Shown piece by piece: positions 1-53,266 of a stretch of DNA of 53,266 bases. Every line of letters starts with the position of its first letter. Position 1 is the stretch's first letter. The notes beneath the pieces were generated by a model. That model worked only from the letters and a program-made list of their open reading frames with translations. It searched no databases and was not told where the DNA came from. Location of the stretch: positions 1-53,266 of the IMG/VR virus record IMGVR_UViG_3300032307_000452; one strand, 5' to 3'. Origin of the DNA: a virus. A program made the translations under genes and the position numbers.

Positions 1-1053
1 CATAGAAGTTAATTCAGCTTCTGCATCAATTGAGTGGTAAGCGTTAAGGTCTTGCGCTAATTCAGGAGTCCATACTGCTTTCAACTTACGAGTCTTAGCA
101 ACGATAGCCTCTGATTTCAATTCAAGATCGATTTCAGGAATATCTAATTGTAAAGTACCTGTTTCGTATGCATCAGTACCATATCCATTTACTGATTTAT
201 CTTCAAAATCACCTCTATTAGATTCCGCTGGAACTACAGAGTATTTGATAGTGTTTGCAGCAACTGCACCAGCACCAGCACCTAAACCAGTTGTAGGAGA
301 AGCTACAAAGAAGAATGTTGCATTTGTTGCATCACTTCTATGTTGAGAAGGAACAGATGCCGTAAAGTATGCACCAGCATTTACGAAATCAAAAGAACGA
401 ATTGCATCAAAATCAGCTGTTGCTGGTAAGTTTGTTTTTGCAATTGTTACTTTTTTCAATGAACCATTTGCTACAGATGCAGATAATGCTGAATCAAATC
501 CTACATCAGCCCAAGAAGCAGATGCATGAGTTGCATTACCAAATGCTACAGTAGTAGAAAGGTCATTTACTGAATAACCATAACGTCCTTCACCATAAAG
601 ACCGTTTACAGCTGAATCAGTTCTACCAAAGTTAGTAGTAGAACCAGTTACGTTAGTACCACCAAATAATGATTTACCATTAAATTGTGTAGAACCACCT
701 TGTGCAGTACCATATTTGAAGTCTAAGAAGAAGATAAGACCTGAAGGTAAGTTCATTGGTTGTACACTAACGAATTCCTTTGCAGCGATTTCTCCGAAGA
801 TTCTTCTTACTAATGGTAACGCAACACCAGACCATTCTTCTGAACCAGAAGATGTACCAGTTTGAGTTGCCTCATCAAGCAATTGTTTTGCTTGGTTTTC
901 TAACAATACAGCCATGCTGTGTTGTTCTCTTTCTTTCATTCCTTCTAAAAGGCCAGTTTTCTCCCATTTAGCTTTCAATTGGCGAGTTTCTGCCAACATT
1001 ACCGCTTGTGGGTTTTTGCCTTCCATAAGTTTACTTAAATCAAAATTTGCCAT
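1..1053 (-). CDS. 23: Major capsid protein, T4 gp23-like (partial, C-terminus outside window)
   Basis: Main shell protein of the T4-type head. The first 351 codons are present and the frame runs off the left edge. The product begins MANFDLSKLMEGKNP. At about residues 80-115 it has the gp23-type segment around LVRRIFGEIAAKEFVSVQPM followed by LPSGLIFFLDFKYG. Later parts are Gly/Ala/Ser-rich, as in gp23 surface loops. T4 gp23 is about 520 residues, so roughly two thirds are here. T4 gp23 is trimmed after residue 65 by the prohead protease; a matching site (Leu59-Asp-Glu61 before Ala62) lies at nearly the same place, and Leu-x-Glu-Gly occurs at residues 9-12 and 36-39. The leader is a pure A/T stretch with no Shine-Dalgarno. 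It lies 26 bases downstream of the scaffold gene, as gp22-gp23 do in T4. The family call is confident; the processing site is inferred. Confidence 0.9.
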   Translation of the reverse strand, partial: MANFDLSKLMEGKNPQAVMLAETRQLKAKWEKTGLLEGMKEREQHSMAVLLENQAKQLLDEATQTGTSSGSEEWSGVALPLVRRIFGEIAAKEFVSVQPMNLPSGLIFFLDFKYGTAQGGSTQFNGKSLFGGTNVTGSTTNFGRTDSAVNGLYGEGRYGYSVNDLSTTVAFGNATHASASWADVGFDSALSASVANGSLKKVTIAKTNLPATADFDAIRSFDFVNAGAYFTASVPSQHRSDATNATFFFVASPTTGLGAGAGAVAANTIKYSVVPAESNRGDFEDKSVNGYGTDAYETGTLQLDIPEIDLELKSEAIVAKTRKLKAVWTPELAQDLNAYHSIDAEAELTSM

Positions 1054-1079
1054 TTTATTTTATTTTTTTTATGGGTTTG

Positions 1080-2174
1080 TTATTTTACGATACCAGCTAA
1101 TTGCTTAAAGCGATTTGCTAATTCGTTGCTTTCAGAAATAATTTCTTTTGCTGGAGCAGTTGATGCTTGTGCTTTAGAAGCGAAACCTTCGGTTACTGTC
1201 TTCTTAGCTGCAACTTTTCTTTCAGTTCCAGTAAATTTCATTGATTCAGATAGTGTAGCGTAAACTAATTTTACTTCTCTTACAGAAGTTGTTCTGTCTA
1301 AATTCTCAACAACTTTAACTTTTTGCTCATTTGTAAGGTTGTAACCTCTGAACAATTTGTTAGCGTATAATAATTTAGCGTTTAATAGGTTTACTTCGTT
1401 GATTGTACCTCTTAAAGATTTGATAGCATCTAATGCTTCTTTCAATTCAGCTTGTAGTCTAGCTACTTCAGCTTTCATTTCAGTTGAATCATCAGCTGGT
1501 GCTTCTTCAGCTTCATCATCTCCGTATCCCATTTCTCTTAGAATTTCGTCTAAGTCGATTTCATCATCAGCCATAGCTGGTTCTTCACCTTCTACTGCTG
1601 GTTCTTCAGTTGGTTCAGCTGCTACTGGTTCTTCAACCGGTGCTTCATCACCTTCCATAGCTGGTTCTTCGATGTGAGCTTCCTCACCTTCTTCACCTGC
1701 AATTTGAGCTTCTAGCTCTCTGATGATAGATTCTAAATCTAATTCATCTTCATCTGATTCCATGTCATCCATGTCATCTTCACCTTCCATAGCTGGTTCT
1801 TCTGCAGGCATTTCTTCTGCACCGAACTCATCTTCGCCTTCTGTAAGGTCTTTAACTTTATCGTAATCTTCAACTTCAGCACCTACTTCAGAGCTTTGGT
1901 TTGCAATTCCGCTTAAGTCAGTGTCATCGTTGTTTGCTTTATCTGCAGGCATTTTGTTATCACCTTTACCAATTTCGCTAGAAACATCGTTATCTTCGTT
2001 AATATCTGCTTCTTCTTCATCACCTTCCATTTCGGCTTGTAATTTCTTAGAAAGAATAGATTGTAAACGAGGAGTAAACGCTTCTTCAAGAGCGATTTTA
2101 GCATTAGCAATAGCAGTTTCTCTAACAGCTTTAGCATCAGCGATGGCTTCTTTCAACAATTTTGAACTTGCCAT
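1080..2174 (-). CDS. 22: Probable prohead core scaffold protein (gp22-like)
   Basis: A 364-residue, extremely acidic protein directly upstream of the capsid gene, the T4 position of the gp22 core scaffold. Residues 1-45 form a Lys/Ala-rich amphipathic helix (MASSKLLKEAIADAK...). The centre, about 50-215, is almost wholly Glu/Asp/Met/Ala/Pro with repeats of the type EEPAMEG. Residues about 235-290 are a predicted coiled coil, followed by a basic tail. Sites of the form Leu-x-Glu before Ala occur in both helical parts (LKEA at 7-10, LEEA near 29-32, LKEA near 240), consistent with destruction of the core by gp21. The call rests on position, charge pattern and helical ends rather than a diagnostic motif. 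The alternative is a different internal core protein such as gp67/gp68. Confidence 0.65.
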   Translation of the reverse strand: MASSKLLKEAIADAKAVRETAIANAKIALEEAFTPRLQSILSKKLQAEMEGDEEEADINEDNDVSSEIGKGDNKMPADKANNDDTDLSGIANQSSEVGAEVEDYDKVKDLTEGEDEFGAEEMPAEEPAMEGEDDMDDMESDEDELDLESIIRELEAQIAGEEGEEAHIEEPAMEGDEAPVEEPVAAEPTEEPAVEGEEPAMADDEIDLDEILREMGYGDDEAEEAPADDSTEMKAEVARLQAELKEALDAIKSLRGTINEVNLLNAKLLYANKLFRGYNLTNEQKVKVVENLDRTTSVREVKLVYATLSESMKFTGTERKVAAKKTVTEGFASKAQASTAPAKEIISESNELANRFKQLAGIVK

Positions 2175-2189
2175 TTTTTCCTTATTTTA

Positions 2190-2220
2190 TCGGATTTCTG
2201 AAGTCATTAAGATTTTGGGA
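2190..2220 (-). other. Weak inverted repeat in the gp22 leader
   Basis: GAAGTC and GACTTC lie about 13 bases apart just upstream of the scaffold start. A six-base stem could form in the transcript leader. It may be chance; there is no T-tract, so it is not a terminator. Confidence 0.25.
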
Positions 2221-2286
2221 CTTCAATAGAATTTTTTTAATTGGCGTTTTGGTCACTACACATAAAGGTGAGTATTCATTACCAAT

Positions 2287-2311
2287 GTAAAAACGCATAT
2301 AAAATGCGTTA
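2287..2311 (-). terminator. Hairpin with short T-run downstream of the methyltransferase gene
   Basis: AACGCAT (2292-2298) and ATGCGTT (2304-2310) form a seven-base stem with a five-base loop. On the minus strand the stem ends in GTTTTTAC, so it can act as an intrinsic terminator about 57 bases after the methyltransferase stop. A late-type promoter motif lies just upstream (2320-2331), so the hairpin could instead form the 5' end of the gp22-gp23 transcript. Confidence 0.5.
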
Positions 2312-2319
2312 TTGTATCA

Positions 2320-2331
2320 ATAAATATATAA
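2320..2331 (-). promoter_or_regulatory. Late-type AT promoter motif upstream of gp22/gp23
   Basis: The minus strand reads TATATATTTATTGATAC, an instance of the TATTTAT-type motif found before most structural genes here. No -33 TTTG is seen at the expected distance. It is about 145 bases from the scaffold start, giving a longer leader than the other cases. Confidence 0.4.
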
Positions 2332-2366
2332 AAGTTAGAGAAAACGATAAATTTCTAAAAAAATAT

Positions 2367-3686
2367 TTAGAAAAGATAAATAAAATCAGTATGCTTATTT
2401 GATTTAAGCTTTTGGCGGATACGCTCATCTGAACAACCAAAGTGATTGGCTGCTTCTATGATTGAATAAAATTGAACACCTTCGCATTCTATAATTGGAA
2501 GTTGTAATTGTATCTTTGAATGAGTTTGTTCATCAAACATATCATCATAACTAATATCATTACGATTTACTTTTTTCCAATGACGATATGTAGGATTATT
2601 TGATTCAAAATAATTTCTTGCATCTGATTCGGATATTCCCAATTTATCTGCTACCTGTTTTGGATTCTCAAAAGGAACTCCATCAACTTCGTATTTAATT
2701 TGTGGTTTTGTTTCCTCACCAATGATTTGCCAATCTTTGTATTTGGATTTAGTTGAACGGCATCTTCTTTCAACTTCCGTAGCTACTAATGTATTTGGGT
2801 CTATTGAAATAGCTGCTTCTCTAAATGATTTATAGTTCACACCATCTACCACACATTGATATGTTCCATCAAATTCAATATCTTCTGCGGCAATATCAGG
2901 ATTTCCTTTTACAAATACTAATATGTTTTGATGAACCGATGCTACCTTACGATTTCTTTTGAAGTATGTATCAACTACTCTAGCAGCCTGATGTTGTGAG
3001 TTAAATAAAATCATATCGTTATAGAAGTGTAGTCCAGCTTCCTCACAAGCTTGAATAGTTTTAGATACCAATCCTCTATACTTTCCTATTTTGTAATTAC
3101 CAGTTAAAGATTGTTCTCTTACTTCAGATACAACTACTGCAAAGAATCTATTGTTCTTTAACTTTTTTGCAGCTTTTCCTAAGATACTGAAATACTTTTC
3201 ATCAAACTTATCATCTTCCATAGTTGATATGTCCAATGGATTATCACTATAAACTTCTAAATCATAATAAGGTGGACAAGTGAAAACAAAATCAAATTGG
3301 TCATCTACTAAATAATCCAACATCTCATCACTATCACCAGCTACCCACTTTGGTTTATCGGATTGCTTTCGGTTTTCTTCTATTTGTTGTTTGGATAAAT
3401 CAATACCCATATACTCATAACCCATTTCAGTTGCTACAATACCTCTAACACTTCCGCCGGCAAAAGGGTCTAAAATCTTACCTTCCTTTGGAGTAAACCA
3501 TTGATACATATTCTCACAAAGGGTTGCATCAAATATTGAAATTGTATTATCTTCCCAGAAACGGGCTCTACTTTCGGCATCTTCCCTACCTAATTCAGAT
3601 TGAATATTGTAGGTTTGTATCCAGTACCTTTTACGGTCCTGCCATTCTTTAGTTCGGGTATCTAATATTGAGAAAGGCTTAATCAT
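2367..3686 (-). CDS. DNA (adenine-N6 or cytosine-N4) methyltransferase with triple C-terminal DNA-binding repeats
   Basis: A Rossmann-type DNA methyltransferase fused to repeated DNA-binding modules. Residues 73-78 carry DPFAGG (SAM-binding motif I) and 137-141 carry CPPYY (catalytic motif IV, S/D/N-P-P-Y type). The methyltransferase part is about residues 1-265. Three copies of an approximately 48-residue unit follow (about 272-320, 328-375, 396-439). Each starts with a (V/C)DGVxF- or EGVxF-like strand, then a predicted helix-turn-helix (xxAAxxxGxS...) and an aromatic-rich end (YKDW, YRHW, DFIY). They resemble the NUMOD modules of homing nucleases. The ATG at 3686 is chosen over an in-frame TTG at 3692 because the TTG lies inside the promoter -7 box. 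The gene has its own promoter and terminator and interrupts the gp21-gp22-gp23 cluster, as a moron would. Modification specificity cannot be read from sequence. Confidence 0.85.
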   Translation of the reverse strand: MIKPFSILDTRTKEWQDRKRYWIQTYNIQSELGREDAESRARFWEDNTISIFDATLCENMYQWFTPKEGKILDPFAGGSVRGIVATEMGYEYMGIDLSKQQIEENRKQSDKPKWVAGDSDEMLDYLVDDQFDFVFTCPPYYDLEVYSDNPLDISTMEDDKFDEKYFSILGKAAKKLKNNRFFAVVVSEVREQSLTGNYKIGKYRGLVSKTIQACEEAGLHFYNDMILFNSQHQAARVVDTYFKRNRKVASVHQNILVFVKGNPDIAAEDIEFDGTYQCVVDGVNYKSFREAAISIDPNTLVATEVERRCRSTKSKYKDWQIIGEETKPQIKYEVDGVPFENPKQVADKLGISESDARNYFESNNPTYRHWKKVNRNDISYDDMFDEQTHSKIQLQLPIIECEGVQFYSIIEAANHFGCSDERIRQKLKSNKHTDFIYLF

Positions 3687-3689
3687 ATA

Positions 3690-3721
3690 CAAATATACGA
3701 AAAAAGCTTGGAATAACCAAG
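3690..3721 (-). promoter_or_regulatory. Bacteroidota-type promoter of the methyltransferase gene
   Basis: The minus strand reads CTTG (3721-3718), a 20-base spacer, then TATATTTG (3697-3690), close to TTTG-N19-21-TAnnTTTG. The -33 box lies within the stem of the preceding terminator. The -7 box ends four bases before the ATG at 3686, which predicts a leaderless or near-leaderless mRNA. Confidence 0.65.
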
Positions 3722-3727
3722 CTTTTA
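3699..3727 (-). terminator. Intrinsic terminator of the small gene at 3737-4015
   Basis: AAAGCTTGG (3703-3711) and CCAAGCTTT (3717-3725) form a perfect nine-base stem with loop of five. In minus-strand sense it ends in TTTTTTCG. It is nearly identical to the hairpin at 4061-4089, and in both cases a promoter box begins immediately after the T-run. Confidence 0.8.
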
Positions 3728-3736
3728 ATCATATTT

Positions 3737-4015
3737 TTAATCTACTGGATAAAATTTTATACTCAATATCACATTATCCGGCTTTGTAGCCAATAGGGAT
3801 TCTACATAATCATTAGCTCTCTTTCTAGCACCAAAGTGTCCGAACTCCATCACATCGTAATACGCTAATGTAACCTTATAGATGTGAGTAGGAAACTTAC
3901 CACTACCATAATGTACCCTATGTTCAATGTTACTACGTTTTACATTGGGTAGCTTCATTAGAGAAGTGATTCGGTTAGAGGAAGCGTTAACGGTAAAGAA
4001 ATCGAAATCGTTCAT
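3737..4015 (-). CDS. Small protein of unknown function (moron-like)
   Basis: A 92-residue product beginning MNDFDFFTVNASSNR. A GTG eight codons upstream (4039) could also start it, but the ATG has the A-rich leader typical of this genome. The product is basic-aromatic with a probable alpha/beta fold (segments IYKVTLAYYDVMEFGHFGARKR and VILSIKFYPVD) and no Cys. I do not recognise the family. The phrase FGHFGARKRANDYV suggests a short surface helix. It sits between two nearly identical terminator/promoter units, so it is transcribed alone. This supports a late acquisition into the head cluster rather than a structural role. Confidence 0.55.
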   Translation of the reverse strand: MNDFDFFTVNASSNRITSLMKLPNVKRSNIEHRVHYGSGKFPTHIYKVTLAYYDVMEFGHFGARKRANDYVESLLATKPDNVILSIKFYPVD

Positions 4016-4050
4016 ATTTTTAGGGGTTAGGTTGAACACTTATTACAGTA

Positions 4051-4082
4051 TAAACATACGAAAAAAGCTTGGAAAATCCAAG
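4051..4082 (-). promoter_or_regulatory. Promoter-like element of the small gene at 3737-4015
   Basis: The minus strand reads CTTG (4082-4079), a 20-base spacer, then TATGTTTA (4058-4051). The geometry equals that of the methyltransferase promoter, but the last G of the TAnnTTTG box is replaced by A. The -33 box lies in the terminator stem. Confidence 0.5.
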
Positions 4083-4089
4083 CTTTTAT
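4061..4089 (-). terminator. Intrinsic terminator downstream of the gene at 4119-4985
   Basis: AAAGCTTGGA (4064-4073) and TCCAAGCTTT (4077-4086) form a ten-base stem with a three-base loop. In minus-strand sense it ends in a run of six T. It closes the head-gene transcript that includes gp20 and gp21. Confidence 0.8.
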
Positions 4090-4118
4090 CAAAAAATATT
4101 TTATTTTTTTTTTATTTT

Positions 4119-4985
4119 TTATTCACCTTCATATTCTGCATCAGCGTATAATCCAGTAACATATTTATCTTCAATTGCAGCTAAGTTTCTTCTATATGAT
4201 GCTAATTGTTCAGTTCCTTTTTTCAAGTCCTGCAACATTTTTGCTTTTTTATTTAACTCCTTTTCTGCAAAATACTTAGCAGCCATTTCTTTTTGTTTAG
4301 CTTCTAATTCATTAACCTTCTTTTGTACTGCCATATACTTTACATACATCTTAGGAAGTCCTCTTGCTTCTGATACTACTGACTCGGTTGGTACACAATT
4401 TGGAACTTGCTTACCATTCTTATCTTTCATACCAACTTGCTTATATCCTTTCCAACAAGGTGATTCTTCTTTTATTGATTCTATTGCATATTTAGCTTCC
4501 CTCTCATCCCATTGCTTTTTAGTCATTATACCCACACTCTCAACATTAGCACCACCCAATAATTTATCTACATTTTTACTCAAATATTGTTTTGCACCTC
4601 TAGCGGTATTAAAGCTTTTTAATAATTTTTTACCTCGTGTCATTGATAAATATGCTACCCATTCACCAGGTGCAGAAATTGTATTTGCTTCGTTTACTCC
4701 GTATTCGTGATAGTTAGATGATGCTTGTGAAATAAAGTTTTCTGCATTAGTAATATGGTCTTGAATCCAAGCTGGAATATCTTTTTCGTTTTCTCCCATT
4801 TTAGCTTTCAATTCAGTTGCCATCTTAATGATAGTATCCAATGAATTGTTTGCCATAGAAACTTCATGGTCTTCAGAACCTTCAGCTTCATTAACGAATG
4901 CTGTTGCAAATGGATTGGAAATTACTTTACCCATTTCAAATTTACCAAATGCTTTTTGATTTACTAATCCACCTAAACTAATCAT
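4119..4985 (-). CDS. Head-region protein with a CWKGY...PNCVP motif, function unknown
   Basis: A 288-residue hydrophilic protein between gp21 and the inserted genes. At about residues 177-201 it has a two-cysteine segment (CWKGYKQVGMKDKNGK, then VPNCVP). I have seen similar text in proteins of environmental T4-like phages, but its function is unknown to me. Residues 215-275 are a strongly predicted coiled coil (Lys/Glu/Ala-rich). Three Val-x-Glu-Ala sequences (FVNEAEG near 31, GVNEANT near 97, VVSEARG near 207) resemble the T4 prohead-protease site but with Val at the third position before the cut. Position and these sites suggest an internal head protein or core component. It is followed by a strong terminator. 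The function is inference only. Confidence 0.6.
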   Translation of the reverse strand: MISLGGLVNQKAFGKFEMGKVISNPFATAFVNEAEGSEDHEVSMANNSLDTIIKMATELKAKMGENEKDIPAWIQDHITNAENFISQASSNYHEYGVNEANTISAPGEWVAYLSMTRGKKLLKSFNTARGAKQYLSKNVDKLLGGANVESVGIMTKKQWDEREAKYAIESIKEESPCWKGYKQVGMKDKNGKQVPNCVPTESVVSEARGLPKMYVKYMAVQKKVNELEAKQKEMAAKYFAEKELNKKAKMLQDLKKGTEQLASYRRNLAAIEDKYVTGLYADAEYEGE

Positions 4986-4986
4986 A

Positions 4987-5535
4987 TTATTTCTTTTTAT
5001 TACCTAATCTTTCGTGCATTGTATCAGTACTGATATCTGCAATTTCATAGTAACGATTTAAGATGTGACCCATATCTTCATATAAAGAATGTAATCTTTC
5101 ATCCATTGCTTTTGCTTCCATAGCAAATTTATCGAATGATTTACCCATCTTATCCAATTCCTGCATATTTCTTTTTACAGTCACCGCATCAAACCAATCT
5201 CCACTCTCTCTTAGGGTCATTTCTTTTGCAGCCTCAACAATAGCACCCAATGTGTTTGCAACCTCTGTCATATCAGATTGTCTTTTCATTTGGTCTTGGA
5301 AAGTGTTGTAAGTAGATATAATTTCTAAGAAGTGTTTTTTAACTTCAGTAGATAATTTTCTATCTTCTAAGTTTTCAGCTAAGCTGAACTTTCCATTTAC
5401 TATCTTTACTTCTTTTAAGTTAGTTTTACGGATATCATTGTAAGCCTTAGCTACATTTGTTCCTTTCGGTCCACTAACATTCAAAGTCATTTTGTTGTTG
5501 TGAACATAATCATATATGTCAAATGGTTTACTCAT
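4987..5535 (-). CDS. Conserved-type head-cluster protein, helical, function unknown
   Basis: A 182-residue protein lying one base from the next gene and two from gp21, so it is co-transcribed with them. It starts MSKPFDIYDYVHNNKMTL. A short beta-rich beginning is followed from about residue 60 to the end by long amphipathic helices rich in Lys, Glu and Met, with no Cys. One Ile-Val-Glu before Ala near residue 100 matches the prohead-protease consensus. T4 places small core proteins (gp67, gp68) beside gp21, so a core role is possible, but no similarity to them can be claimed from reading alone. Confidence 0.55.
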   Translation of the reverse strand: MSKPFDIYDYVHNNKMTLNVSGPKGTNVAKAYNDIRKTNLKEVKIVNGKFSLAENLEDRKLSTEVKKHFLEIISTYNTFQDQMKRQSDMTEVANTLGAIVEAAKEMTLRESGDWFDAVTVKRNMQELDKMGKSFDKFAMEAKAMDERLHSLYEDMGHILNRYYEIADISTDTMHERLGNKKK

Positions 5536-5537
5536 TA

Positions 5538-6134
5538 TTATGCTATTTCAGTTATTATTTCTCTCATTAAATCCTGTGCTTTGCAGTATTCACCACAAAC
5601 ATCAGTTCCTATTTGTTGTAAACCTCTATTAACAGATTCGTTTACAGGCACCATAAATGCTCCATGTGTTGATGGGTTAGATACAAAATCCCAACCAATC
5701 AATTCAAAGTCATCCTGAACCTTTACTTTGCCTTCTCCAATATTAGTTACAGACCCCATACCTCTTGATGAAATACCTAATAGGATACCAGCTTTTAGTA
5801 ATTCTTTTAAGATATTACCAGATGGTGTTGGCAAAATTTCTACTGTACCACATAAATCATCCCCTTCCCAATGTATTTCCCTTACGTTATGAGATACATT
5901 CTTTAAGTTAATTACAGTAGAATCTGGATGGTCTAATTCACCCAATGCTCTACGTTCCTTAATAAGTACTTCGTATTTCTTAGCTTCCCTCATTAAGATT
6001 TCTTTAGGATATACTCTACCATTTTGGTTTTCTGCAGATGCTCTTTGTAGAATACCTTTTACTAAGGTTCTCCCTCCTTCATCTTCTTTTACCTTACCTT
6101 CAAATAGGTTTGTTTCTATTAAGAGTGATTTCAT
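5538..6134 (-). CDS. 21: Prohead core protease, T4 gp21-like
   Basis: Serine protease of the T4 gp21/herpesvirus-protease-like group that matures the prohead by cutting scaffold, capsid and internal proteins, usually after [IL]-x-E. Its 198 residues are close to the family length of about 212. Visible family marks are the GRVYP segment at about 39-43, the histidine in GELDHP (His69), and GISSRGMGS at 120-128, which holds the likely catalytic serine. A downstream GWDFVSNPSTHGA segment is typical of the family. Leu10-Phe-Glu12 before Gly13 could be a self-cleavage site. It lies between gp20 and gp23 as in T4. Confidence 0.92.
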   Translation of the reverse strand: MKSLLIETNLFEGKVKEDEGGRTLVKGILQRASAENQNGRVYPKEILMREAKKYEVLIKERRALGELDHPDSTVINLKNVSHNVREIHWEGDDLCGTVEILPTPSGNILKELLKAGILLGISSRGMGSVTNIGEGKVKVQDDFELIGWDFVSNPSTHGAFMVPVNESVNRGLQQIGTDVCGEYCKAQDLMREIITEIA

Positions 6135-6143
6135 TCTATATTC

Positions 6144-7037
6144 TTATTTTTTAGATTCCATTTTGCTTCTAATTCTAGTAGCTATTGTACCTAATTGTGT
6201 TTTATCCACACCCATTGCATCCACAACTTGTGCTACTAATTGTAATTTTTGAACATTACTAAGTTTAGCATCTTTAATTTTATCAATAGCCATTCCCAAC
6301 TTTTGTTTAACAGCAGATGGTATTGTTGCTTTTGGTAGTTCGGTTGAAATATCTTCGGTTGTAATCTTTTTTGATTTAAAATAGTTTATTACATCCTTAC
6401 CAGTATCAAATGCTTTTTGACTTCCTTTAAAAGAAGAATGACTCATCCAATATGAATTACTCCCATCCTCCCAATCAAAATCACCACTAGCTAATTCTTT
6501 ACCTCCATAAGTTAAATATCCTACGCCATTTTTAGAATAGAATCGATATTTACCATCCTTTATATCAACAGCTTCATCTACTCTTTTACCAGCTCTTAAA
6601 TCTGCCAAATCATCCCCTTCAATATCACCATCCTTATCAACATCTAATTTATGCCGACCACCTGTTAGTTCTTCGTTTTTTTCACCTCTACCATTCCAAG
6701 CAGTATCAATTTTGTTAAAGAATGCTTTCTTTTCATCATCATTCATATCATTGATACCCTTACCAGCTTTTTCCAAAGCCTTTTTAAAGAATACTTGGTA
6801 TTCTGCTTCCTCTACCATTACTTCTTTAACTATTTTCTTTAGTCTATTTCTAGTTATCATATTTTCTTTTTTATTTGGTAAACCTTTGTGTGATGTTGAT
6901 GCAAAATCTTTAGCATCTTTATCAGATATTGAATCAGCCGCTTTTTGTACTTCAGGAGATGGATTTTCCATATCACCCTTTTGAGCTGCATGAACCATTC
7001 CCATAAATCTTTGTTGTGCTTTAGATACTGCTGGCAT
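6144..7037 (-). CDS. DUF3008 protein with an EF-hand-like loop, head cluster
   Basis: A 297-residue multi-part protein. Residues 1-57 match the small DUF3008 family (MPAVSKAQQRFMGMV..., then SDKDAKDFAST and HKGLP), normally a stand-alone phage or bacterial protein. Residues 132-143 form a complete EF-hand-type calcium loop (DVDKDGDIEGDD: acidic residues at loop positions 1, 3, 5, 7, 9 and 12), preceded by GGRHKL. Residues 157-225 are a compact domain rich in Tyr/Trp/Gly (KYRFYSKNGVGYLTYGG). Two Val-x-Glu-Ala sequences (75-78 and 153-156) lie exactly between these parts and resemble prohead-protease sites. It probably belongs to the head interior; function is unknown. It sits six bases upstream of gp21. 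Confidence 0.6.
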   Translation of the reverse strand: MPAVSKAQQRFMGMVHAAQKGDMENPSPEVQKAADSISDKDAKDFASTSHKGLPNKKENMITRNRLKKIVKEVMVEEAEYQVFFKKALEKAGKGINDMNDDEKKAFFNKIDTAWNGRGEKNEELTGGRHKLDVDKDGDIEGDDLADLRAGKRVDEAVDIKDGKYRFYSKNGVGYLTYGGKELASGDFDWEDGSNSYWMSHSSFKGSQKAFDTGKDVINYFKSKKITTEDISTELPKATIPSAVKQKLGMAIDKIKDAKLSNVQKLQLVAQVVDAMGVDKTQLGTIATRIRSKMESKK

Positions 7038-7038
7038 T

Positions 7039-7602
7039 TTATAAAGTTCTTAATTTTTCAGTTATTCCCATTAACCTTTCTCTGATTTTATATAGGGATG
7101 CGTTTGTTCTTTTCCAATAATCTTCTTTTTTAAGTCCATTTTCGTTCTTAATTTTAGAATACCAGTTTACAAACTTCTCTATTTCAGAAAGTTGTTTTTG
7201 TATATTAGAAACACCTCTACCAACTTTTGCTTTTGGTGAAGATTCTTCTCTTTTCAATTCTAACCAACGATTCTCAGCTACAATCATACCACTAATATCT
7301 GCAATTTTTGCACCATCTATATCTTTAGCCGCTGTTGGTTTTTGTTTTAATGCTTCTTTTTTACTTGCAGGTATATCACCCAATGCCCAATCCTTTTCAC
7401 CTTCTTCTAAGTTATTTACAACAGTACCACCAGTTACACTAGCTAATCTATTGTTTTTCTTTTTAGTTTGGCCGGGTTTTGAAAATGCAGCTGGTGTATT
7501 ATATCCTGCTACATTTGCAGTTACAGACATTTCATCTAATGTCTTTTTCATATTACGCTCTCTAACGTATTTTCTAATAGCCTCTTTTAATCTAGCTTCC
7601 AT
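7039..7602 (-). CDS. Head-cluster protein of unknown function
   Basis: A 187-residue basic protein starting MEARLKEAIRKYVRER. The segment TANVAGYNTPAAFSKPG (about 28-44) is the most distinctive stretch; I recall similar text in environmental T4-like phage proteins but know no function. The C-terminal half is helical with Lys/Glu/Leu. Leu-Lys-Glu before Ala (5-8) and Leu-Glu-Glu before Gly (near 66-69) match the prohead-protease consensus. Its start codon overlaps the stop of the preceding gene by one base, implying coupled translation in the gp20-gp21 operon. Confidence 0.55.
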   Translation of the reverse strand: MEARLKEAIRKYVRERNMKKTLDEMSVTANVAGYNTPAAFSKPGQTKKKNNRLASVTGGTVVNNLEEGEKDWALGDIPASKKEALKQKPTAAKDIDGAKIADISGMIVAENRWLELKREESSPKAKVGRGVSNIQKQLSEIEKFVNWYSKIKNENGLKKEDYWKRTNASLYKIRERLMGITEKLRTL

Positions 7603-8471
7603 TATTTTACTTTAGATTTAAGTTCTTTAATTAGCTCATAGGAAAGCATAATTGATGAAACTTGAGAATCGGATACAGTTTTACCCATTTTCATTTTTTC
7701 TAAAACAGAAATAGTTTCTGATAACTTAATAGTAGTAACTTTATCAGCTACTTTTCCTTTGATTGATTTTAATTCTGCTATAATCTTAGGAAGTTCAATA
7801 GAAACATAATCTTTGAACTTAGTAGTATTTGTAATATTATTAATATACTCCTTTAATAAATTCTTTTGAGAATCATCCAAATTTGTATATTTTTTATTAA
7901 AAGTTTCTACAAGGATTTTGTAGGTAAGTAATCTAAGGTCTTTGTCTTGTTGTTTATAGGATTCAATCAACTTTCTATCTTCGGTTGGTTGAACTTTTTG
8001 TGAGGGCTTAGATGTAATATTCTCAATTAAAGTAATTTTAGAATTAAAAATATCTTTAATATCATAGTTAGTTTCTCTCTTAGATTCAAATACTTTATAT
8101 ATCGAAGCTAATACTTTATAGTTAGAAATAGGCGATGATAAGAATTGTTCAATATCAAACTTTGCCGAAACTTCTTTAATAAGATTAAATTTTTCTTTTG
8201 ATAATGCCGATTGATTCAATTTAGCATGTGCATCACACACAGTTTCTACTAATCTATCCGCTTTTGTTTCGGAACTATATTTTTCCTTTAAAAGTATATC
8301 GTAGAGACGTAACTCTTTGTTTAACTCTGTATTTGGAGCAAAGAACTCTCTTACGATGTTTTTAGCGGTTTCTTTCTTATCGCCATTAAGAACTTCCAAT
8401 GTTATTTGTCTTACTAAAAGCTCAAATAACACTCCAGTGTTCTTAAACTTGGAATGTTTAATTTTTTTCAT
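7602..8471 (-). CDS. Conserved-type head-cluster protein next to portal, function unknown
   Basis: A 289-residue, Lys-rich, almost entirely helical protein. The beginning (MKKIKHSKFKNTGVLFELLVRQIT) is a recognisable start for a protein that sits beside gp20 in many environmental T4-like phages; its role is not known to me. It has no Cys-rich motif, membrane segment or catalytic signature. Its stop overlaps the next start by one base. It follows gp20 after a 66-base space that contains a late-type promoter motif, so it may begin its own transcript. Confidence 0.6.
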   Translation of the reverse strand: MKKIKHSKFKNTGVLFELLVRQITLEVLNGDKKETAKNIVREFFAPNTELNKELRLYDILLKEKYSSETKADRLVETVCDAHAKLNQSALSKEKFNLIKEVSAKFDIEQFLSSPISNYKVLASIYKVFESKRETNYDIKDIFNSKITLIENITSKPSQKVQPTEDRKLIESYKQQDKDLRLLTYKILVETFNKKYTNLDDSQKNLLKEYINNITNTTKFKDYVSIELPKIIAELKSIKGKVADKVTTIKLSETISVLEKMKMGKTVSDSQVSSIMLSYELIKELKSKVK

Positions 8472-8509
8472 TTAATTACCCTATATTTAATCTACCCTAT
8501 AAACTAACA

Positions 8510-8521
8510 CATATAAATATA
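8510..8521 (-). promoter_or_regulatory. Late-type AT promoter motif after gp20
   Basis: The minus strand reads TTTATATTTATATGTG about 40 bases upstream of the start at 8471. No TTTG box is found 19-21 bases further upstream. It is one of about a dozen copies of this motif. Confidence 0.45.
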
Positions 8522-8537
8522 AACAAATTTTTCTTTA

Positions 8538-10316
8538 TTAAATTTTAGTGTCATCTAATAGGTTTTTTTCATCTAACATATCAGTTTTTTCATTCAAAAT
8601 CTTCTTTTTTGCTGAAATTCCGTTGATATATTCTCTAGCCAACTTTTTTGCGTTAGCATTTAAGTTTCTGTCATCTCTCTTTCTTTCCTTATGATTTTCC
8701 TTATCACCTAATGGGTCTCTACCATAGGGGTGTTTATCTTTACCATAAGTATTACCTTCTCTAGGTCTTCCAACCCCTCTACTTAGTTCAATTTCAGTTT
8801 TTAATTTACTAATTTCCTCCTCCACATTTTGTTGTTGTGGTGGATTTGCTGGGTCTTGTCCTTGTTGTTCAATTGAAGTGTGTCTGAAACGGTCTTTAAG
8901 GTCTAAGATTACTTTAGCTCTTTCAATATCAACTTCATCTTGTGATAATCCAAAGATATTATGGTATGCCCAATCTGATGATAGCATATTAAGTGATTTT
9001 GCATCCGTTGCTAATCTTATTTTTTCAGACCATAAATTAACTTTCTCTTGCTCATAAATTGTAGAAGCGTTAGTAAGAGTTAATTCAAAATTTGTCATTT
9101 CTGAATCTTCTATACCTTGTGCTGCTAAGTGTACAATTGCTATTTTAGTTAATTCACTAACAACTGTACGTTGAATTCTTTCGATAGTTCTTGCAAAACG
9201 AACATCTTCGGCTGCCAATGTAGCTTTACCATTTACGTTTTCATCATAAGAAAGATATGCTTTTGGTACTCTTAATGATGCAAATAATTTATTTCGTAAA
9301 TACTCAATATCTTCAATTGCTGCATATTCTAACCCTTGTAGGTTTTCAATATTTGTACCACTATCACTACCACGAACAGGTAGGAAGAAATCTTCAGTAA
9401 GGTTTTGTATATTATACTTTAAGTTATAATCACCAGTATTTTTATCAACAAATGGAGTTTTTTTCATTTTATTGATAATCTTCTGCATATAGTTGTCCAC
9501 TTCGGTTGGTGGAATATTACCTATATCAATTTTGAATATTCTTTTTTCAGGTGCTCTCATAATACGATGGATTAACATCGCATCTTCCATAAGAGATAAT
9601 TGTTTCCAAATTCTTCTTGCACCTTCTACCATTGATTTACCATAAGGTAGAAAGTTGGTATCCGATAACATACGGAAGTGAGCCATTTCATATTGCTCAT
9701 ATTCTTTTTTACCATATTGGTCCATCTCAACTTTGTATTTTACATAGTTTTGATTATTAGGGTCAGTACCCTCCAATCTTTCTACATTATAAGTTGAATG
9801 TGGCATTACATTTACAACGCCTTTATTTTCTGCAATTTCTAATGCTAAGAAAGCATCACCATATTTTACTAAGTTTCTTACCCAAGGCCATAAATTAAAT
9901 TCTATGTTCATTATATCATAGAATAAATTATGAAGTAATTCTCTTACATTTTCGTTTGTGGATTTAATTTGAAGTACATCACCATATTCATTTTTTGTTG
10001 TACTTTCATCGGCATATATATCTAAAGCAGATGATATAATTGGGTCTTGGTCCATAGCATCATAATCTCTAAAAAGTTCTCTACGAACTTGGTGATATGC
10101 CATTGATTGTGCACCCTGTTGTGTTTCATAATAAGACCTTTGTAATTTAGTATATCTATCTCTAAGATTTACAAAGTTAGTATTATATTGACGGTCTTCA
10201 GTATCTACAACTTTTCTCTTACCATCCTTATCAACCGTTACAATTGCGTTGGTTGAGAATAGTTTTTTAAGTCTACCAAAGAAACTTCTGTCATCTAATT
10301 TTTGTTCTTCTGCCAT
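8538..10316 (-). CDS. 20: Portal vertex protein, T4 gp20-like
   Basis: Forms the dodecameric portal through which DNA enters and leaves the head. Its 592 residues compare with 524 in T4 gp20. Family marks are visible through the protein: the N-terminal region with YAMDQDPIISSALDIYADE-like text (YDAMDQDPIISSALDIYAD), the SYGLxFLPYGKS-type segment (MLSDTNFLPYGKSMVEGARR, about 228-247), MLIHRIMRAPEKRIFKIDIG (about 258-277), and the long stem helix region after EYLRNKLFASLRVPKAYLSY (about 351-370). The C-terminal tail, about 500-592, is Lys/Asp/Asn-rich and probably disordered. The gene lies seven bases from the upstream small gene. Confidence 0.93.
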   Translation of the reverse strand: MAEEQKLDDRSFFGRLKKLFSTNAIVTVDKDGKRKVVDTEDRQYNTNFVNLRDRYTKLQRSYYETQQGAQSMAYHQVRRELFRDYDAMDQDPIISSALDIYADESTTKNEYGDVLQIKSTNENVRELLHNLFYDIMNIEFNLWPWVRNLVKYGDAFLALEIAENKGVVNVMPHSTYNVERLEGTDPNNQNYVKYKVEMDQYGKKEYEQYEMAHFRMLSDTNFLPYGKSMVEGARRIWKQLSLMEDAMLIHRIMRAPEKRIFKIDIGNIPPTEVDNYMQKIINKMKKTPFVDKNTGDYNLKYNIQNLTEDFFLPVRGSDSGTNIENLQGLEYAAIEDIEYLRNKLFASLRVPKAYLSYDENVNGKATLAAEDVRFARTIERIQRTVVSELTKIAIVHLAAQGIEDSEMTNFELTLTNASTIYEQEKVNLWSEKIRLATDAKSLNMLSSDWAYHNIFGLSQDEVDIERAKVILDLKDRFRHTSIEQQGQDPANPPQQQNVEEEISKLKTEIELSRGVGRPREGNTYGKDKHPYGRDPLGDKENHKERKRDDRNLNANAKKLAREYINGISAKKKILNEKTDMLDEKNLLDDTKI

Positions 10317-10323
10317 AATTTAT

Positions 10324-10761
10324 TTACCATTTTCTACAAGACCAATATCTTGCTTTTGTTCTTGGACCAGGATTTTCACAGTTATGTCTTGCTCTGAACG
10401 ATTTTCTTCTTTCAGGATTTGATTTTTTTATTTTTGCTCCCTTTTCACCAAAGTTTACTTTAATTACTTTTCCTGTTTTTGGATTTTTAACATATACCTT
10501 AAACTTCTTAACATCACCCTGCATTGGTTTACCTAATTTAACTTCTCTACCTTGATATTCCGCTTCAAATACACAAGGACAATTAGCCTCATTTAGTTCA
10601 TCTGAATACATTTTAAGATAATTGATAAAATCATCCATATCTTCCTGCTCTACATCCAATTCATCATAATCATCAATTGGGTTGTCTTGTGGTGTATCTC
10701 CGATTGAATACGCTTGGTCAACATACTCATCTTCTTTTAGGATATTTTTTAATTTAATCAT
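10324..10761 (-). CDS. Small acidic/basic two-part protein with an ARHNC domain; candidate internal head protein
   Basis: A 145-residue protein in two opposite halves. Residues 1-58 are strongly acidic (IDDYDELDVEQEDMDDF). Residues 60-145 are strongly basic, with Cys in NCPC (60-63), a KVYVKNPKTGKVIKV hairpin and the end KSFRARHNCENPGP...RYWSC. This C-terminal domain is widespread in T4-like environmental phages. The junction is Leu57-Asn-Glu59 before Ala60, which fits the T4 prohead-protease consensus. The layout is that of T4 internal proteins: an acidic targeting propeptide removed by gp21 to release a DNA-binding basic domain. The domain function is unknown; the packaging idea is inferred. 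Confidence 0.6.
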   Translation of the reverse strand: MIKLKNILKEDEYVDQAYSIGDTPQDNPIDDYDELDVEQEDMDDFINYLKMYSDELNEANCPCVFEAEYQGREVKLGKPMQGDVKKFKVYVKNPKTGKVIKVNFGEKGAKIKKSNPERRKSFRARHNCENPGPRTKARYWSCRKW

Positions 10762-10790
10762 TTGGCTTTAATTTATATTTTGACATATAC

Positions 10791-10800
10791 CATAAATATC
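10791..10800 (-). promoter_or_regulatory. Late-type AT promoter motif upstream of the small head gene and gp20
   Basis: The minus strand reads GATATTTATGG about 30 bases before the start at 10761. It matches the shared TATTTAT core, with no -33 box. Confidence 0.4.
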
Positions 10801-10825
10801 GTAAATTATCAAAACACTACTATTT

Positions 10826-12421
10826 TTATAACCATTGAGATAAATCTTCAAAGCTATCACCCACTCTCATCTTCCAAGGGTTCTCATCCATATTGGCACC
10901 ACCATATACTCCCGAATGTTGCATGTTTGATGAAATACCACCCATTGCTCTTTTAGTAAGGTCTATACCTTCCTGTCTTAAACGTAATGCAGTATCCCTA
11001 ACCCACAATCCAATACAAAATGCCATCACTAAGTCATCGTTATAACCCTTCATAGCCTCAGCTCTACCATTCATAAATATGAAAGTAAACAATTCATCTA
11101 TCAAACGATTAGAACGGACTGTAACAGCTTTTTCCCTAAAATATTCATCTAATTTAGATACAATCAAAGGTCTAGTCTTAGAAGTAGTTGAGAAACCAGC
11201 CACCATTTGCCTTTCATCAGCACGATATTTGTTTCTCATTTGATTTTCAACATCTACATATTTTAAATCCTTACTCATATAGAATAAGTTTTTATACTGT
11301 CTATCGATTACTTGCTGAATTGCTGCCCAACCAATGTTTGCGTTTTCTATCACAAGTAAAGCATCATTATATTGTGTGGATAATTCAACTAAGAAATTTC
11401 CAAAATCCTTTGTATCCACTTTTCCTTTATATTCAGCTACTTGAGTACATGTATTAATTTCCATTACATGAGCTGCTGAATAGTCAGAACCATCACCTCT
11501 AGCCACATCGGCAATTACCATATAAGAACCACCAGGTGATGGATATTCCCATCTCCAAAGGTTACCATCAAATCCAGTCTTCTCTAATGGGTCTTGGCAA
11601 TATGATTCTTTATAGAACATTAATAGTTCTGGGTCTATTACAGTATCACCAGAAGATACGAAGTCACAATCACATTCCTGTGCTGCTTTCTTTGCTCCTA
11701 ATAGTTTTTCTTGTTCTTCTCTCCAAGCATCACCTCTTTCAGGGTGTACTGTCCAATGTAATCTGATTGTATTGAATGGATTTGAACCTTCCTCTGCGGC
11801 TAACCAAGTTTTATGAAACCAATTACCCACACCATTGGGTGTAGAAAGTGCAATACAACTACCACCAGTTGAAAGTGTCGATTGTGCAGATGTCCAAATT
11901 TCATCAATATCACCAATGAAGGCGGCCTCATCAAATATTAGAAGTGATAGGGCTTCGGAACGTCCTGCATCAGGAGATGAAGCAATAGCCTTAATTTGAG
12001 AACCATTTTGTAATTTAAGTGAAAGTTTGTTATCTTCCAATGAACCACCCTTTAACCAAGAAGGAAGTAATTCATGCATTACCCTTACCTTAGTTACTAA
12101 GTTCTTTGCAACATCTTGCTTTGTTGCAATAACTAATACGTTAAAATCGGTATTGAATAACATTCTCCAAAGTGCATATCCAGCTGAAAGAGTTGAGATA
12201 CCAGTTTGACGTGATTTAAGAACTATATTAAAACGATTTCCAGCAAATTGAGTTAAGGTACTCTCTTGAAATGGAAAAAGGTGAAAAGGTATTTTACCTC
12301 TCACCGGATGCTGAATCATACAATATTTTTTCATAAAGTGAATCGGGTCTACCGCACACTTTTTGTATTCTTCTGCAATAATCTCCTTTAGGGATTTTTT
12401 TTGTGTAATTCCAGTACTCAT
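10826..12421 (-). CDS. 17: Terminase large subunit, T4 gp17-like
   Basis: ATP-driven packaging motor and headful nuclease. From the ATG at 12421 (531 residues; a TTG three codons upstream is less likely) the ATPase has an adenine-binding FPFQ at about 49-52, Walker A SRQTGIST at about 70-77, Walker B LLIFDE at about 160-165 with AAFIG next, and the coupling segment ALSTPNG at about 191-197. The RNase H-like nuclease shows VIADVARGDGSDYSA (first Asp near 305), VIENANIG (Glu about 357) and the late GYNDDLVMAF. T4 gp17 is 610 residues. It begins one base after the stop of the zinc-ribbon gene, suggesting translational coupling. Confidence 0.95.
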   Translation of the reverse strand: MSTGITQKKSLKEIIAEEYKKCAVDPIHFMKKYCMIQHPVRGKIPFHLFPFQESTLTQFAGNRFNIVLKSRQTGISTLSAGYALWRMLFNTDFNVLVIATKQDVAKNLVTKVRVMHELLPSWLKGGSLEDNKLSLKLQNGSQIKAIASSPDAGRSEALSLLIFDEAAFIGDIDEIWTSAQSTLSTGGSCIALSTPNGVGNWFHKTWLAAEEGSNPFNTIRLHWTVHPERGDAWREEQEKLLGAKKAAQECDCDFVSSGDTVIDPELLMFYKESYCQDPLEKTGFDGNLWRWEYPSPGGSYMVIADVARGDGSDYSAAHVMEINTCTQVAEYKGKVDTKDFGNFLVELSTQYNDALLVIENANIGWAAIQQVIDRQYKNLFYMSKDLKYVDVENQMRNKYRADERQMVAGFSTTSKTRPLIVSKLDEYFREKAVTVRSNRLIDELFTFIFMNGRAEAMKGYNDDLVMAFCIGLWVRDTALRLRQEGIDLTKRAMGGISSNMQHSGVYGGANMDENPWKMRVGDSFEDLSQWL

Positions 12422-12422
12422 A

Positions 12423-13106
12423 TTAATCAACAGGAGGTTTTACTAAATCGTAATTCTTATCTTTTAACTTAGCATAAGCTTCGTTTCTTAGTTTTTTTGC
12501 TTGTTGGATTTCTTCTTCAAAACGAGTTATATCAGTTAGGATTTCTGCTTTTAATTCATTTACATCCCTTTCCATACTCCACTTTTCAATCGTACCATCT
12601 TCTTGCACAACTTCATATTCTTGCTTAGCATCGTTATATGCTTGCTGAAATTGGGAAACTATATCTTTACCATAAGAAATCATATTGTTATATATCTTAT
12701 AATCCTCATAGGCTTGCCACAACCCATCTAATTTGATTATAGTTTCTCTCTTTGCTAAGCACGTTGTACAATATCCAGTTTTAGATATTAGTTTCTTATC
12801 AACCCTTCCGTATTTTATAGTTTGACAATCTGAAGCTTTGCAGGTATTTAATGCTGCTAAATAAGCTCTTGTTTCAGCCATAATATCACCCAACTCCGAA
12901 ACTTCTATTTTACCACCTTCATGTTGTTCCCAAGACTTTCCATTTTCATCAGTCCATCTTTCTCCAACTTTTCTTTTTACCTCTTGTTTATCAGCTCCTG
13001 CAAACGATACAAATGCTTCTTTTTGATATTCACCACCGGTTAATACCATATCTACCAACTTTCTACGAGTTGGATGCATAAACTTTTTATTAAATTCCTT
13101 TGCCAT
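12423..13106 (-). CDS. Zinc-ribbon protein upstream of gp17; candidate small terminase
   Basis: A 227-residue protein with a four-cysteine zinc-ribbon: Cys89, Cys94 (CKASDC) and Cys113, Cys116 (CTTC). The N-terminal 1-80 are basic to mixed and include HPTRRKLVDMVL and GERWTDENGKSWEQHEGG, which look like a knuckle-type fold. Residues 125-227 are a long helical, probably coiled-coil region. It immediately precedes gp17, where T4-like phages usually place gp16, the small terminase, and gp16 is also mainly helical. T4 gp16 has no zinc ribbon and is shorter, about 164 residues. The small terminase role is therefore only a positional guess; the zinc site is clearer. Confidence 0.6.
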   Translation of the reverse strand: MAKEFNKKFMHPTRRKLVDMVLTGGEYQKEAFVSFAGADKQEVKRKVGERWTDENGKSWEQHEGGKIEVSELGDIMAETRAYLAALNTCKASDCQTIKYGRVDKKLISKTGYCTTCLAKRETIIKLDGLWQAYEDYKIYNNMISYGKDIVSQFQQAYNDAKQEYEVVQEDGTIEKWSMERDVNELKAEILTDITRFEEEIQQAKKLRNEAYAKLKDKNYDLVKPPVD

Positions 13107-13124
13107 ATTATATACAATATATTT

Positions 13125-13140
13125 GTATATATAAGTATAT
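13125..13140 (-). promoter_or_regulatory. AT promoter motif (variant with CTTATATATAC) upstream of gp17 unit
   Basis: The minus strand reads ATATACTTATATATAC, 19 bases before the start at 13106. The same 16 bases recur exactly at 16882-16897, also just upstream of a start. This points to a functional promoter variant rather than random AT content. Confidence 0.5.
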
Positions 13141-13157
13141 CAAAATTAAGAAAACGA

Positions 13158-16100
13158 TTAACTATCGAAGAAAATACCTAAAATTTGATTTAGTGGTGCG
13201 AATGCTCCTGTTAGTTTGTAAGTATTACCATTATATACAAATACAATACCTTCATTTGGTACAATTTTTTCAAATCCACCCAAAGCGTTTAATCGTTGTA
13301 ATTCTAATTTTAGTTTTTCAACTTTTTTAGGGTCACCACTTGCTTTTACTTGAGATATTGTTGATTGTAAACGAGCTACCATTTGTCTTTTGGCAGAATC
13401 AGGATTTGCCGTAAGTACAGATTCCATAAATGATAAAACATCAGCACCAACACCTAAAAATATCTCCTCAAATCTCATTAGATTTTGTTTTGATATCTTT
13501 TGTTGGTCTTGCTTATCTATTTGTTCAGCCCATGCCCTTAATTTAGGGTCTTGTATTGTTGCTATTCTAAATGATTTATCACCAAATGCCCATCTCTTAA
13601 CTAATCCTATTTTTTCTTGTGCATCCAATTTCTTCCCATCCTTTTCTACAAATTTACTCCACCAAGCCTGATGATATTCAGCTACCCCATCATTATCAGA
13701 TAATCCAAATTCAGATTGTAATTTAGAAATCATTCCCAAATACTTTCCTTGTAATTTAGCTAATTGTTCTGATTTTGGTAACTTAGTCATTGGTGGTCCT
13801 TGTATTGTGTACTTAGATTGAACATGTGCGTTTACCTGCTTAATCATTCCACCTAATATAGATGCAGCTTGTTGATTTTCACCAATTATATTACCAGCAT
13901 CATCATACTCAAACGTACCATGAAATACTAATAGAGGTTGATTGTATGGAATTACATTTACCGAAGTTGGATATATTACTTCCAAATTCATAAAACATGC
14001 ACCATCCTTAAAAATCTTTTGTCTTTGTGGTTCTGATAGGGCTGCTATTGCTTTCGATAAATCTTGCATAGCGAAGTTGTAAGCATCGGTTAATCCACCT
14101 CTACCAGCAAACTTATCTGCTACTTGTCCAATGGTCATAGCACCAGCTCCTTTGCTCTTTAGATGTGATTTGTTACGAGCTGCAACTAATCTACCATTTA
14201 CCCAACTAACTGCCAATGCCTGTCCATCAGTCTTCTCTCTAGTCAATTCCAAATCACCATTAAGTGCTTTAGTTACAATTGTTTTAAGGTCACCAAATGT
14301 AAGGTTCATTTCAATATCAAATGGGTGATTCATGTGACCATAAGCCCCACCTTCTAATAATAAAGATTCATTTATTGATTCTTTTTTCAAACTTCTTTTT
14401 TGAAGAACCAATTGATTAATTTGAGAAAATATATCTGCAATATCTTTATCTAATTTCTTTTCATCTGCACTCATCGGAGATTCGATATCAACATTTGAAT
14501 AAAGTTTTTTCTTTTTTGCAATTAATATCTCTGCTTTTTTAAGTAAATCAGATTTAACTTTATCTAAATCCTTTAAGATTTCAGATGAAGTAGCTTCAGT
14601 TACAGTTTCAAATGCGGATGGCGTTTTGATTTTTCTCCAACCACCACCAGGTGTTCTAAATATTCTAGCAGGTATTGGTAAAGTAGAACCTATTGGCAAT
14701 TGTCTTTCATATCCCTTATCAACGTGTATAATTTTGGTTATGAATTGTTTTGTTTTATTATCAGAACCAACCAATTCAACTTCCACATTTACAGTTCTTC
14801 CACCTACTTTCATTTTACCAGCAAATAATTGTCCTTTTATAAATGCTTCTTTTAAAAAATCAGTTGGAGATTTTAAATCATATTTTCTAATACGATTATA
14901 TTTGTCTACTACATCATTATGTGTATCTATTGGTAAACCTTGGTCTATTGCTTGTTTCTTTTCTCTTTCACTTGGAATTTCATCAAAAAAATCCCAACCG
15001 TCTAATCCATCTAAATAATATTTTTGATTATCATAATCTTCCCAATCGGAGTTCCATATATATCCAGTAGTAGTATTACCATCCAATGGAAATGCACCAT
15101 TGCCAGTAGCTTCCTCTACCGGTTTATATTCTTCACTACCATCACCATTTAATTTAGATTTTAATTTCTTAGTATCTTTTGAATCCGGTGCTCCATTGAT
15201 ATATCCACCAGGTAAAGATACCCCCACACCGGCTCCACCACCCAATCCCATTTCATCTAGCATTTGAGCTTCCACTTCATCTATAATTTCATTTATATCT
15301 TCTTTTGAAATTATTTGTGGTTTTTGATTTTTAGGAAGTTCCCAAAATCTTTTAGGTTTTTTTTCTGGATTTGTTCTATATATTTCTTCCCAATCTTCTA
15401 CCTTATGTGGGTCATCAGCTGGATTTAATGTACTTTGCACTACATTCTTAATCTTATAATACGCTTTTCTAAATTGAGTTTCGGTATCTTTTCCCTTACC
15501 TCTACCTCTCATAGAATCTGCTTTTGGTATATCCAATTGAGTATATCCACCTTGCTTATACCAATTTTCAGGTTTAGCTGTATTTAGTATTCGTTTTTGT
15601 CCATCCCCAACAAATGACATATCGGGCTCATCACCAGCTGTCATACCAGCATTACTAGCAGCTTCTTTTAATTCCTCTTTTTTAGGAATTCTAAATGTTA
15701 CAGCTTTCTTACCATTGATTGTTGGCATTCCCCATTCATCAGTACCAATCGATTTAACAATAACTTTTTTATTTTTAAATTTACCCATTAAAATTTGGTC
15801 ACCAACCTTAACATTCAATTTGATTTCTTCATTAATACACTCTTTTAATTTCTTTAATTTAAGAGTAATTAATTTGAATATTTGGTCATCAAACTTTGGA
15901 TATGCTTTTGTGAAATTCTTTTTTCTTTCTTCTTCACTACCAGCACTCAACCAATAACGAACATCAGTACCACTAATTGCATTAGGTTGAGCAGGTGCAG
16001 CATAGACATATCCTTTATCTAAATAAGGTTCTTCTACTTTACCTTTATATGGAGTGAAATATTTACCACTTAAACGTGATGAATCCTTTTCACCTACAAC

Positions 16101-16439
16101 AGTTATAAAACCAGTTGTATCTGAATCGTATTTATTAAGTATTTCTTGTGGAGCGTATGGGTTTTTGATTTGTACTATCTTATTCGAAGGAATACCAAAC
16201 ATTTTTTGCATGATGGCTTTCTTTTCTTTAAACCCAAATGGAGATTTTTTATTATCGGTTACATCGGAAGTTCCTATATAAACATTATCCCTTCCGAACT
16301 TCTTAACTAAATGGTCATAAGTTGCGTAATGGCCCTTATGAAATGGTTGAAAGCGGCCGGAATAGACAACAACTACTTTGTCCATCTCTGCCGCTTCTCC
16401 CAATATTGTTTCTACCAAAAATTTTGCTAATCCCATCAT
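13158..16439 (-). CDS. Giant fusion: HIGH-type nucleotidyltransferase + ATP-ligase-like domain (possible head-packaged polyprotein)
   Basis: A 1093-residue multi-domain protein. Residues 20-200 are a nucleotidyltransferase of the NMNAT/cytidylyltransferase type: VVVYSGRFQPFHKGH with HKGH at 34-37, and ISGTDVR at 155-161, like the ISxTxxR signature of NMN/phosphopantetheine enzymes. Residues about 208-252 look like a small beta-barrel (KVGDQILMGKF). The middle, 260-690, is low-complexity or unrecognised. Residues 697-1093 resemble nucleic-acid ligases: Lys736 in KTDG (nucleotidyl-lysine motif I), Arg755, NLEVIYP near 818-824 with LLVFHG 836-841, EGIVF 1063-1067 (motif IV) and YKLTG 1074-1078 (motif V). 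Leu/Ile-x-Glu before Ala/Gly occurs at 13-16, 257-260, 529-532 and 694-697, near domain borders. Substrates are unknown. Confidence 0.75.
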   Translation of the reverse strand: MMGLAKFLVETILGEAAEMDKVVVVYSGRFQPFHKGHYATYDHLVKKFGRDNVYIGTSDVTDNKKSPFGFKEKKAIMQKMFGIPSNKIVQIKNPYAPQEILNKYDSDTTGFITVVGEKDSSRLSGKYFTPYKGKVEEPYLDKGYVYAAPAQPNAISGTDVRYWLSAGSEEERKKNFTKAYPKFDDQIFKLITLKLKKLKECINEEIKLNVKVGDQILMGKFKNKKVIVKSIGTDEWGMPTINGKKAVTFRIPKKEELKEAASNAGMTAGDEPDMSFVGDGQKRILNTAKPENWYKQGGYTQLDIPKADSMRGRGKGKDTETQFRKAYYKIKNVVQSTLNPADDPHKVEDWEEIYRTNPEKKPKRFWELPKNQKPQIISKEDINEIIDEVEAQMLDEMGLGGGAGVGVSLPGGYINGAPDSKDTKKLKSKLNGDGSEEYKPVEEATGNGAFPLDGNTTTGYIWNSDWEDYDNQKYYLDGLDGWDFFDEIPSEREKKQAIDQGLPIDTHNDVVDKYNRIRKYDLKSPTDFLKEAFIKGQLFAGKMKVGGRTVNVEVELVGSDNKTKQFITKIIHVDKGYERQLPIGSTLPIPARIFRTPGGGWRKIKTPSAFETVTEATSSEILKDLDKVKSDLLKKAEILIAKKKKLYSNVDIESPMSADEKKLDKDIADIFSQINQLVLQKRSLKKESINESLLLEGGAYGHMNHPFDIEMNLTFGDLKTIVTKALNGDLELTREKTDGQALAVSWVNGRLVAARNKSHLKSKGAGAMTIGQVADKFAGRGGLTDAYNFAMQDLSKAIAALSEPQRQKIFKDGACFMNLEVIYPTSVNVIPYNQPLLVFHGTFEYDDAGNIIGENQQAASILGGMIKQVNAHVQSKYTIQGPPMTKLPKSEQLAKLQGKYLGMISKLQSEFGLSDNDGVAEYHQAWWSKFVEKDGKKLDAQEKIGLVKRWAFGDKSFRIATIQDPKLRAWAEQIDKQDQQKISKQNLMRFEEIFLGVGADVLSFMESVLTANPDSAKRQMVARLQSTISQVKASGDPKKVEKLKLELQRLNALGGFEKIVPNEGIVFVYNGNTYKLTGAFAPLNQILGIFFDS

Positions 16440-16452
16440 ATAGTTTTCTTAC

Positions 16453-16463
16453 TATATAAATAT
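16453..16463 (-). promoter_or_regulatory. Late-type AT promoter motif upstream of the nucleotidyltransferase/ligase fusion
   Basis: The minus strand reads CATATTTATATAG, ending about 14 bases before the ATG at 16439. It is a clear copy of the shared ATATTTATA motif. Confidence 0.5.
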
Positions 16464-16469
16464 GAAGGA

Positions 16470-16859
16470 TTATTCTTTTACAACTTTCATCCCTTCAGAT
16501 GATTGCTGCATTTGTTGTTGTGCTAATTGCTTACGTGTTGGTGCACCTGGTTGATATTGAATTGTTCCATTTTGTAAATCAATTCTACCTTGTGGGTATT
16601 TTTCATCCAATGCATCAATTACTTCTTTAAGTTCACCATTTAACATTTTAAATTCATCTTCACCCTTTTCTAAGAAATCATCCATTCTAACAAGTTCTTC
16701 GTTCATTTCTTTTTTACGAATATGAATTTGTCCAAATTCTAAAATTAAATTTTGAATCTTTTGATTAATATCTGTGATAGATTTCAATGTTTCTGCCTCA
16801 ATTTTAGCAGTTTCTATCGTAATTTGTTGTTGTGTAGGTACATTATCTAAACCTGCCAT
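16470..16859 (-). CDS. Coiled-coil protein, paralogue of 21383-21640, function unknown
   Basis: A 129-residue protein. Residues 10-85 are helical and heptad-rich. It ends with the compact block VIDALDEKYPQGRIDLQNGT (about 85-104) and a Gln-rich tail. The same block occurs in the gene at 21383-21640 (ILADLNQKYPNGEIDLVEGT), and both proteins place it after a similar coiled coil, so they are paralogues. Together they bracket the glycosylation cassette. No enzyme motif is seen. A virion accessory or chaperone role is possible because they adjoin the tail-fibre gene, but nothing in the sequence proves it. Confidence 0.6.
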   Translation of the reverse strand: MAGLDNVPTQQQITIETAKIEAETLKSITDINQKIQNLILEFGQIHIRKKEMNEELVRMDDFLEKGEDEFKMLNGELKEVIDALDEKYPQGRIDLQNGTIQYQPGAPTRKQLAQQQMQQSSEGMKVVKE

Positions 16860-16881
16860 AGTATTTAAGTTTTATTGTTTT

Positions 16882-16897
16882 GTATATATAAGTATAT
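16882..16897 (-). promoter_or_regulatory. AT promoter motif identical to that at 13125-13140
   Basis: The minus strand reads ATATACTTATATATAC about 22 bases before the start at 16859. It is an exact 16-base copy of the element before the zinc-ribbon/gp17 genes. Confidence 0.5.
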
Positions 16898-16903
16898 TCT
16901 TTT

Positions 16904-17644
16904 TTATTTTTTGAACACAGAAACTCCTTTTTGTTTTACAACTTCACCAGCACAATAGTTAGCCCAATCAATCGATATTCCAATATCAGCCGAATCCAAA
17001 TATCGAGCTACAAATCCAGCAACAAAAGTATCACCTGCTCCACTAACATCTGCATTTTCAATAGGTGTAACCGGATATGTTGTATGTTTATATATTGTTC
17101 CCATCTTATCAATTGTGCGTATGATTTTATCAAACAACCAATCGTTATCTCGTATCACATCTTTACTAACTTCCCATTCCAACCGGTTCACCTTAATGAA
17201 TTTCAAATCCTTACACCAATCTCCCAATTTCTTTTTGGTATCTAAAATAACAAATGGATGCATAGATGCTATATGAGATATATCTTCTTCTGTTAAAAAT
17301 CCTTTGCAATAATCTGAAATTATAATCGCATCGTATTGAGATATATCGGATAATTTGGATATATCAATTCTACTAACCGAATCGTTTTCATCCACTCTTA
17401 AATAAAGTTCGTTTGTATCTTTATTAACATAACGAGTCTTCACAATACTACCATTATCAGAAAATATATTTGTTTCAACTCCCATTCCTCTTAAATTGTT
17501 TACAACATTTGATGCCATACCCAATCCATAGGTTTCATTAATTGGAATAAAAACAGGCCCATTTCCTTCCGGAGATTTACGTTTTGATGTACCATATACG
17601 AAAATATCAGTACAACTTTCTCCTATAACTAATACTTTATTCAT
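16904..17644 (-). CDS. PfkB-family sugar kinase, HldE kinase-domain-like
   Basis: Ribokinase/PfkB-fold kinase resembling the N-terminal domain of HldE (RfaE domain I), which phosphorylates D-glycero-D-manno-heptose 7-phosphate at O1. The start KVLVIGESCTDIFVYG is the family beta-strand opening. SPEGNGPVFIPI corresponds to the SPEAPVPV segment of HldE, followed by GLGMASNVVNNL where HldE has GGAANVAxNL. The ATP/anion-hole signature GAGDTF is at 202-207, with catalytic Asp205. At 246 residues it is shorter than HldE domain I (about 315), so part of the lid or C-terminal lobe is reduced. Its first eight bases overlap the nucleotidyltransferase gene, whose product would use its 1-phosphate. The exact sugar is inferred from context. 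Confidence 0.8.
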   Translation of the reverse strand: MNKVLVIGESCTDIFVYGTSKRKSPEGNGPVFIPINETYGLGMASNVVNNLRGMGVETNIFSDNGSIVKTRYVNKDTNELYLRVDENDSVSRIDISKLSDISQYDAIIISDYCKGFLTEEDISHIASMHPFVILDTKKKLGDWCKDLKFIKVNRLEWEVSKDVIRDNDWLFDKIIRTIDKMGTIYKHTTYPVTPIENADVSGAGDTFVAGFVARYLDSADIGISIDWANYCAGEVVKQKGVSVFKK

Positions 17645-18023
17645 CGTCTAAAAGTTTTGTAGTACTAAACCCTTCTATTTTATTGAAAAATTTTATTTCT
17701 TTTGCATGGTTACCACCAATAATAGGTTTATACATATATTCATCTCCAATTACAAATATATCAGGCTTGTAAGTTTCTAAATGTTTTCTTAAAGATTCAT
17801 CACTATCAAATACTACAATTTTATCAACATCCTTTATTTGCAGTAAATTAAATACTCTTTGTCCTTCGGTGTGAAAAGGTCTACCTTCACCTTTCATTTG
17901 TTTAATTCGTTCATCTGAATCAATACCTATCATTAAATCTCCTAAAGATTTTGCATAATCTATTAATTTAAAATGCCCATAGTGTAGAACATCAAAACAA
18001 CCATTTATCCAAACCTTTTTCAT
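17637..18023 (-). CDS. HldE-type nucleotidyltransferase (sugar-phosphate adenylyltransferase)
   Basis: A 128-residue single-domain cytidylyltransferase-fold enzyme like the C-terminal half of HldE (RfaE domain II), which makes ADP-heptose from heptose 1-phosphate and ATP. Motifs are VWINGCFDVLHYGHFKL with HYGH at 14-17, IGIDSDERIKQMKGEGRP (about 33-50), VVFDSD, IFVIGDEY and the closing GFSTTKLL at 118-125, equivalent to the EGYSTT end of HldE. Glycerol-3-phosphate cytidylyltransferase is the main alternative, but the KGEGRP and STT features and the neighbouring HldE-like kinase favour heptose. The gene overlaps the heptosyltransferase stop by one base and the kinase start by eight. Confidence 0.82.
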   Translation of the reverse strand: MKKVWINGCFDVLHYGHFKLIDYAKSLGDLMIGIDSDERIKQMKGEGRPFHTEGQRVFNLLQIKDVDKIVVFDSDESLRKHLETYKPDIFVIGDEYMYKPIIGGNHAKEIKFFNKIEGFSTTKLLDDE

Positions 18024-19180
18024 TATAAGAATTTTTCTAATTCTTTGATTACCATTTCAGATGTAATACTTTTAGTACACTCAAATTGCCTTTCAGTACC
18101 TTTATGGTCAGGACACCAATTCCAATCACCAGGATCCAATCTAAGTCTATTAAAGCAACCTTCACATTTTCCTTTTGGTGCAGCGATTCTTATACAATCT
18201 TGCATTTCAGCCCAATCGTATGAGAATCCACTAATCAATACAGTTGGAACATTTAATCCCCAACTTAACCAACTCAATCCACTACCAATACCAATAAATG
18301 CTTTTGATTTTAGCATTTCATCCATAACTAATTCCAATGGTCCATTTGGATGTTTTATAATACCTGTTGGTAATTTATTACCCATATAGTTATCACCCTC
18401 TTTAGATAATAATTTTACTGTATATCCTCTATTGTTTAACCAATCAACAACATCTTGCCACCCATTTGGATTATTCCAAAATTTAGATTGTGCAGTACCA
18501 TGAATTCCAATACATACTTGTTTATAATTTGGGTCTATAAATGGTGCTCTTTCTTTTAGTTTAGGTTTTATTTCTTTATACTCCAATCCTAAAATATCGG
18601 AACACATTTTTTGCATAGTTTGTGTTTTCGGGTCTATTGGATTTTTATAAATGTTAATTGTATTATCTTCATTATAAAATAAACCTATTGCATACATTGC
18701 ATATAAGTTTTCTACATTTGTGCCAGGAGATACAAATTCTATATCTGGATATCTACTTTCAAACATAGAATTCATAAAAGTAGAAACAACCATTTTACAA
18801 TTATGAACTTTTCCAAATTCTTCAACGTATGGTATCCATGCTAAACTATCTCCCAATGCTTTTGAATCTAATGCAACATAAACTCTTTTATTTTCAGGAT
18901 TATATAAATGTTCAAACCAAAGTTTTCCGTTTTCATATATTTCAATCTTCCATTCTATAAAATATTCTAAACTACATTTAGTCCACATATTATTACATAT
19001 AGAAGTGTTATATAGAATTCTTCCGTTTTTATTATTTATAAATTTAACAACATATTCTGCTTGTCTATTTCCTTTAATTTCAACAAAAGCACCTCTTACA
19101 AAATGAAAATAAACTTTATTATCAATTTCAAATTTATTATTTATATTTTTAATTAAATTATCGTAAATCATTAATTCCAA
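18023..19180 (-). CDS. Protein O-heptosyltransferase of the TibC/Aah (BAHT) type
   Basis: A 385-residue GT9-related enzyme resembling bacterial autotransporter heptosyltransferases, which move heptose from ADP-heptose to serines of autotransporter proteins. Order: N-terminal beta domain (FVRGAFVEIKG, about 28-38), then VYVALDSKALGDSLAWIPYVEEF (about 100-122), GLFYNEDN, DILGLEYKEIKPKL, IGIHGTAQSKFWNNPNGWQ (about 225-243), FIGIGSGLSWLSWGLNVPTV (about 297-316), ISGFSYDW, and a four-cysteine finger Cys339, Cys342, Cys356, Cys368 (CEGC, NWC, FEC). In TibC this finger binds iron. The end HKGTERQFECTKSIT is very characteristic of the family. It overlaps both neighbours. An LPS heptosyltransferase role is less likely because of the finger. 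Confidence 0.82.
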   Translation of the reverse strand: MELMIYDNLIKNINNKFEIDNKVYFHFVRGAFVEIKGNRQAEYVVKFINNKNGRILYNTSICNNMWTKCSLEYFIEWKIEIYENGKLWFEHLYNPENKRVYVALDSKALGDSLAWIPYVEEFGKVHNCKMVVSTFMNSMFESRYPDIEFVSPGTNVENLYAMYAIGLFYNEDNTINIYKNPIDPKTQTMQKMCSDILGLEYKEIKPKLKERAPFIDPNYKQVCIGIHGTAQSKFWNNPNGWQDVVDWLNNRGYTVKLLSKEGDNYMGNKLPTGIIKHPNGPLELVMDEMLKSKAFIGIGSGLSWLSWGLNVPTVLISGFSYDWAEMQDCIRIAAPKGKCEGCFNRLRLDPGDWNWCPDHKGTERQFECTKSITSEMVIKELEKFL

Positions 19181-21342
19181 GTTTTAACTGTTAAATCCAA
19201 TAGTGAGTATCCTTCTGCCTGTTTACTATACATTTTATTTGTAGTATATCGTTTCATAGGATGGTGATAGAATACATGATTAAACCAAAGGTCACCAACA
19301 TCCCAACCACAATCGTTCAATCGGTCCATCCACCATCCTTTAGTTCGGTTTGGTATTAGATAACAATGTGCAAGGTCTTGATTGTGTGCAGTTTGTGAAA
19401 ATAACTCATCAACTTTTATTTTTTCTCTTGATGGGTTATCTGCTAATGAAATAAAATACACATCATCTCTTTCTGATATGAAACATGCTTTGTGTACTAT
19501 ATTAACAAACTCCTCTAAACCAGTGTAAATAAATGCATCAGCTTCGAATATTAAAGTGTAATCATAATTTTCTTCATCTATGGTTTCTAATGCATTTCTA
19601 TGTGCCAAATAACATCCATAATGTCTACCAGTCATCCAACCCAAACCAGCACCAGGGTATAATTCACCTGGTTTATTATCTTTACTAATATGTTCAGGTC
19701 TTCTACAATTTTCAGCAGGTGCTAATCCTTCATAAACCTCATTTACAATTGGTTGATAATCTATTCCGTATTTTGATAATTGTTGTAATGATTGTATAGA
19801 AACCCTTTCCCTCATATCATCAGGTCTAGTCAGCATGTGTTTTACTTGTATTCTTGGTTTTTTTCTTACAAATGAACGAAACCCTTGCTGAAATTGTCCA
19901 TAAAAATATTCGTTTGCTGCTCTCGTAACTCCTTCAAATACACCATAATCATCACCACTAATAATACCACCCGGCTTTACTTTATTATACCAAACTTGCA
20001 AGTCTTCCATTAAGGCATCGTATGAATGCCCAGCATCAATCATAATAAAATCAATACTACTATTTGTAAAATTATTAGATGCGTTTTTGGATGTATCTTT
20101 TATTGTATTAAATTTATTATAGTTATCAGATAATACTGTGTTATCTACGAACTCATAAAATATATCACCATTAAAAGTATTAACTATATTTTGATGTAAT
20201 TGTTCATCATCAGTCCCTTTCCACGTATCAATAGATGTGAAATTAATATCCTTACCAGATTCTTTTATTTTTGTTGCTAAATGATTTGTAGATTTACCAA
20301 ACCATGCCCCAACTTCTACAAATGTTTCACCACCAACTGCCGAATCAACTACATTATTATATAATTCAGAATACGCAAACCAACCAGGTATTTCGTTAAA
20401 TTCAGGTTGTAACTTCTCTAAAATAATTCTTTTAGTTAATTTCAAATCATCATCTATATAAGTAACTAATTCATTATTATCGTATGTATCTAAATAAGTG
20501 TGTAATTTTCTGAATATAGATGGTAGTTTGTAACTCAATGCTTCTTTAACTGATAATGGATTTAATTCTAACTTAGAACTAAAATAAAACATATCACTTG
20601 CTGCATAAAACGTATCTACATCATTTCGTTCACCCCATATAATACAATTATCAGGTTTGAATTCCATCAATGGTTTCCAATAGTTTTCAAAGTTCATAGC
20701 TTGGTTTCCCACAAAATGAAATTTAATTTTATATTTTTCCAATTGCCTAGCTATTTGAAATATTTCAGCTTGATTCTTACCAGGTGAAAATAATCCAACC
20801 ATCAATATATGTTTCCAATCGGATTCAAACCCTAATTCAGTTTTAGCCAATTGCTTATCAAATTCATATTCTTCTATTGGATATTCCCATATTTGAGTTT
20901 CAATTCCCAATGTATCAAATCTTTGCTTACTCCATTCGGATACTAATACATATCTATCAGGATGATATACTATTTCGGATGGATTTGTAAACGAACCATG
21001 TGTTGATGCTACTATAAAATAGTTTCTATCTTTTGAAAATAATTTTTCAACTATATCAATTGGTAAGTCAAATTCAGGTATTTCTTGAAAGTGAATAATA
21101 TTTGGTTGAAATGTTCTAATAACATCAAATATTGCACGTTTGTTATCACCTAAAGTATGAACAGGTACTAATGATTTAATTCTATTTTTTTGAACTACAT
21201 ACGCATCTCCACCACTATTATTTATTTCAACAACTTCTATTTCAAAATCGTTTATAAAGTGTTTTATTTGTTTGTATGTGTATTGTGGTTGTCCGCCCGT
21301 AGAAAGATGTGGACAGACATAAAGTAACTTTTTCTTTGCCAT
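19171..21342 (-). CDS. Three-domain glycosyltransferase (GT4) - methyltransferase - GT25-like fusion
   Basis: A 723-residue protein from the ATG at 21342; in-frame codons further upstream are excluded because the promoter -7 box lies at 21350-21357. Residues 1-335 are a GT-B glycosyltransferase (GT4): LLYVCPHLSTGGQPQYT, ILMVGLFSPGKNQ (about 203-215) and a late KLELNPLSVKEALSY (about 281-295, the E-x7-E region). Residues 345-500 are a class I SAM methyltransferase of the Methyltransf_24 type: FVEVGAWFGKSTNHLA, SIDTWKG, IDFIMIDAGHSYDALMEDL and KPGGIISGDDY. Residues 515-723 look like a GT25-type sugar transferase (MTGRHYGCYLAHRNAL, YTLIFEADAFIY). Its stop overlaps the heptosyltransferase start by ten bases. 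It probably extends or methylates the heptose-based glycan; substrates are unknown. Confidence 0.78.
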   Translation of the reverse strand: MAKKKLLYVCPHLSTGGQPQYTYKQIKHFINDFEIEVVEINNSGGDAYVVQKNRIKSLVPVHTLGDNKRAIFDVIRTFQPNIIHFQEIPEFDLPIDIVEKLFSKDRNYFIVASTHGSFTNPSEIVYHPDRYVLVSEWSKQRFDTLGIETQIWEYPIEEYEFDKQLAKTELGFESDWKHILMVGLFSPGKNQAEIFQIARQLEKYKIKFHFVGNQAMNFENYWKPLMEFKPDNCIIWGERNDVDTFYAASDMFYFSSKLELNPLSVKEALSYKLPSIFRKLHTYLDTYDNNELVTYIDDDLKLTKRIILEKLQPEFNEIPGWFAYSELYNNVVDSAVGGETFVEVGAWFGKSTNHLATKIKESGKDINFTSIDTWKGTDDEQLHQNIVNTFNGDIFYEFVDNTVLSDNYNKFNTIKDTSKNASNNFTNSSIDFIMIDAGHSYDALMEDLQVWYNKVKPGGIISGDDYGVFEGVTRAANEYFYGQFQQGFRSFVRKKPRIQVKHMLTRPDDMRERVSIQSLQQLSKYGIDYQPIVNEVYEGLAPAENCRRPEHISKDNKPGELYPGAGLGWMTGRHYGCYLAHRNALETIDEENYDYTLIFEADAFIYTGLEEFVNIVHKACFISERDDVYFISLADNPSREKIKVDELFSQTAHNQDLAHCYLIPNRTKGWWMDRLNDCGWDVGDLWFNHVFYHHPMKRYTTNKMYSKQAEGYSLLDLTVKTWN

Positions 21343-21349
21343 ATTGTAA

Positions 21350-21381
21350 CAAATATACGAATTTATTTTTGAATTACCAAA
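21350..21381 (-). promoter_or_regulatory. Bacteroidota-type promoter of the glycosylation operon
   Basis: The minus strand reads TTTG (21381-21378), a 20-base spacer, then TATATTTG (21357-21350), an exact match to the Bacteroidota housekeeping consensus. The -7 box ends eight bases before the ATG at 21342, so the leader would be only a few bases long. The element lies at the end of the preceding small gene. Confidence 0.75.
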
Positions 21382-21382
21382 T

Positions 21383-21640
21383 TTATTTTTGATAAACCAC
21401 TGTACCCTCAACCAAATCAATTTCTCCGTTTGGATATTTTTGATTTAAATCCGCTAATATTGAATTTAATTCTTTATTTGCAGTAGAGTATTCAGATTCA
21501 ACAACTGCTATAATTTTTTTTATTTCAGCTATATCTAAATTCAATTGCCCAGCATTTACAATTAATTCGTTTTTGCGATTATTAAGTTCTTTTATTTTAG
21601 ATAAAACGCTTTCTTCTAATTTTTCGGTTTGTAATTCCAT
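21383..21640 (-). CDS. Small coiled-coil protein, paralogue of 16470-16859
   Basis: An 85-residue protein starting MELQTEKLEESVLSKIKEL. An upstream in-frame ATG would overlap the tail-fibre gene and put the AT promoter motif inside the coding sequence, so 21640 is preferred. Residues 5-60 are a coiled coil. Residues about 60-80 carry ILADLNQKYPNGEIDLVEGT, closely similar to the end block of 16470-16859. It lies between the large tail protein and the glycosylation operon. Function unknown. Confidence 0.65.
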   Translation of the reverse strand: MELQTEKLEESVLSKIKELNNRKNELIVNAGQLNLDIAEIKKIIAVVESEYSTANKELNSILADLNQKYPNGEIDLVEGTVVYQK

Positions 21641-21663
21641 AATTTTATTATTTATTGTTTGTA

Positions 21664-21673
21664 TATAAATATA
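21664..21673 (-). promoter_or_regulatory. Late-type AT promoter motif
   Basis: The minus strand reads TATATATTTATATACAAAC about 24 bases before the ATG at 21640. It overlaps no coding sequence (the tail gene ends at 21681). Confidence 0.5.
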
Positions 21674-21680
21674 TAAAAAT

Positions 21681-24600
21681 TTATAAAGAACCACTTATTT
21701 GTGCTTCTAATTGGTTTACTTTTTGAGATAATTCTTGCACAGCTTTCCACAATACAAATACTAATTCGGTTTTAGCAATACCAGATGTCATCCATTGTTT
21801 AGGTCCTTCTGGATTCTCTGGGTCTTCGAACCAATCATAATCTACGAATTCTTCAAATCCACCTGCTTCTAATTCTTCCGCAATTATACCTATTTGTTGA
21901 GGTCTTACTTCCGCATCCTTATCTACTTTCCAATAATAAGTTCGTATTGGTACATTATTTATACAATCTAATACAGATGGATGTTCCCAATTTTCAATTT
22001 CTTCCTTATATCTTCTTGCTGAAGTATTTCTACCCACCCTCCAAGTAGATAATGATATTTCCATACCTCTAATAGTACCACCACCAGGACCACTAACATT
22101 TGTTAATATAACAGCCGGTCTAAGTCCACCATCATTATAGGTTGTTATGTAACCAGGGCTACCAGTTGCAGTATTCCAAGAAAATTGACCCGTACCCATC
22201 TCAATATTATTACCATTGGTTACAAGCTTACCTGCTCCACTTGCAATATCAATAGCAGTACCTCCAGATGTTCCTGTTAATTGTATTGTGGTATTTGCTG
22301 TATCACCTTCTAGTGTAATAAATCCTTTTCCATTTAAAATTGGTATAGATGCAGAGTCCTCTCTCCTTAATCTAATAAATCTATTTTGTGATGTTGCTAT
22401 CTGAATACCTTTATTTGTTAATTCAACAACGTTTACGTTTGTAGCTGCTACAATTGCCGGAGTTGGTATGTATGCGTTTACAGCGAAAGAATATCCAGAC
22501 CCTAAGCTATATTGATATCCCTGAATTTTTACAAATAATTTAAAAACATAATCAGTAGCTGATGGATTTGGTGCACTAAATTGGAAGCTTCCTACATATC
22601 CATAAAAATTTGCATAACTTTCATCGAACCCACCATTCCAATAATCTGCAGCTACTGTAACCTCTTGTAGTATAGTTGTGGAAGTAGAATCATAAATTCG
22701 GTAACCCCAATAAATGTTTGCATATCCTTCTGCATTAAATGCTTGTATAACAGAATAAACGGATGGCCAAGAAACAGAAGAATCGGTATATGTACCAGCC
22801 GATACGTTGATTGTTTGACCTGAACTTTCCCATACTTCATCCAACGCATTTGGTAGAGATGGAGATGAATCATACGCAGATACAGCATCACTACTAAGGT
22901 TTATACCCGTTCCAGCCAAATCCGTTAATTCACCGAAGTTTACTTTAAGACGAGTTTCTCCACTTTCTCTAATTGCTATACCAGGAAGTGATGGGTCAAG
23001 GAAAATTCTACTACTAGCATCTCTAAGAATATTATTTTCAACAGTCCAACTACCAATAGAACCACCAGTTGCGTTAATTTGTCCAGATATAGTTGCATTA
23101 GAAACAACTAAACCACTAGCACCCAATGAAAAGTTAGGTCCTATTAAACTACCAGTTCCGTTTGCATCAGCTGTCAGAGAAATAGCAACAGCCGGACTTG
23201 TTCCAACCGTTACCGTATCGGTAAATGTACCAGTTGCTGCGGATATATTTCCTGCAAATGAACCATTAGCACCACTTATATCTCCCTTAAAGAATGCATT
23301 ACCAGATGTGTCTATGTAGAAATTTTTAGAGTGTATAGAACCTACTGCAGCTAATGTAATACCAGCTCCAGCATTAAAGCCTGAAGTATTTTTTGTACCA
23401 CTATAAATTGCATCACCTGCCAATTCCCAACCCCCAACAGTTCCATCATTGTGGTCATCTCCATTATCAAATGCACCAATCTTACCACCATCTCTAGCAG
23501 TTGCTACGTTTTTAATTCGTATGTTACCAGCAATTTCTAAAGCAGAACCATCCCACTTAAGATATCTATCACCTCCAGTATTTACAATAGAAAATCTACC
23601 AGTTGTACCACTTGCACCAGCTTCATATATTCCTAAGAAAATACCAGGTCTTTCATACCCAATAACAGCTCCACCAGGATTCAATGTTGTACCAGATGTA
23701 CCAGATGTTCCTACCGTTGCACTTTGTCCGATTGCAATATATGGGTCAGGTCTACCACCAGAAATTACAATGTTTGCAAATGCCCCAGTTCCATCTTTTG
23801 TACCAACATTAATTGTATTTTTAACATAAGACTCTTCAAATATTGCAATTTTAGCTGCTACGAAGAATTCTTGGTCACCTAAATATTCCCACCAATCATT
23901 AGTACCATCAACAGTTGGAGCATGGTAGTTTACTAACACACCATTTTGGTCATAAGTTGCAGGACCTGAACCACTAATTGCTGCATAATATTTTACAGTA
24001 TCTTGTGTTGCTAAATAAGTAACCGCATCTCTACGATTATTAGTAGTTTCAACTTGCCCTATATAATTAATAGTAGGGCTCCATTCACCTCTCATCACAA
24101 TACCAGGTCCAACTGCTCCTTCAAATTGAACTGATAAAGATTGTGTTTTAAAGAAAGTTTGTCTACCTTCACAATTTATCGCATATACTATTTCAGCTGT
24201 TGTGTTTGTTTCAGGATCATCCCATGCGGTAATACCAGGCATTGATGCAGGTGAGCCGGTTAATTTACTTCCTACAATTATATTATCATTATCTAAATGT
24301 ACATAATTTGGTTTTGATGTTACCTCTACTTGATATTGATATTCATAAGATGAACTACCATACGCATCTATTTGTACACCAGTAAATCCAGAAGGTTTAT
24401 TTGTTAATTCATAAGTACCTCTATATGCTCTTATTATATTTGAAGTAGTTCCCAATTCAACTTCACCAGACACTCTATATACAACAGATGAATTTTCATT
24501 TTGCATCTTAACATCATAAGGAGCAGGTTCGGTAAATTGAACTGCAAATGATTGTGTTATAAATTGAGTTTGTCTACTTGGAGGTCTACTAATAAAATCC

Positions 24601-27600
24601 GTTGCTACTTGATTTGAATAACCTTCGAAATCAATTTTATACACAATCTCACCTGTTTTATTAATAGCTGGTTTCTCCCAACCACTAATATCAGCCATAC
24701 CAGCAGGAGTTGTTGTTACTCTATTAGTTGGTAATGAAATCCAAGGTGATTTATAAAAAATAGATGCAGATGAATATCCTAAAATACCAATTAAGTTTTG
24801 TAAATAATCATAATCCGTATCTTGTGGTGCTGGATAATTTCCTGTTGTTACATTTATTAAAGATGTTGTACCTTTATATGTTGGTAATTTAATAGATGTT
24901 CCAGACAAATCAGTATCAAACAATTCTGCTTTAATCGATGTATTTTCATTTGTTGCTGCTATTTTATATGCATCAGCTCCAGCTTTAATACCGGCAATCG
25001 TTAATTGTCCTTCTGCTCTATATGGATTTAAAATAGAAGATGTATATGGATTACCATCGGTTATTTTTACTTTCCAAGTTTTATTTTCTTCAGGACCAGC
25101 AGCATCGGTACCTGGTATAAAGAATACTTTTTCAGTTATACCAGCTCCTTCAAAATAAGGTCCATCGTATAATGTTTCAGAACCATCAGTATCAACAAAA
25201 AATAAACTAAACCATGCAGAACCTGTTGTGTTAAATGCAGTTGCTTTTAATTCAACATCTCCTTCAGGTGAAACTCTATACCCATCCCTATCATAATTTA
25301 TTGTATATGGATTAGCTTTTAATTCTACAGTTCTAGCATTAGGTACTGATACATTCTTTGTAAACGTTTGAGTACGTGTATAGATAGATGATGTATATTC
25401 ATGCCCACTTCCTAATGCAAATGGATAAACTTGAATTGTATATACTGCACTTGCTGATACATACGGATAATCAAATCTATTGTAATTTATAGTTGCCGTA
25501 CTTAATGAAGATGACGAAAGTGAACCAGTTCTTATATTCCAAATAGAACCACCTCTAGTTTCAATTGAATTAATTCTCCAAGTACCAGGTGCTATCGATT
25601 GGGTTGTAAATCTTAAAAAATCTTCCCCTTCTTTTACTTGTATTGTTGTATTAGTTGGTGCATATCCCACAGGTGTTACAAATCCAACCTCATCCGCAGT
25701 TAATGTTGCATTTTGAGGTGTTATTAATATTTGAATTGGTGGAGGTCCTTCTAATACTTTAGTATAGTTTACAATTACACTTGCTGTATAAATCGAAGAT
25801 GTGTAATATGGATGAATAATTAATGGATACTCAATACTTCCACTCAAATCTGTCATATTTGATGAAGCACTTACGATTAATGATGCTGTGTATGGCGTTC
25901 CAAAGGATGATGTAAAATGTACATTACCTGCTTTAACTCTATTTTCTATTATTGAAGATGTTGCTATATAGAATGTACCATGTGTATCTAAATTATCCAA
26001 AACACCAGCACTAGAACTAAATGCTAAATACCTTGAACCCTGCTTTAATTTAATATCAGTTATAGATGGTACATAATCATTAACAATACCTCTTGAATTT
26101 GCACCTAAAGTTACAGCTATTGGATTTACTTCAAATACGATACTTTCATCACCTTGCTTACCTTCAGGAACAATTGTAAATGTTTTATCAATAGTAACCG
26201 ATGCCGATGTCCAAGGTTCAGTATATGTAAATGCTAATGTTAAAGTTTTAGTTTGATTTAAAGCACTTCGTACATTACCACTTATTACTTGTGATGGTAT
26301 TATATTTTTATTTTCATCAGTTGCAGAAACAGTTATGGTTGGATGTAAACTTTGTGTGTGATAATACATCCAATATTCAGGAACCCAATCTTTGTTGATT
26401 GACATTGATGGATATACCTGAAATGATGCTGTTACGGATTCGATTTCAGATGCCGCCGTTCCTCTTTTTGCAAAAGATGCCGTAGCAAATGCAAATGATG
26501 GTCTAAATGTTTTTTCTGTTCTTGGATTAATTGTGAATGAATCTACATTATATGTTATAATACCACTATCCAATCCATCCTGCAAATCTTCTAATATAAT
26601 AGATGCTACAACAGAGCCTGATGTTAAGTATGCAGGTCCACTTGCTGCAGATTGTGATGAAATCAAATATATTGTTCTTCTAAAATCAATCGAATCTCTA
26701 TTAAAAGTTGCGTTATAATTTATTTCCCCACTACCCAACGAACCAGTACTTAATCCATATATGTATCTACTTGATGATGCGTATTCTAAGTTTACAAACT
26801 TCTCAGCTCCATCTGCTGAGCGTGATATGATATGTAGTTGCTTATCAGGCCAACCCTTTTCAGGTTTTGTTGTACTACTTAATTCGATATCGTTTACACC
26901 ATCTATGCGAACTGCTTGTAATTCTAATGAAGCAGTACTACTATTTCTAATTTGAGTTCCTCTATAAGGTCTAATCAAATAGTTTACACCACCAAACCCA
27001 TCCAATACTCTACTGAATATTATTGTATCTGTAAAGCCTTCAACTTCACCAGTAATTTTAATTAATTGTACAGTCTTATCAGTTCTTGAACCTGTAAAGT
27101 TACCAACTGTCATTGTTGGTGCATCGGATGTAATATCACTAAGTAAGCCCGGATATCTTTGACCTGTAAATGATGCAGTATAATCAGAGCCAGATAATTC
27201 ATTTCCATCAAAATCAAAAGATTGAGATGTATATGTTACAGAACCAGTTAATAAATTTTTTGTTACTGTAAATCCTACCACAGTTGGTGGAACAGGTTGA
27301 GAACCAGAATCAAATTGAAATTGTAAAGAACGAGGAGTAAATACCAATCCTTTTTGTATTCTTTGTATATTACCTCCATTAAATGTTTTACTTTCTTCAA
27401 CTAAAACCGGAATGTAATTATTATTTATATCATAAAATTCAAATCTATAATCAAAAGTTTCTTCTGGTAAAGTTCTTGGAACAGTCTGAATAAATGTAAT
27501 TTCATCAGGTGAATATGCTGTTTCTTGTGAAGCTCTTAAACTAACATCCGATATATACCAATCGTTACCTTTAACTTCAAAATATAATTTTGTATTGTTA

Positions 27601-29024
27601 GATTCTTCAGCTTTGAAATTTGCAGTTATTTGATTTTTTTGTAATAAAGAATTATCAGATGTTACAGTTACAATATTTTTTTCTACTTGAACAATTGTAG
27701 GAGAACCATTAACACTACTGTTTTTAGAACCACTTAAAAATGCTCTTATATAATTATTTGGATTTACAGCACTAGTTCCAATACGTGTATTAAACGTAAG
27801 TGTATATTCTATATTTTTAGTAACACCTAAAGAAGCTGTTGTGTGGAAGTAATTAGAATCAATACTATCTAATTTTACTGAATTATATAAATAATTTTGA
27901 TTAAATGCAGTTGTAATATTATTTGATGCAGTAATCCAATAATTTTTAAAATTACTTGTATCAAAAATACCATAAAATTCTTCATTTTTTACTTGAGATT
28001 CCAAATCCCTAAGTATTTCATTTGATTCAAGTCTTATTTCTTGAATAAATTGATAATCTGCTAAATCCGATTGTGATTTTCTAAATATTTTTACCCTAGA
28101 AACATCTCCAACAAATGTAGTTAAATCGGAAAGTACAATTTTAGCAAATGAACCAGTCAATGCTGTTTTTAAATTGTTTACACCTTCTATATAATTAAAT
28201 GAGGCAGTATATCCTTCATCTAAAAAGTTTGCAACAATTGATGAACCAAGTGATGATGCTTCGGTATATGGATTTCTAACTAATACCTGTTTATTGTTTA
28301 TTACACTATCAACTACTGCATTATATCCTAATGCTGGTACATTAATACTATTACCAACTATTGAACCAGTCCAATTTGTTGAATCTTCAATTTCTAATAA
28401 ATACGTTGTTGGTGCATTGTAATCATTTATGGATTCTCCAAGCCTTGGTGCTTGTGCTTGACCACTTAATGAACCTGTTTGTACAACAATAGTTGTTACA
28501 TTATTAAAAATAGGTTTTACTATTTCGGTTATGGTAACTTCAGGTCTTCTGTAAAATCTTACTTTATCTTCATTTGATAATAATCTGTTTACTTTAAATT
28601 CCTTTTCCCATTTAACGTTGTAAACGTTTTTCCATTCTTCTGGTATTGGTAGTACTACACCACCTTCATCAATATAGGTTTTTAATTCACCTAATACCGT
28701 TATTTTAGCAGTACCAATTGGAGTATCTTCATAAACATAAACAGCAACTAATTTTGATGTACCTTCATAATATTCAGGAACACCATTACCTGGCTCATAA
28801 TAAATTGGATTGCCATTAACATCTAATATTTGAATCTTTATTTCAGTAGATTCCATAAGATGCTCCGAACCTTCAATCAAAAACCCATTTTTACCACCAG
28901 TGAATGTATCTTTAAATTCAGTTATTTTAAAATATGTTGAATTTGGATTAGTATCCACCAAAAATGTGCCAAACGATGTAAGTGGTTGGGTAAGATTTTC
29001 TGCGAATTTTTTTATTATTGCCAT
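21681..29024 (-). CDS. Giant tail-fibre/tip protein with C-terminal S74 intramolecular chaperone
   Basis: A 2447-residue, very Ser/Thr/Gly/Tyr-rich virion protein. The N-terminal 200 residues (MAIIKKFAENLTQPLTSFGT...) probably attach it to the tail. The centre holds several diverged beta-sandwich-like repeats, e.g. VNPIAVTLGANSRGIV, then ITPQNATLTADEVGFV, then ANPYTINYDRDGY, each about 120-200 residues apart. About 1650-2000 is tip- or fibre-like (FFVAAKIAIFEESYVKNTINV, GTSGTSGTTLNPGG). The last 113 residues are a Peptidase S74 chaperone: SARRYKEEI with Ser2335 and Lys2340, IGIIAEELE and a terminal coiled coil. Family members cut themselves just before this Ser after trimerisation. It adjoins the glycosylation cassette and is the likeliest acceptor for O-linked sugar (inference). 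Confidence 0.85.
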   Translation of the reverse strand: MAIIKKFAENLTQPLTSFGTFLVDTNPNSTYFKITEFKDTFTGGKNGFLIEGSEHLMESTEIKIQILDVNGNPIYYEPGNGVPEYYEGTSKLVAVYVYEDTPIGTAKITVLGELKTYIDEGGVVLPIPEEWKNVYNVKWEKEFKVNRLLSNEDKVRFYRRPEVTITEIVKPIFNNVTTIVVQTGSLSGQAQAPRLGESINDYNAPTTYLLEIEDSTNWTGSIVGNSINVPALGYNAVVDSVINNKQVLVRNPYTEASSLGSSIVANFLDEGYTASFNYIEGVNNLKTALTGSFAKIVLSDLTTFVGDVSRVKIFRKSQSDLADYQFIQEIRLESNEILRDLESQVKNEEFYGIFDTSNFKNYWITASNNITTAFNQNYLYNSVKLDSIDSNYFHTTASLGVTKNIEYTLTFNTRIGTSAVNPNNYIRAFLSGSKNSSVNGSPTIVQVEKNIVTVTSDNSLLQKNQITANFKAEESNNTKLYFEVKGNDWYISDVSLRASQETAYSPDEITFIQTVPRTLPEETFDYRFEFYDINNNYIPVLVEESKTFNGGNIQRIQKGLVFTPRSLQFQFDSGSQPVPPTVVGFTVTKNLLTGSVTYTSQSFDFDGNELSGSDYTASFTGQRYPGLLSDITSDAPTMTVGNFTGSRTDKTVQLIKITGEVEGFTDTIIFSRVLDGFGGVNYLIRPYRGTQIRNSSTASLELQAVRIDGVNDIELSSTTKPEKGWPDKQLHIISRSADGAEKFVNLEYASSSRYIYGLSTGSLGSGEINYNATFNRDSIDFRRTIYLISSQSAASGPAYLTSGSVVASIILEDLQDGLDSGIITYNVDSFTINPRTEKTFRPSFAFATASFAKRGTAASEIESVTASFQVYPSMSINKDWVPEYWMYYHTQSLHPTITVSATDENKNIIPSQVISGNVRSALNQTKTLTLAFTYTEPWTSASVTIDKTFTIVPEGKQGDESIVFEVNPIAVTLGANSRGIVNDYVPSITDIKLKQGSRYLAFSSSAGVLDNLDTHGTFYIATSSIIENRVKAGNVHFTSSFGTPYTASLIVSASSNMTDLSGSIEYPLIIHPYYTSSIYTASVIVNYTKVLEGPPPIQILITPQNATLTADEVGFVTPVGYAPTNTTIQVKEGEDFLRFTTQSIAPGTWRINSIETRGGSIWNIRTGSLSSSSLSTATINYNRFDYPYVSASAVYTIQVYPFALGSGHEYTSSIYTRTQTFTKNVSVPNARTVELKANPYTINYDRDGYRVSPEGDVELKATAFNTTGSAWFSLFFVDTDGSETLYDGPYFEGAGITEKVFFIPGTDAAGPEENKTWKVKITDGNPYTSSILNPYRAEGQLTIAGIKAGADAYKIAATNENTSIKAELFDTDLSGTSIKLPTYKGTTSLINVTTGNYPAPQDTDYDYLQNLIGILGYSSASIFYKSPWISLPTNRVTTTPAGMADISGWEKPAINKTGEIVYKIDFEGYSNQVATDFISRPPSRQTQFITQSFAVQFTEPAPYDVKMQNENSSVVYRVSGEVELGTTSNIIRAYRGTYELTNKPSGFTGVQIDAYGSSSYEYQYQVEVTSKPNYVHLDNDNIIVGSKLTGSPASMPGITAWDDPETNTTAEIVYAINCEGRQTFFKTQSLSVQFEGAVGPGIVMRGEWSPTINYIGQVETTNNRRDAVTYLATQDTVKYYAAISGSGPATYDQNGVLVNYHAPTVDGTNDWWEYLGDQEFFVAAKIAIFEESYVKNTINVGTKDGTGAFANIVISGGRPDPYIAIGQSATVGTSGTSGTTLNPGGAVIGYERPGIFLGIYEAGASGTTGRFSIVNTGGDRYLKWDGSALEIAGNIRIKNVATARDGGKIGAFDNGDDHNDGTVGGWELAGDAIYSGTKNTSGFNAGAGITLAAVGSIHSKNFYIDTSGNAFFKGDISGANGSFAGNISAATGTFTDTVTVGTSPAVAISLTADANGTGSLIGPNFSLGASGLVVSNATISGQINATGGSIGSWTVENNILRDASSRIFLDPSLPGIAIRESGETRLKVNFGELTDLAGTGINLSSDAVSAYDSSPSLPNALDEVWESSGQTINVSAGTYTDSSVSWPSVYSVIQAFNAEGYANIYWGYRIYDSTSTTILQEVTVAADYWNGGFDESYANFYGYVGSFQFSAPNPSATDYVFKLFVKIQGYQYSLGSGYSFAVNAYIPTPAIVAATNVNVVELTNKGIQIATSQNRFIRLRREDSASIPILNGKGFITLEGDTANTTIQLTGTSGGTAIDIASGAGKLVTNGNNIEMGTGQFSWNTATGSPGYITTYNDGGLRPAVILTNVSGPGGGTIRGMEISLSTWRVGRNTSARRYKEEIENWEHPSVLDCINNVPIRTYYWKVDKDAEVRPQQIGIIAEELEAGGFEEFVDYDWFEDPENPEGPKQWMTSGIAKTELVFVLWKAVQELSQKVNQLEAQISGSL

Positions 29025-29046
29025 AGTTTTGCGTATATTATTCTAT

Positions 29047-29058
29047 GATAAATATTTA
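29047..29058 (-). promoter_or_regulatory. Late-type AT promoter motif of the giant tail protein
   Basis: The minus strand reads GTAAATATTTATCATAG about 25 bases upstream of the ATG at 29024. No -33 box is visible. Confidence 0.45.
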
Positions 29059-29116
29059 CATAATTTTTTTATGTTGATATTTATTTTAGAATTCTAAAGA
29101 AAACTAAAGAAACGTT

Positions 29117-29290
29117 ATGAAGAAATATGCAATGATACAAATTGATGCGGATGTGCATCAGATGTTAAAAGAATTTTGTAAAGATAAAGGATATAAAATA
29201 AGCGGATTAATTGAAACGCTTATAAAAGAAAAGGTGGAGTCCTCAAAGAAGACCCCACCCAAAAATATACTACCAGTTGTTAAAAATTAA
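29117..29290 (+). CDS. Ribbon-helix-helix DNA-binding protein, only plus-strand gene
   Basis: A 57-residue protein: MKKYAMIQIDADVHQMLK opens with a beta strand, followed by KEFCKDKGYKISGLIETLIK, the two-helix unit of the Arc/MetJ/CopG fold (about residues 4-43), and a basic, Pro-containing tail. Such proteins bind operator DNA as dimers. The gene is convergent with the recombination gene and overlaps its last 11 bases. It also carries, antisense, that gene's terminator hairpin. It is divergent from the tail-fibre gene start at 29024, so it could control the 92-base space between them. No clear promoter was found on the plus strand. The fold call is fair; the regulated target is inferred. Confidence 0.7.
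   Translation: MKKYAMIQIDADVHQMLKEFCKDKGYKISGLIETLIKEKVESSKKTPPKNILPVVKN
29223..29260 (-). terminator. Intrinsic terminator of the gp47-gp46 fusion, inside the plus-strand gene
   Basis: In minus-strand RNA GGUGGGGUC (29259-29251) pairs with GACUCCACC (29241-29233), nine pairs including one G-U, with a nine-base loop and then a TTTTCTTTT tail. On the plus strand the same stem has an A-C mismatch and no T-tract, so it acts for the minus strand only. Confidence 0.75.
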
Positions 29291-32200
29291 TCTTAGAGAA
29301 ACCATCTACTTTCTTAATTTCAATAAGACCATCCACAATATCTCTCATTTGTTCTAAGTGAGAAATTACCCAAATAAAATCAAATTGAGTTTTAAGATAT
29401 TGCATCATCATAAATAAAGATGATAGGTTATCTGCATCCAATGTACCAAATCCTTCATCGATTACTAAGAAGTTTGGTCTAGGTAGGTTACAAATGTTAA
29501 TTAGAGCCACTCTAATCGCTAATCCACTAATGAACTTCTCCATACCACTACACATCTCTAAAGCCCATTCCTGGTCTTCGTAAACGATTCTAGCGTTAAT
29601 GTTCTTTCCATCAGTATCCATTGAGATTGAGAAATCAACTACCTGTCCCAATATGTTGTTCACTTCATTTTCAATTGCTGGAAGTGCTTTAGATATTAAT
29701 TCGTAAGGTACTCCATCTTTCTTAACTGCATCTAAGTAGAATGTATATAATTGATTTTTAGTTTCCAATTCCTTTACTTCTTCCATCTTAGCCTTCATAT
29801 TGTCAATGTAGGTTTTTGTTGCACCTACATCTGACATTAATTTCAACATAAGTTTGTTTACATCTGATATTTGGGTTTCCACACCTTGCTTTAATCTACG
29901 AACATTTTGAATTTGGATATCTAATGCCTGATTTTTAGTGATTGTTTCTTCGTTATCATTGTATCTTTGAATATCAGCGTTTACACTATCTCTTTGAGTT
30001 TGTAATAATTCAATTTTAGAATCTGCTGTTCTGATGTCTCCTTCTAATCTTTCTCTAACTACAATCAATCTCTTATGTTCATCATTCCACTCTTTCCATT
30101 GAAGGAATTGTTCTTCAATACCTTCCCAAGAATCTAAAGTTTGTTGGATACCCACACATTGAATAGTTGCATTTTCAACAAACCTTTTTAGTTCAGGTAA
30201 TGCTTCTTTTGCTCTCATTGCATCTTTAACAAACTCATTATCACAACAAAATTTACAATTTGGGTCATATTCATGTTTATCCAAATGGTTAATTTTTTCT
30301 TCAGCAGAAGTCAATTGAGATTTTAATGTTGAATACACTTTCTCTGCTTCAATTAAACTCTTTTGCTCTCTCTGATAATTAGAATATGCAACATCTATAC
30401 CTATATCGTTTATAGTAGCTTTAGAATCAATCGTTTCCTTAGCCTTTCTAACCAATTCAGTTGCTTCGGTAAGTTTTTGTGTTTTAACAACCTTAGAATC
30501 TTCCCAAGTACTTAATTCACTATCAATCTTTGTTAGTTTACGATTTAATTCATCAATATCTAAATTACCTTGAATTGGAACTATTTGTTGAGATAATCCT
30601 ACTATTTGTTCTTCCAAATCACTCTTACGATTTTCTAATTCCGTTTTTTCAGAATCCAATTCACCATACTCAATCTTCTTCTCATTCAAGTCGGTTTCTT
30701 TTTGGGCTAATTCTGTCGTAAAATCAGTACGCTTGAAATTTCTGATAAGAGCGTTCACATCTTTTATGTCATTCGTTGCCGTTTCATACAACTTATCAAA
30801 CATATCCAATCCCATAAATTGAGCAAGGAGGTCTTTCCTTTCCGATTGTGATTTATCAATGAATAAGGCATTGTTTCCTTGCAAACTTAAAGCTGTCATT
30901 ACGAAATCCTCATAACGGCCAACGTATTGTTCGATGATTTGATTTGTATCCCTTCTTTCCGTTCCATTTAGTGATTCCCTTCCACTATCACCATCTCTCC
31001 AAAAGTCCACATCCACTTTTACGTTTCTTCCCTTATTAATAGTTCTACCTTCTCTACGGATGTGATACAACACACCATCAATAGTGAAATCTAATTGGCA
31101 ATGGAAATCCTGCTTCCTATTATTCATAATTGCAGCTGCTTTGTATGCTCTACTACATTTATCAAATAAACAAAATGAGATTGCATCAAATAGACTGGAT
31201 TTACCTTGTGCGTTTGGTGCGAATAATCCCATCAGTCCGTTTACCTTATCAAACTTAATGATATTATCTTCACCATAGCTGAACATATTAGAGAAGTCAA
31301 ACTTTACAGGCTTCCAGCTAATATTTCTTTGTAGTTCCGATGGTTGTACTCTACTATTAATGTCACGATTGATTTTCTCTATCCCAGCTAAGTCCTCCTT
31401 TGTAACGAATGGTAGCATACGTTCAATATACTCCCCTATTAAAGAGTTTTGATGGTTTATATCACCCACACTATCTACTTCCAGCCTTGCTTCTCTATCG
31501 TTGGTTTTTTTGGTATTGAATGTATCCGTTCTAATAATTGTAAAATCATCTACACCATATTTTGCCGTAATATCAGCCATCATCCTCTTAGTATCTGCGG
31601 TATCCGTATTCTTTACCCTCACTCTCAAACGAGGGTATAACGGCATATCAGTTACATCGGGTACAATACCACCATCAACATCTAAAGTGTAATATCCATA
31701 ATCGTTTTTGATATCAACTTCTTCGTAAGTCATTGTATCCAAATCCCAAACTAAGAATCCGTGCTTATCAAGGGTTTCACCAAAGTTTTGTTGTACTAAA
31801 GAACCAGCATATACCACCTTACATCCGCTTGACGATATCATCTCTTGTCTTTTATGGATATCTCCCAATAGAGCTAAATCGTATCCATCAAATATATCAG
31901 TTGTAAAGTGTCTACTACTAACTACATACCCTACATCGGTTGTAGAGTTATCAACAGGTCCGTGAAATAGTGCAATCTTTTTGTTTCCAAATAAAGTATT
32001 TGCTTTAGGCCAATTATCTTTGTTATCAAATATACTGAATACTGCAAAATCAACATCTCCAATTGCATAAACCTGTGTATCTCTTAGGTATGTTAAGTTT
32101 GGTAGTTTTAATGCCTCTACAATTGGAGTAAGTACATCCAATCTATCGGCATTATTCATATTACAATCGTGATTACCAGCAATCATAATAGTTTCACAAT

Positions 32201-32426
32201 GGTTTGTACATTCTGTCAACAGCCAACTAATCTCTTTCACCAATTCAGGACTCATTTCCAACTTAGCATGTGCAATATCACCTGCTAAATAAATAATTGA
32301 ATCTTCCGTTCCTCTTTTCTTAATTTCATCAAACATAGCATAGAATACTTCTCTAAACTCTTTATGTCTTTTGATGTTACGGATGTGTATATCCGCAATG
32401 TGATAAATCCTTTTTAATTTACTCAT
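29280..32426 (-). CDS. Fused recombination nuclease-ATPase (gp47 Mre11/SbcD + gp46 Rad50/SbcC)
   Basis: A 1048-residue single polypeptide carrying both subunits of the T4 gp46/gp47 recombination and host-DNA-degradation complex. Residues 1-345 are a calcineurin-like nuclease: DIH at 12-14, GD 49-50, GNHD 84-87, His155 in LFHGP and GDIH 188-191. Residues 370-1048 are an SMC-type ATPase: Walker A APNAQGKSS 403-411, Q-loop region near 513-520 (LSLQGNN), long coiled coil with a zinc-hook CKFC at 724-727, signature CSGMEKFISGLAIRVAL, and Walker B FLVIDEGFGTLD near 1000. In T4 these are two adjacent genes of 339 and 560 residues. Its start overlaps the primase stop by four bases. It drives double-strand-end resection. 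Confidence 0.92.
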   Translation of the reverse strand: MSKLKRIYHIADIHIRNIKRHKEFREVFYAMFDEIKKRGTEDSIIYLAGDIAHAKLEMSPELVKEISWLLTECTNHCETIMIAGNHDCNMNNADRLDVLTPIVEALKLPNLTYLRDTQVYAIGDVDFAVFSIFDNKDNWPKANTLFGNKKIALFHGPVDNSTTDVGYVVSSRHFTTDIFDGYDLALLGDIHKRQEMISSSGCKVVYAGSLVQQNFGETLDKHGFLVWDLDTMTYEEVDIKNDYGYYTLDVDGGIVPDVTDMPLYPRLRVRVKNTDTADTKRMMADITAKYGVDDFTIIRTDTFNTKKTNDREARLEVDSVGDINHQNSLIGEYIERMLPFVTKEDLAGIEKINRDINSRVQPSELQRNISWKPVKFDFSNMFSYGEDNIIKFDKVNGLMGLFAPNAQGKSSLFDAISFCLFDKCSRAYKAAAIMNNRKQDFHCQLDFTIDGVLYHIRREGRTINKGRNVKVDVDFWRDGDSGRESLNGTERRDTNQIIEQYVGRYEDFVMTALSLQGNNALFIDKSQSERKDLLAQFMGLDMFDKLYETATNDIKDVNALIRNFKRTDFTTELAQKETDLNEKKIEYGELDSEKTELENRKSDLEEQIVGLSQQIVPIQGNLDIDELNRKLTKIDSELSTWEDSKVVKTQKLTEATELVRKAKETIDSKATINDIGIDVAYSNYQREQKSLIEAEKVYSTLKSQLTSAEEKINHLDKHEYDPNCKFCCDNEFVKDAMRAKEALPELKRFVENATIQCVGIQQTLDSWEGIEEQFLQWKEWNDEHKRLIVVRERLEGDIRTADSKIELLQTQRDSVNADIQRYNDNEETITKNQALDIQIQNVRRLKQGVETQISDVNKLMLKLMSDVGATKTYIDNMKAKMEEVKELETKNQLYTFYLDAVKKDGVPYELISKALPAIENEVNNILGQVVDFSISMDTDGKNINARIVYEDQEWALEMCSGMEKFISGLAIRVALINICNLPRPNFLVIDEGFGTLDADNLSSLFMMMQYLKTQFDFIWVISHLEQMRDIVDGLIEIKKVDGFSKINF

Positions 32427-33358
32427 ATATTGTTTAGTTTCGAAAGTACTAAATCATCCCATCCGGTTTCTTTAGCATCTTTCAATAGTTCGTTTACTTT
32501 TTTAAATCCCATTTCACCAGCATCTTTATCAGTTGGTATAATATTTCTTACCTTTATTCCGTTCTTTAAAAACCATTCGGTGTGTTTAGTAGAATCATCT
32601 AACGCATCAGAGTCTAACATAATAGTTACTTCCTTAACACCATTCTCCATAATTTTGTTTTTCAATTTGCTAAGTAAGAATTTACCCAACAATGGAATTA
32701 CATTTCTCTTTACTGAAAATGAATCGAATACACCCTCTACTAATGTGATAGGTTCTTTCCAATTGATTTGATTTTCAAATACAATTACATCCCTACTAAC
32801 AGGTGGATTCTTATATTTCATCTTTTCATCTTGATAAAAAGAACGAGCTACAAAATAATTCAATTCACCATTTTCATCATACGATGGAATAATAACTCTA
32901 CCACCATATAATCCATCTTCACAATATCCGATATTATACTTTACAATATCGGCTTGAGTAATACCTCTTTGAGAAAGATAGTACATAGCTTGATTGTAGT
33001 ATGGATTTGTACGATTTGGTTTAAAATGTAATTGTTTGAATTCCTTTGGTAATTGTAACTTTGCTACAAACTCCTCCTTTGAATCATATTCAGGCTCATC
33101 CCCATATATATCTTTAACCTTTGATAGGTCTCTTAAATCTACATTTAGTTTACGAAGAAGTGATGCTATACTTCTACCTTTAGAATCACATACCCAACAA
33201 TGCCATCTTTGAGTATCTAAATTGATTTGGAGTTTCTTTTTATGGTGATTACAAAATGGACAATGATGTGCCTGCTCATTTCCTTTTAGAGATGAACCCA
33301 CACCCAACGCAGTGTCTAATATTGTAATTATTTGTAATTTGTTTCTACCAGATAGCAT
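32423..33358 (-). CDS. DNA primase (zinc finger + Toprim), T4 gp61-like role
   Basis: A 311-residue primase that would lay down RNA primers for lagging-strand synthesis. N-terminal zinc-binding domain: Cys33, Cys36 (CPFC) and Cys54, Cys57 (CWVC). The Toprim catalytic core follows, with EGVFD at 208-212 and the DSD motif at 249-251 (IMLDSDALDD). RGITQADIVKYNIGYCED at about 131-148 and GGRVIIPSYDENG at about 152-164 are typical DnaG-type core segments. It is about the size of phage primases such as gp61 (342). It overlaps the recombination gene by four bases (ATGA). It has an exact Bacteroidota-type promoter, so it may be expressed earlier than the surrounding virion genes. Confidence 0.88.
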   Translation of the reverse strand: MLSGRNKLQIITILDTALGVGSSLKGNEQAHHCPFCNHHKKKLQINLDTQRWHCWVCDSKGRSIASLLRKLNVDLRDLSKVKDIYGDEPEYDSKEEFVAKLQLPKEFKQLHFKPNRTNPYYNQAMYYLSQRGITQADIVKYNIGYCEDGLYGGRVIIPSYDENGELNYFVARSFYQDEKMKYKNPPVSRDVIVFENQINWKEPITLVEGVFDSFSVKRNVIPLLGKFLLSKLKNKIMENGVKEVTIMLDSDALDDSTKHTEWFLKNGIKVRNIIPTDKDAGEMGFKKVNELLKDAKETGWDDLVLSKLNNI

Positions 33359-33376
33359 AATTTAGATATTCGTACA

Positions 33377-33408
33377 CAAATATACGAAAATTATCTGATA
33401 TAACCAAA
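33377..33408 (-). promoter_or_regulatory. Bacteroidota-type promoter of the primase/recombination operon
   Basis: The minus strand reads TTTG (33408-33405), a 20-base spacer, then TATATTTG (33384-33377), 18 bases before the ATG at 33358. This is a full match to the TTTG / TAnnTTTG consensus. Confidence 0.75.
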
Positions 33409-33409
33409 C

Positions 33410-33610
33410 CTAGTAGTTAGAATTTTTACAATCGTATAAAAAATCTGCTAAGAATTGTAATTTGTTAGCTATTTGTTCTCTTGGTATATTACCATTTACC
33501 ATTCCTTTTAAATCTACTAGAGAAGCTGCTGCTATCGATAATGCATCATCTTTTGAATTAAGATATGCTTCGGAGATTCCGTACTTTTTTGCGATTTCAG
33601 GTATTGTCAT
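33410..33610 (-). CDS. Small protein of unknown function
   Basis: A 66-residue helical product (MTIPEIAKKYGISEAYLNSK...). The first 20 residues (IPEIAKKYGISEAYL) read like the start of a helix-turn-helix, but no second recognition helix is obvious. The remainder is amphipathic with one late Cys. It lies four bases downstream of the nuclease gene and just before the primase promoter, so it closes a short three-gene unit. It is supported by its tight operon position and A-rich leader; no family is recognised. Confidence 0.5.
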   Translation of the reverse strand: MTIPEIAKKYGISEAYLNSKDDALSIAAASLVDLKGMVNGNIPREQIANKLQFLADFLYDCKNSNY

Positions 33611-33614
33611 AACT

Positions 33615-34025
33615 TTAGTTTATAATATCCCTACGGAAGAACTTTCCCATAAGGTTTTCGTTTATTGCTTGTTCATTGGCAAGTACATCGTAATGAAACT
33701 GCCATTTAATTTCGTAATATGATAAGGATTTCTTTGAGAAGCAGAATTGAATGATTTCTCTTTCAAAATGTTCAGCGTTTCCAGCTTTAACTTCTGATTT
33801 AATCCATTCGTTTGATGAATAGTACTTCTCCCAATCGGATGCTTTCTTAACAACCCGTCTACGAGTCTTTCCCTTAAGGGGTTTTAATCTTCGAGTTTGT
33901 GTAAGTTGCTTTTTACCTATATAGAATTTCCCAGTTGGTATATGTATCATTTTATAGACAAACCCAACCGCACCTTCAGGTGTGTTTTCTTCTGTAACAA
34001 TATTTCCATTAAATTTCCAGCTCAC
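33615..34025 (-). CDS. GIY-YIG-type endonuclease
   Basis: A 136-residue nuclease of the GIY-YIG fold. GFVYKMIHIPTGKFYIGKKQ (21-40) holds the two conserved strands (VYK...YIG), with Tyr23 and Tyr35. Arg/Lys-rich RRLKPLKGKTRRRVVKK and SDWEKYYSSNEWI follow, then FEREIIQFC with the conserved catalytic-region Glu, and a closing ISYYE/NE segment. Stand-alone relatives in T4-like phages are homing or repair-type endonucleases. It begins right after the stop of the 76-residue gene. No separate DNA-binding tail is seen, so target choice is unclear. Confidence 0.75.
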   Translation of the reverse strand: MSWKFNGNIVTEENTPEGAVGFVYKMIHIPTGKFYIGKKQLTQTRRLKPLKGKTRRRVVKKASDWEKYYSSNEWIKSEVKAGNAEHFEREIIQFCFSKKSLSYYEIKWQFHYDVLANEQAINENLMGKFFRRDIIN

Positions 34026-34256
34026 TTATTTATTTTTTGCAGTATTAACCGAATCTGCGTATTTTTTAGATGGGTTGAATCCTCCAGTTGTGTTTCCCAA
34101 CTGTCCACCTCTTGGTTTTGATAAATCAGTTTTCATCAAATCCTTTGAATTTTGGAATGGTTGTTCTATACCAATCGGAGTTTTATCGATACCCTTAGTA
34201 TTCGCTTGAGAATCTTTTGGTTTTTTAGTTAATAATAATTCTACTATTTTAGACAT
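34026..34256 (-). CDS. Small basic protein of unknown function
   Basis: A 76-residue, Lys/Asn/Gly/Ser-rich, probably disordered product (MSKIVELLLTKKPKD...). The stop adjoins the nuclease start, so the two are translated together. The Gly-rich middle (PRGGQLGNTTGGFNPSKK) has no catalytic motif. The composition would fit a small structural or DNA-associated protein, but I do not recognise it. Confidence 0.5.
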   Translation of the reverse strand: MSKIVELLLTKKPKDSQANTKGIDKTPIGIEQPFQNSKDLMKTDLSKPRGGQLGNTTGGFNPSKKYADSVNTAKNK

Positions 34257-34278
34257 TTTTCTTAGTTATTTAATTACC

Positions 34279-34289
34279 TATAAATATAA
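34279..34289 (-). promoter_or_regulatory. Late-type AT promoter motif
   Basis: The minus strand reads GTTATATTTATAGG about 23 bases before the ATG at 34256. It lies in the 35-base gap after the structural gene at 34292. Confidence 0.45.
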
Positions 34290-34291
34290 CA

Positions 34292-35149
34292 CTATGTATC
34301 GAAACGAATAATAAAGTTTACTGGATAGTCTGGTAATGACTTTATTGGTTGTGGTAATTTTGCCACAGCAACCATATTTAATTCGTCATCATATAATCCT
34401 ATTGTTGTGATATATGGTGCTAAATATGAACCAGTTCTATCCAACGATGAACTATATTCATAATCAGCAAACCCACCTGTTTTTGTTGGGTCTAAAGAAG
34501 AAGTAATTGTGTGTAATTTTATCTTACCGTAATCAGACCCATTAAACTCAACCGCAGATGGGTTTTGTGATACATTAAATTCATTTTCTAAAACTGAAAT
34601 AAAAATTTCATTTTCATATATGGTTTTTGTAGAACGATAATTTAATGTAAATTGATTTAAAACAGAACCACTAACTACATCTTTTGTTACAACAACCAAA
34701 CCTCTATCATAGAATATATTACCTTTTATATTACTACCAGAATCTAATAAATTAGAGTATCCATCATCTCTATATGTTCTGCTCAATGTCTCATCTTCTA
34801 AAATAACTGTACCTACCTTTATACCTTCTCCATAATATTGTTGTGGAATTGAAATTATAGCCATTTCATTTTCCAAAACTCTTTCATCGGTAGATGCATA
34901 AGACTTTCTTAAACCAACTTCAAATAAAGCAGATGCTGTTGCTGGGTTTGTGTAAAATTGTGCTTTAATTGATTCGTAAATTACTTTTTTATTAAATCCT
35001 TGACTTTTAGCATCAGAATCTACATCAATAAAAGTATTATTTGGGTTTTCACCAAAAATAGGAAATATATCATTTTCATCCAAAGTCCATTCTTTATAAA
35101 CTTTAATTGGTCTTGTTATAATATCCGATTTAGAAATTTCCTTTAACAT
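34292..35149 (-). CDS. Virion structural protein sharing a C-terminal domain with 35234-36472
   Basis: A 285-residue, beta-rich Ser/Tyr/Asp protein. The last about 90 residues (EFNVSQNPSAVEF ... ITTIGLYDDELNMVAVAKLP ... PVNFIIRFDT) parallel those of the next gene upstream (EFNYSNNPTYIDA ... ITTVGLLNDANELIAVAKTS ... EVLIKVKLSF). The shared domain suggests both are subunits of one baseplate or tail structure. It is preceded by a terminator and a late-type motif, so it may be transcribed separately. The precise structural role is unknown. Confidence 0.65.
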   Translation of the reverse strand: MLKEISKSDIITRPIKVYKEWTLDENDIFPIFGENPNNTFIDVDSDAKSQGFNKKVIYESIKAQFYTNPATASALFEVGLRKSYASTDERVLENEMAIISIPQQYYGEGIKVGTVILEDETLSRTYRDDGYSNLLDSGSNIKGNIFYDRGLVVVTKDVVSGSVLNQFTLNYRSTKTIYENEIFISVLENEFNVSQNPSAVEFNGSDYGKIKLHTITSSLDPTKTGGFADYEYSSSLDRTGSYLAPYITTIGLYDDELNMVAVAKLPQPIKSLPDYPVNFIIRFDT

Positions 35150-35164
35150 CTAAGTTTTGATTTT

Positions 35165-35176
35165 ATATAAATATTC
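35165..35176 (-). promoter_or_regulatory. Late-type AT promoter motif
   Basis: The minus strand reads GAATATTTATATAAAATC about 16 bases before the ATG at 35149 and directly after the terminator at 35183-35209. Confidence 0.5.
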
Positions 35177-35182
35177 TTTAAA

Positions 35183-35209
35183 TAAAAAACCCCCATTATA
35201 TGTGGGGGT
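35183..35209 (-). terminator. Strong intrinsic terminator after gene 35234-36472
   Basis: ACCCCCA (35189-35195) and TGGGGGT (35203-35209) form a GC-rich seven-base stem with a seven-base loop. In minus-strand sense it is followed by TTTTTATT. It is the most obvious GC-rich hairpin in the window. Confidence 0.85.
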
Positions 35210-35233
35210 CTTTCATATTATATTATTTTCTAA

Positions 35234-36472
35234 TTAGAATGATAATTTAACTTTTATTAAAACTTCCTTATCAAAAGATTTTACAATTGGTTGTGATGTT
35301 TTAGCCACCGCAATCAATTCGTTTGCATCGTTTAATAAACCTACAGTTGTAATAAATGTTTGTGGGTCAGTTTCAAATGTACCTTCTACAAAGAAACCAT
35401 CCGCATCAATATATGTAGGATTGTTAGAGTAGTTAAATTCTCTATTTGTTGCTCTTACAAAGAAGTGTTGAGTAGAAATGTTTTCAGTTCTACGTGCTTC
35501 AAAATCACCACCTCTTTGGATTGCTTGTAATAATCTATATTGATTAAACATTTCAGCTCCAGTTGAGTGAGATGGAGTTACACTACCACTTTGAATGATA
35601 GTACCATCTTTTGTGTAAATTGTTTGGTTCGCAATAGCACCTAATGTAGCACCAATTGCTTCAGCGTTTAGAACAATAATACCTCTATCAGGATAGAATA
35701 ATCCAAATCCTTGTCCATTTGATGAAGTTGTTGTATTGATTGTTGCTGCGTTTTCAGTTCCTAAATTTAAAGAACCAGAAACAACTTTAAATGTTCTACC
35801 ACTTAATCCTAAATCATCACCAAATTTCTTACCACTGTTATCAATGAATGTAAATGTTCCGTTACCAGCTGTTAATTTTAAAGACCAGTTACCAGCATCC
35901 ATTTTTTCTCTATATCTACCTCTAGCTACATTGATTATGTAAACAGCATTACAATCTTCCAATGTACCTGCTGAATTTTCAAATGAGAATTTGGTATCAG
36001 TTGGGTCTAACAACATTGCTCTATATTGAGCGTAAGTTGCTTTAGTTGCAAGAAGTGCAGAATCATTAACATCTAATGTCATAGAACCACTTCCATGTAC
36101 ATGTCCATACGCAATTGCAAATTGTACCTCTGCTGAATCGGAGTATGTTGTTGGATTATAATCATATACATTAGCGTAATAGTATCCGCTAGTTGCTGTT
36201 GTTTGTGCAGATGCTGTAAAGAATTGTGCTAAAGAACCAGAATCACCAGTCCATAAACCAGTAGTTACTACTTCCGTTTTTGCATTAACTTTATCAAAAT
36301 CACCAAATCTTTTGTAAATACCAGTAGTTACACCACTTGTGTTTGAAGCGATTTGCTGACCAGCTGGTAATACGCTATTTAAAATAGATACAATTTGGTT
36401 TGTATCAACCGTACCAGAGTTTGCTAATGCTGCAATCTGGGCGGTTACGTTAGGGTCATTTATTAGTGCCAT
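35234..36472 (-). CDS. Virion structural protein (tail/baseplate), paralogous C-terminus with 34292-35149
   Basis: A 412-residue protein. N-terminal 1-50 are helical (MALINDPNVTAQIAALANSG). The rest is beta-rich with FGDFDKVNAKTEVVTTGLW, a central YRAMLLDPTDTKFSFEN and FYPDRGIIVLNAEAIG. Its last 90 residues match those of the neighbouring gene (see that entry). FYPDRGIIVL here and FYDRGLVVVT in the neighbour show the similarity reaches further upstream. It is followed by a strong terminator. Tail or baseplate location is inferred from its operon. Confidence 0.7.
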   Translation of the reverse strand: MALINDPNVTAQIAALANSGTVDTNQIVSILNSVLPAGQQIASNTSGVTTGIYKRFGDFDKVNAKTEVVTTGLWTGDSGSLAQFFTASAQTTATSGYYYANVYDYNPTTYSDSAEVQFAIAYGHVHGSGSMTLDVNDSALLATKATYAQYRAMLLDPTDTKFSFENSAGTLEDCNAVYIINVARGRYREKMDAGNWSLKLTAGNGTFTFIDNSGKKFGDDLGLSGRTFKVVSGSLNLGTENAATINTTTSSNGQGFGLFYPDRGIIVLNAEAIGATLGAIANQTIYTKDGTIIQSGSVTPSHSTGAEMFNQYRLLQAIQRGGDFEARRTENISTQHFFVRATNREFNYSNNPTYIDADGFFVEGTFETDPQTFITTVGLLNDANELIAVAKTSQPIVKSFDKEVLIKVKLSF

Positions 36473-36485
36473 TATTTATGTCTTT

Positions 36486-37109
36486 TTATGCTTTATATGT
36501 TACTGTTACAGGTATAGTTTGAGAACCTCCAGTTTCGTTTCCATAAACTGTCAATGTAGTTGCTACATCAATTGTTAAATTTGGATTTGGAGTGAATCTG
36601 AATTCTAAACCACTTACTACCTGTGCAGTTGTTGTTATTTCTTCTCCCAAGAATACAGGAACACTACCTACTGCAGTTGCTCCTCTAGTCACAGTCAATG
36701 TACCGGCTCTTTGGTCGGTTAATACCACAGTGTATCCTGCGTTTGCGTTTCCAGCAGGAGAAGTTGTTGGTGTTAATCCAACACCACCTTCTAACTGATT
36801 TACAGCGATTGAAGGTACACCCAATCTTACAGTTGGGATTTGTGTAGTTCCTTTTGGTAAAGTTACTAATTTATATCTTAATACTTGTGTTTCATCAGGA
36901 GATGCTTCCGTAATAGGAATAGCTCTGATTGCTGAATCATAGTATGCAGAACCCTTTGGATGTGCTGGTTCGTACAATGTATAATCAATCTCGTCATCAC
37001 CCAAAGCGAACTTTGAAATGTTTAAAGATTGACCAGATGCTAATTTTTGTCTTCCTTTTTTGGTAAGAATTGCATCTACTGTTATTTCGGTATTATCTAA
37101 ATATGCCAT
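36486..37109 (-). CDS. Conserved-type structural protein (KGRQKLASG...FALGDDEIDY)
   Basis: A 207-residue protein. The first 45 residues (YLDNTEITVDAILTKKGRQK ... ISKFALGDDEIDY) match a widespread N-terminal motif of structural proteins in environmental myoviruses. The remainder is beta-rich with Thr/Val/Gly and probably includes an Ig-like fold (VVLTDQRAGTLTVTRGATAV). It lies 13 bases upstream of 35234-36472 and in the same transcript. The role is probably baseplate-peripheral; no enzyme motif. Confidence 0.7.
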   Translation of the reverse strand: MAYLDNTEITVDAILTKKGRQKLASGQSLNISKFALGDDEIDYTLYEPAHPKGSAYYDSAIRAIPITEASPDETQVLRYKLVTLPKGTTQIPTVRLGVPSIAVNQLEGGVGLTPTTSPAGNANAGYTVVLTDQRAGTLTVTRGATAVGSVPVFLGEEITTTAQVVSGLEFRFTPNPNLTIDVATTLTVYGNETGGSQTIPVTVTYKA

Positions 37110-37140
37110 TTGATATTGTTTTTTAATTCTTTATTATCTA

Positions 37141-37152
37141 AAATAAATATAA
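37141..37152 (-). promoter_or_regulatory. Late-type AT promoter motif
   Basis: The minus strand reads GGTTATATTTATTTTAG about 31 bases before the ATG at 37109, in the gap after the 1744-residue tail gene. Confidence 0.45.
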
Positions 37153-37171
37153 CCAATTAATATTTTCAATC

Positions 37172-40100
37172 TTAATCAACTTCAAGTATTGGTTCACCAC
37201 TACCTCTACCAGTCTTAGCCACTCTAAGTATGTTAGGATTAGTTGTAAATGTTTCAACAGGACTTAATCCATCAGGTGTAGTTGCTAAAGTTTGTTGAGA
37301 ACCTTTCCAAAATGAACGTTGCATTCCTTCACCTAATCCATTTACAAATTTATAGTGAGTTGGGAGATATCCGTTGATAGGTGTTACCTGCACTATATCG
37401 TTTCCAATGGATATACTTCCACTAAAAGGCAGTAATGATACATAGTACTTATCTTCAAATGTAGTTGTTGTACTATATTTAACAGGACCTGATGTTGTTG
37501 CTGGATATCCGCCTGTTTGTACTTTTTTCTTTTTAGATTTAGTTTCTTTTACTAAAAATGCGCTAACTCTACTTCCCGTAGTTTCAACGTTTCCAAATAT
37601 ACCATCAATAGTTCTATATACGGAATTACCACGTTTTGCATATAATCCATAACCTAAATTAGCTAATGAATTTTTATCCATTCCAATTTGGGTTGATGAA
37701 AATGAATCAACTTCTCCATATAAGCTTTCCCCAGTAGGACATTCTATATTAACAGAACCCTGCTGTGGATATGTAGGATATTCTGTTTCTAATATATCTA
37801 CGAAGTTATAATCGATTGATGATTCGTATGTTGGATTTGTACTTTCTAAAATAACACCATCATTTGCATCAACTACACCATCATAATTATTTAAGTTACT
37901 TTCCAATGTTGCTATTTCTTGTGCATCCAATTCACCTTCATTGTAATTAAATGTAGAATCAATCGCAACATCATCAAATGTTGGTATGGTTGTATCAAAA
38001 TCATTTTTAGATGATTCTGGTTTTGTCCATTTTACTTTGCTTCTTTCTAAATAGTGAGGTTCGATTAATAATCCTTTAGATACCTTTGCTCTAGCAGGTG
38101 CTAAATCATCAAGTACATCAAAAAGAGATTTATCTATATATCTCACCAACTGAATGTATTCGTATATGTTTCTATCAAGCCTTTCAAAGTAATAATTTCT
38201 AAGAGTACTTAATTCTTTGTAATTATCTTTATATTCATCTGATGGGTTACCAATATAGTTATCAATATTAAAATCACCAAACGCTTTTAAAATATCCATA
38301 TTCAACTCCTTAATTGGAGAGAAGAATAATCCTAAACGATTTGAATCTATTGGAGCTCTATCAAATGATTTTTTAGTGGCTCTTACCTTATGAGATAAAT
38401 CAGTTATTAATGTTTGTTCTTCAAAACGAATTTTATTAGAAACATTAAATCCTAATGATGGAACAGTAGCTGTTACTGTTCTATCGTATGGTGTGTATTG
38501 ATATGGGTAAGCAGATGCAGAATACATATTGCTTGCAGATGCAAATGGTTCTCCATAACTTTCATTTATAGCAACATTTTTAATAAACGAATCTTTAGTT
38601 CTATCTTTTGGATATTCAAAATCTAAACGGAATAATAAATCCGATGTTGATGCTGTATATGAGTTTCCGTTTATTGCATCAGGAAATAAACTATGATTTT
38701 CAAATTTACTTCTTTGTAAAGGAACAGTCCATAAACGAACCTCATCAACATTACCCGAAAATCCGTTACCGCCAATTTGTAAAGATGAACCACTTTCCCA
38801 TTGATTATCAGATGTCAATAAAGACATGCTAACAAATGTATTTATTCTAATACCATCAGATGTTGCCATCCATATTTCATATTGTGACTGAGAACCGCCA
38901 TAGTTATACCTATTGATAGCTATGTTTGTATAATTCTCTAATGATAGTGGAATATTAATACTACCTGTTTTATATTCAGGACCAAATACATATTCTTCAC
39001 TCGTCACATCGATATAAGGAGTACCAACCCCACTAGTCATAAAATAACTACTCTCACCAACATCACCTCCAAAGTTTAATTCCAAAGAAACGAATGACCC
39101 AGTTGTTTTAACAAAATCAACTTTCCACTCACTACCAGAAATTAAAGTATATGATGGATTTGGTAATTCATCCGGCTTTACTCTAAATTCAATACACGCC
39201 GGATAGTTTCCAGTTGTTGGTGCTACTTTCCAAGGTATTTTAATATTAGAACTACCATTTTGATTTAAACTACCCGTCAAATGAATTGCAGCCGTTCTAT
39301 CATCAAACGTAAATTTGGTTGTTGCATCAGTAGTTGGGTCTTGTGGACCACCAAATTCCATTATTGTCAACATGGATTGTGGTACACCATAACAAGCCAT
39401 AATAGCTTTCATAGCTCTACCAGTTCCTTTATGTTTTAAAATATATGGAAGGTTATTTAATATTCTTCTCCAAACTTGATTGTTTGCTTCTTCAAGAGGC
39501 ATTGAATATATTTGGTATCCTTCTCGATTAGTACCATATACGTGCTCCCATAAGAAATTAGAATTAAATGCTTTTTTCGTGTCCCATCCTAGTGATTGTA
39601 ACACAGGCCCAACAACAGTATTTATTATATTTTTTGATTGAACTTCTCCTATTTTTTTATTATCCCTTAGTGAAGTTATATAAGTCCAAATTATATCAAA
39701 ATGCTGACCTATCATATCCAAAAATACAATAAAATCATTATTATCATAATCTTCTTGAATAAACAATGGAAGATTATTTACTAAATAGTTTGTATTATAT
39801 TTGTCATAGTATTCTGCAGATGCAACAATTGTATTGTACCATATAGTTGCTTCATTTGTTGTTGTTAGGTAATTTACTTTTCTAGTAATACCGTCAGAAA
39901 ATGTATTATCAAATTTTGGATATGCTAAACTATTTGTTGATGTATATAAAAATTTCTCAAATCCATCAAAATTTTGTATTATATTATTTATTTTATTTAA
40001 TAGAACACCAGATTCATCAATTGAATATTGACCATATTTTATGGATGTTTCAAATTGCATATCCAAAGAATCTTCTGTATTTAATATTTCATTTCCTTCT

Positions 40101-42406
40101 ATTTCAGGTGTAAAAATTCCTAACGAATCTTCAGTTAATACATAGCCAATATTGAATGTTTGTTCTGTTAATTGTTGGTATTCTTGAATGTATTTTTCAA
40201 GTATTCCAAGTTTATAAATAAAATTATTTACTCTTTCTTCAGCTGAACCAAAGTTTACATAGTTTTCCCAAGCATAATATGAACTACTGACATATTCTAT
40301 ATTCAATTTACTTGTATCTATACCTTTTGATTGAACATATTTATTAATTAATAAATTAGATGAATATGAACCGCTTGATATTAAATCATCAAAAATTTGA
40401 TACCCAATTCCATTATCAACTTCTAATCCAAAATTAGGTCCTTTTAATGGAGGACAATTTTGTGTAGTATCTCCAATTAATCTTATAGTATCAATAATAG
40501 GATTTGCTAATATTTTAGAAATCCAAACTTGTTGATTTTCTTGGACTGATGTTGGTAGTGGTTCGTATAATTTTAATATTAATGAATTTTGACTACCAGT
40601 CCAAGTTGTAATTAATTTATTATCACCATTATCAAAATGTAATAAATGAGTCAAATATTTTGAAGGAGATTCTCTTAATAAACTTCTATCAAATTGATTT
40701 ATAAATCCTTCAGCTATTCTATTGATAGCTACATTTCTTGGAATTGTATAATTACTCTTTACAAATTTAATAGTAATAAATTCTTCTTTACCACTAACAG
40801 TTTCAATACCGCTAATATTATATGGTATTAATTTTAAATTTAATACAATATTATTAGTATCTTCAGCTACATTATCTCCCGATAATTCTAATAATTTTTT
40901 TACATTTAAAGATATATCTCCACTGGATTGTATTTGAGTAAAATTACTACCATTGTATAATCTAACATAATCCGTATTAATTGATTCGTATGATATTTTA
41001 AAATTAACATCAGTTCCGGCAAAATCCGGTCCAAATAATTCAGATGGATATGATATATTTCTTATATCAGGTATACCAACATAAGCTTCGTTTACAACAT
41101 TTAGAGTAAACTCAATAGGATTACCATCACCCTGCACTCCTCCTAACCCTGCCAATGTTCTTTTTGTTGTAGATGGTACTAATACTACTCTATATTTTCC
41201 TATATTTTGTATAGCTGCTGCTGGTATTGCTACAATAGCTGAATTTGAATCATCTCTTAAGTTAGAATATTTGTAAACGTTATCTCCTATATAAATTGAT
41301 ATATCGGATACCGCTCTATTTTTAAATACACCAATTGGTATATCTATCTTTTCGTTTATATTGTATTTTTTAACTCCTTCCTTATTTACAAAATCAATTA
41401 ATGGTATTATTTGTCTTGTAGGAGTATCTATTGTAGTTATTGATATTTTTTTATTAGACTCCGCTTCAAATGTTAGAAATACACTGTTAGGCCTTACTGA
41501 AATACCATTCGGAGAATCTTCTAATTCAGGTAATATTTCTTCGGATGTTCCATCTGCATTAAGTACCAATATTTTTGATATTATATATTGTGTTATGTCA
41601 GCTGATGAAATTGATAATTGCGTTCCAATTTTTTCTGTGTAAGTATATACTTTTTGAACCGTTAATGTATCGCTTGCTGTTCCATTTGAGTATAAAACAG
41701 AATCACCTATACCATCTACTTCAATTGTAATAGTTACATTATCTTCCAATACAGGTATATCGATAATTGCATTAGATTTTTCTAAATTAAAATCAACATC
41801 AATTATTTGATTTGATGCATTATATGGAAACGTTTGTATTACATCATCTTTATAATATTCAACTATTACTTCAAATGGAGGTGTATTTGTATATATTGGT
41901 TCATTATTTCCAACCAAAGGTTCATTATAGTTTGGTAACAATCTATTTTGATAACCAATTAAACTATCTGCTAAGTTTATATTAAAGTTTAAATTACTAA
42001 AATTAAAATTTAAATTAGGTACAGCTCTAAATACATATTTTTCATTTGATTTAAATCCAATTTTATCAACAGTTATAACTTTACTTCCAAATTTTAATAA
42101 ATCATTTAATGATATATCTAATTTATCTGTTGTTGTTTTGAATGTATTTTCTGCGTTTACATATATCTGAGCTTCATGATTTGCCTTAATGTTTACTATT
42201 AAATTAGTATTTGCATTTATTGTACCATACGCATTTGGATTCGTTGTAATCGGAATTATTACATCGTTTGGAGTTGACACTACACCACCACCACCCCCAC
42301 CGCCAAAGGACACAGAGGAATCACTAATACCATTAAGTACACTTGCAGGGTTTGTTCCCTCTAACGAAAAATCATCCCCGAATATTCCATAATTTGCTTC
42401 TGCCAT
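37172..42406 (-). CDS. Large baseplate/tail protein with LamG-like domain
   Basis: A 1744-residue structural protein. The first 50 residues carry a Gly7 tract (SFGGGGGGGVVSTP). About 60-560 is a series of beta-sandwich-like units. About 930-1080 resembles tail-protein-I/baseplate wedge text (QSLGWDTKKAFNSNFLWEHV, then LPYILKHKGTGRAMKAIMACYG), a helical baseplate motif. About 1100-1270 looks like a LamG/concanavalin sandwich (ACIEFRVKPDELPN, then NGFSGNVDEVRLW). The C-terminal end is fibrous. T4's gp7 and gp10 are the nearest functional analogues. The start lies just downstream of an AATATTTATT sequence five bases upstream of ATG. Confidence 0.75.
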   Translation of the reverse strand: MAEANYGIFGDDFSLEGTNPASVLNGISDSSVSFGGGGGGGVVSTPNDVIIPITTNPNAYGTINANTNLIVNIKANHEAQIYVNAENTFKTTTDKLDISLNDLLKFGSKVITVDKIGFKSNEKYVFRAVPNLNFNFSNLNFNINLADSLIGYQNRLLPNYNEPLVGNNEPIYTNTPPFEVIVEYYKDDVIQTFPYNASNQIIDVDFNLEKSNAIIDIPVLEDNVTITIEVDGIGDSVLYSNGTASDTLTVQKVYTYTEKIGTQLSISSADITQYIISKILVLNADGTSEEILPELEDSPNGISVRPNSVFLTFEAESNKKISITTIDTPTRQIIPLIDFVNKEGVKKYNINEKIDIPIGVFKNRAVSDISIYIGDNVYKYSNLRDDSNSAIVAIPAAAIQNIGKYRVVLVPSTTKRTLAGLGGVQGDGNPIEFTLNVVNEAYVGIPDIRNISYPSELFGPDFAGTDVNFKISYESINTDYVRLYNGSNFTQIQSSGDISLNVKKLLELSGDNVAEDTNNIVLNLKLIPYNISGIETVSGKEEFITIKFVKSNYTIPRNVAINRIAEGFINQFDRSLLRESPSKYLTHLLHFDNGDNKLITTWTGSQNSLILKLYEPLPTSVQENQQVWISKILANPIIDTIRLIGDTTQNCPPLKGPNFGLEVDNGIGYQIFDDLISSGSYSSNLLINKYVQSKGIDTSKLNIEYVSSSYYAWENYVNFGSAEERVNNFIYKLGILEKYIQEYQQLTEQTFNIGYVLTEDSLGIFTPEIEGNEILNTEDSLDMQFETSIKYGQYSIDESGVLLNKINNIIQNFDGFEKFLYTSTNSLAYPKFDNTFSDGITRKVNYLTTTNEATIWYNTIVASAEYYDKYNTNYLVNNLPLFIQEDYDNNDFIVFLDMIGQHFDIIWTYITSLRDNKKIGEVQSKNIINTVVGPVLQSLGWDTKKAFNSNFLWEHVYGTNREGYQIYSMPLEEANNQVWRRILNNLPYILKHKGTGRAMKAIMACYGVPQSMLTIMEFGGPQDPTTDATTKFTFDDRTAAIHLTGSLNQNGSSNIKIPWKVAPTTGNYPACIEFRVKPDELPNPSYTLISGSEWKVDFVKTTGSFVSLELNFGGDVGESSYFMTSGVGTPYIDVTSEEYVFGPEYKTGSINIPLSLENYTNIAINRYNYGGSQSQYEIWMATSDGIRINTFVSMSLLTSDNQWESGSSLQIGGNGFSGNVDEVRLWTVPLQRSKFENHSLFPDAINGNSYTASTSDLLFRLDFEYPKDRTKDSFIKNVAINESYGEPFASASNMYSASAYPYQYTPYDRTVTATVPSLGFNVSNKIRFEEQTLITDLSHKVRATKKSFDRAPIDSNRLGLFFSPIKELNMDILKAFGDFNIDNYIGNPSDEYKDNYKELSTLRNYYFERLDRNIYEYIQLVRYIDKSLFDVLDDLAPARAKVSKGLLIEPHYLERSKVKWTKPESSKNDFDTTIPTFDDVAIDSTFNYNEGELDAQEIATLESNLNNYDGVVDANDGVILESTNPTYESSIDYNFVDILETEYPTYPQQGSVNIECPTGESLYGEVDSFSSTQIGMDKNSLANLGYGLYAKRGNSVYRTIDGIFGNVETTGSRVSAFLVKETKSKKKKVQTGGYPATTSGPVKYSTTTTFEDKYYVSLLPFSGSISIGNDIVQVTPINGYLPTHYKFVNGLGEGMQRSFWKGSQQTLATTPDGLSPVETFTTNPNILRVAKTGRGSGEPILEVD

Positions 42407-42421
42407 TACTTAATAAATATT

Positions 42422-43711
42422 TTATTGTATATTTTCTCTTTGCCTTTCATAAATTATATCTCTATTTCTGCCCAATCCACCACCAGTATCAATTTCAGTA
42501 AAATTACCACCACCTCCACCACCACCAGTAGGTGTTTCTATTATAATAGGTAATTCATCACGTTTATTATCAACCGAAGGCTGCTCTATTGTTATTATTT
42601 CACCAGTTTTTGGATTTTCTCTTTCAACCGGAAATGTAATTTTAGGTTCAGGTTCTGTTACTGGAGTTTCTCCTTTTAGTTTTTTTATGAATCCTAATTT
42701 CTTTTCACTTTGCTCTGGCTTCTCTATCGTTACTATTTTTAATTCAGGTATTTTTGTTTCAATTTGTATATCAGATGATTTAGATTGTAATATATTTGCT
42801 GCATCATCTAAACTTGTAATTCTTGAATTTACAGAAGTTGAATTCAATTGCTCATCTTTTTGAGTTAGATAAAAATTAACAGAATTCACAATTAATTCTG
42901 ACAATCTTTGTATTATTTTATCTTCTGATAATTGTAATCTTGGTTTAGTTCTTCTTGGTTTTCCGTAATTAAGGTCTTTTATATCTGATATTCTATTTGT
43001 AAATTCATAGTATGCTGATTCTACAAATTTTTTATGAACCGCTACACTAAATGAATCAAAATTAGAAATTTTATATTCAGTTTTTAATTTTTCATACCAA
43101 CCAGGTCCATAAGTATTTTTTACAAAGTCATCTATTACACTTGAATTAATCGATTCTACTAATTTTAATGCGTTATATATTATATCACTTCTAAAATCAC
43201 CATTGTTATATAATATTCCAAATCTTTCTTTTATATCATCAATATTCCCACTTCTTTCCAACGGAAATAATCTAACTTCTGTTCTTGATGGCGATATTTC
43301 ACCAATCCAAATTTTATCATCTTTTTTATATGAACCAACTCTTTTATTTAATAATGATATTTGAGTTTTAAATAATCCATTAGCGTATCCAGCTTCGGTT
43401 ATTAATCGTTCAACATCTATAAAATACTCAGCAGGTAAATTATTTTTTGTCATAAATGTACCTTCTGCTATTAAAAAATAATCTTTTATATTTTCACTTG
43501 TAAGCGAAATATATCTAACCAAACCATGACCTTTTTGTGGAAGTTGATTTTCCGAAACATCATATACAATAAATTCAATAATATCATCCTCACTCAACCC
43601 AAAAAAAGACTGAAGGTCTCCTTCCTCAAATAATTTCCTATCATTTGGGTTGATTCGATACGCTTTATTTTGTATTATTTCTTTAAAATTTTTTATTCCA
43701 GCTGCTGCCAT
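42422..43711 (-). CDS. Baseplate-region structural protein, function unknown
   Basis: A 429-residue protein starting MAAAGIKNFKEIIQNKAYRINPND. Residues 1-260 are mixed alpha/beta (DDIIEFIVYDVSENQLPQKG, AEYFIDVERLITEAGYANG, KIWIGEISPSRTEVRLFPLE) and look globular. About 300-429 is Pro/Glu/Lys-rich and ends with a Gly7 tract. The globular text hints at a neck or baseplate subunit, but I do not recognise a T4 counterpart. It sits 14 bases from its upstream neighbour inside the gp25-gp6 baseplate operon. Confidence 0.6.
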   Translation of the reverse strand: MAAAGIKNFKEIIQNKAYRINPNDRKLFEEGDLQSFFGLSEDDIIEFIVYDVSENQLPQKGHGLVRYISLTSENIKDYFLIAEGTFMTKNNLPAEYFIDVERLITEAGYANGLFKTQISLLNKRVGSYKKDDKIWIGEISPSRTEVRLFPLERSGNIDDIKERFGILYNNGDFRSDIIYNALKLVESINSSVIDDFVKNTYGPGWYEKLKTEYKISNFDSFSVAVHKKFVESAYYEFTNRISDIKDLNYGKPRRTKPRLQLSEDKIIQRLSELIVNSVNFYLTQKDEQLNSTSVNSRITSLDDAANILQSKSSDIQIETKIPELKIVTIEKPEQSEKKLGFIKKLKGETPVTEPEPKITFPVERENPKTGEIITIEQPSVDNKRDELPIIIETPTGGGGGGGNFTEIDTGGGLGRNRDIIYERQRENIQ

Positions 43712-43725
43712 AATTTATTTTTTTA

Positions 43726-44754
43726 TTAACCACTCCAACTAGTTCCAACTTGCTTTTGAATTGCCACTGCTAATGTTACACTTGATTTTTGTGATTTTAC
43801 GTTTAAACTACCTTTATATGCAGTATCGCCTAAAAGTGTAACACCAGCTGAAGGTCTGAAATCATCTATTTTTGATGGAATTGTTTTTACCGTTAGTAAT
43901 TTAGTTTGTTTTGGTTGTAAAGTAAACGATGGTATCTTTTCAAACGAACCTAATGTTTGACCTGCTTCTTCAAATGTTATTGTTATAGGTTCTTTTGAGA
44001 AATTATAAACTTCAAGATCAGGTCCATTAATCCATTGACCATTACCATCATCTTTAGCCCTAGCTCTATAAGTTAAATCACCATATTGAGGTTCTCCTTT
44101 TTGAACACTCTTTACAGAGAAATCCATACCAACTTTTGCACCTTCTGCAATTTTAGCTTGCTTACCTTCTAATATTTCTCTATACTGGTCGTTTTGTTCT
44201 TTTAATGATTGATTACGAGCAGTAAGAGAAACTCTTTGTATAGCTTCAGCAGTTCCTTTTTGAATTGAGTTTTGTAAATCAACAACTACGTTAGATATTT
44301 TTATATTTGCTTGGTTTAATTGATTTTCAAATGATGCTACTAATATTTTTTGTGCATCCACATCCACTCTTAAACTTTCGGAAACTATTTCAAGCTCACT
44401 AACTTTAGCTGTCAAATCAACAACAATTGTATTAAGTCTAATAACTTCTTCTGTTAAATCGATTACGGATTGAGTTACTTCATTATATACAGGTCTTGGT
44501 ACATCATCATTTGGTGGAGGTGGTGTTGTTGGTATTAATTCAAATATTCTAGTATCAACGGACTTTACCAAATCCGTTTCGTTATATTTTGGTTTTGATA
44601 ATTTACCAAAAACTACACCATCCGAATCTATACCTTCTTCAAAAGTATAATTTGTATTTACACCTCCTTGTATTGACAAAGAGCCGCTCCTACTTATATT
44701 TTCAAGTAAAGGTTCGTATCGTAATCCAGTTTTTGCTAATTTTGAATCTGCCAT
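43726..44754 (-). CDS. Coiled-coil baseplate/fibre protein
   Basis: A 342-residue protein. The N-terminal 1-75 are extended with a short Pro run (TTPPPPNDD). Residues about 85-205 are a long coiled coil with repeating Leu/Val heptads (VIRLNTIVVDLTAKVSELE...). Residues 215-342 are a beta-rich C-terminal domain (LEVYNFSKEPITITFEEAG, PKQTKLLTVKTIP). A trimeric stalk with a terminal knob, as in short fibres, fits this layout. It lies one base from its upstream neighbour. No enzyme motif. Confidence 0.65.
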   Translation of the reverse strand: MADSKLAKTGLRYEPLLENISRSGSLSIQGGVNTNYTFEEGIDSDGVVFGKLSKPKYNETDLVKSVDTRIFELIPTTPPPPNDDVPRPVYNEVTQSVIDLTEEVIRLNTIVVDLTAKVSELEIVSESLRVDVDAQKILVASFENQLNQANIKISNVVVDLQNSIQKGTAEAIQRVSLTARNQSLKEQNDQYREILEGKQAKIAEGAKVGMDFSVKSVQKGEPQYGDLTYRARAKDDGNGQWINGPDLEVYNFSKEPITITFEEAGQTLGSFEKIPSFTLQPKQTKLLTVKTIPSKIDDFRPSAGVTLLGDTAYKGSLNVKSQKSSVTLAVAIQKQVGTSWSG

Positions 44755-44755
44755 A

Positions 44756-45844
44756 TTAATTATCTAAAACAGTAAATGTTATTTTATTATCGTAATATTT
44801 TACATCACCATCCATATCAACTTTGAATTCAATTTTATAAACTCTACCAACTTCCCAATTAGAAAGATTTAATTTAATATAGTTTCCTTCCAAATCACAA
44901 CTAATTTTTGAATATTCACTAAAAGGAATTATAACATCATCAGATGCAAAATCTTTAATTTGATAATATGTTGTTTGTGGAAGATATTTCACATCATTAT
45001 ATGCAAATTGATTTGTAAATGTTTTTAATGGATATAGTTCTCTACCAAATATTCTTATTTTTGGATTAGTATCTTTTTTATATTCATTTTTGAAATGCTT
45101 AACATCAACTTTTATATCAGAAGATGTTAATGGTAGTAATGAACCAGTAATATAAGATTGGTCATCCCATCCTACTCTAATTTTTGGCTGATATATTGTA
45201 AAAGTTTCTTTACTAAATAATCTTAATATTCCATATTCTTGTGTATCGCTTTCTATGTTTTCAGGAAATAAAGTTGAATTAGCAAATTTTAGCATTAACC
45301 CATCATTAGGAATAGAACCACTCATCCATACTTTTAAAAATGGTTTAATATCCATATTAATATCACCCCTTTCATAATTGAAATTTTGAGATGCGCTGTA
45401 TTGAGTCCACCAAGTACCACCGCTACCATCATTTATACTTGCTGTGGTGTATGAATTAAAATCGTTATCTAACCAATTTATTTTAGTATCACCTTCTCTA
45501 TAATTCCAAGTAACGCCTTTAGTGGTTATAGCATCGAATCTAGTACCAATTCCCATTTCCCAACTTCCAGATATTGGGTTAGCATGTATAGTATATTCTA
45601 AAGGTATTTCTTCAGTTTGAGATTCTTTTAATAATAATCTAGCGTCAGTCATACCAATACTTCCATTTGTCAATGAAGCTGATAAGTAACCTAAATCAAA
45701 TTTTAATAATGCATGAGAAACATCTTTTACATTACCATAGTAAACCTTACTTACTTCTAATATCTCATCAAGCCCAGTATTTTGATTGGGTTGTTGTAAA
45801 TAAATTGATGCGTCTTTTGATGCTGTTAAAAAATAGTATGCCAT
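44756..45844 (-). CDS. DNRLRE-domain baseplate protein (carbohydrate-binding-like)
   Basis: A 362-residue protein. The N-terminal about 200 residues resemble the DNRLRE family of secreted carbohydrate-binding beta-sandwiches: LTASKDASIYLQQPNQNTG (6-24), ALLKFDLGYLS (about 45-55), ARLLLKESQ and GVTWNYREGD. The C-terminal 150 residues are a separate beta domain (GSLLPLTSSDIKVDVK...). A carbohydrate-binding module in the baseplate may help attach to capsule or cell-wall glycans. The start overlaps the gp6 stop by one base. The fold call is by motif reading only. Confidence 0.6.
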   Translation of the reverse strand: MAYYFLTASKDASIYLQQPNQNTGLDEILEVSKVYYGNVKDVSHALLKFDLGYLSASLTNGSIGMTDARLLLKESQTEEIPLEYTIHANPISGSWEMGIGTRFDAITTKGVTWNYREGDTKINWLDNDFNSYTTASINDGSGGTWWTQYSASQNFNYERGDINMDIKPFLKVWMSGSIPNDGLMLKFANSTLFPENIESDTQEYGILRLFSKETFTIYQPKIRVGWDDQSYITGSLLPLTSSDIKVDVKHFKNEYKKDTNPKIRIFGRELYPLKTFTNQFAYNDVKYLPQTTYYQIKDFASDDVIIPFSEYSKISCDLEGNYIKLNLSNWEVGRVYKIEFKVDMDGDVKYYDNKITFTVLDN

Positions 45845-47880
45845 TATTTTGCCCTCCCTTTTATGTCTGAATCAGGAAACTTAATTTCAAAAACGGAAGG
45901 GTCTAATGATGGATATACCACTTTATTTTTAGTTGCCGCTTCTATATTATATGAATTTGGAGAATATTGTCCTCCGCATTTATTTACAATTTGAACCATA
46001 GGAACTGATGATACACCTTCTACATTTGCCAATAACAATTCAACTTCACTTAAGTTAATTGTTTGATTAAATGACCAGTTATCTATATTAAAATAATTTT
46101 TTAAATCCAAAATACAATTTGTTATCACTTCCGATTTGTTATAATTTTCATAACATACAATTTCAAAATTAACTCCTATGTTTATTATAAATCCATCGGA
46201 AAAATTCACACCATCGGTAAGGATTTTATATTCATTTAAATATGTTCTTAAATTTTCTTTAACAGCTCTATTAATTTGAGTTAATCTACCAGTACCATCT
46301 AATCCTAACATATATAAATTTATAGCAAATGGATTATTTTTCTCATATTCATTAGTTGTTTTTCCAACTAAAAAGCTTGTAATTGAATTTGATATTGTTG
46401 CTGTACTTGGTTTGGCATCTTCTGGTGTATTAACAAAATCCAAAACCAAATCCGTAAATTCTTGCAATGCCTTTGGTGATGCTAATATTGATGATGGTGA
46501 ATTGTTATCCAACTTACCATCCGCTGTAGCAAAACATTTAGAAACAGACCCATATTTACTTGGCATTGATAGAGCTCTTATTTGATAATCTTTTGTAGTT
46601 ACCGCTCTATTTTGTGCACCAAAATTTGCTAATGCGTTTTGTCTAATTTCTTCAATTGTTTCCGAACCACGTCCACCAGTTGCTGGCATTTCATTTGTAA
46701 CTGCTACTGAATTTTTTAAGCTATTATATGTTCCTATTTGAGATGCATTTAAATCCCCATAATCATCATCATATACAATAGATGTTATTCTTGTCAATTG
46801 TCCAGCTTCTACATTAGAAAGTACACCACCCCCAACGTAATATTTAACAGTAATTGTTGTATTCGATGGAGATGTCCCATAAGTTTTTGTTTTTAAAAAA
46901 TTAGTAGGGTCAAATGATTCTTCCAATCTACCAATGGAATTCGGCAATCCCAATCCTACATTTTTAAGATTTGGTATTAATTGTTCATCTGAAGCGGATG
47001 GGTCCCCTGCTCCAAACTGAATTGTAGTAGTTAAATCAGAATTTACTTTTGCAACAAATCTTTTTGATGTTTTTAAAGTTTTTAAAATATAAGGTACACT
47101 ATCTTTAAATTGTACAAGATCTGGGTCATTTAATTCAGTATTTGGATAATCCAAAAATACCATTTCTTGCGCCAAATATGGTACTTCATAATATTTGTTT
47201 CCATTAGAATCTCTTACATCGTATATTTGTATAATATTGGTATCTGGTAAATTTATAGTTTGAAATGGTGTATATGACCCAAATTCAAAAGTAGCTTCTT
47301 CGATTGTAGCTGATATTACATCTACATATTTTTTAATAAGGTATAAAGTTGGGTCACCTGTGTTAGCATCTCTTTGATATACCGTAACTACTCTATCGGT
47401 TGTATCTGCAAAATCCACTATATCAGTAGTTATGAATTTGATAGAATCATTTTGAGATTCTATTTCCATCCCCTGTCTTATTCTAAGTAAATACCTAGCA
47501 TCCAATATATTTGATATACCACTTCCAATTGCTGGTACTATTTGGTAAACTGACAATTTTGTTGTAGATGGTGCTGTTACTTTTGGTTTGTATCCTAAAA
47601 AATGAGATAAAGCAACTACGTTTTCTAAATCTTCTGCAGTTGTTATTAGTGACTCTTTAAATGTATCATCCACATAATAAGAAAGTACATCCCCTATATA
47701 AGATGCCATTTCGATGAACATCATACCTGGCGAAGCTTCTGTAAAATCTGTATTTGTTTTTGGAAAATACGTTTTTGCAAATTCAATAAGATTATCTTTA
47801 AAAGCTGTAAAATCTTTATTAAGATATTTTATATCCTTTCCTTTATTTCTAAATGTTTTATTTATAGGTGTTAAACTCAT
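45844..47880 (-). CDS. 6: Baseplate wedge protein, T4 gp6-like (baseplate J family)
   Basis: Core wedge protein that dimerises to form the inner baseplate ring. It has 678 residues (T4 gp6: 660). The N-terminus has the gp6-type DFTAFKDNLIEFAKTYFPKT followed by TEASPGMMFIEMASYIGDVLSYYVDDTFKE (about 40-75), and VALSHFLGYKP at about 90-100. The middle carries the baseplate J-type region (RGSETIEEIRQNALANFGAQNRAVTTKDY, about 405-433). The C-terminal part resembles the J family end (INIGVNFEIVCYENYNKSEV, LSEVELLLANVEGVSSV). It lies one base after gp25, as gp25-gp6 neighbours do in many contractile systems. Confidence 0.92.
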   Translation of the reverse strand: MSLTPINKTFRNKGKDIKYLNKDFTAFKDNLIEFAKTYFPKTNTDFTEASPGMMFIEMASYIGDVLSYYVDDTFKESLITTAEDLENVVALSHFLGYKPKVTAPSTTKLSVYQIVPAIGSGISNILDARYLLRIRQGMEIESQNDSIKFITTDIVDFADTTDRVVTVYQRDANTGDPTLYLIKKYVDVISATIEEATFEFGSYTPFQTINLPDTNIIQIYDVRDSNGNKYYEVPYLAQEMVFLDYPNTELNDPDLVQFKDSVPYILKTLKTSKRFVAKVNSDLTTTIQFGAGDPSASDEQLIPNLKNVGLGLPNSIGRLEESFDPTNFLKTKTYGTSPSNTTITVKYYVGGGVLSNVEAGQLTRITSIVYDDDYGDLNASQIGTYNSLKNSVAVTNEMPATGGRGSETIEEIRQNALANFGAQNRAVTTKDYQIRALSMPSKYGSVSKCFATADGKLDNNSPSSILASPKALQEFTDLVLDFVNTPEDAKPSTATISNSITSFLVGKTTNEYEKNNPFAINLYMLGLDGTGRLTQINRAVKENLRTYLNEYKILTDGVNFSDGFIINIGVNFEIVCYENYNKSEVITNCILDLKNYFNIDNWSFNQTINLSEVELLLANVEGVSSVPMVQIVNKCGGQYSPNSYNIEAATKNKVVYPSLDPSVFEIKFPDSDIKGRAK

Positions 47881-47881
47881 A

Positions 47882-48319
47882 TTATGGTGCTATTTGTTGT
47901 ACGTTAAATGATACCAACCCAGAATTACCAGTACTTCTACTTCTAAATTTCAATGATATGTTTACCGAATTTTTATCTTTATTTTCATTACTCATATCAA
48001 CATTAATTTCATCAATACTTACATTTGGTATATATCTTTCAACAGATTTTGTTATTATATCTTGAATTTTGTCTTCAAATTCATCAGTAATTGGTTCGAA
48101 TAATACAGTTTCTACTCCGGCACCAAAAAATGGATTCATTAATCGTTCTCCTCTTTTTGTTAATAATAGATTTTTTATATTAGTTTTAAGTTGTTCTATT
48201 TCCGTATAATTTTGCTTAAAAGCAACATTACTTATTTGGATTGGCAATGCCAATCCAACTGCGTAATCTTCATATTCTTTTGTTTCTATTATAGGTTTTT
48301 TTCCTAATATAATTGCCAT
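47882..48319 (-). CDS. 25: Baseplate wedge protein, T4 gp25-like
   Basis: Wedge-sheath connector of the gp25 (lysozyme-fold, T6SS TssE) family. It has 145 residues (T4: 132). The most conserved region is present: IKNLLLTKRGERLMNPFFGAGVETVLFEP (about 48-76), with the RGERLMNP core and the EP of the EPR-type motif at 75-76. DEINVDMSNENKDKNSVNISLKF gives the last strands. The stop and gp6 start are two bases apart, and it overlaps the upstream gene by one base. Confidence 0.92.
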   Translation of the reverse strand: MAIILGKKPIIETKEYEDYAVGLALPIQISNVAFKQNYTEIEQLKTNIKNLLLTKRGERLMNPFFGAGVETVLFEPITDEFEDKIQDIITKSVERYIPNVSIDEINVDMSNENKDKNSVNISLKFRSRSTGNSGLVSFNVQQIAP

Positions 48320-48816
48320 TACTTCTTAAATCTTTTTACTAATTCGGAATAATCTCTGTTAAAAGCCTTATCCAATTCAGCTACTCCGGTATTTACACCC
48401 AATCCAGTTGGTTGAGGTCCTTTTGCTAAATCACCATAACCCATTTTTTCAGCAATTGCCGTTCTACCCACTATTGAACCCATATCACCTTGCCCAAAAC
48501 TCATAGTTCTAAATCCACCATCACCTTGAGGTATGCCACCACGCGTTTCATTAAGGATTTGGTTAATCATTGGGTTTTTACTAAATTGCTTTTGAGGAGC
48601 TGTATTTGTAGATGCCGATTCTTCAATGATATCATCATCTAGCATAGCCTTAGCCATTGATAATCCAGTAGTTTTTGGTTTAGTAGGTTGTTTACCCTCT
48701 GCTAACATTTTTTTCATCTCAGCCTTCACACCTTCCTTAATTAAAGCAGGTAATTGTTCTTTAAGTTCCTCTTTAATAAGAATCTGAATGGCTTTTAATA
48801 ATTTGTCCGTATTCAT
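48319..48816 (-). CDS. Baseplate-operon protein, function unknown
   Basis: A 165-residue protein. Residues 1-40 are an amphipathic helix (LLKAIQILIKEELKEQLPALI). About 55-130 is low-complexity with Gly/Gln/Met (GIPQGDGGFRTMSFGQGDMG). A final helical piece has RDYSELVKRFKK. Overlapping starts and stops with gp25 and a late-type motif 20-30 bases upstream make it the first gene of the gp25-gp6 unit. It may be a small virion protein or assembly factor; the family is not identified. Confidence 0.55.
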   Translation of the reverse strand: MNTDKLLKAIQILIKEELKEQLPALIKEGVKAEMKKMLAEGKQPTKPKTTGLSMAKAMLDDDIIEESASTNTAPQKQFSKNPMINQILNETRGGIPQGDGGFRTMSFGQGDMGSIVGRTAIAEKMGYGDLAKGPQPTGLGVNTGVAELDKAFNRDYSELVKRFKK

Positions 48817-48835
48817 ACTTTATTATTTGTTATGT

Positions 48836-48846
48836 TTATAAATATT
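48836..48846 (-). promoter_or_regulatory. Late-type AT promoter motif of the gp25-gp6 unit
   Basis: The minus strand reads CAAATATTTATAAACATAAC about 20 bases before the ATG at 48816. Confidence 0.5.
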
Positions 48847-48866
48847 TGAATTGTTATTTTTGAAAA

Positions 48867-49883
48867 TTATGCAGAAAACAAAGAAGCTTCTTCATTTCTT
48901 CTTCTTTGTAAACCAGCACGATATTTTTCTGGGGTTACTGGTCCAGCTTGTATTTGTGCTACAGCTGAACTTAAATTTCCTGCTTTAAGAGCCGTTGCTA
49001 TACCTACTCTCAAACTACCAACATTATAAACATAACTTATTAATGCAGCTTTTTGTCTATCATTTAAAGAGTTAAAAGTTGCTTCTGGTATTTGATAATC
49101 GGCGTTTCCTACTAATCTATTTTTAAATGTTGTACTAACTTCATATTGCAGCATCTTAAGGGCTGCTTCAACAGTAGTTGTATCACCATTAGCTGGTACT
49201 TTTTCACCAGTTTGTTTATAATATGATTTGTCAGGTAATACTTTGCGTACTTTACCATCACTTCCAATAATGTTTTCAGTACCAAACCCTAATCGATATG
49301 CGTTCACATCCCAAGTTGCTCTTTCCGTAAATCCTTCATTTTTTCCTATAAATTTAGCAGCTATTGTAATCCAATCAGCGCTTAAATCTAAATCTCCCAA
49401 ATCTACACTTACTGCTCCACTAAAACCAGACGAAAATCCACCACTTCCACCACCTTTGAATCCAGTTACAAATGGTTTACCTTGATTGAATTTAATTTCA
49501 CCTGTTTGTATATCTGATTCCTCTATATCTAATACAGAAAAATCACCTTCTTCTTCTATTTTTTTATCTATTTCTTCTTCAGTAGTTCCAGTTTGAATAT
49601 TTTCTTCTTGTGTTGGTCTTGCTGAGTTATGGTCTTCTACATCCTCTTTTGGTTTAAAATCATCTTGAGTTACTATTGTACTTTTAGTTGATGGTGAAAT
49701 AAAATATCCTTTCCAATTTATAATACCAGGTCCAGGTACTTGAATTGGTGATGGTGGAGGCCCTGCTGCATATAAAGATACAGTAGATATAACACCTTCC
49801 ACACTATTCAAATGATTGGTTGCGTATGATATAAATTCATCTACGATTAAACCTGTGTTATTTGTTGGATTTATTGCTGCCAT
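48867..49883 (-). CDS. Tail-associated GH24 lysozyme
   Basis: A 338-residue two-part muramidase. Residues 178-338 are a T4-lysozyme-type GH24 domain: FIGKNEGF with catalytic Glu183, then AYRLGFGTE (195-203) and the family end GLQRRRNEEASLF. Residues 1-177 carry a region (PSPIQVPGPGIINWKGYFISP) and, near 115-145, the module DFSVLDIEESDIQTGEIKF that also occurs in the neighbouring hydrolase. There is no signal peptide. The hub-operon position suggests a baseplate lysozyme that cuts peptidoglycan during entry, replacing the lysozyme domain built into T4 gp5. An endolysin role is possible. Confidence 0.85.
   Translation of the reverse strand: MAAINPTNNTGLIVDEFISYATNHLNSVEGVISTVSLYAAGPPPSPIQVPGPGIINWKGYFISPSTKSTIVTQDDFKPKEDVEDHNSARPTQEENIQTGTTEEEIDKKIEEEGDFSVLDIEESDIQTGEIKFNQGKPFVTGFKGGGSGGFSSGFSGAVSVDLGDLDLSADWITIAAKFIGKNEGFTERATWDVNAYRLGFGTENIIGSDGKVRKVLPDKSYYKQTGEKVPANGDTTTVEAALKMLQYEVSTTFKNRLVGNADYQIPEATFNSLNDRQKAALISYVYNVGSLRVGIATALKAGNLSSAVAQIQAGPVTPEKYRAGLQRRRNEEASLFSA
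49462..49547 (-). repeat. Direct repeat copy A (encodes shared hydrolase module)
   Basis: 86 bases matching 50513-50598 with seven mismatches by my alignment (about 92% identity), 1051 bases apart. It encodes the module DFSVLDIEESDIQTG followed by IKFNQGKPFVTGF. Confidence 0.85.
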
Positions 49884-49887
49884 ATTA

Positions 49888-51345
49888 TTAAATTCTTACT
49901 ATCGCTTGAACACATGCCATATTTTTAATACAATGTGATTTTATTCCTCCACTTTTATTACCATCAACACCCCACCAAAATCCTCCATCTATTTTCCAAA
50001 ATATTCCTATATGATTTGATGCACCATCATTATCACCCTGCCAATCATAAATTATAGCATCTCCAGGTTTAGGTACATAGTTTTTATTTTCAGGAGCTGT
50101 CATATCTACATATCTGCCTGAATCAATTGCCCATAATGTCCATTGAGGTACACCAGGCCAATAAAAATGTCTTGCTGTGGTTGATAATTTTCCTTTATAA
50201 TTAGGGCTAAATTTAAGTACGTTTTCAACATCAAATCCAGCTTCAGCCCACCAAGTTGTAACCGTACACGCACACCAAGCAAATCCAGTACCACCACCCC
50301 ATTTTCCATTTCCAAATGCCTGTATTGCTTCTATACGAGGATGTCCCCTATCTAGTCCAACTTCTTTTACATTCTGAGAAGCGTCATATAATGCAATTTC
50401 TACAACTCTTTCACCTATTGTAGCATTACCACTAAAATTGTTAAATGGTACATAAGGTGCACCTGAATAGGAGCCTCCTCCTCCACCCCCACCACCTTCA
50501 TCACCTCTAAACCCAGTTACAAATGGTTTACCTTGGTTGAATTTAATTTGTCCAGTTTGTATATCTGATTCTTCGATATCTAATACAGAAAAATCATCAT
50601 CAGATACAGGGGTAGTTGAAACAGGGGTAGTTGGGGTAGTTGAAACAGGAGTAGTTAGGGTAGTTGAAACAGGGGTAGTTGGGGTAGTTGAAACAGGGGT
50701 AGTTGGAGTTGTCGATATTGATACACCAGGAACCCTACCTAATATTGCATCTGCAACAGGAACTTCTGTATTATAATCTTTATTTTCATCTAATATACCT
50801 GTAAATTTATTTATTGCATCCAACGATGTTGTTGCAAGTAATTCTTTACCATCTGCGATAAATTGATTATATTGCTCTATTTGTTTTTCTAATCTTTCTT
50901 GATATTCTATTCTTTTTTCAGGAGTTAATTCTTCTGAAACATCCACATTGGGAGATGATGTTGGTTGTTGCCAAATTCCAGGATTTGTAACTATATTTTG
51001 TGTTACACTTAAATTTACAGTTGCTTGTATAGCAGGTGTGATTGGTAATGGTGCAGTTGCCATTGTTGCACCAGACCAATATGCTTTAACACCAGCACCC
51101 ATTTCTCCAACTAAATCGTATGGAGTTGGAGAATTCACTCCTTTTTGTAAAGCAGAAATAAATAATTGTTTCATCATTTCTACATTTCCACTTACTAATG
51201 GTATTTTATGTTGTGTATCAAATCCTCTCTTTACCGCTGCATCGTATTCTTTTGCATACAATTCAGCAATAACATTTATATCCGAAATTCCTTCTGGATT
51301 ATTTGCTACTCTTAATATATTTTGTTTGAATGTTTCCCAAGACAT
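49888..51345 (-). CDS. CHAP-type cell-wall hydrolase, tail-associated
   Basis: A 485-residue protein. The N-terminal about 150 residues are helical and Thr/Pro-rich (MSWETFKQNILRVANNPEG...). Residues about 210-245 are TTPVSTTP repeats. The shared module DFSVLDIEESDIQTG and a Gly8 linker follow. Residues about 310-485 are a CHAP-like amidase: AWCACTVTTW with Cys358 or Cys360, KPGDAIIYDW (426-435), His445 in NHIGIF and GVDGNKSGG. CHAP enzymes cut peptide cross-links or the amide in peptidoglycan. It adjoins the GH24 gene by four bases; the two together would give complementary sugar and peptide cuts. The C/H pair is seen, while the third catalytic residue is not assigned. Confidence 0.75.
   Translation of the reverse strand: MSWETFKQNILRVANNPEGISDINVIAELYAKEYDAAVKRGFDTQHKIPLVSGNVEMMKQLFISALQKGVNSPTPYDLVGEMGAGVKAYWSGATMATAPLPITPAIQATVNLSVTQNIVTNPGIWQQPTSSPNVDVSEELTPEKRIEYQERLEKQIEQYNQFIADGKELLATTSLDAINKFTGILDENKDYNTEVPVADAILGRVPGVSISTTPTTPVSTTPTTPVSTTLTTPVSTTPTTPVSTTPVSDDDFSVLDIEESDIQTGQIKFNQGKPFVTGFRGDEGGGGGGGGSYSGAPYVPFNNFSGNATIGERVVEIALYDASQNVKEVGLDRGHPRIEAIQAFGNGKWGGGTGFAWCACTVTTWWAEAGFDVENVLKFSPNYKGKLSTTARHFYWPGVPQWTLWAIDSGRYVDMTAPENKNYVPKPGDAIIYDWQGDNDGASNHIGIFWKIDGGFWWGVDGNKSGGIKSHCIKNMACVQAIVRI
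50513..50598 (-). repeat. Direct repeat copy B (encodes shared hydrolase module)
   Basis: The partner of 49462-49547; see that entry. The high DNA identity with identical protein reading suggests a recent copy event or gene conversion. Confidence 0.85.
50609..50704 (-). repeat. Four tandem 24-base repeats encoding TTPVSTTP
   Basis: Four contiguous 24-base units (50609, 50633, 50657, 50681) that differ at only a few positions. Each encodes eight residues of a Thr/Pro linker in the CHAP hydrolase. The unit length keeps the frame, so copy number can change without breaking the protein. Confidence 0.9.
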
Positions 51346-51346
51346 T

Positions 51347-51895
51347 TTATAAACTTGATAATTTACTTATACGAGAATCTATTGCATCTTTTTCATATTT
51401 CAATAATTCAGCATCTGATGCGCTTCTACTTTCAGGTCCTGTGCGGACTATCCTTTCACCATATTTTGAAAAAAATTGTACAAAAGGGCCTTGTTGTTTT
51501 TTAAAGATTTGGTATCCTTTATAAGTTTCTACTAAAACAGGTTCAGGTGGAGCTGGTTTAGGAGCTGGTGTTGTTACTGGAGCTGCTTTTCCAAACTCAA
51601 ATTTCTTTTCTTCTTTTTGGAACGCTTTTGGCTCTGGTGGAGTTTTTGGTTTAAACTTTTTAAGTTCTTTAAATGCTGGCTTTTTTGGAAATTTTGGTAA
51701 ATCCGGAATACCTAAAGAATCTTTAAGTCCTTTTAATAATGCGGCCGCATCTCCTTTTAAATCTGAAAAAGCTGCTGCAAGTTTTCCAGCTGCCGCATTA
51801 GCTTGACCTTCGGCGGCATTTGCGGCTCCCTTTGCTGCTGCTTTTCCTTCTTCCGCTTTACCAGCCGCTACTCTTTTATCTGTATTATCTATCAT
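51347..51895 (-). CDS. Ala/Lys/Pro-rich baseplate-operon protein
   Basis: A 182-residue protein. Residues 1-55 are Ala/Gly/Lys-rich helix (AAGKAEEGKAAAKGAANAAE). About 60-125 is a Pro/Lys-rich extended region (PKFPKKPAFKELKKFKPKTP, PAPKPAPPEPV). About 125-182 is a small globular end (YKGYQIFKKQQGPFVQFFSK, SDAELLKYEKDAID). It is located between the hub protein and the CHAP hydrolase, with touching reading frames. Possibly a linker or tape-like accessory. No family recognised. Confidence 0.55.
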   Translation of the reverse strand: MIDNTDKRVAAGKAEEGKAAAKGAANAAEGQANAAAGKLAAAFSDLKGDAAALLKGLKDSLGIPDLPKFPKKPAFKELKKFKPKTPPEPKAFQKEEKKFEFGKAAPVTTPAPKPAPPEPVLVETYKGYQIFKKQQGPFVQFFSKYGERIVRTGPESRSASDAELLKYEKDAIDSRISKLSSL

Positions 51896-53130
51896 TAGGC
51901 TGTTTGATTTAATTTACTAAGTATATCATTTAGTTTCGAGTGTATCTTTCCAAAATCAGGTTTGTTTTTAGGTCCTATTGCGGTTGGTCCCGATGGTGTT
52001 AGAAATTGCATATCACCAATAGCTTGTATTAACTCACTTAGGATTTCAACTAACTTTTGTCCTTTAACTAGCGGTTCTAAATCCTTACTACCTAAAAATA
52101 CAGAACCATTTCCAGAAAATATTTGAAAATCTCTATCATTTGTTACAAAACTAATATTATCATTTACACTAACATTCATACCAAGTCTTGTATCTATTGA
52201 AAATTGCTCATCCGATATAAACCCAACATTTCCCTTTGAATAAAACATCATCTCCGCATTTTTAGATGATAATATTATTCTTCCGGAATTTATTAAAATT
52301 TGGTCACCTTTTAATTTATCAGGATAAGGTTTAAAGGATTTTGGTTGAGTTTGAAAGTTAGTACTTCCTTTATCATCTATAACTCCAGGAATGAAAGGTA
52401 AAATATATTCACCAGAACTTAATACTATCGTTGAACCGTCTCTGTTTATATCTTCGTTAATACTACCAGATGATGCAGGTGTTATTTGTGTTAGCGGAGA
52501 CTCGTTATTTCTGATTATTAAATTTGGAGAAAATATACGTTGTGGGTTATTATAAGCTGAAAATCTGATACTCTGTCCGAATCTAGATTCAATTAAAGTA
52601 TCACCTTCATTAAGAGTTAATTTATGTATATTTACAGGTCTAAAATATGAACCATATCCATCGGTAACTGTTGATGATTTACCTTCTTCGTTACTTCTTG
52701 GAGTTTGTGTTTTTTCTACCTTATCATAGTGTTGGGCTTTATTTTGTTCAGGTATGTGAGGAGCCTCTTTATTTATTCTACCAAACTTTTTTGAAATAGT
52801 ATCATACGCTCCACTTAAATTTTTATTACCAGCAACATCCGATTCTATTCGTTTGTATGTAATATTCATTCCATCTTTATATATTGCAACTATTTCATTT
52901 TTTACAGGCAAATCTATAAAGTTTTTTTCAAAGGGATATGCAATTGGTAAAGCATTATCCGATACAACTAATGATGCATCTGTTCCAGAAATCATTCTAT
53001 AAGTAATGGCTCCAATATCACTTGCTGTTTTATATTTTGGATGAGTACTATTCAATATCACACTATAAACAACTGCATTGGCTGATTCTATGCTTGTTCC
53101 CGATTGTTGTGTTGATTCAAATTTAGGCAT
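51895..53130 (-). CDS. 5: Baseplate hub/spike protein, T4 gp5 OB-fold type without lysozyme
   Basis: A 411-residue hub protein resembling the N-terminal OB-fold part of T4 gp5/VgrG. Marks are NEIVAIYKDG (about 79-88), GDTLIESRFGQSIRFSAYNN (about 175-194), a central beta stretch (GEYILPFIPGVIDD), and GRIILSSKNAEMMFYSKGN with DEQFSIDTRLGMNVSV, suggesting an ascending beta-prism or short helix. T4 gp5 (575 residues) contains an inserted lysozyme; here it is absent, and two separate hydrolases lie just downstream. The gene overlaps its downstream neighbour by one base and lies one base from the upstream partial gene. Confidence 0.8.
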   Translation of the reverse strand: MPKFESTQQSGTSIESANAVVYSVILNSTHPKYKTASDIGAITYRMISGTDASLVVSDNALPIAYPFEKNFIDLPVKNEIVAIYKDGMNITYKRIESDVAGNKNLSGAYDTISKKFGRINKEAPHIPEQNKAQHYDKVEKTQTPRSNEEGKSSTVTDGYGSYFRPVNIHKLTLNEGDTLIESRFGQSIRFSAYNNPQRIFSPNLIIRNNESPLTQITPASSGSINEDINRDGSTIVLSSGEYILPFIPGVIDDKGSTNFQTQPKSFKPYPDKLKGDQILINSGRIILSSKNAEMMFYSKGNVGFISDEQFSIDTRLGMNVSVNDNISFVTNDRDFQIFSGNGSVFLGSKDLEPLVKGQKLVEILSELIQAIGDMQFLTPSGPTAIGPKNKPDFGKIHSKLNDILSKLNQTA

Positions 53131-53131
53131 A

Positions 53132-53266
53132 TTACTTCATTTTCTTTTTTAAATCCTCCAACTCAAATTCCAAATCATCTACTCTCTCAACTTCTTGCTT
53201 AGTTTCTTCTAATTCTTTAAGTAATTGATTCTTTTCAAATTCAGTAAGGAATCCATCTTGTCCTTC
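53132..53266 (-). CDS. C-terminal end of an upstream protein (partial)
   Basis: The last 44 codons and stop of a gene that enters from the right edge. The residues are a charged coiled-coil helix (NQLLKELEETKQEVERV ... LEDLKKKMK). The stop lies one base before the gp5-like start, so it belongs to the same operon. Too little is present to name it. Confidence 0.7.
   Translation of the reverse strand, partial: EGQDGFLTEFEKNQLLKELEETKQEVERVDDLEFELEDLKKKMK

What the first reader, a model, noticed from the sequence alone, without database searches (positions are those of the whole stretch)
16470..21640. Phage-encoded protein heptosylation cassette
A TibC/Aah-type heptosyltransferase (18023-19180), an HldE-like adenylyltransferase (17637-18023) and an HldE-like PfkB kinase (16904-17644) are translationally overlapped with a GT4/methyltransferase/GT25-like fusion. 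The heptosyltransferase has the four-cysteine finger and the HKGTERQFECTKSIT end typical of autotransporter heptosyltransferases. Established knowledge: such enzymes use ADP-heptose to modify serines of autotransporters. Inference: the phage makes its own donor, from host sedoheptulose-7-phosphate isomerase product, and heptosylates a virion protein, which would be a new use of this enzyme family. Phosphatase, isomerase and epimerase steps are not in the window and would be borrowed or replaced.
Basis: partly seen in the sequence, partly recalled or inferred. Interest (0 to 1): 0.93.

Follow-up and report, generated by a model that had tools for sequence, protein, structure and literature searches.

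The report
Phage enzyme for sugar-coating fibre repeats
A virus of freshwater bacteria carries a relative of an enzyme known for attaching a seven-carbon sugar (heptose) to bacterial adhesion proteins, and gene neighbourhoods in many phages and several bacteria suggest that this branch decorates collagen-like Gly-Ser/Thr-Ser/Thr repeats, in phages those of their fibres, which nobody appears to have tested.

Summary
ORF 18023-19171(-) is a TibC/Aah-type enzyme: TIGR04414 277 bits (cut-off 200); predicted fold TM 0.86 to TibC, 0.40-0.55 to LPS heptosyltransferases; catalytic Asp and four iron cysteines invariant in 121 relatives. It is translationally coupled to a GT4/methyltransferase/GT25-like fusion and HldE-like genes. 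At least 549 IMG/VR stretches encode relatives; the HldE-like pair is optional (51 of 111 loci).

New here: phage enzymes and some bacterial ones form a sister clade to TibC-type enzymes (100/98). This clade is linked to collagen-like (Gly-[Ser/Thr]-[Ser/Thr])n tracts instead of autotransporter repeats. Methylomonadaceae: 7/9 genomes with the enzyme have tracts, 2/142 without (p = 4e-9). Viral contigs chosen by a tract carry the enzyme in 19/35, random contigs in 1/26. In four bacterial genomes every tract match lies within 6 kb of the gene. Inference: phage fibre tracts are O-glycosylated, probably with heptose.

Caveats: TibC's adenine-contacting Arg is replaced, the donor pathway is incomplete, the window itself holds only GTSGTSGTT, and nothing biochemical was shown.

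The parts
18023..19171 (-). TibC/Aah-type O-glycosyltransferase, 382 aa (ATG start; the mechanical ORF starts at TTG 19180)
   Evidence: TIGR04414 277 bits over cut-off 200; 4rap E 2.7e-52; AlphaFold pLDDT 92.4, Foldseek TMq 0.86 to TibC
18077..18166 (-). iron-finger segment, Cys336/339/353/365 in 382-aa numbering
   Evidence: invariant in alignments A1, A2 and in 121 relatives; aligned with the TibC iron ligands 339/342/358/370 (PMC4358343)
17637..18023 (-). HldE-C-like nucleotidyltransferase, 128 aa
   Evidence: TIGR02199 95.6 bits, under cut-off 181.5; PF01467 2e-19; PHROG 7878; present with the kinase in 51, alone in 3, absent in 57 of 111 loci
16904..17644 (-). HldE-N-like PfkB sugar kinase, 246 aa
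   Evidence: TIGR02198 91 bits, under cut-off 345; PfkB 1.8e-11; PHROG 8133; cyanophage homologues beside phosphoheptose isomerase
19171..21342 (-). GT4 - methyltransferase - GT25-like fusion, 723 aa
   Evidence: PF00534, PF13578, weak PF01755; TAATG overlap with the transferase gene
19174..19842 (-). GT25-like C-terminal domain of the fusion
   Evidence: AlphaFold pLDDT 89.6; best PDB matches human COLGALT1 E 2.7e-8, TMq about 0.64, and mimivirus R655
21383..21694 (-). small coiled-coil-like protein, up to 103 aa, paralogue of 16470-16859; conserved at cassette border
   Evidence: 30% identity over 89 aa to the other copy; recurs next to the transferase in distant phages
16470..16859 (-). small coiled-coil-like protein, 129 aa, second border paralogue
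21681..29024 (-). 2447-aa tail-fibre-like protein with a C-terminal S74 chaperone domain, directly upstream of the cassette
   Evidence: PF13884 4e-7; homologues in 49 of the loci scanned, at the same place
23685..23711 (-). GTSGTSGTT, the only Gly-[ST]-[ST] run of two or more triplets found on the coding strand of the window

Best explanation
The 382-aa protein is a cytoplasmic TibC-fold, iron-finger protein O-glycosyltransferase of a sister subfamily to the autotransporter heptosyltransferases. During infection it transfers heptose (most likely from ADP-D,D-heptose) to Ser/Thr of collagen-like Gly-[Ser/Thr]-[Ser/Thr] tracts in the phage's own long fibre proteins before assembly. The coupled GT4/methyltransferase/GT25-like fusion extends and methylates that first sugar. 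Where present, the HldE-like kinase and adenylyltransferase raise the supply of the nucleotide sugar from host heptose phosphate, and the host supplies the isomerase and phosphatase steps. Shown: enzyme family, predicted fold, catalytic and iron residues, coupling, synteny, and the clade's statistical and positional linkage to the tracts. Inferred: acceptor, donor identity, extension, and the effect (a stiff, hydrated, protease- or antibody-shielded fibre stalk).
For: Family and fold. D110, K230, W305 and four Cys equivalents kept in at least 120 of 121 relatives (roles from PMC4358343). Tree: all phage rows and the tract-linked bacteria split from TibC-type enzymes at 100/98. Tracts beside the gene in many phage lineages and beside bacterial chromosomal genes, in proteins with signal-peptide- or lipobox-like starts. 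Whole-genome scans: every tract match in the Schekmanbacteria (9.2 Mb), gammaproteobacterium (3.8 Mb), Arenicellales (2.3 Mb) and Polaromonas (2.6 Mb) genomes lies within about 6 kb of the gene, and 14 of 16 in Methylomicrobium within 1 kb. Methylomonadaceae 7/9 versus 2/142, Fisher 4e-9; the three genomes with only TibC-type enzymes have none. Viral contigs chosen by tract: 19/35 have the enzyme; random contigs 1/26 (p 2e-5), and that one is the only random contig with a tract. Window clade: the 274-kb record G016 has tract-rich ORFs, the nearest about 18 kb downstream of the gene, where the window would just have ended; L126's genome has a 3353-aa fibre-like protein full of tracts. TibC-type relative L103 is instead followed by a strand-loop-strand repeat protein.
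Against: No biochemistry or virion proteomics. The window has only one short run, GTSGTSGTT, not conserved in related S74 fibres. G003 (133 kb, same clade) and huge phage LR756504 (636 kb) have the enzyme but no 4-triplet tract; two enzyme-bearing Methylomonadaceae genomes have none. TibC Arg286, which contacts adenine and is needed for activity, is Val/Ile/Leu in most of this clade, so another nucleotide sugar is possible. GmhA was clearly found in only one of 25 phage records searched, with one weak sub-threshold match elsewhere. Viral contigs are related to each other, so those p-values overstate independence.
Confidence: 0.62

Rival explanations
1. Same enzyme and acceptor class, but the donor is not ADP-heptose: with Arg286 lost, the clade uses another nucleotide sugar and the kinase/adenylyltransferase pair makes a modified one.
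For: Arg286 is kept in 7/7 TibC-type enzymes but replaced in most of this clade, and TibC Pro300 is Gly; both donor enzymes score far below the HldE equivalog cut-offs; most phages of the clade lack the pair nearby.
Against: Thr226, Lys230 and Trp305 equivalents, which bind phosphate and heptose O4, are conserved; HldE domains are the best-scoring NCBIfam models for the pair; cyanophage homologues sit next to phosphoheptose isomerase.
Confidence: 0.2
2. The enzyme modifies another virion part, in the window's phage the adjacent 2447-aa S74 fibre or the baseplate, and the tract link only reflects both genes living in fibre modules.
For: The S74 fibre gene is directly upstream in the window clade; the window lacks long tracts.
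Against: In bacterial chromosomes, outside fibre modules, the gene still lies beside tract proteins.
Confidence: 0.2
3. The cassette changes host LPS or another surface glycan to block superinfection, as usually assumed for phage 'heptosyltransferases'.
For: A huge-phage heptosyltransferase was read this way (PMC10747093); GT4 and GT25 families include LPS enzymes; donor genes are HldE-like.
Against: Fold and phylogeny are TibC-type, not WaaC/WaaF; the catalytic and iron-finger residues of a protein-modifying family are kept; the gene sits among virion genes.
Confidence: 0.08

Closest known systems
TibC / Aah, bacterial autotransporter heptosyltransferases (TIGR04414; PDB 4rap, 4rb4; PMC4358343)
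   Same: Fold (TM 0.86), N-terminal beta domain, four-Cys iron finger, catalytic Asp110, Thr226/Lys230/Trp305; gene linked to a repeat-rich exported protein
   Different: Sister clade; Arg286 to Val/Ile/Leu and Pro300 to Gly; linked to Gly-[ST]-[ST] tracts instead of strand-loop-strand repeats; phage-borne, often fused to other glycosyltransferase or methyltransferase domains
HldE (RfaE) kinase and adenylyltransferase; cyanophage adenylyltransferase-kinase pair (P-SSM2, S-SM2, P-TIM68)
   Same: Domain families and, in P-SSM2, gene order; cyanophages carry a 32-45% identical pair, in P-SSM2 beside phosphoheptose isomerase and tail-fibre genes
   Different: Separate short proteins well below equivalog cut-offs; optional; no TibC-like gene was found in those cyanophages
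GT25 collagen galactosyltransferase (COLGALT1) and mimivirus relatives
   Same: Best fold match of the fusion's C-terminal domain; collagen-like acceptors
   Different: 13-15% identity, TMq about 0.64; GT25 also holds LPS enzymes; acceptor would be Ser/Thr or a first sugar, not hydroxylysine
BclA-type glycosylated collagen-like region of Bacillus spores (PMC8968730)
   Same: Collagen-like spore protein that carries glycans
   Different: Different organisms and sugars; no TibC-like enzyme known to me there
Glycosylated mycobacteriophage virions
   Same: Phage-encoded glycosyltransferases proposed to modify capsid protein (PMC11256854)
   Different: Different transferases, hosts and acceptors

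Membership tests
TIGR04414 / BAHT (autotransporter heptosyltransferase) | Sequence score above the curated cut-off | tested here: met
   277.3 bits against 200
TIGR04414 / BAHT (autotransporter heptosyltransferase) | Beta-barrel plus GT-B fold as in TibC | tested here: met
   Model pLDDT 92.4; 4rap TMq 0.86 over 373 columns; next GT9 enzymes 0.40-0.55
TIGR04414 / BAHT (autotransporter heptosyltransferase) | Four iron-finger cysteines | tested here: met
   Invariant in 121 relatives
TIGR04414 / BAHT (autotransporter heptosyltransferase) | Catalytic Asp110 and ligand residues Thr226, Lys230, Trp305 | tested here: met
   roles from PMC4358343
TIGR04414 / BAHT (autotransporter heptosyltransferase) | Adenine-contacting Arg286 | tested here: not met
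   Val in the window; Arg in only 8 of 121 of the clade, 7 of 7 in TibC-type enzymes. Hence described as a sister subfamily, not filed as an autotransporter heptosyltransferase
TIGR04414 / BAHT (autotransporter heptosyltransferase) | Linked autotransporter / strand-loop-strand acceptor | tested here: not met
   No NCBIfam repeat match in the two large fibre-like proteins; tracts instead in relatives; L103 of the TibC-type clade does have such a neighbour
TIGR04414 / BAHT (autotransporter heptosyltransferase) | Dodecamer and heptose transfer activity | not testable with these tools
   Needs protein
HldE-type ADP-heptose synthesis | Equivalog-level kinase and adenylyltransferase | tested here: not met
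   91 against 345 bits and 95.6 against 181.5 bits
HldE-type ADP-heptose synthesis | GmhA isomerase in the same phage | tested here: inconclusive
   Of 25 records searched, one clear match, in huge phage LR756504; most records are fragments
LPS heptosyltransferase (GT9, WaaC/WaaF) | Closer to WaaC/WaaF than to TibC | tested here: not met
   PF01075 20.7 bits, under its cut-off 22; TIGR02193 25 against 185; structures 0.40-0.55
GT25 glycosyltransferase (fusion C-terminus) | Pfam GT25 score above cut-off | tested here: not met
   18 against 24 bits, although the fold matches GT25 best

The most novel reading that the evidence does not exclude
A widespread, so far unrecognised branch of iron-finger TibC-like enzymes, mostly phage-borne, O-glycosylates collagen-like Gly-[Ser/Thr]-[Ser/Thr] tracts, giving phages (and some methanotrophs and other bacteria) fibres or lipoproteins with dense sugar side chains; it would be the first dedicated enzyme family for such prokaryotic collagen-like tracts.
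Probability: 0.6. Interest if true: 0.88.

Novelty: new variant of a known kind. Interest (0 to 1): 0.8.

Why it matters
It gives a concrete, cheaply testable enzyme-substrate pair for glycosylation of phage fibres in a large group of uncultured, mostly freshwater phages, and for the abundant but unexplained Gly-Ser/Thr repeats in their structural proteins. If true, it explains how proline-poor collagen-like stalks could be stiffened or protected, adds a new acceptor class to a structurally known enzyme family, corrects the habit of reading phage 'heptosyltransferases' as LPS genes, and offers an enzyme for decorating designed repeat proteins.

Tried and rejected
LPS heptosyltransferase reading: rejected by fold, profile scores and tree. 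Autotransporter-type repeats in window fibre proteins: none found. Complete ADP-heptose pathway in the phage: GmhA searched in 25 records, one clear match; GmhB not searched, because HAD phosphatases are too ambiguous. Short GTSGTSGTT of the S74 fibre as a conserved acceptor: not conserved in the clade. A second family test in Comamonadaceae (301 genomes): only the known genome has the phage-type enzyme, so no contingency table was possible. A Bacteroidota-type promoter (TTTG-N17-23-TANNTTTG) occurs 5 times, just as expected by chance, though one copy lies right before the fusion gene's ATG. Paper searches found no report of TibC-like enzymes in phages or of heptosylated collagen-like tracts; most subscription papers are not held, so absence there is not proof.

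Full report
What is in the window. The window is an IMG/VR virus record of a T4-like phage, with terminase, portal, head protease, gp46/47, primase and baseplate homologues, 32% G+C. Its terminase is closest to Flavobacterium phage immuto (56%) and Microcystis phage Mel-JY01 (54%), so a Bacteroidota host is likely but not shown. On the - strand, in order of transcription: a 2447-aa S74 fibre, a small coiled-coil-like protein, a GT4/methyltransferase/GT25-like fusion, the TibC-like enzyme, an HldE-C-like nucleotidyltransferase, an HldE-N-like kinase, and a second coiled-coil-like paralogue. Junctions overlap as TAATG twice and by 8 nt once, as expected for coupled translation.

The enzyme. It passes the curated TIGR04414 cut-off (277 against 200 bits), matches TibC over 354 residues, and its predicted structure (pLDDT 92.4) matches TibC at TM 0.86, with the LPS enzymes WaaC and WaaF and another GT9 structure at 0.40-0.55. 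Residues shown by others to matter in TibC (PMC4358343) were checked in 121 relatives: Asp110, Lys230, Trp305 and the four iron cysteines are kept (Lys230 in 120 of 121), and Thr226 is Thr or Ser. Arg286, which hydrogen-bonds adenine N1 and whose replacement cripples TibC, is Val in the window and Arg in only 8 of 121; Pro300 is Gly. So the chemistry and the finger are preserved, but nucleotide recognition may differ.

How widespread. In the window clade the order fibre - coiled coil - fusion - enzyme - [nucleotidyltransferase - kinase] - coiled coil - nucleotidyltransferase-domain protein - terminase - portal is conserved. The bracketed pair is present in 51 of 111 loci, absent in 57, and reduced to the nucleotidyltransferase in 3. 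More distant phages often have the enzyme fused behind GT4 or methyltransferase domains; Mel-JY01 has a 1227-aa fusion annotated only as FkbM methyltransferase. The pair has homologues in marine cyanophages, in P-SSM2 beside phosphoheptose isomerase and tail-fibre genes.

The tract association. While reading the neighbours of Mel-JY01 and huge phage LR756501 I saw long collagen-like proteins made of GTS and GSS triplets. A neighbour survey showed Gly-X-Y proteins beside the enzyme in many phage lineages, and Ser/Thr-rich tract proteins, several with signal-peptide- or lipobox-like starts, beside bacterial chromosomal copies. This was then tested. (a) A whole-genome pattern of four Gly-[ST]-[ST] triplets: in the Schekmanbacteria, gammaproteobacterium, Arenicellales and Polaromonas genomes every match lies within about 6 kb of the gene, and in Methylomicrobium 14 of 16 within 1 kb; the reversed-pattern control gave almost none. 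Three further MAG hits, L096, L097 and L102, look like phage contigs. (b) In 151 Methylomonadaceae genomes, 9 have the phage-type enzyme and 7 of these have real tracts, against 2 of 142 others (Fisher 4e-9); I discounted matches whose codons are stops, Cys or Arg. In 7 genomes a tract protein lies within about 1 kb of the gene. Three genomes with only a TibC-type enzyme have no tract. (c) Viral contigs chosen by a seven-triplet pattern: 19 of 35 (40 kb or longer) encode the enzyme. Contigs chosen by an arbitrary 14-mer: 1 of 26, and that contig is the only one of the 26 with a tract. (d) Enzyme-bearing viral contigs not chosen for tracts: 10 of 24 short ones and 17 of 19 mostly larger records have tracts, against 0 of 25 random contigs without the enzyme. 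Some of the 19 had already shown tracts near the gene, and related contigs are not independent, so (c) and (d) are weaker than their p-values; (a) and (b) rest on distinct genomes.

Phylogeny. TibC, the Gluconobacter, Rhodospirillales and Selenomonadaceae enzymes and the three tract-free Methylomonadaceae enzymes split from all 43 phage or tract-linked rows with 100/98 support. The Rhodospirillales gene is followed by a protein of strand-loop-strand repeats (by eye, not by profile). Two sister clades thus appear tied to two kinds of repeat acceptor.

The window's own acceptor. The window has only GTSGTSGTT. In its clade the tracts lie elsewhere: in the 274-kb record G016 the nearest tract ORF ends about 18 kb downstream of the enzyme gene and 9 kb beyond the portal gene, which would fall just past the window's left edge; further tract ORFs follow at about 40-62 kb and 110 kb. 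In L126's genome they belong to a 3353-aa fibre-like protein. G003 (133 kb) has none, so the rule is not absolute.

The fusion. The C-terminal domain's predicted fold has human collagen galactosyltransferase COLGALT1 as best PDB match (E 2.7e-8, TMq about 0.64). GT25 also includes LPS enzymes, so this supports an additional transferase, not by itself a collagen role.

Mechanism and status. Shown: family, predicted fold, residues, coupling, conserved synteny, linkage to tracts. From established work on TibC: an iron-containing dodecamer transfers heptose from ADP-D,D-heptose to Ser of repeat proteins (PMC4358343). Inferred: here the acceptor is Ser/Thr of Gly-[ST]-[ST] tracts, the sugar is probably heptose, the fusion extends it, and the optional pair boosts the donor. 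Known parallels are the glycosylated collagen-like BclA of Bacillus spores and modified mimivirus collagen (PMC8968730). No paper found in the held library describes TibC-like enzymes in phages or links them to such tracts.

Noticed in passing
16470-16859 and 21383-21694: Two paralogous small coiled-coil-like proteins with a shared KYPxGxIDLxxGTxxYQ end flank the cassette, and similar about 84-aa proteins follow the enzyme in distant phages; role unknown.
   Followed up: partly
L109, L112, L118: The kinase is lost while the nucleotidyltransferase is kept, so the two donor steps are separable.
   Followed up: partly
L082 (PP395634.1) 739-2298: In Microcystis phage Mel-JY01 the annotated CDS on the - strand lies antisense to the long Gly-Ser/Thr tract, an apparent misannotation; the tract frame is open on the + strand.
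   Followed up: partly
13158-16439: 1093-aa protein with an N-terminal nucleotidyltransferase-like domain, conserved between cassette and terminase in the clade and in Mel-JY01.
   Followed up: no
L172 (LR756504.1 430122-430517): A 636-kb huge phage encodes a GmhA-like isomerase about 27 kb from its TibC-like gene, yet has no 4-triplet tract.
   Followed up: no
G241 34605-35657: A contig drawn by a random 14-mer carries the enzyme inside a 2265-aa open frame, together with 124 tract matches.
   Followed up: no
L169 (P-SSM2): Cyanophage adenylyltransferase-kinase pair between a carbamoyltransferase and phosphoheptose isomerase, flanked by tail-fibre genes; may be a related virion glycan pathway with another transferase.
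   Followed up: no
21350-21381: TTTG-N20-TATATTTG, the Bacteroidota promoter shape, right before the fusion gene's ATG; the number in the whole window equals chance.
   Followed up: partly
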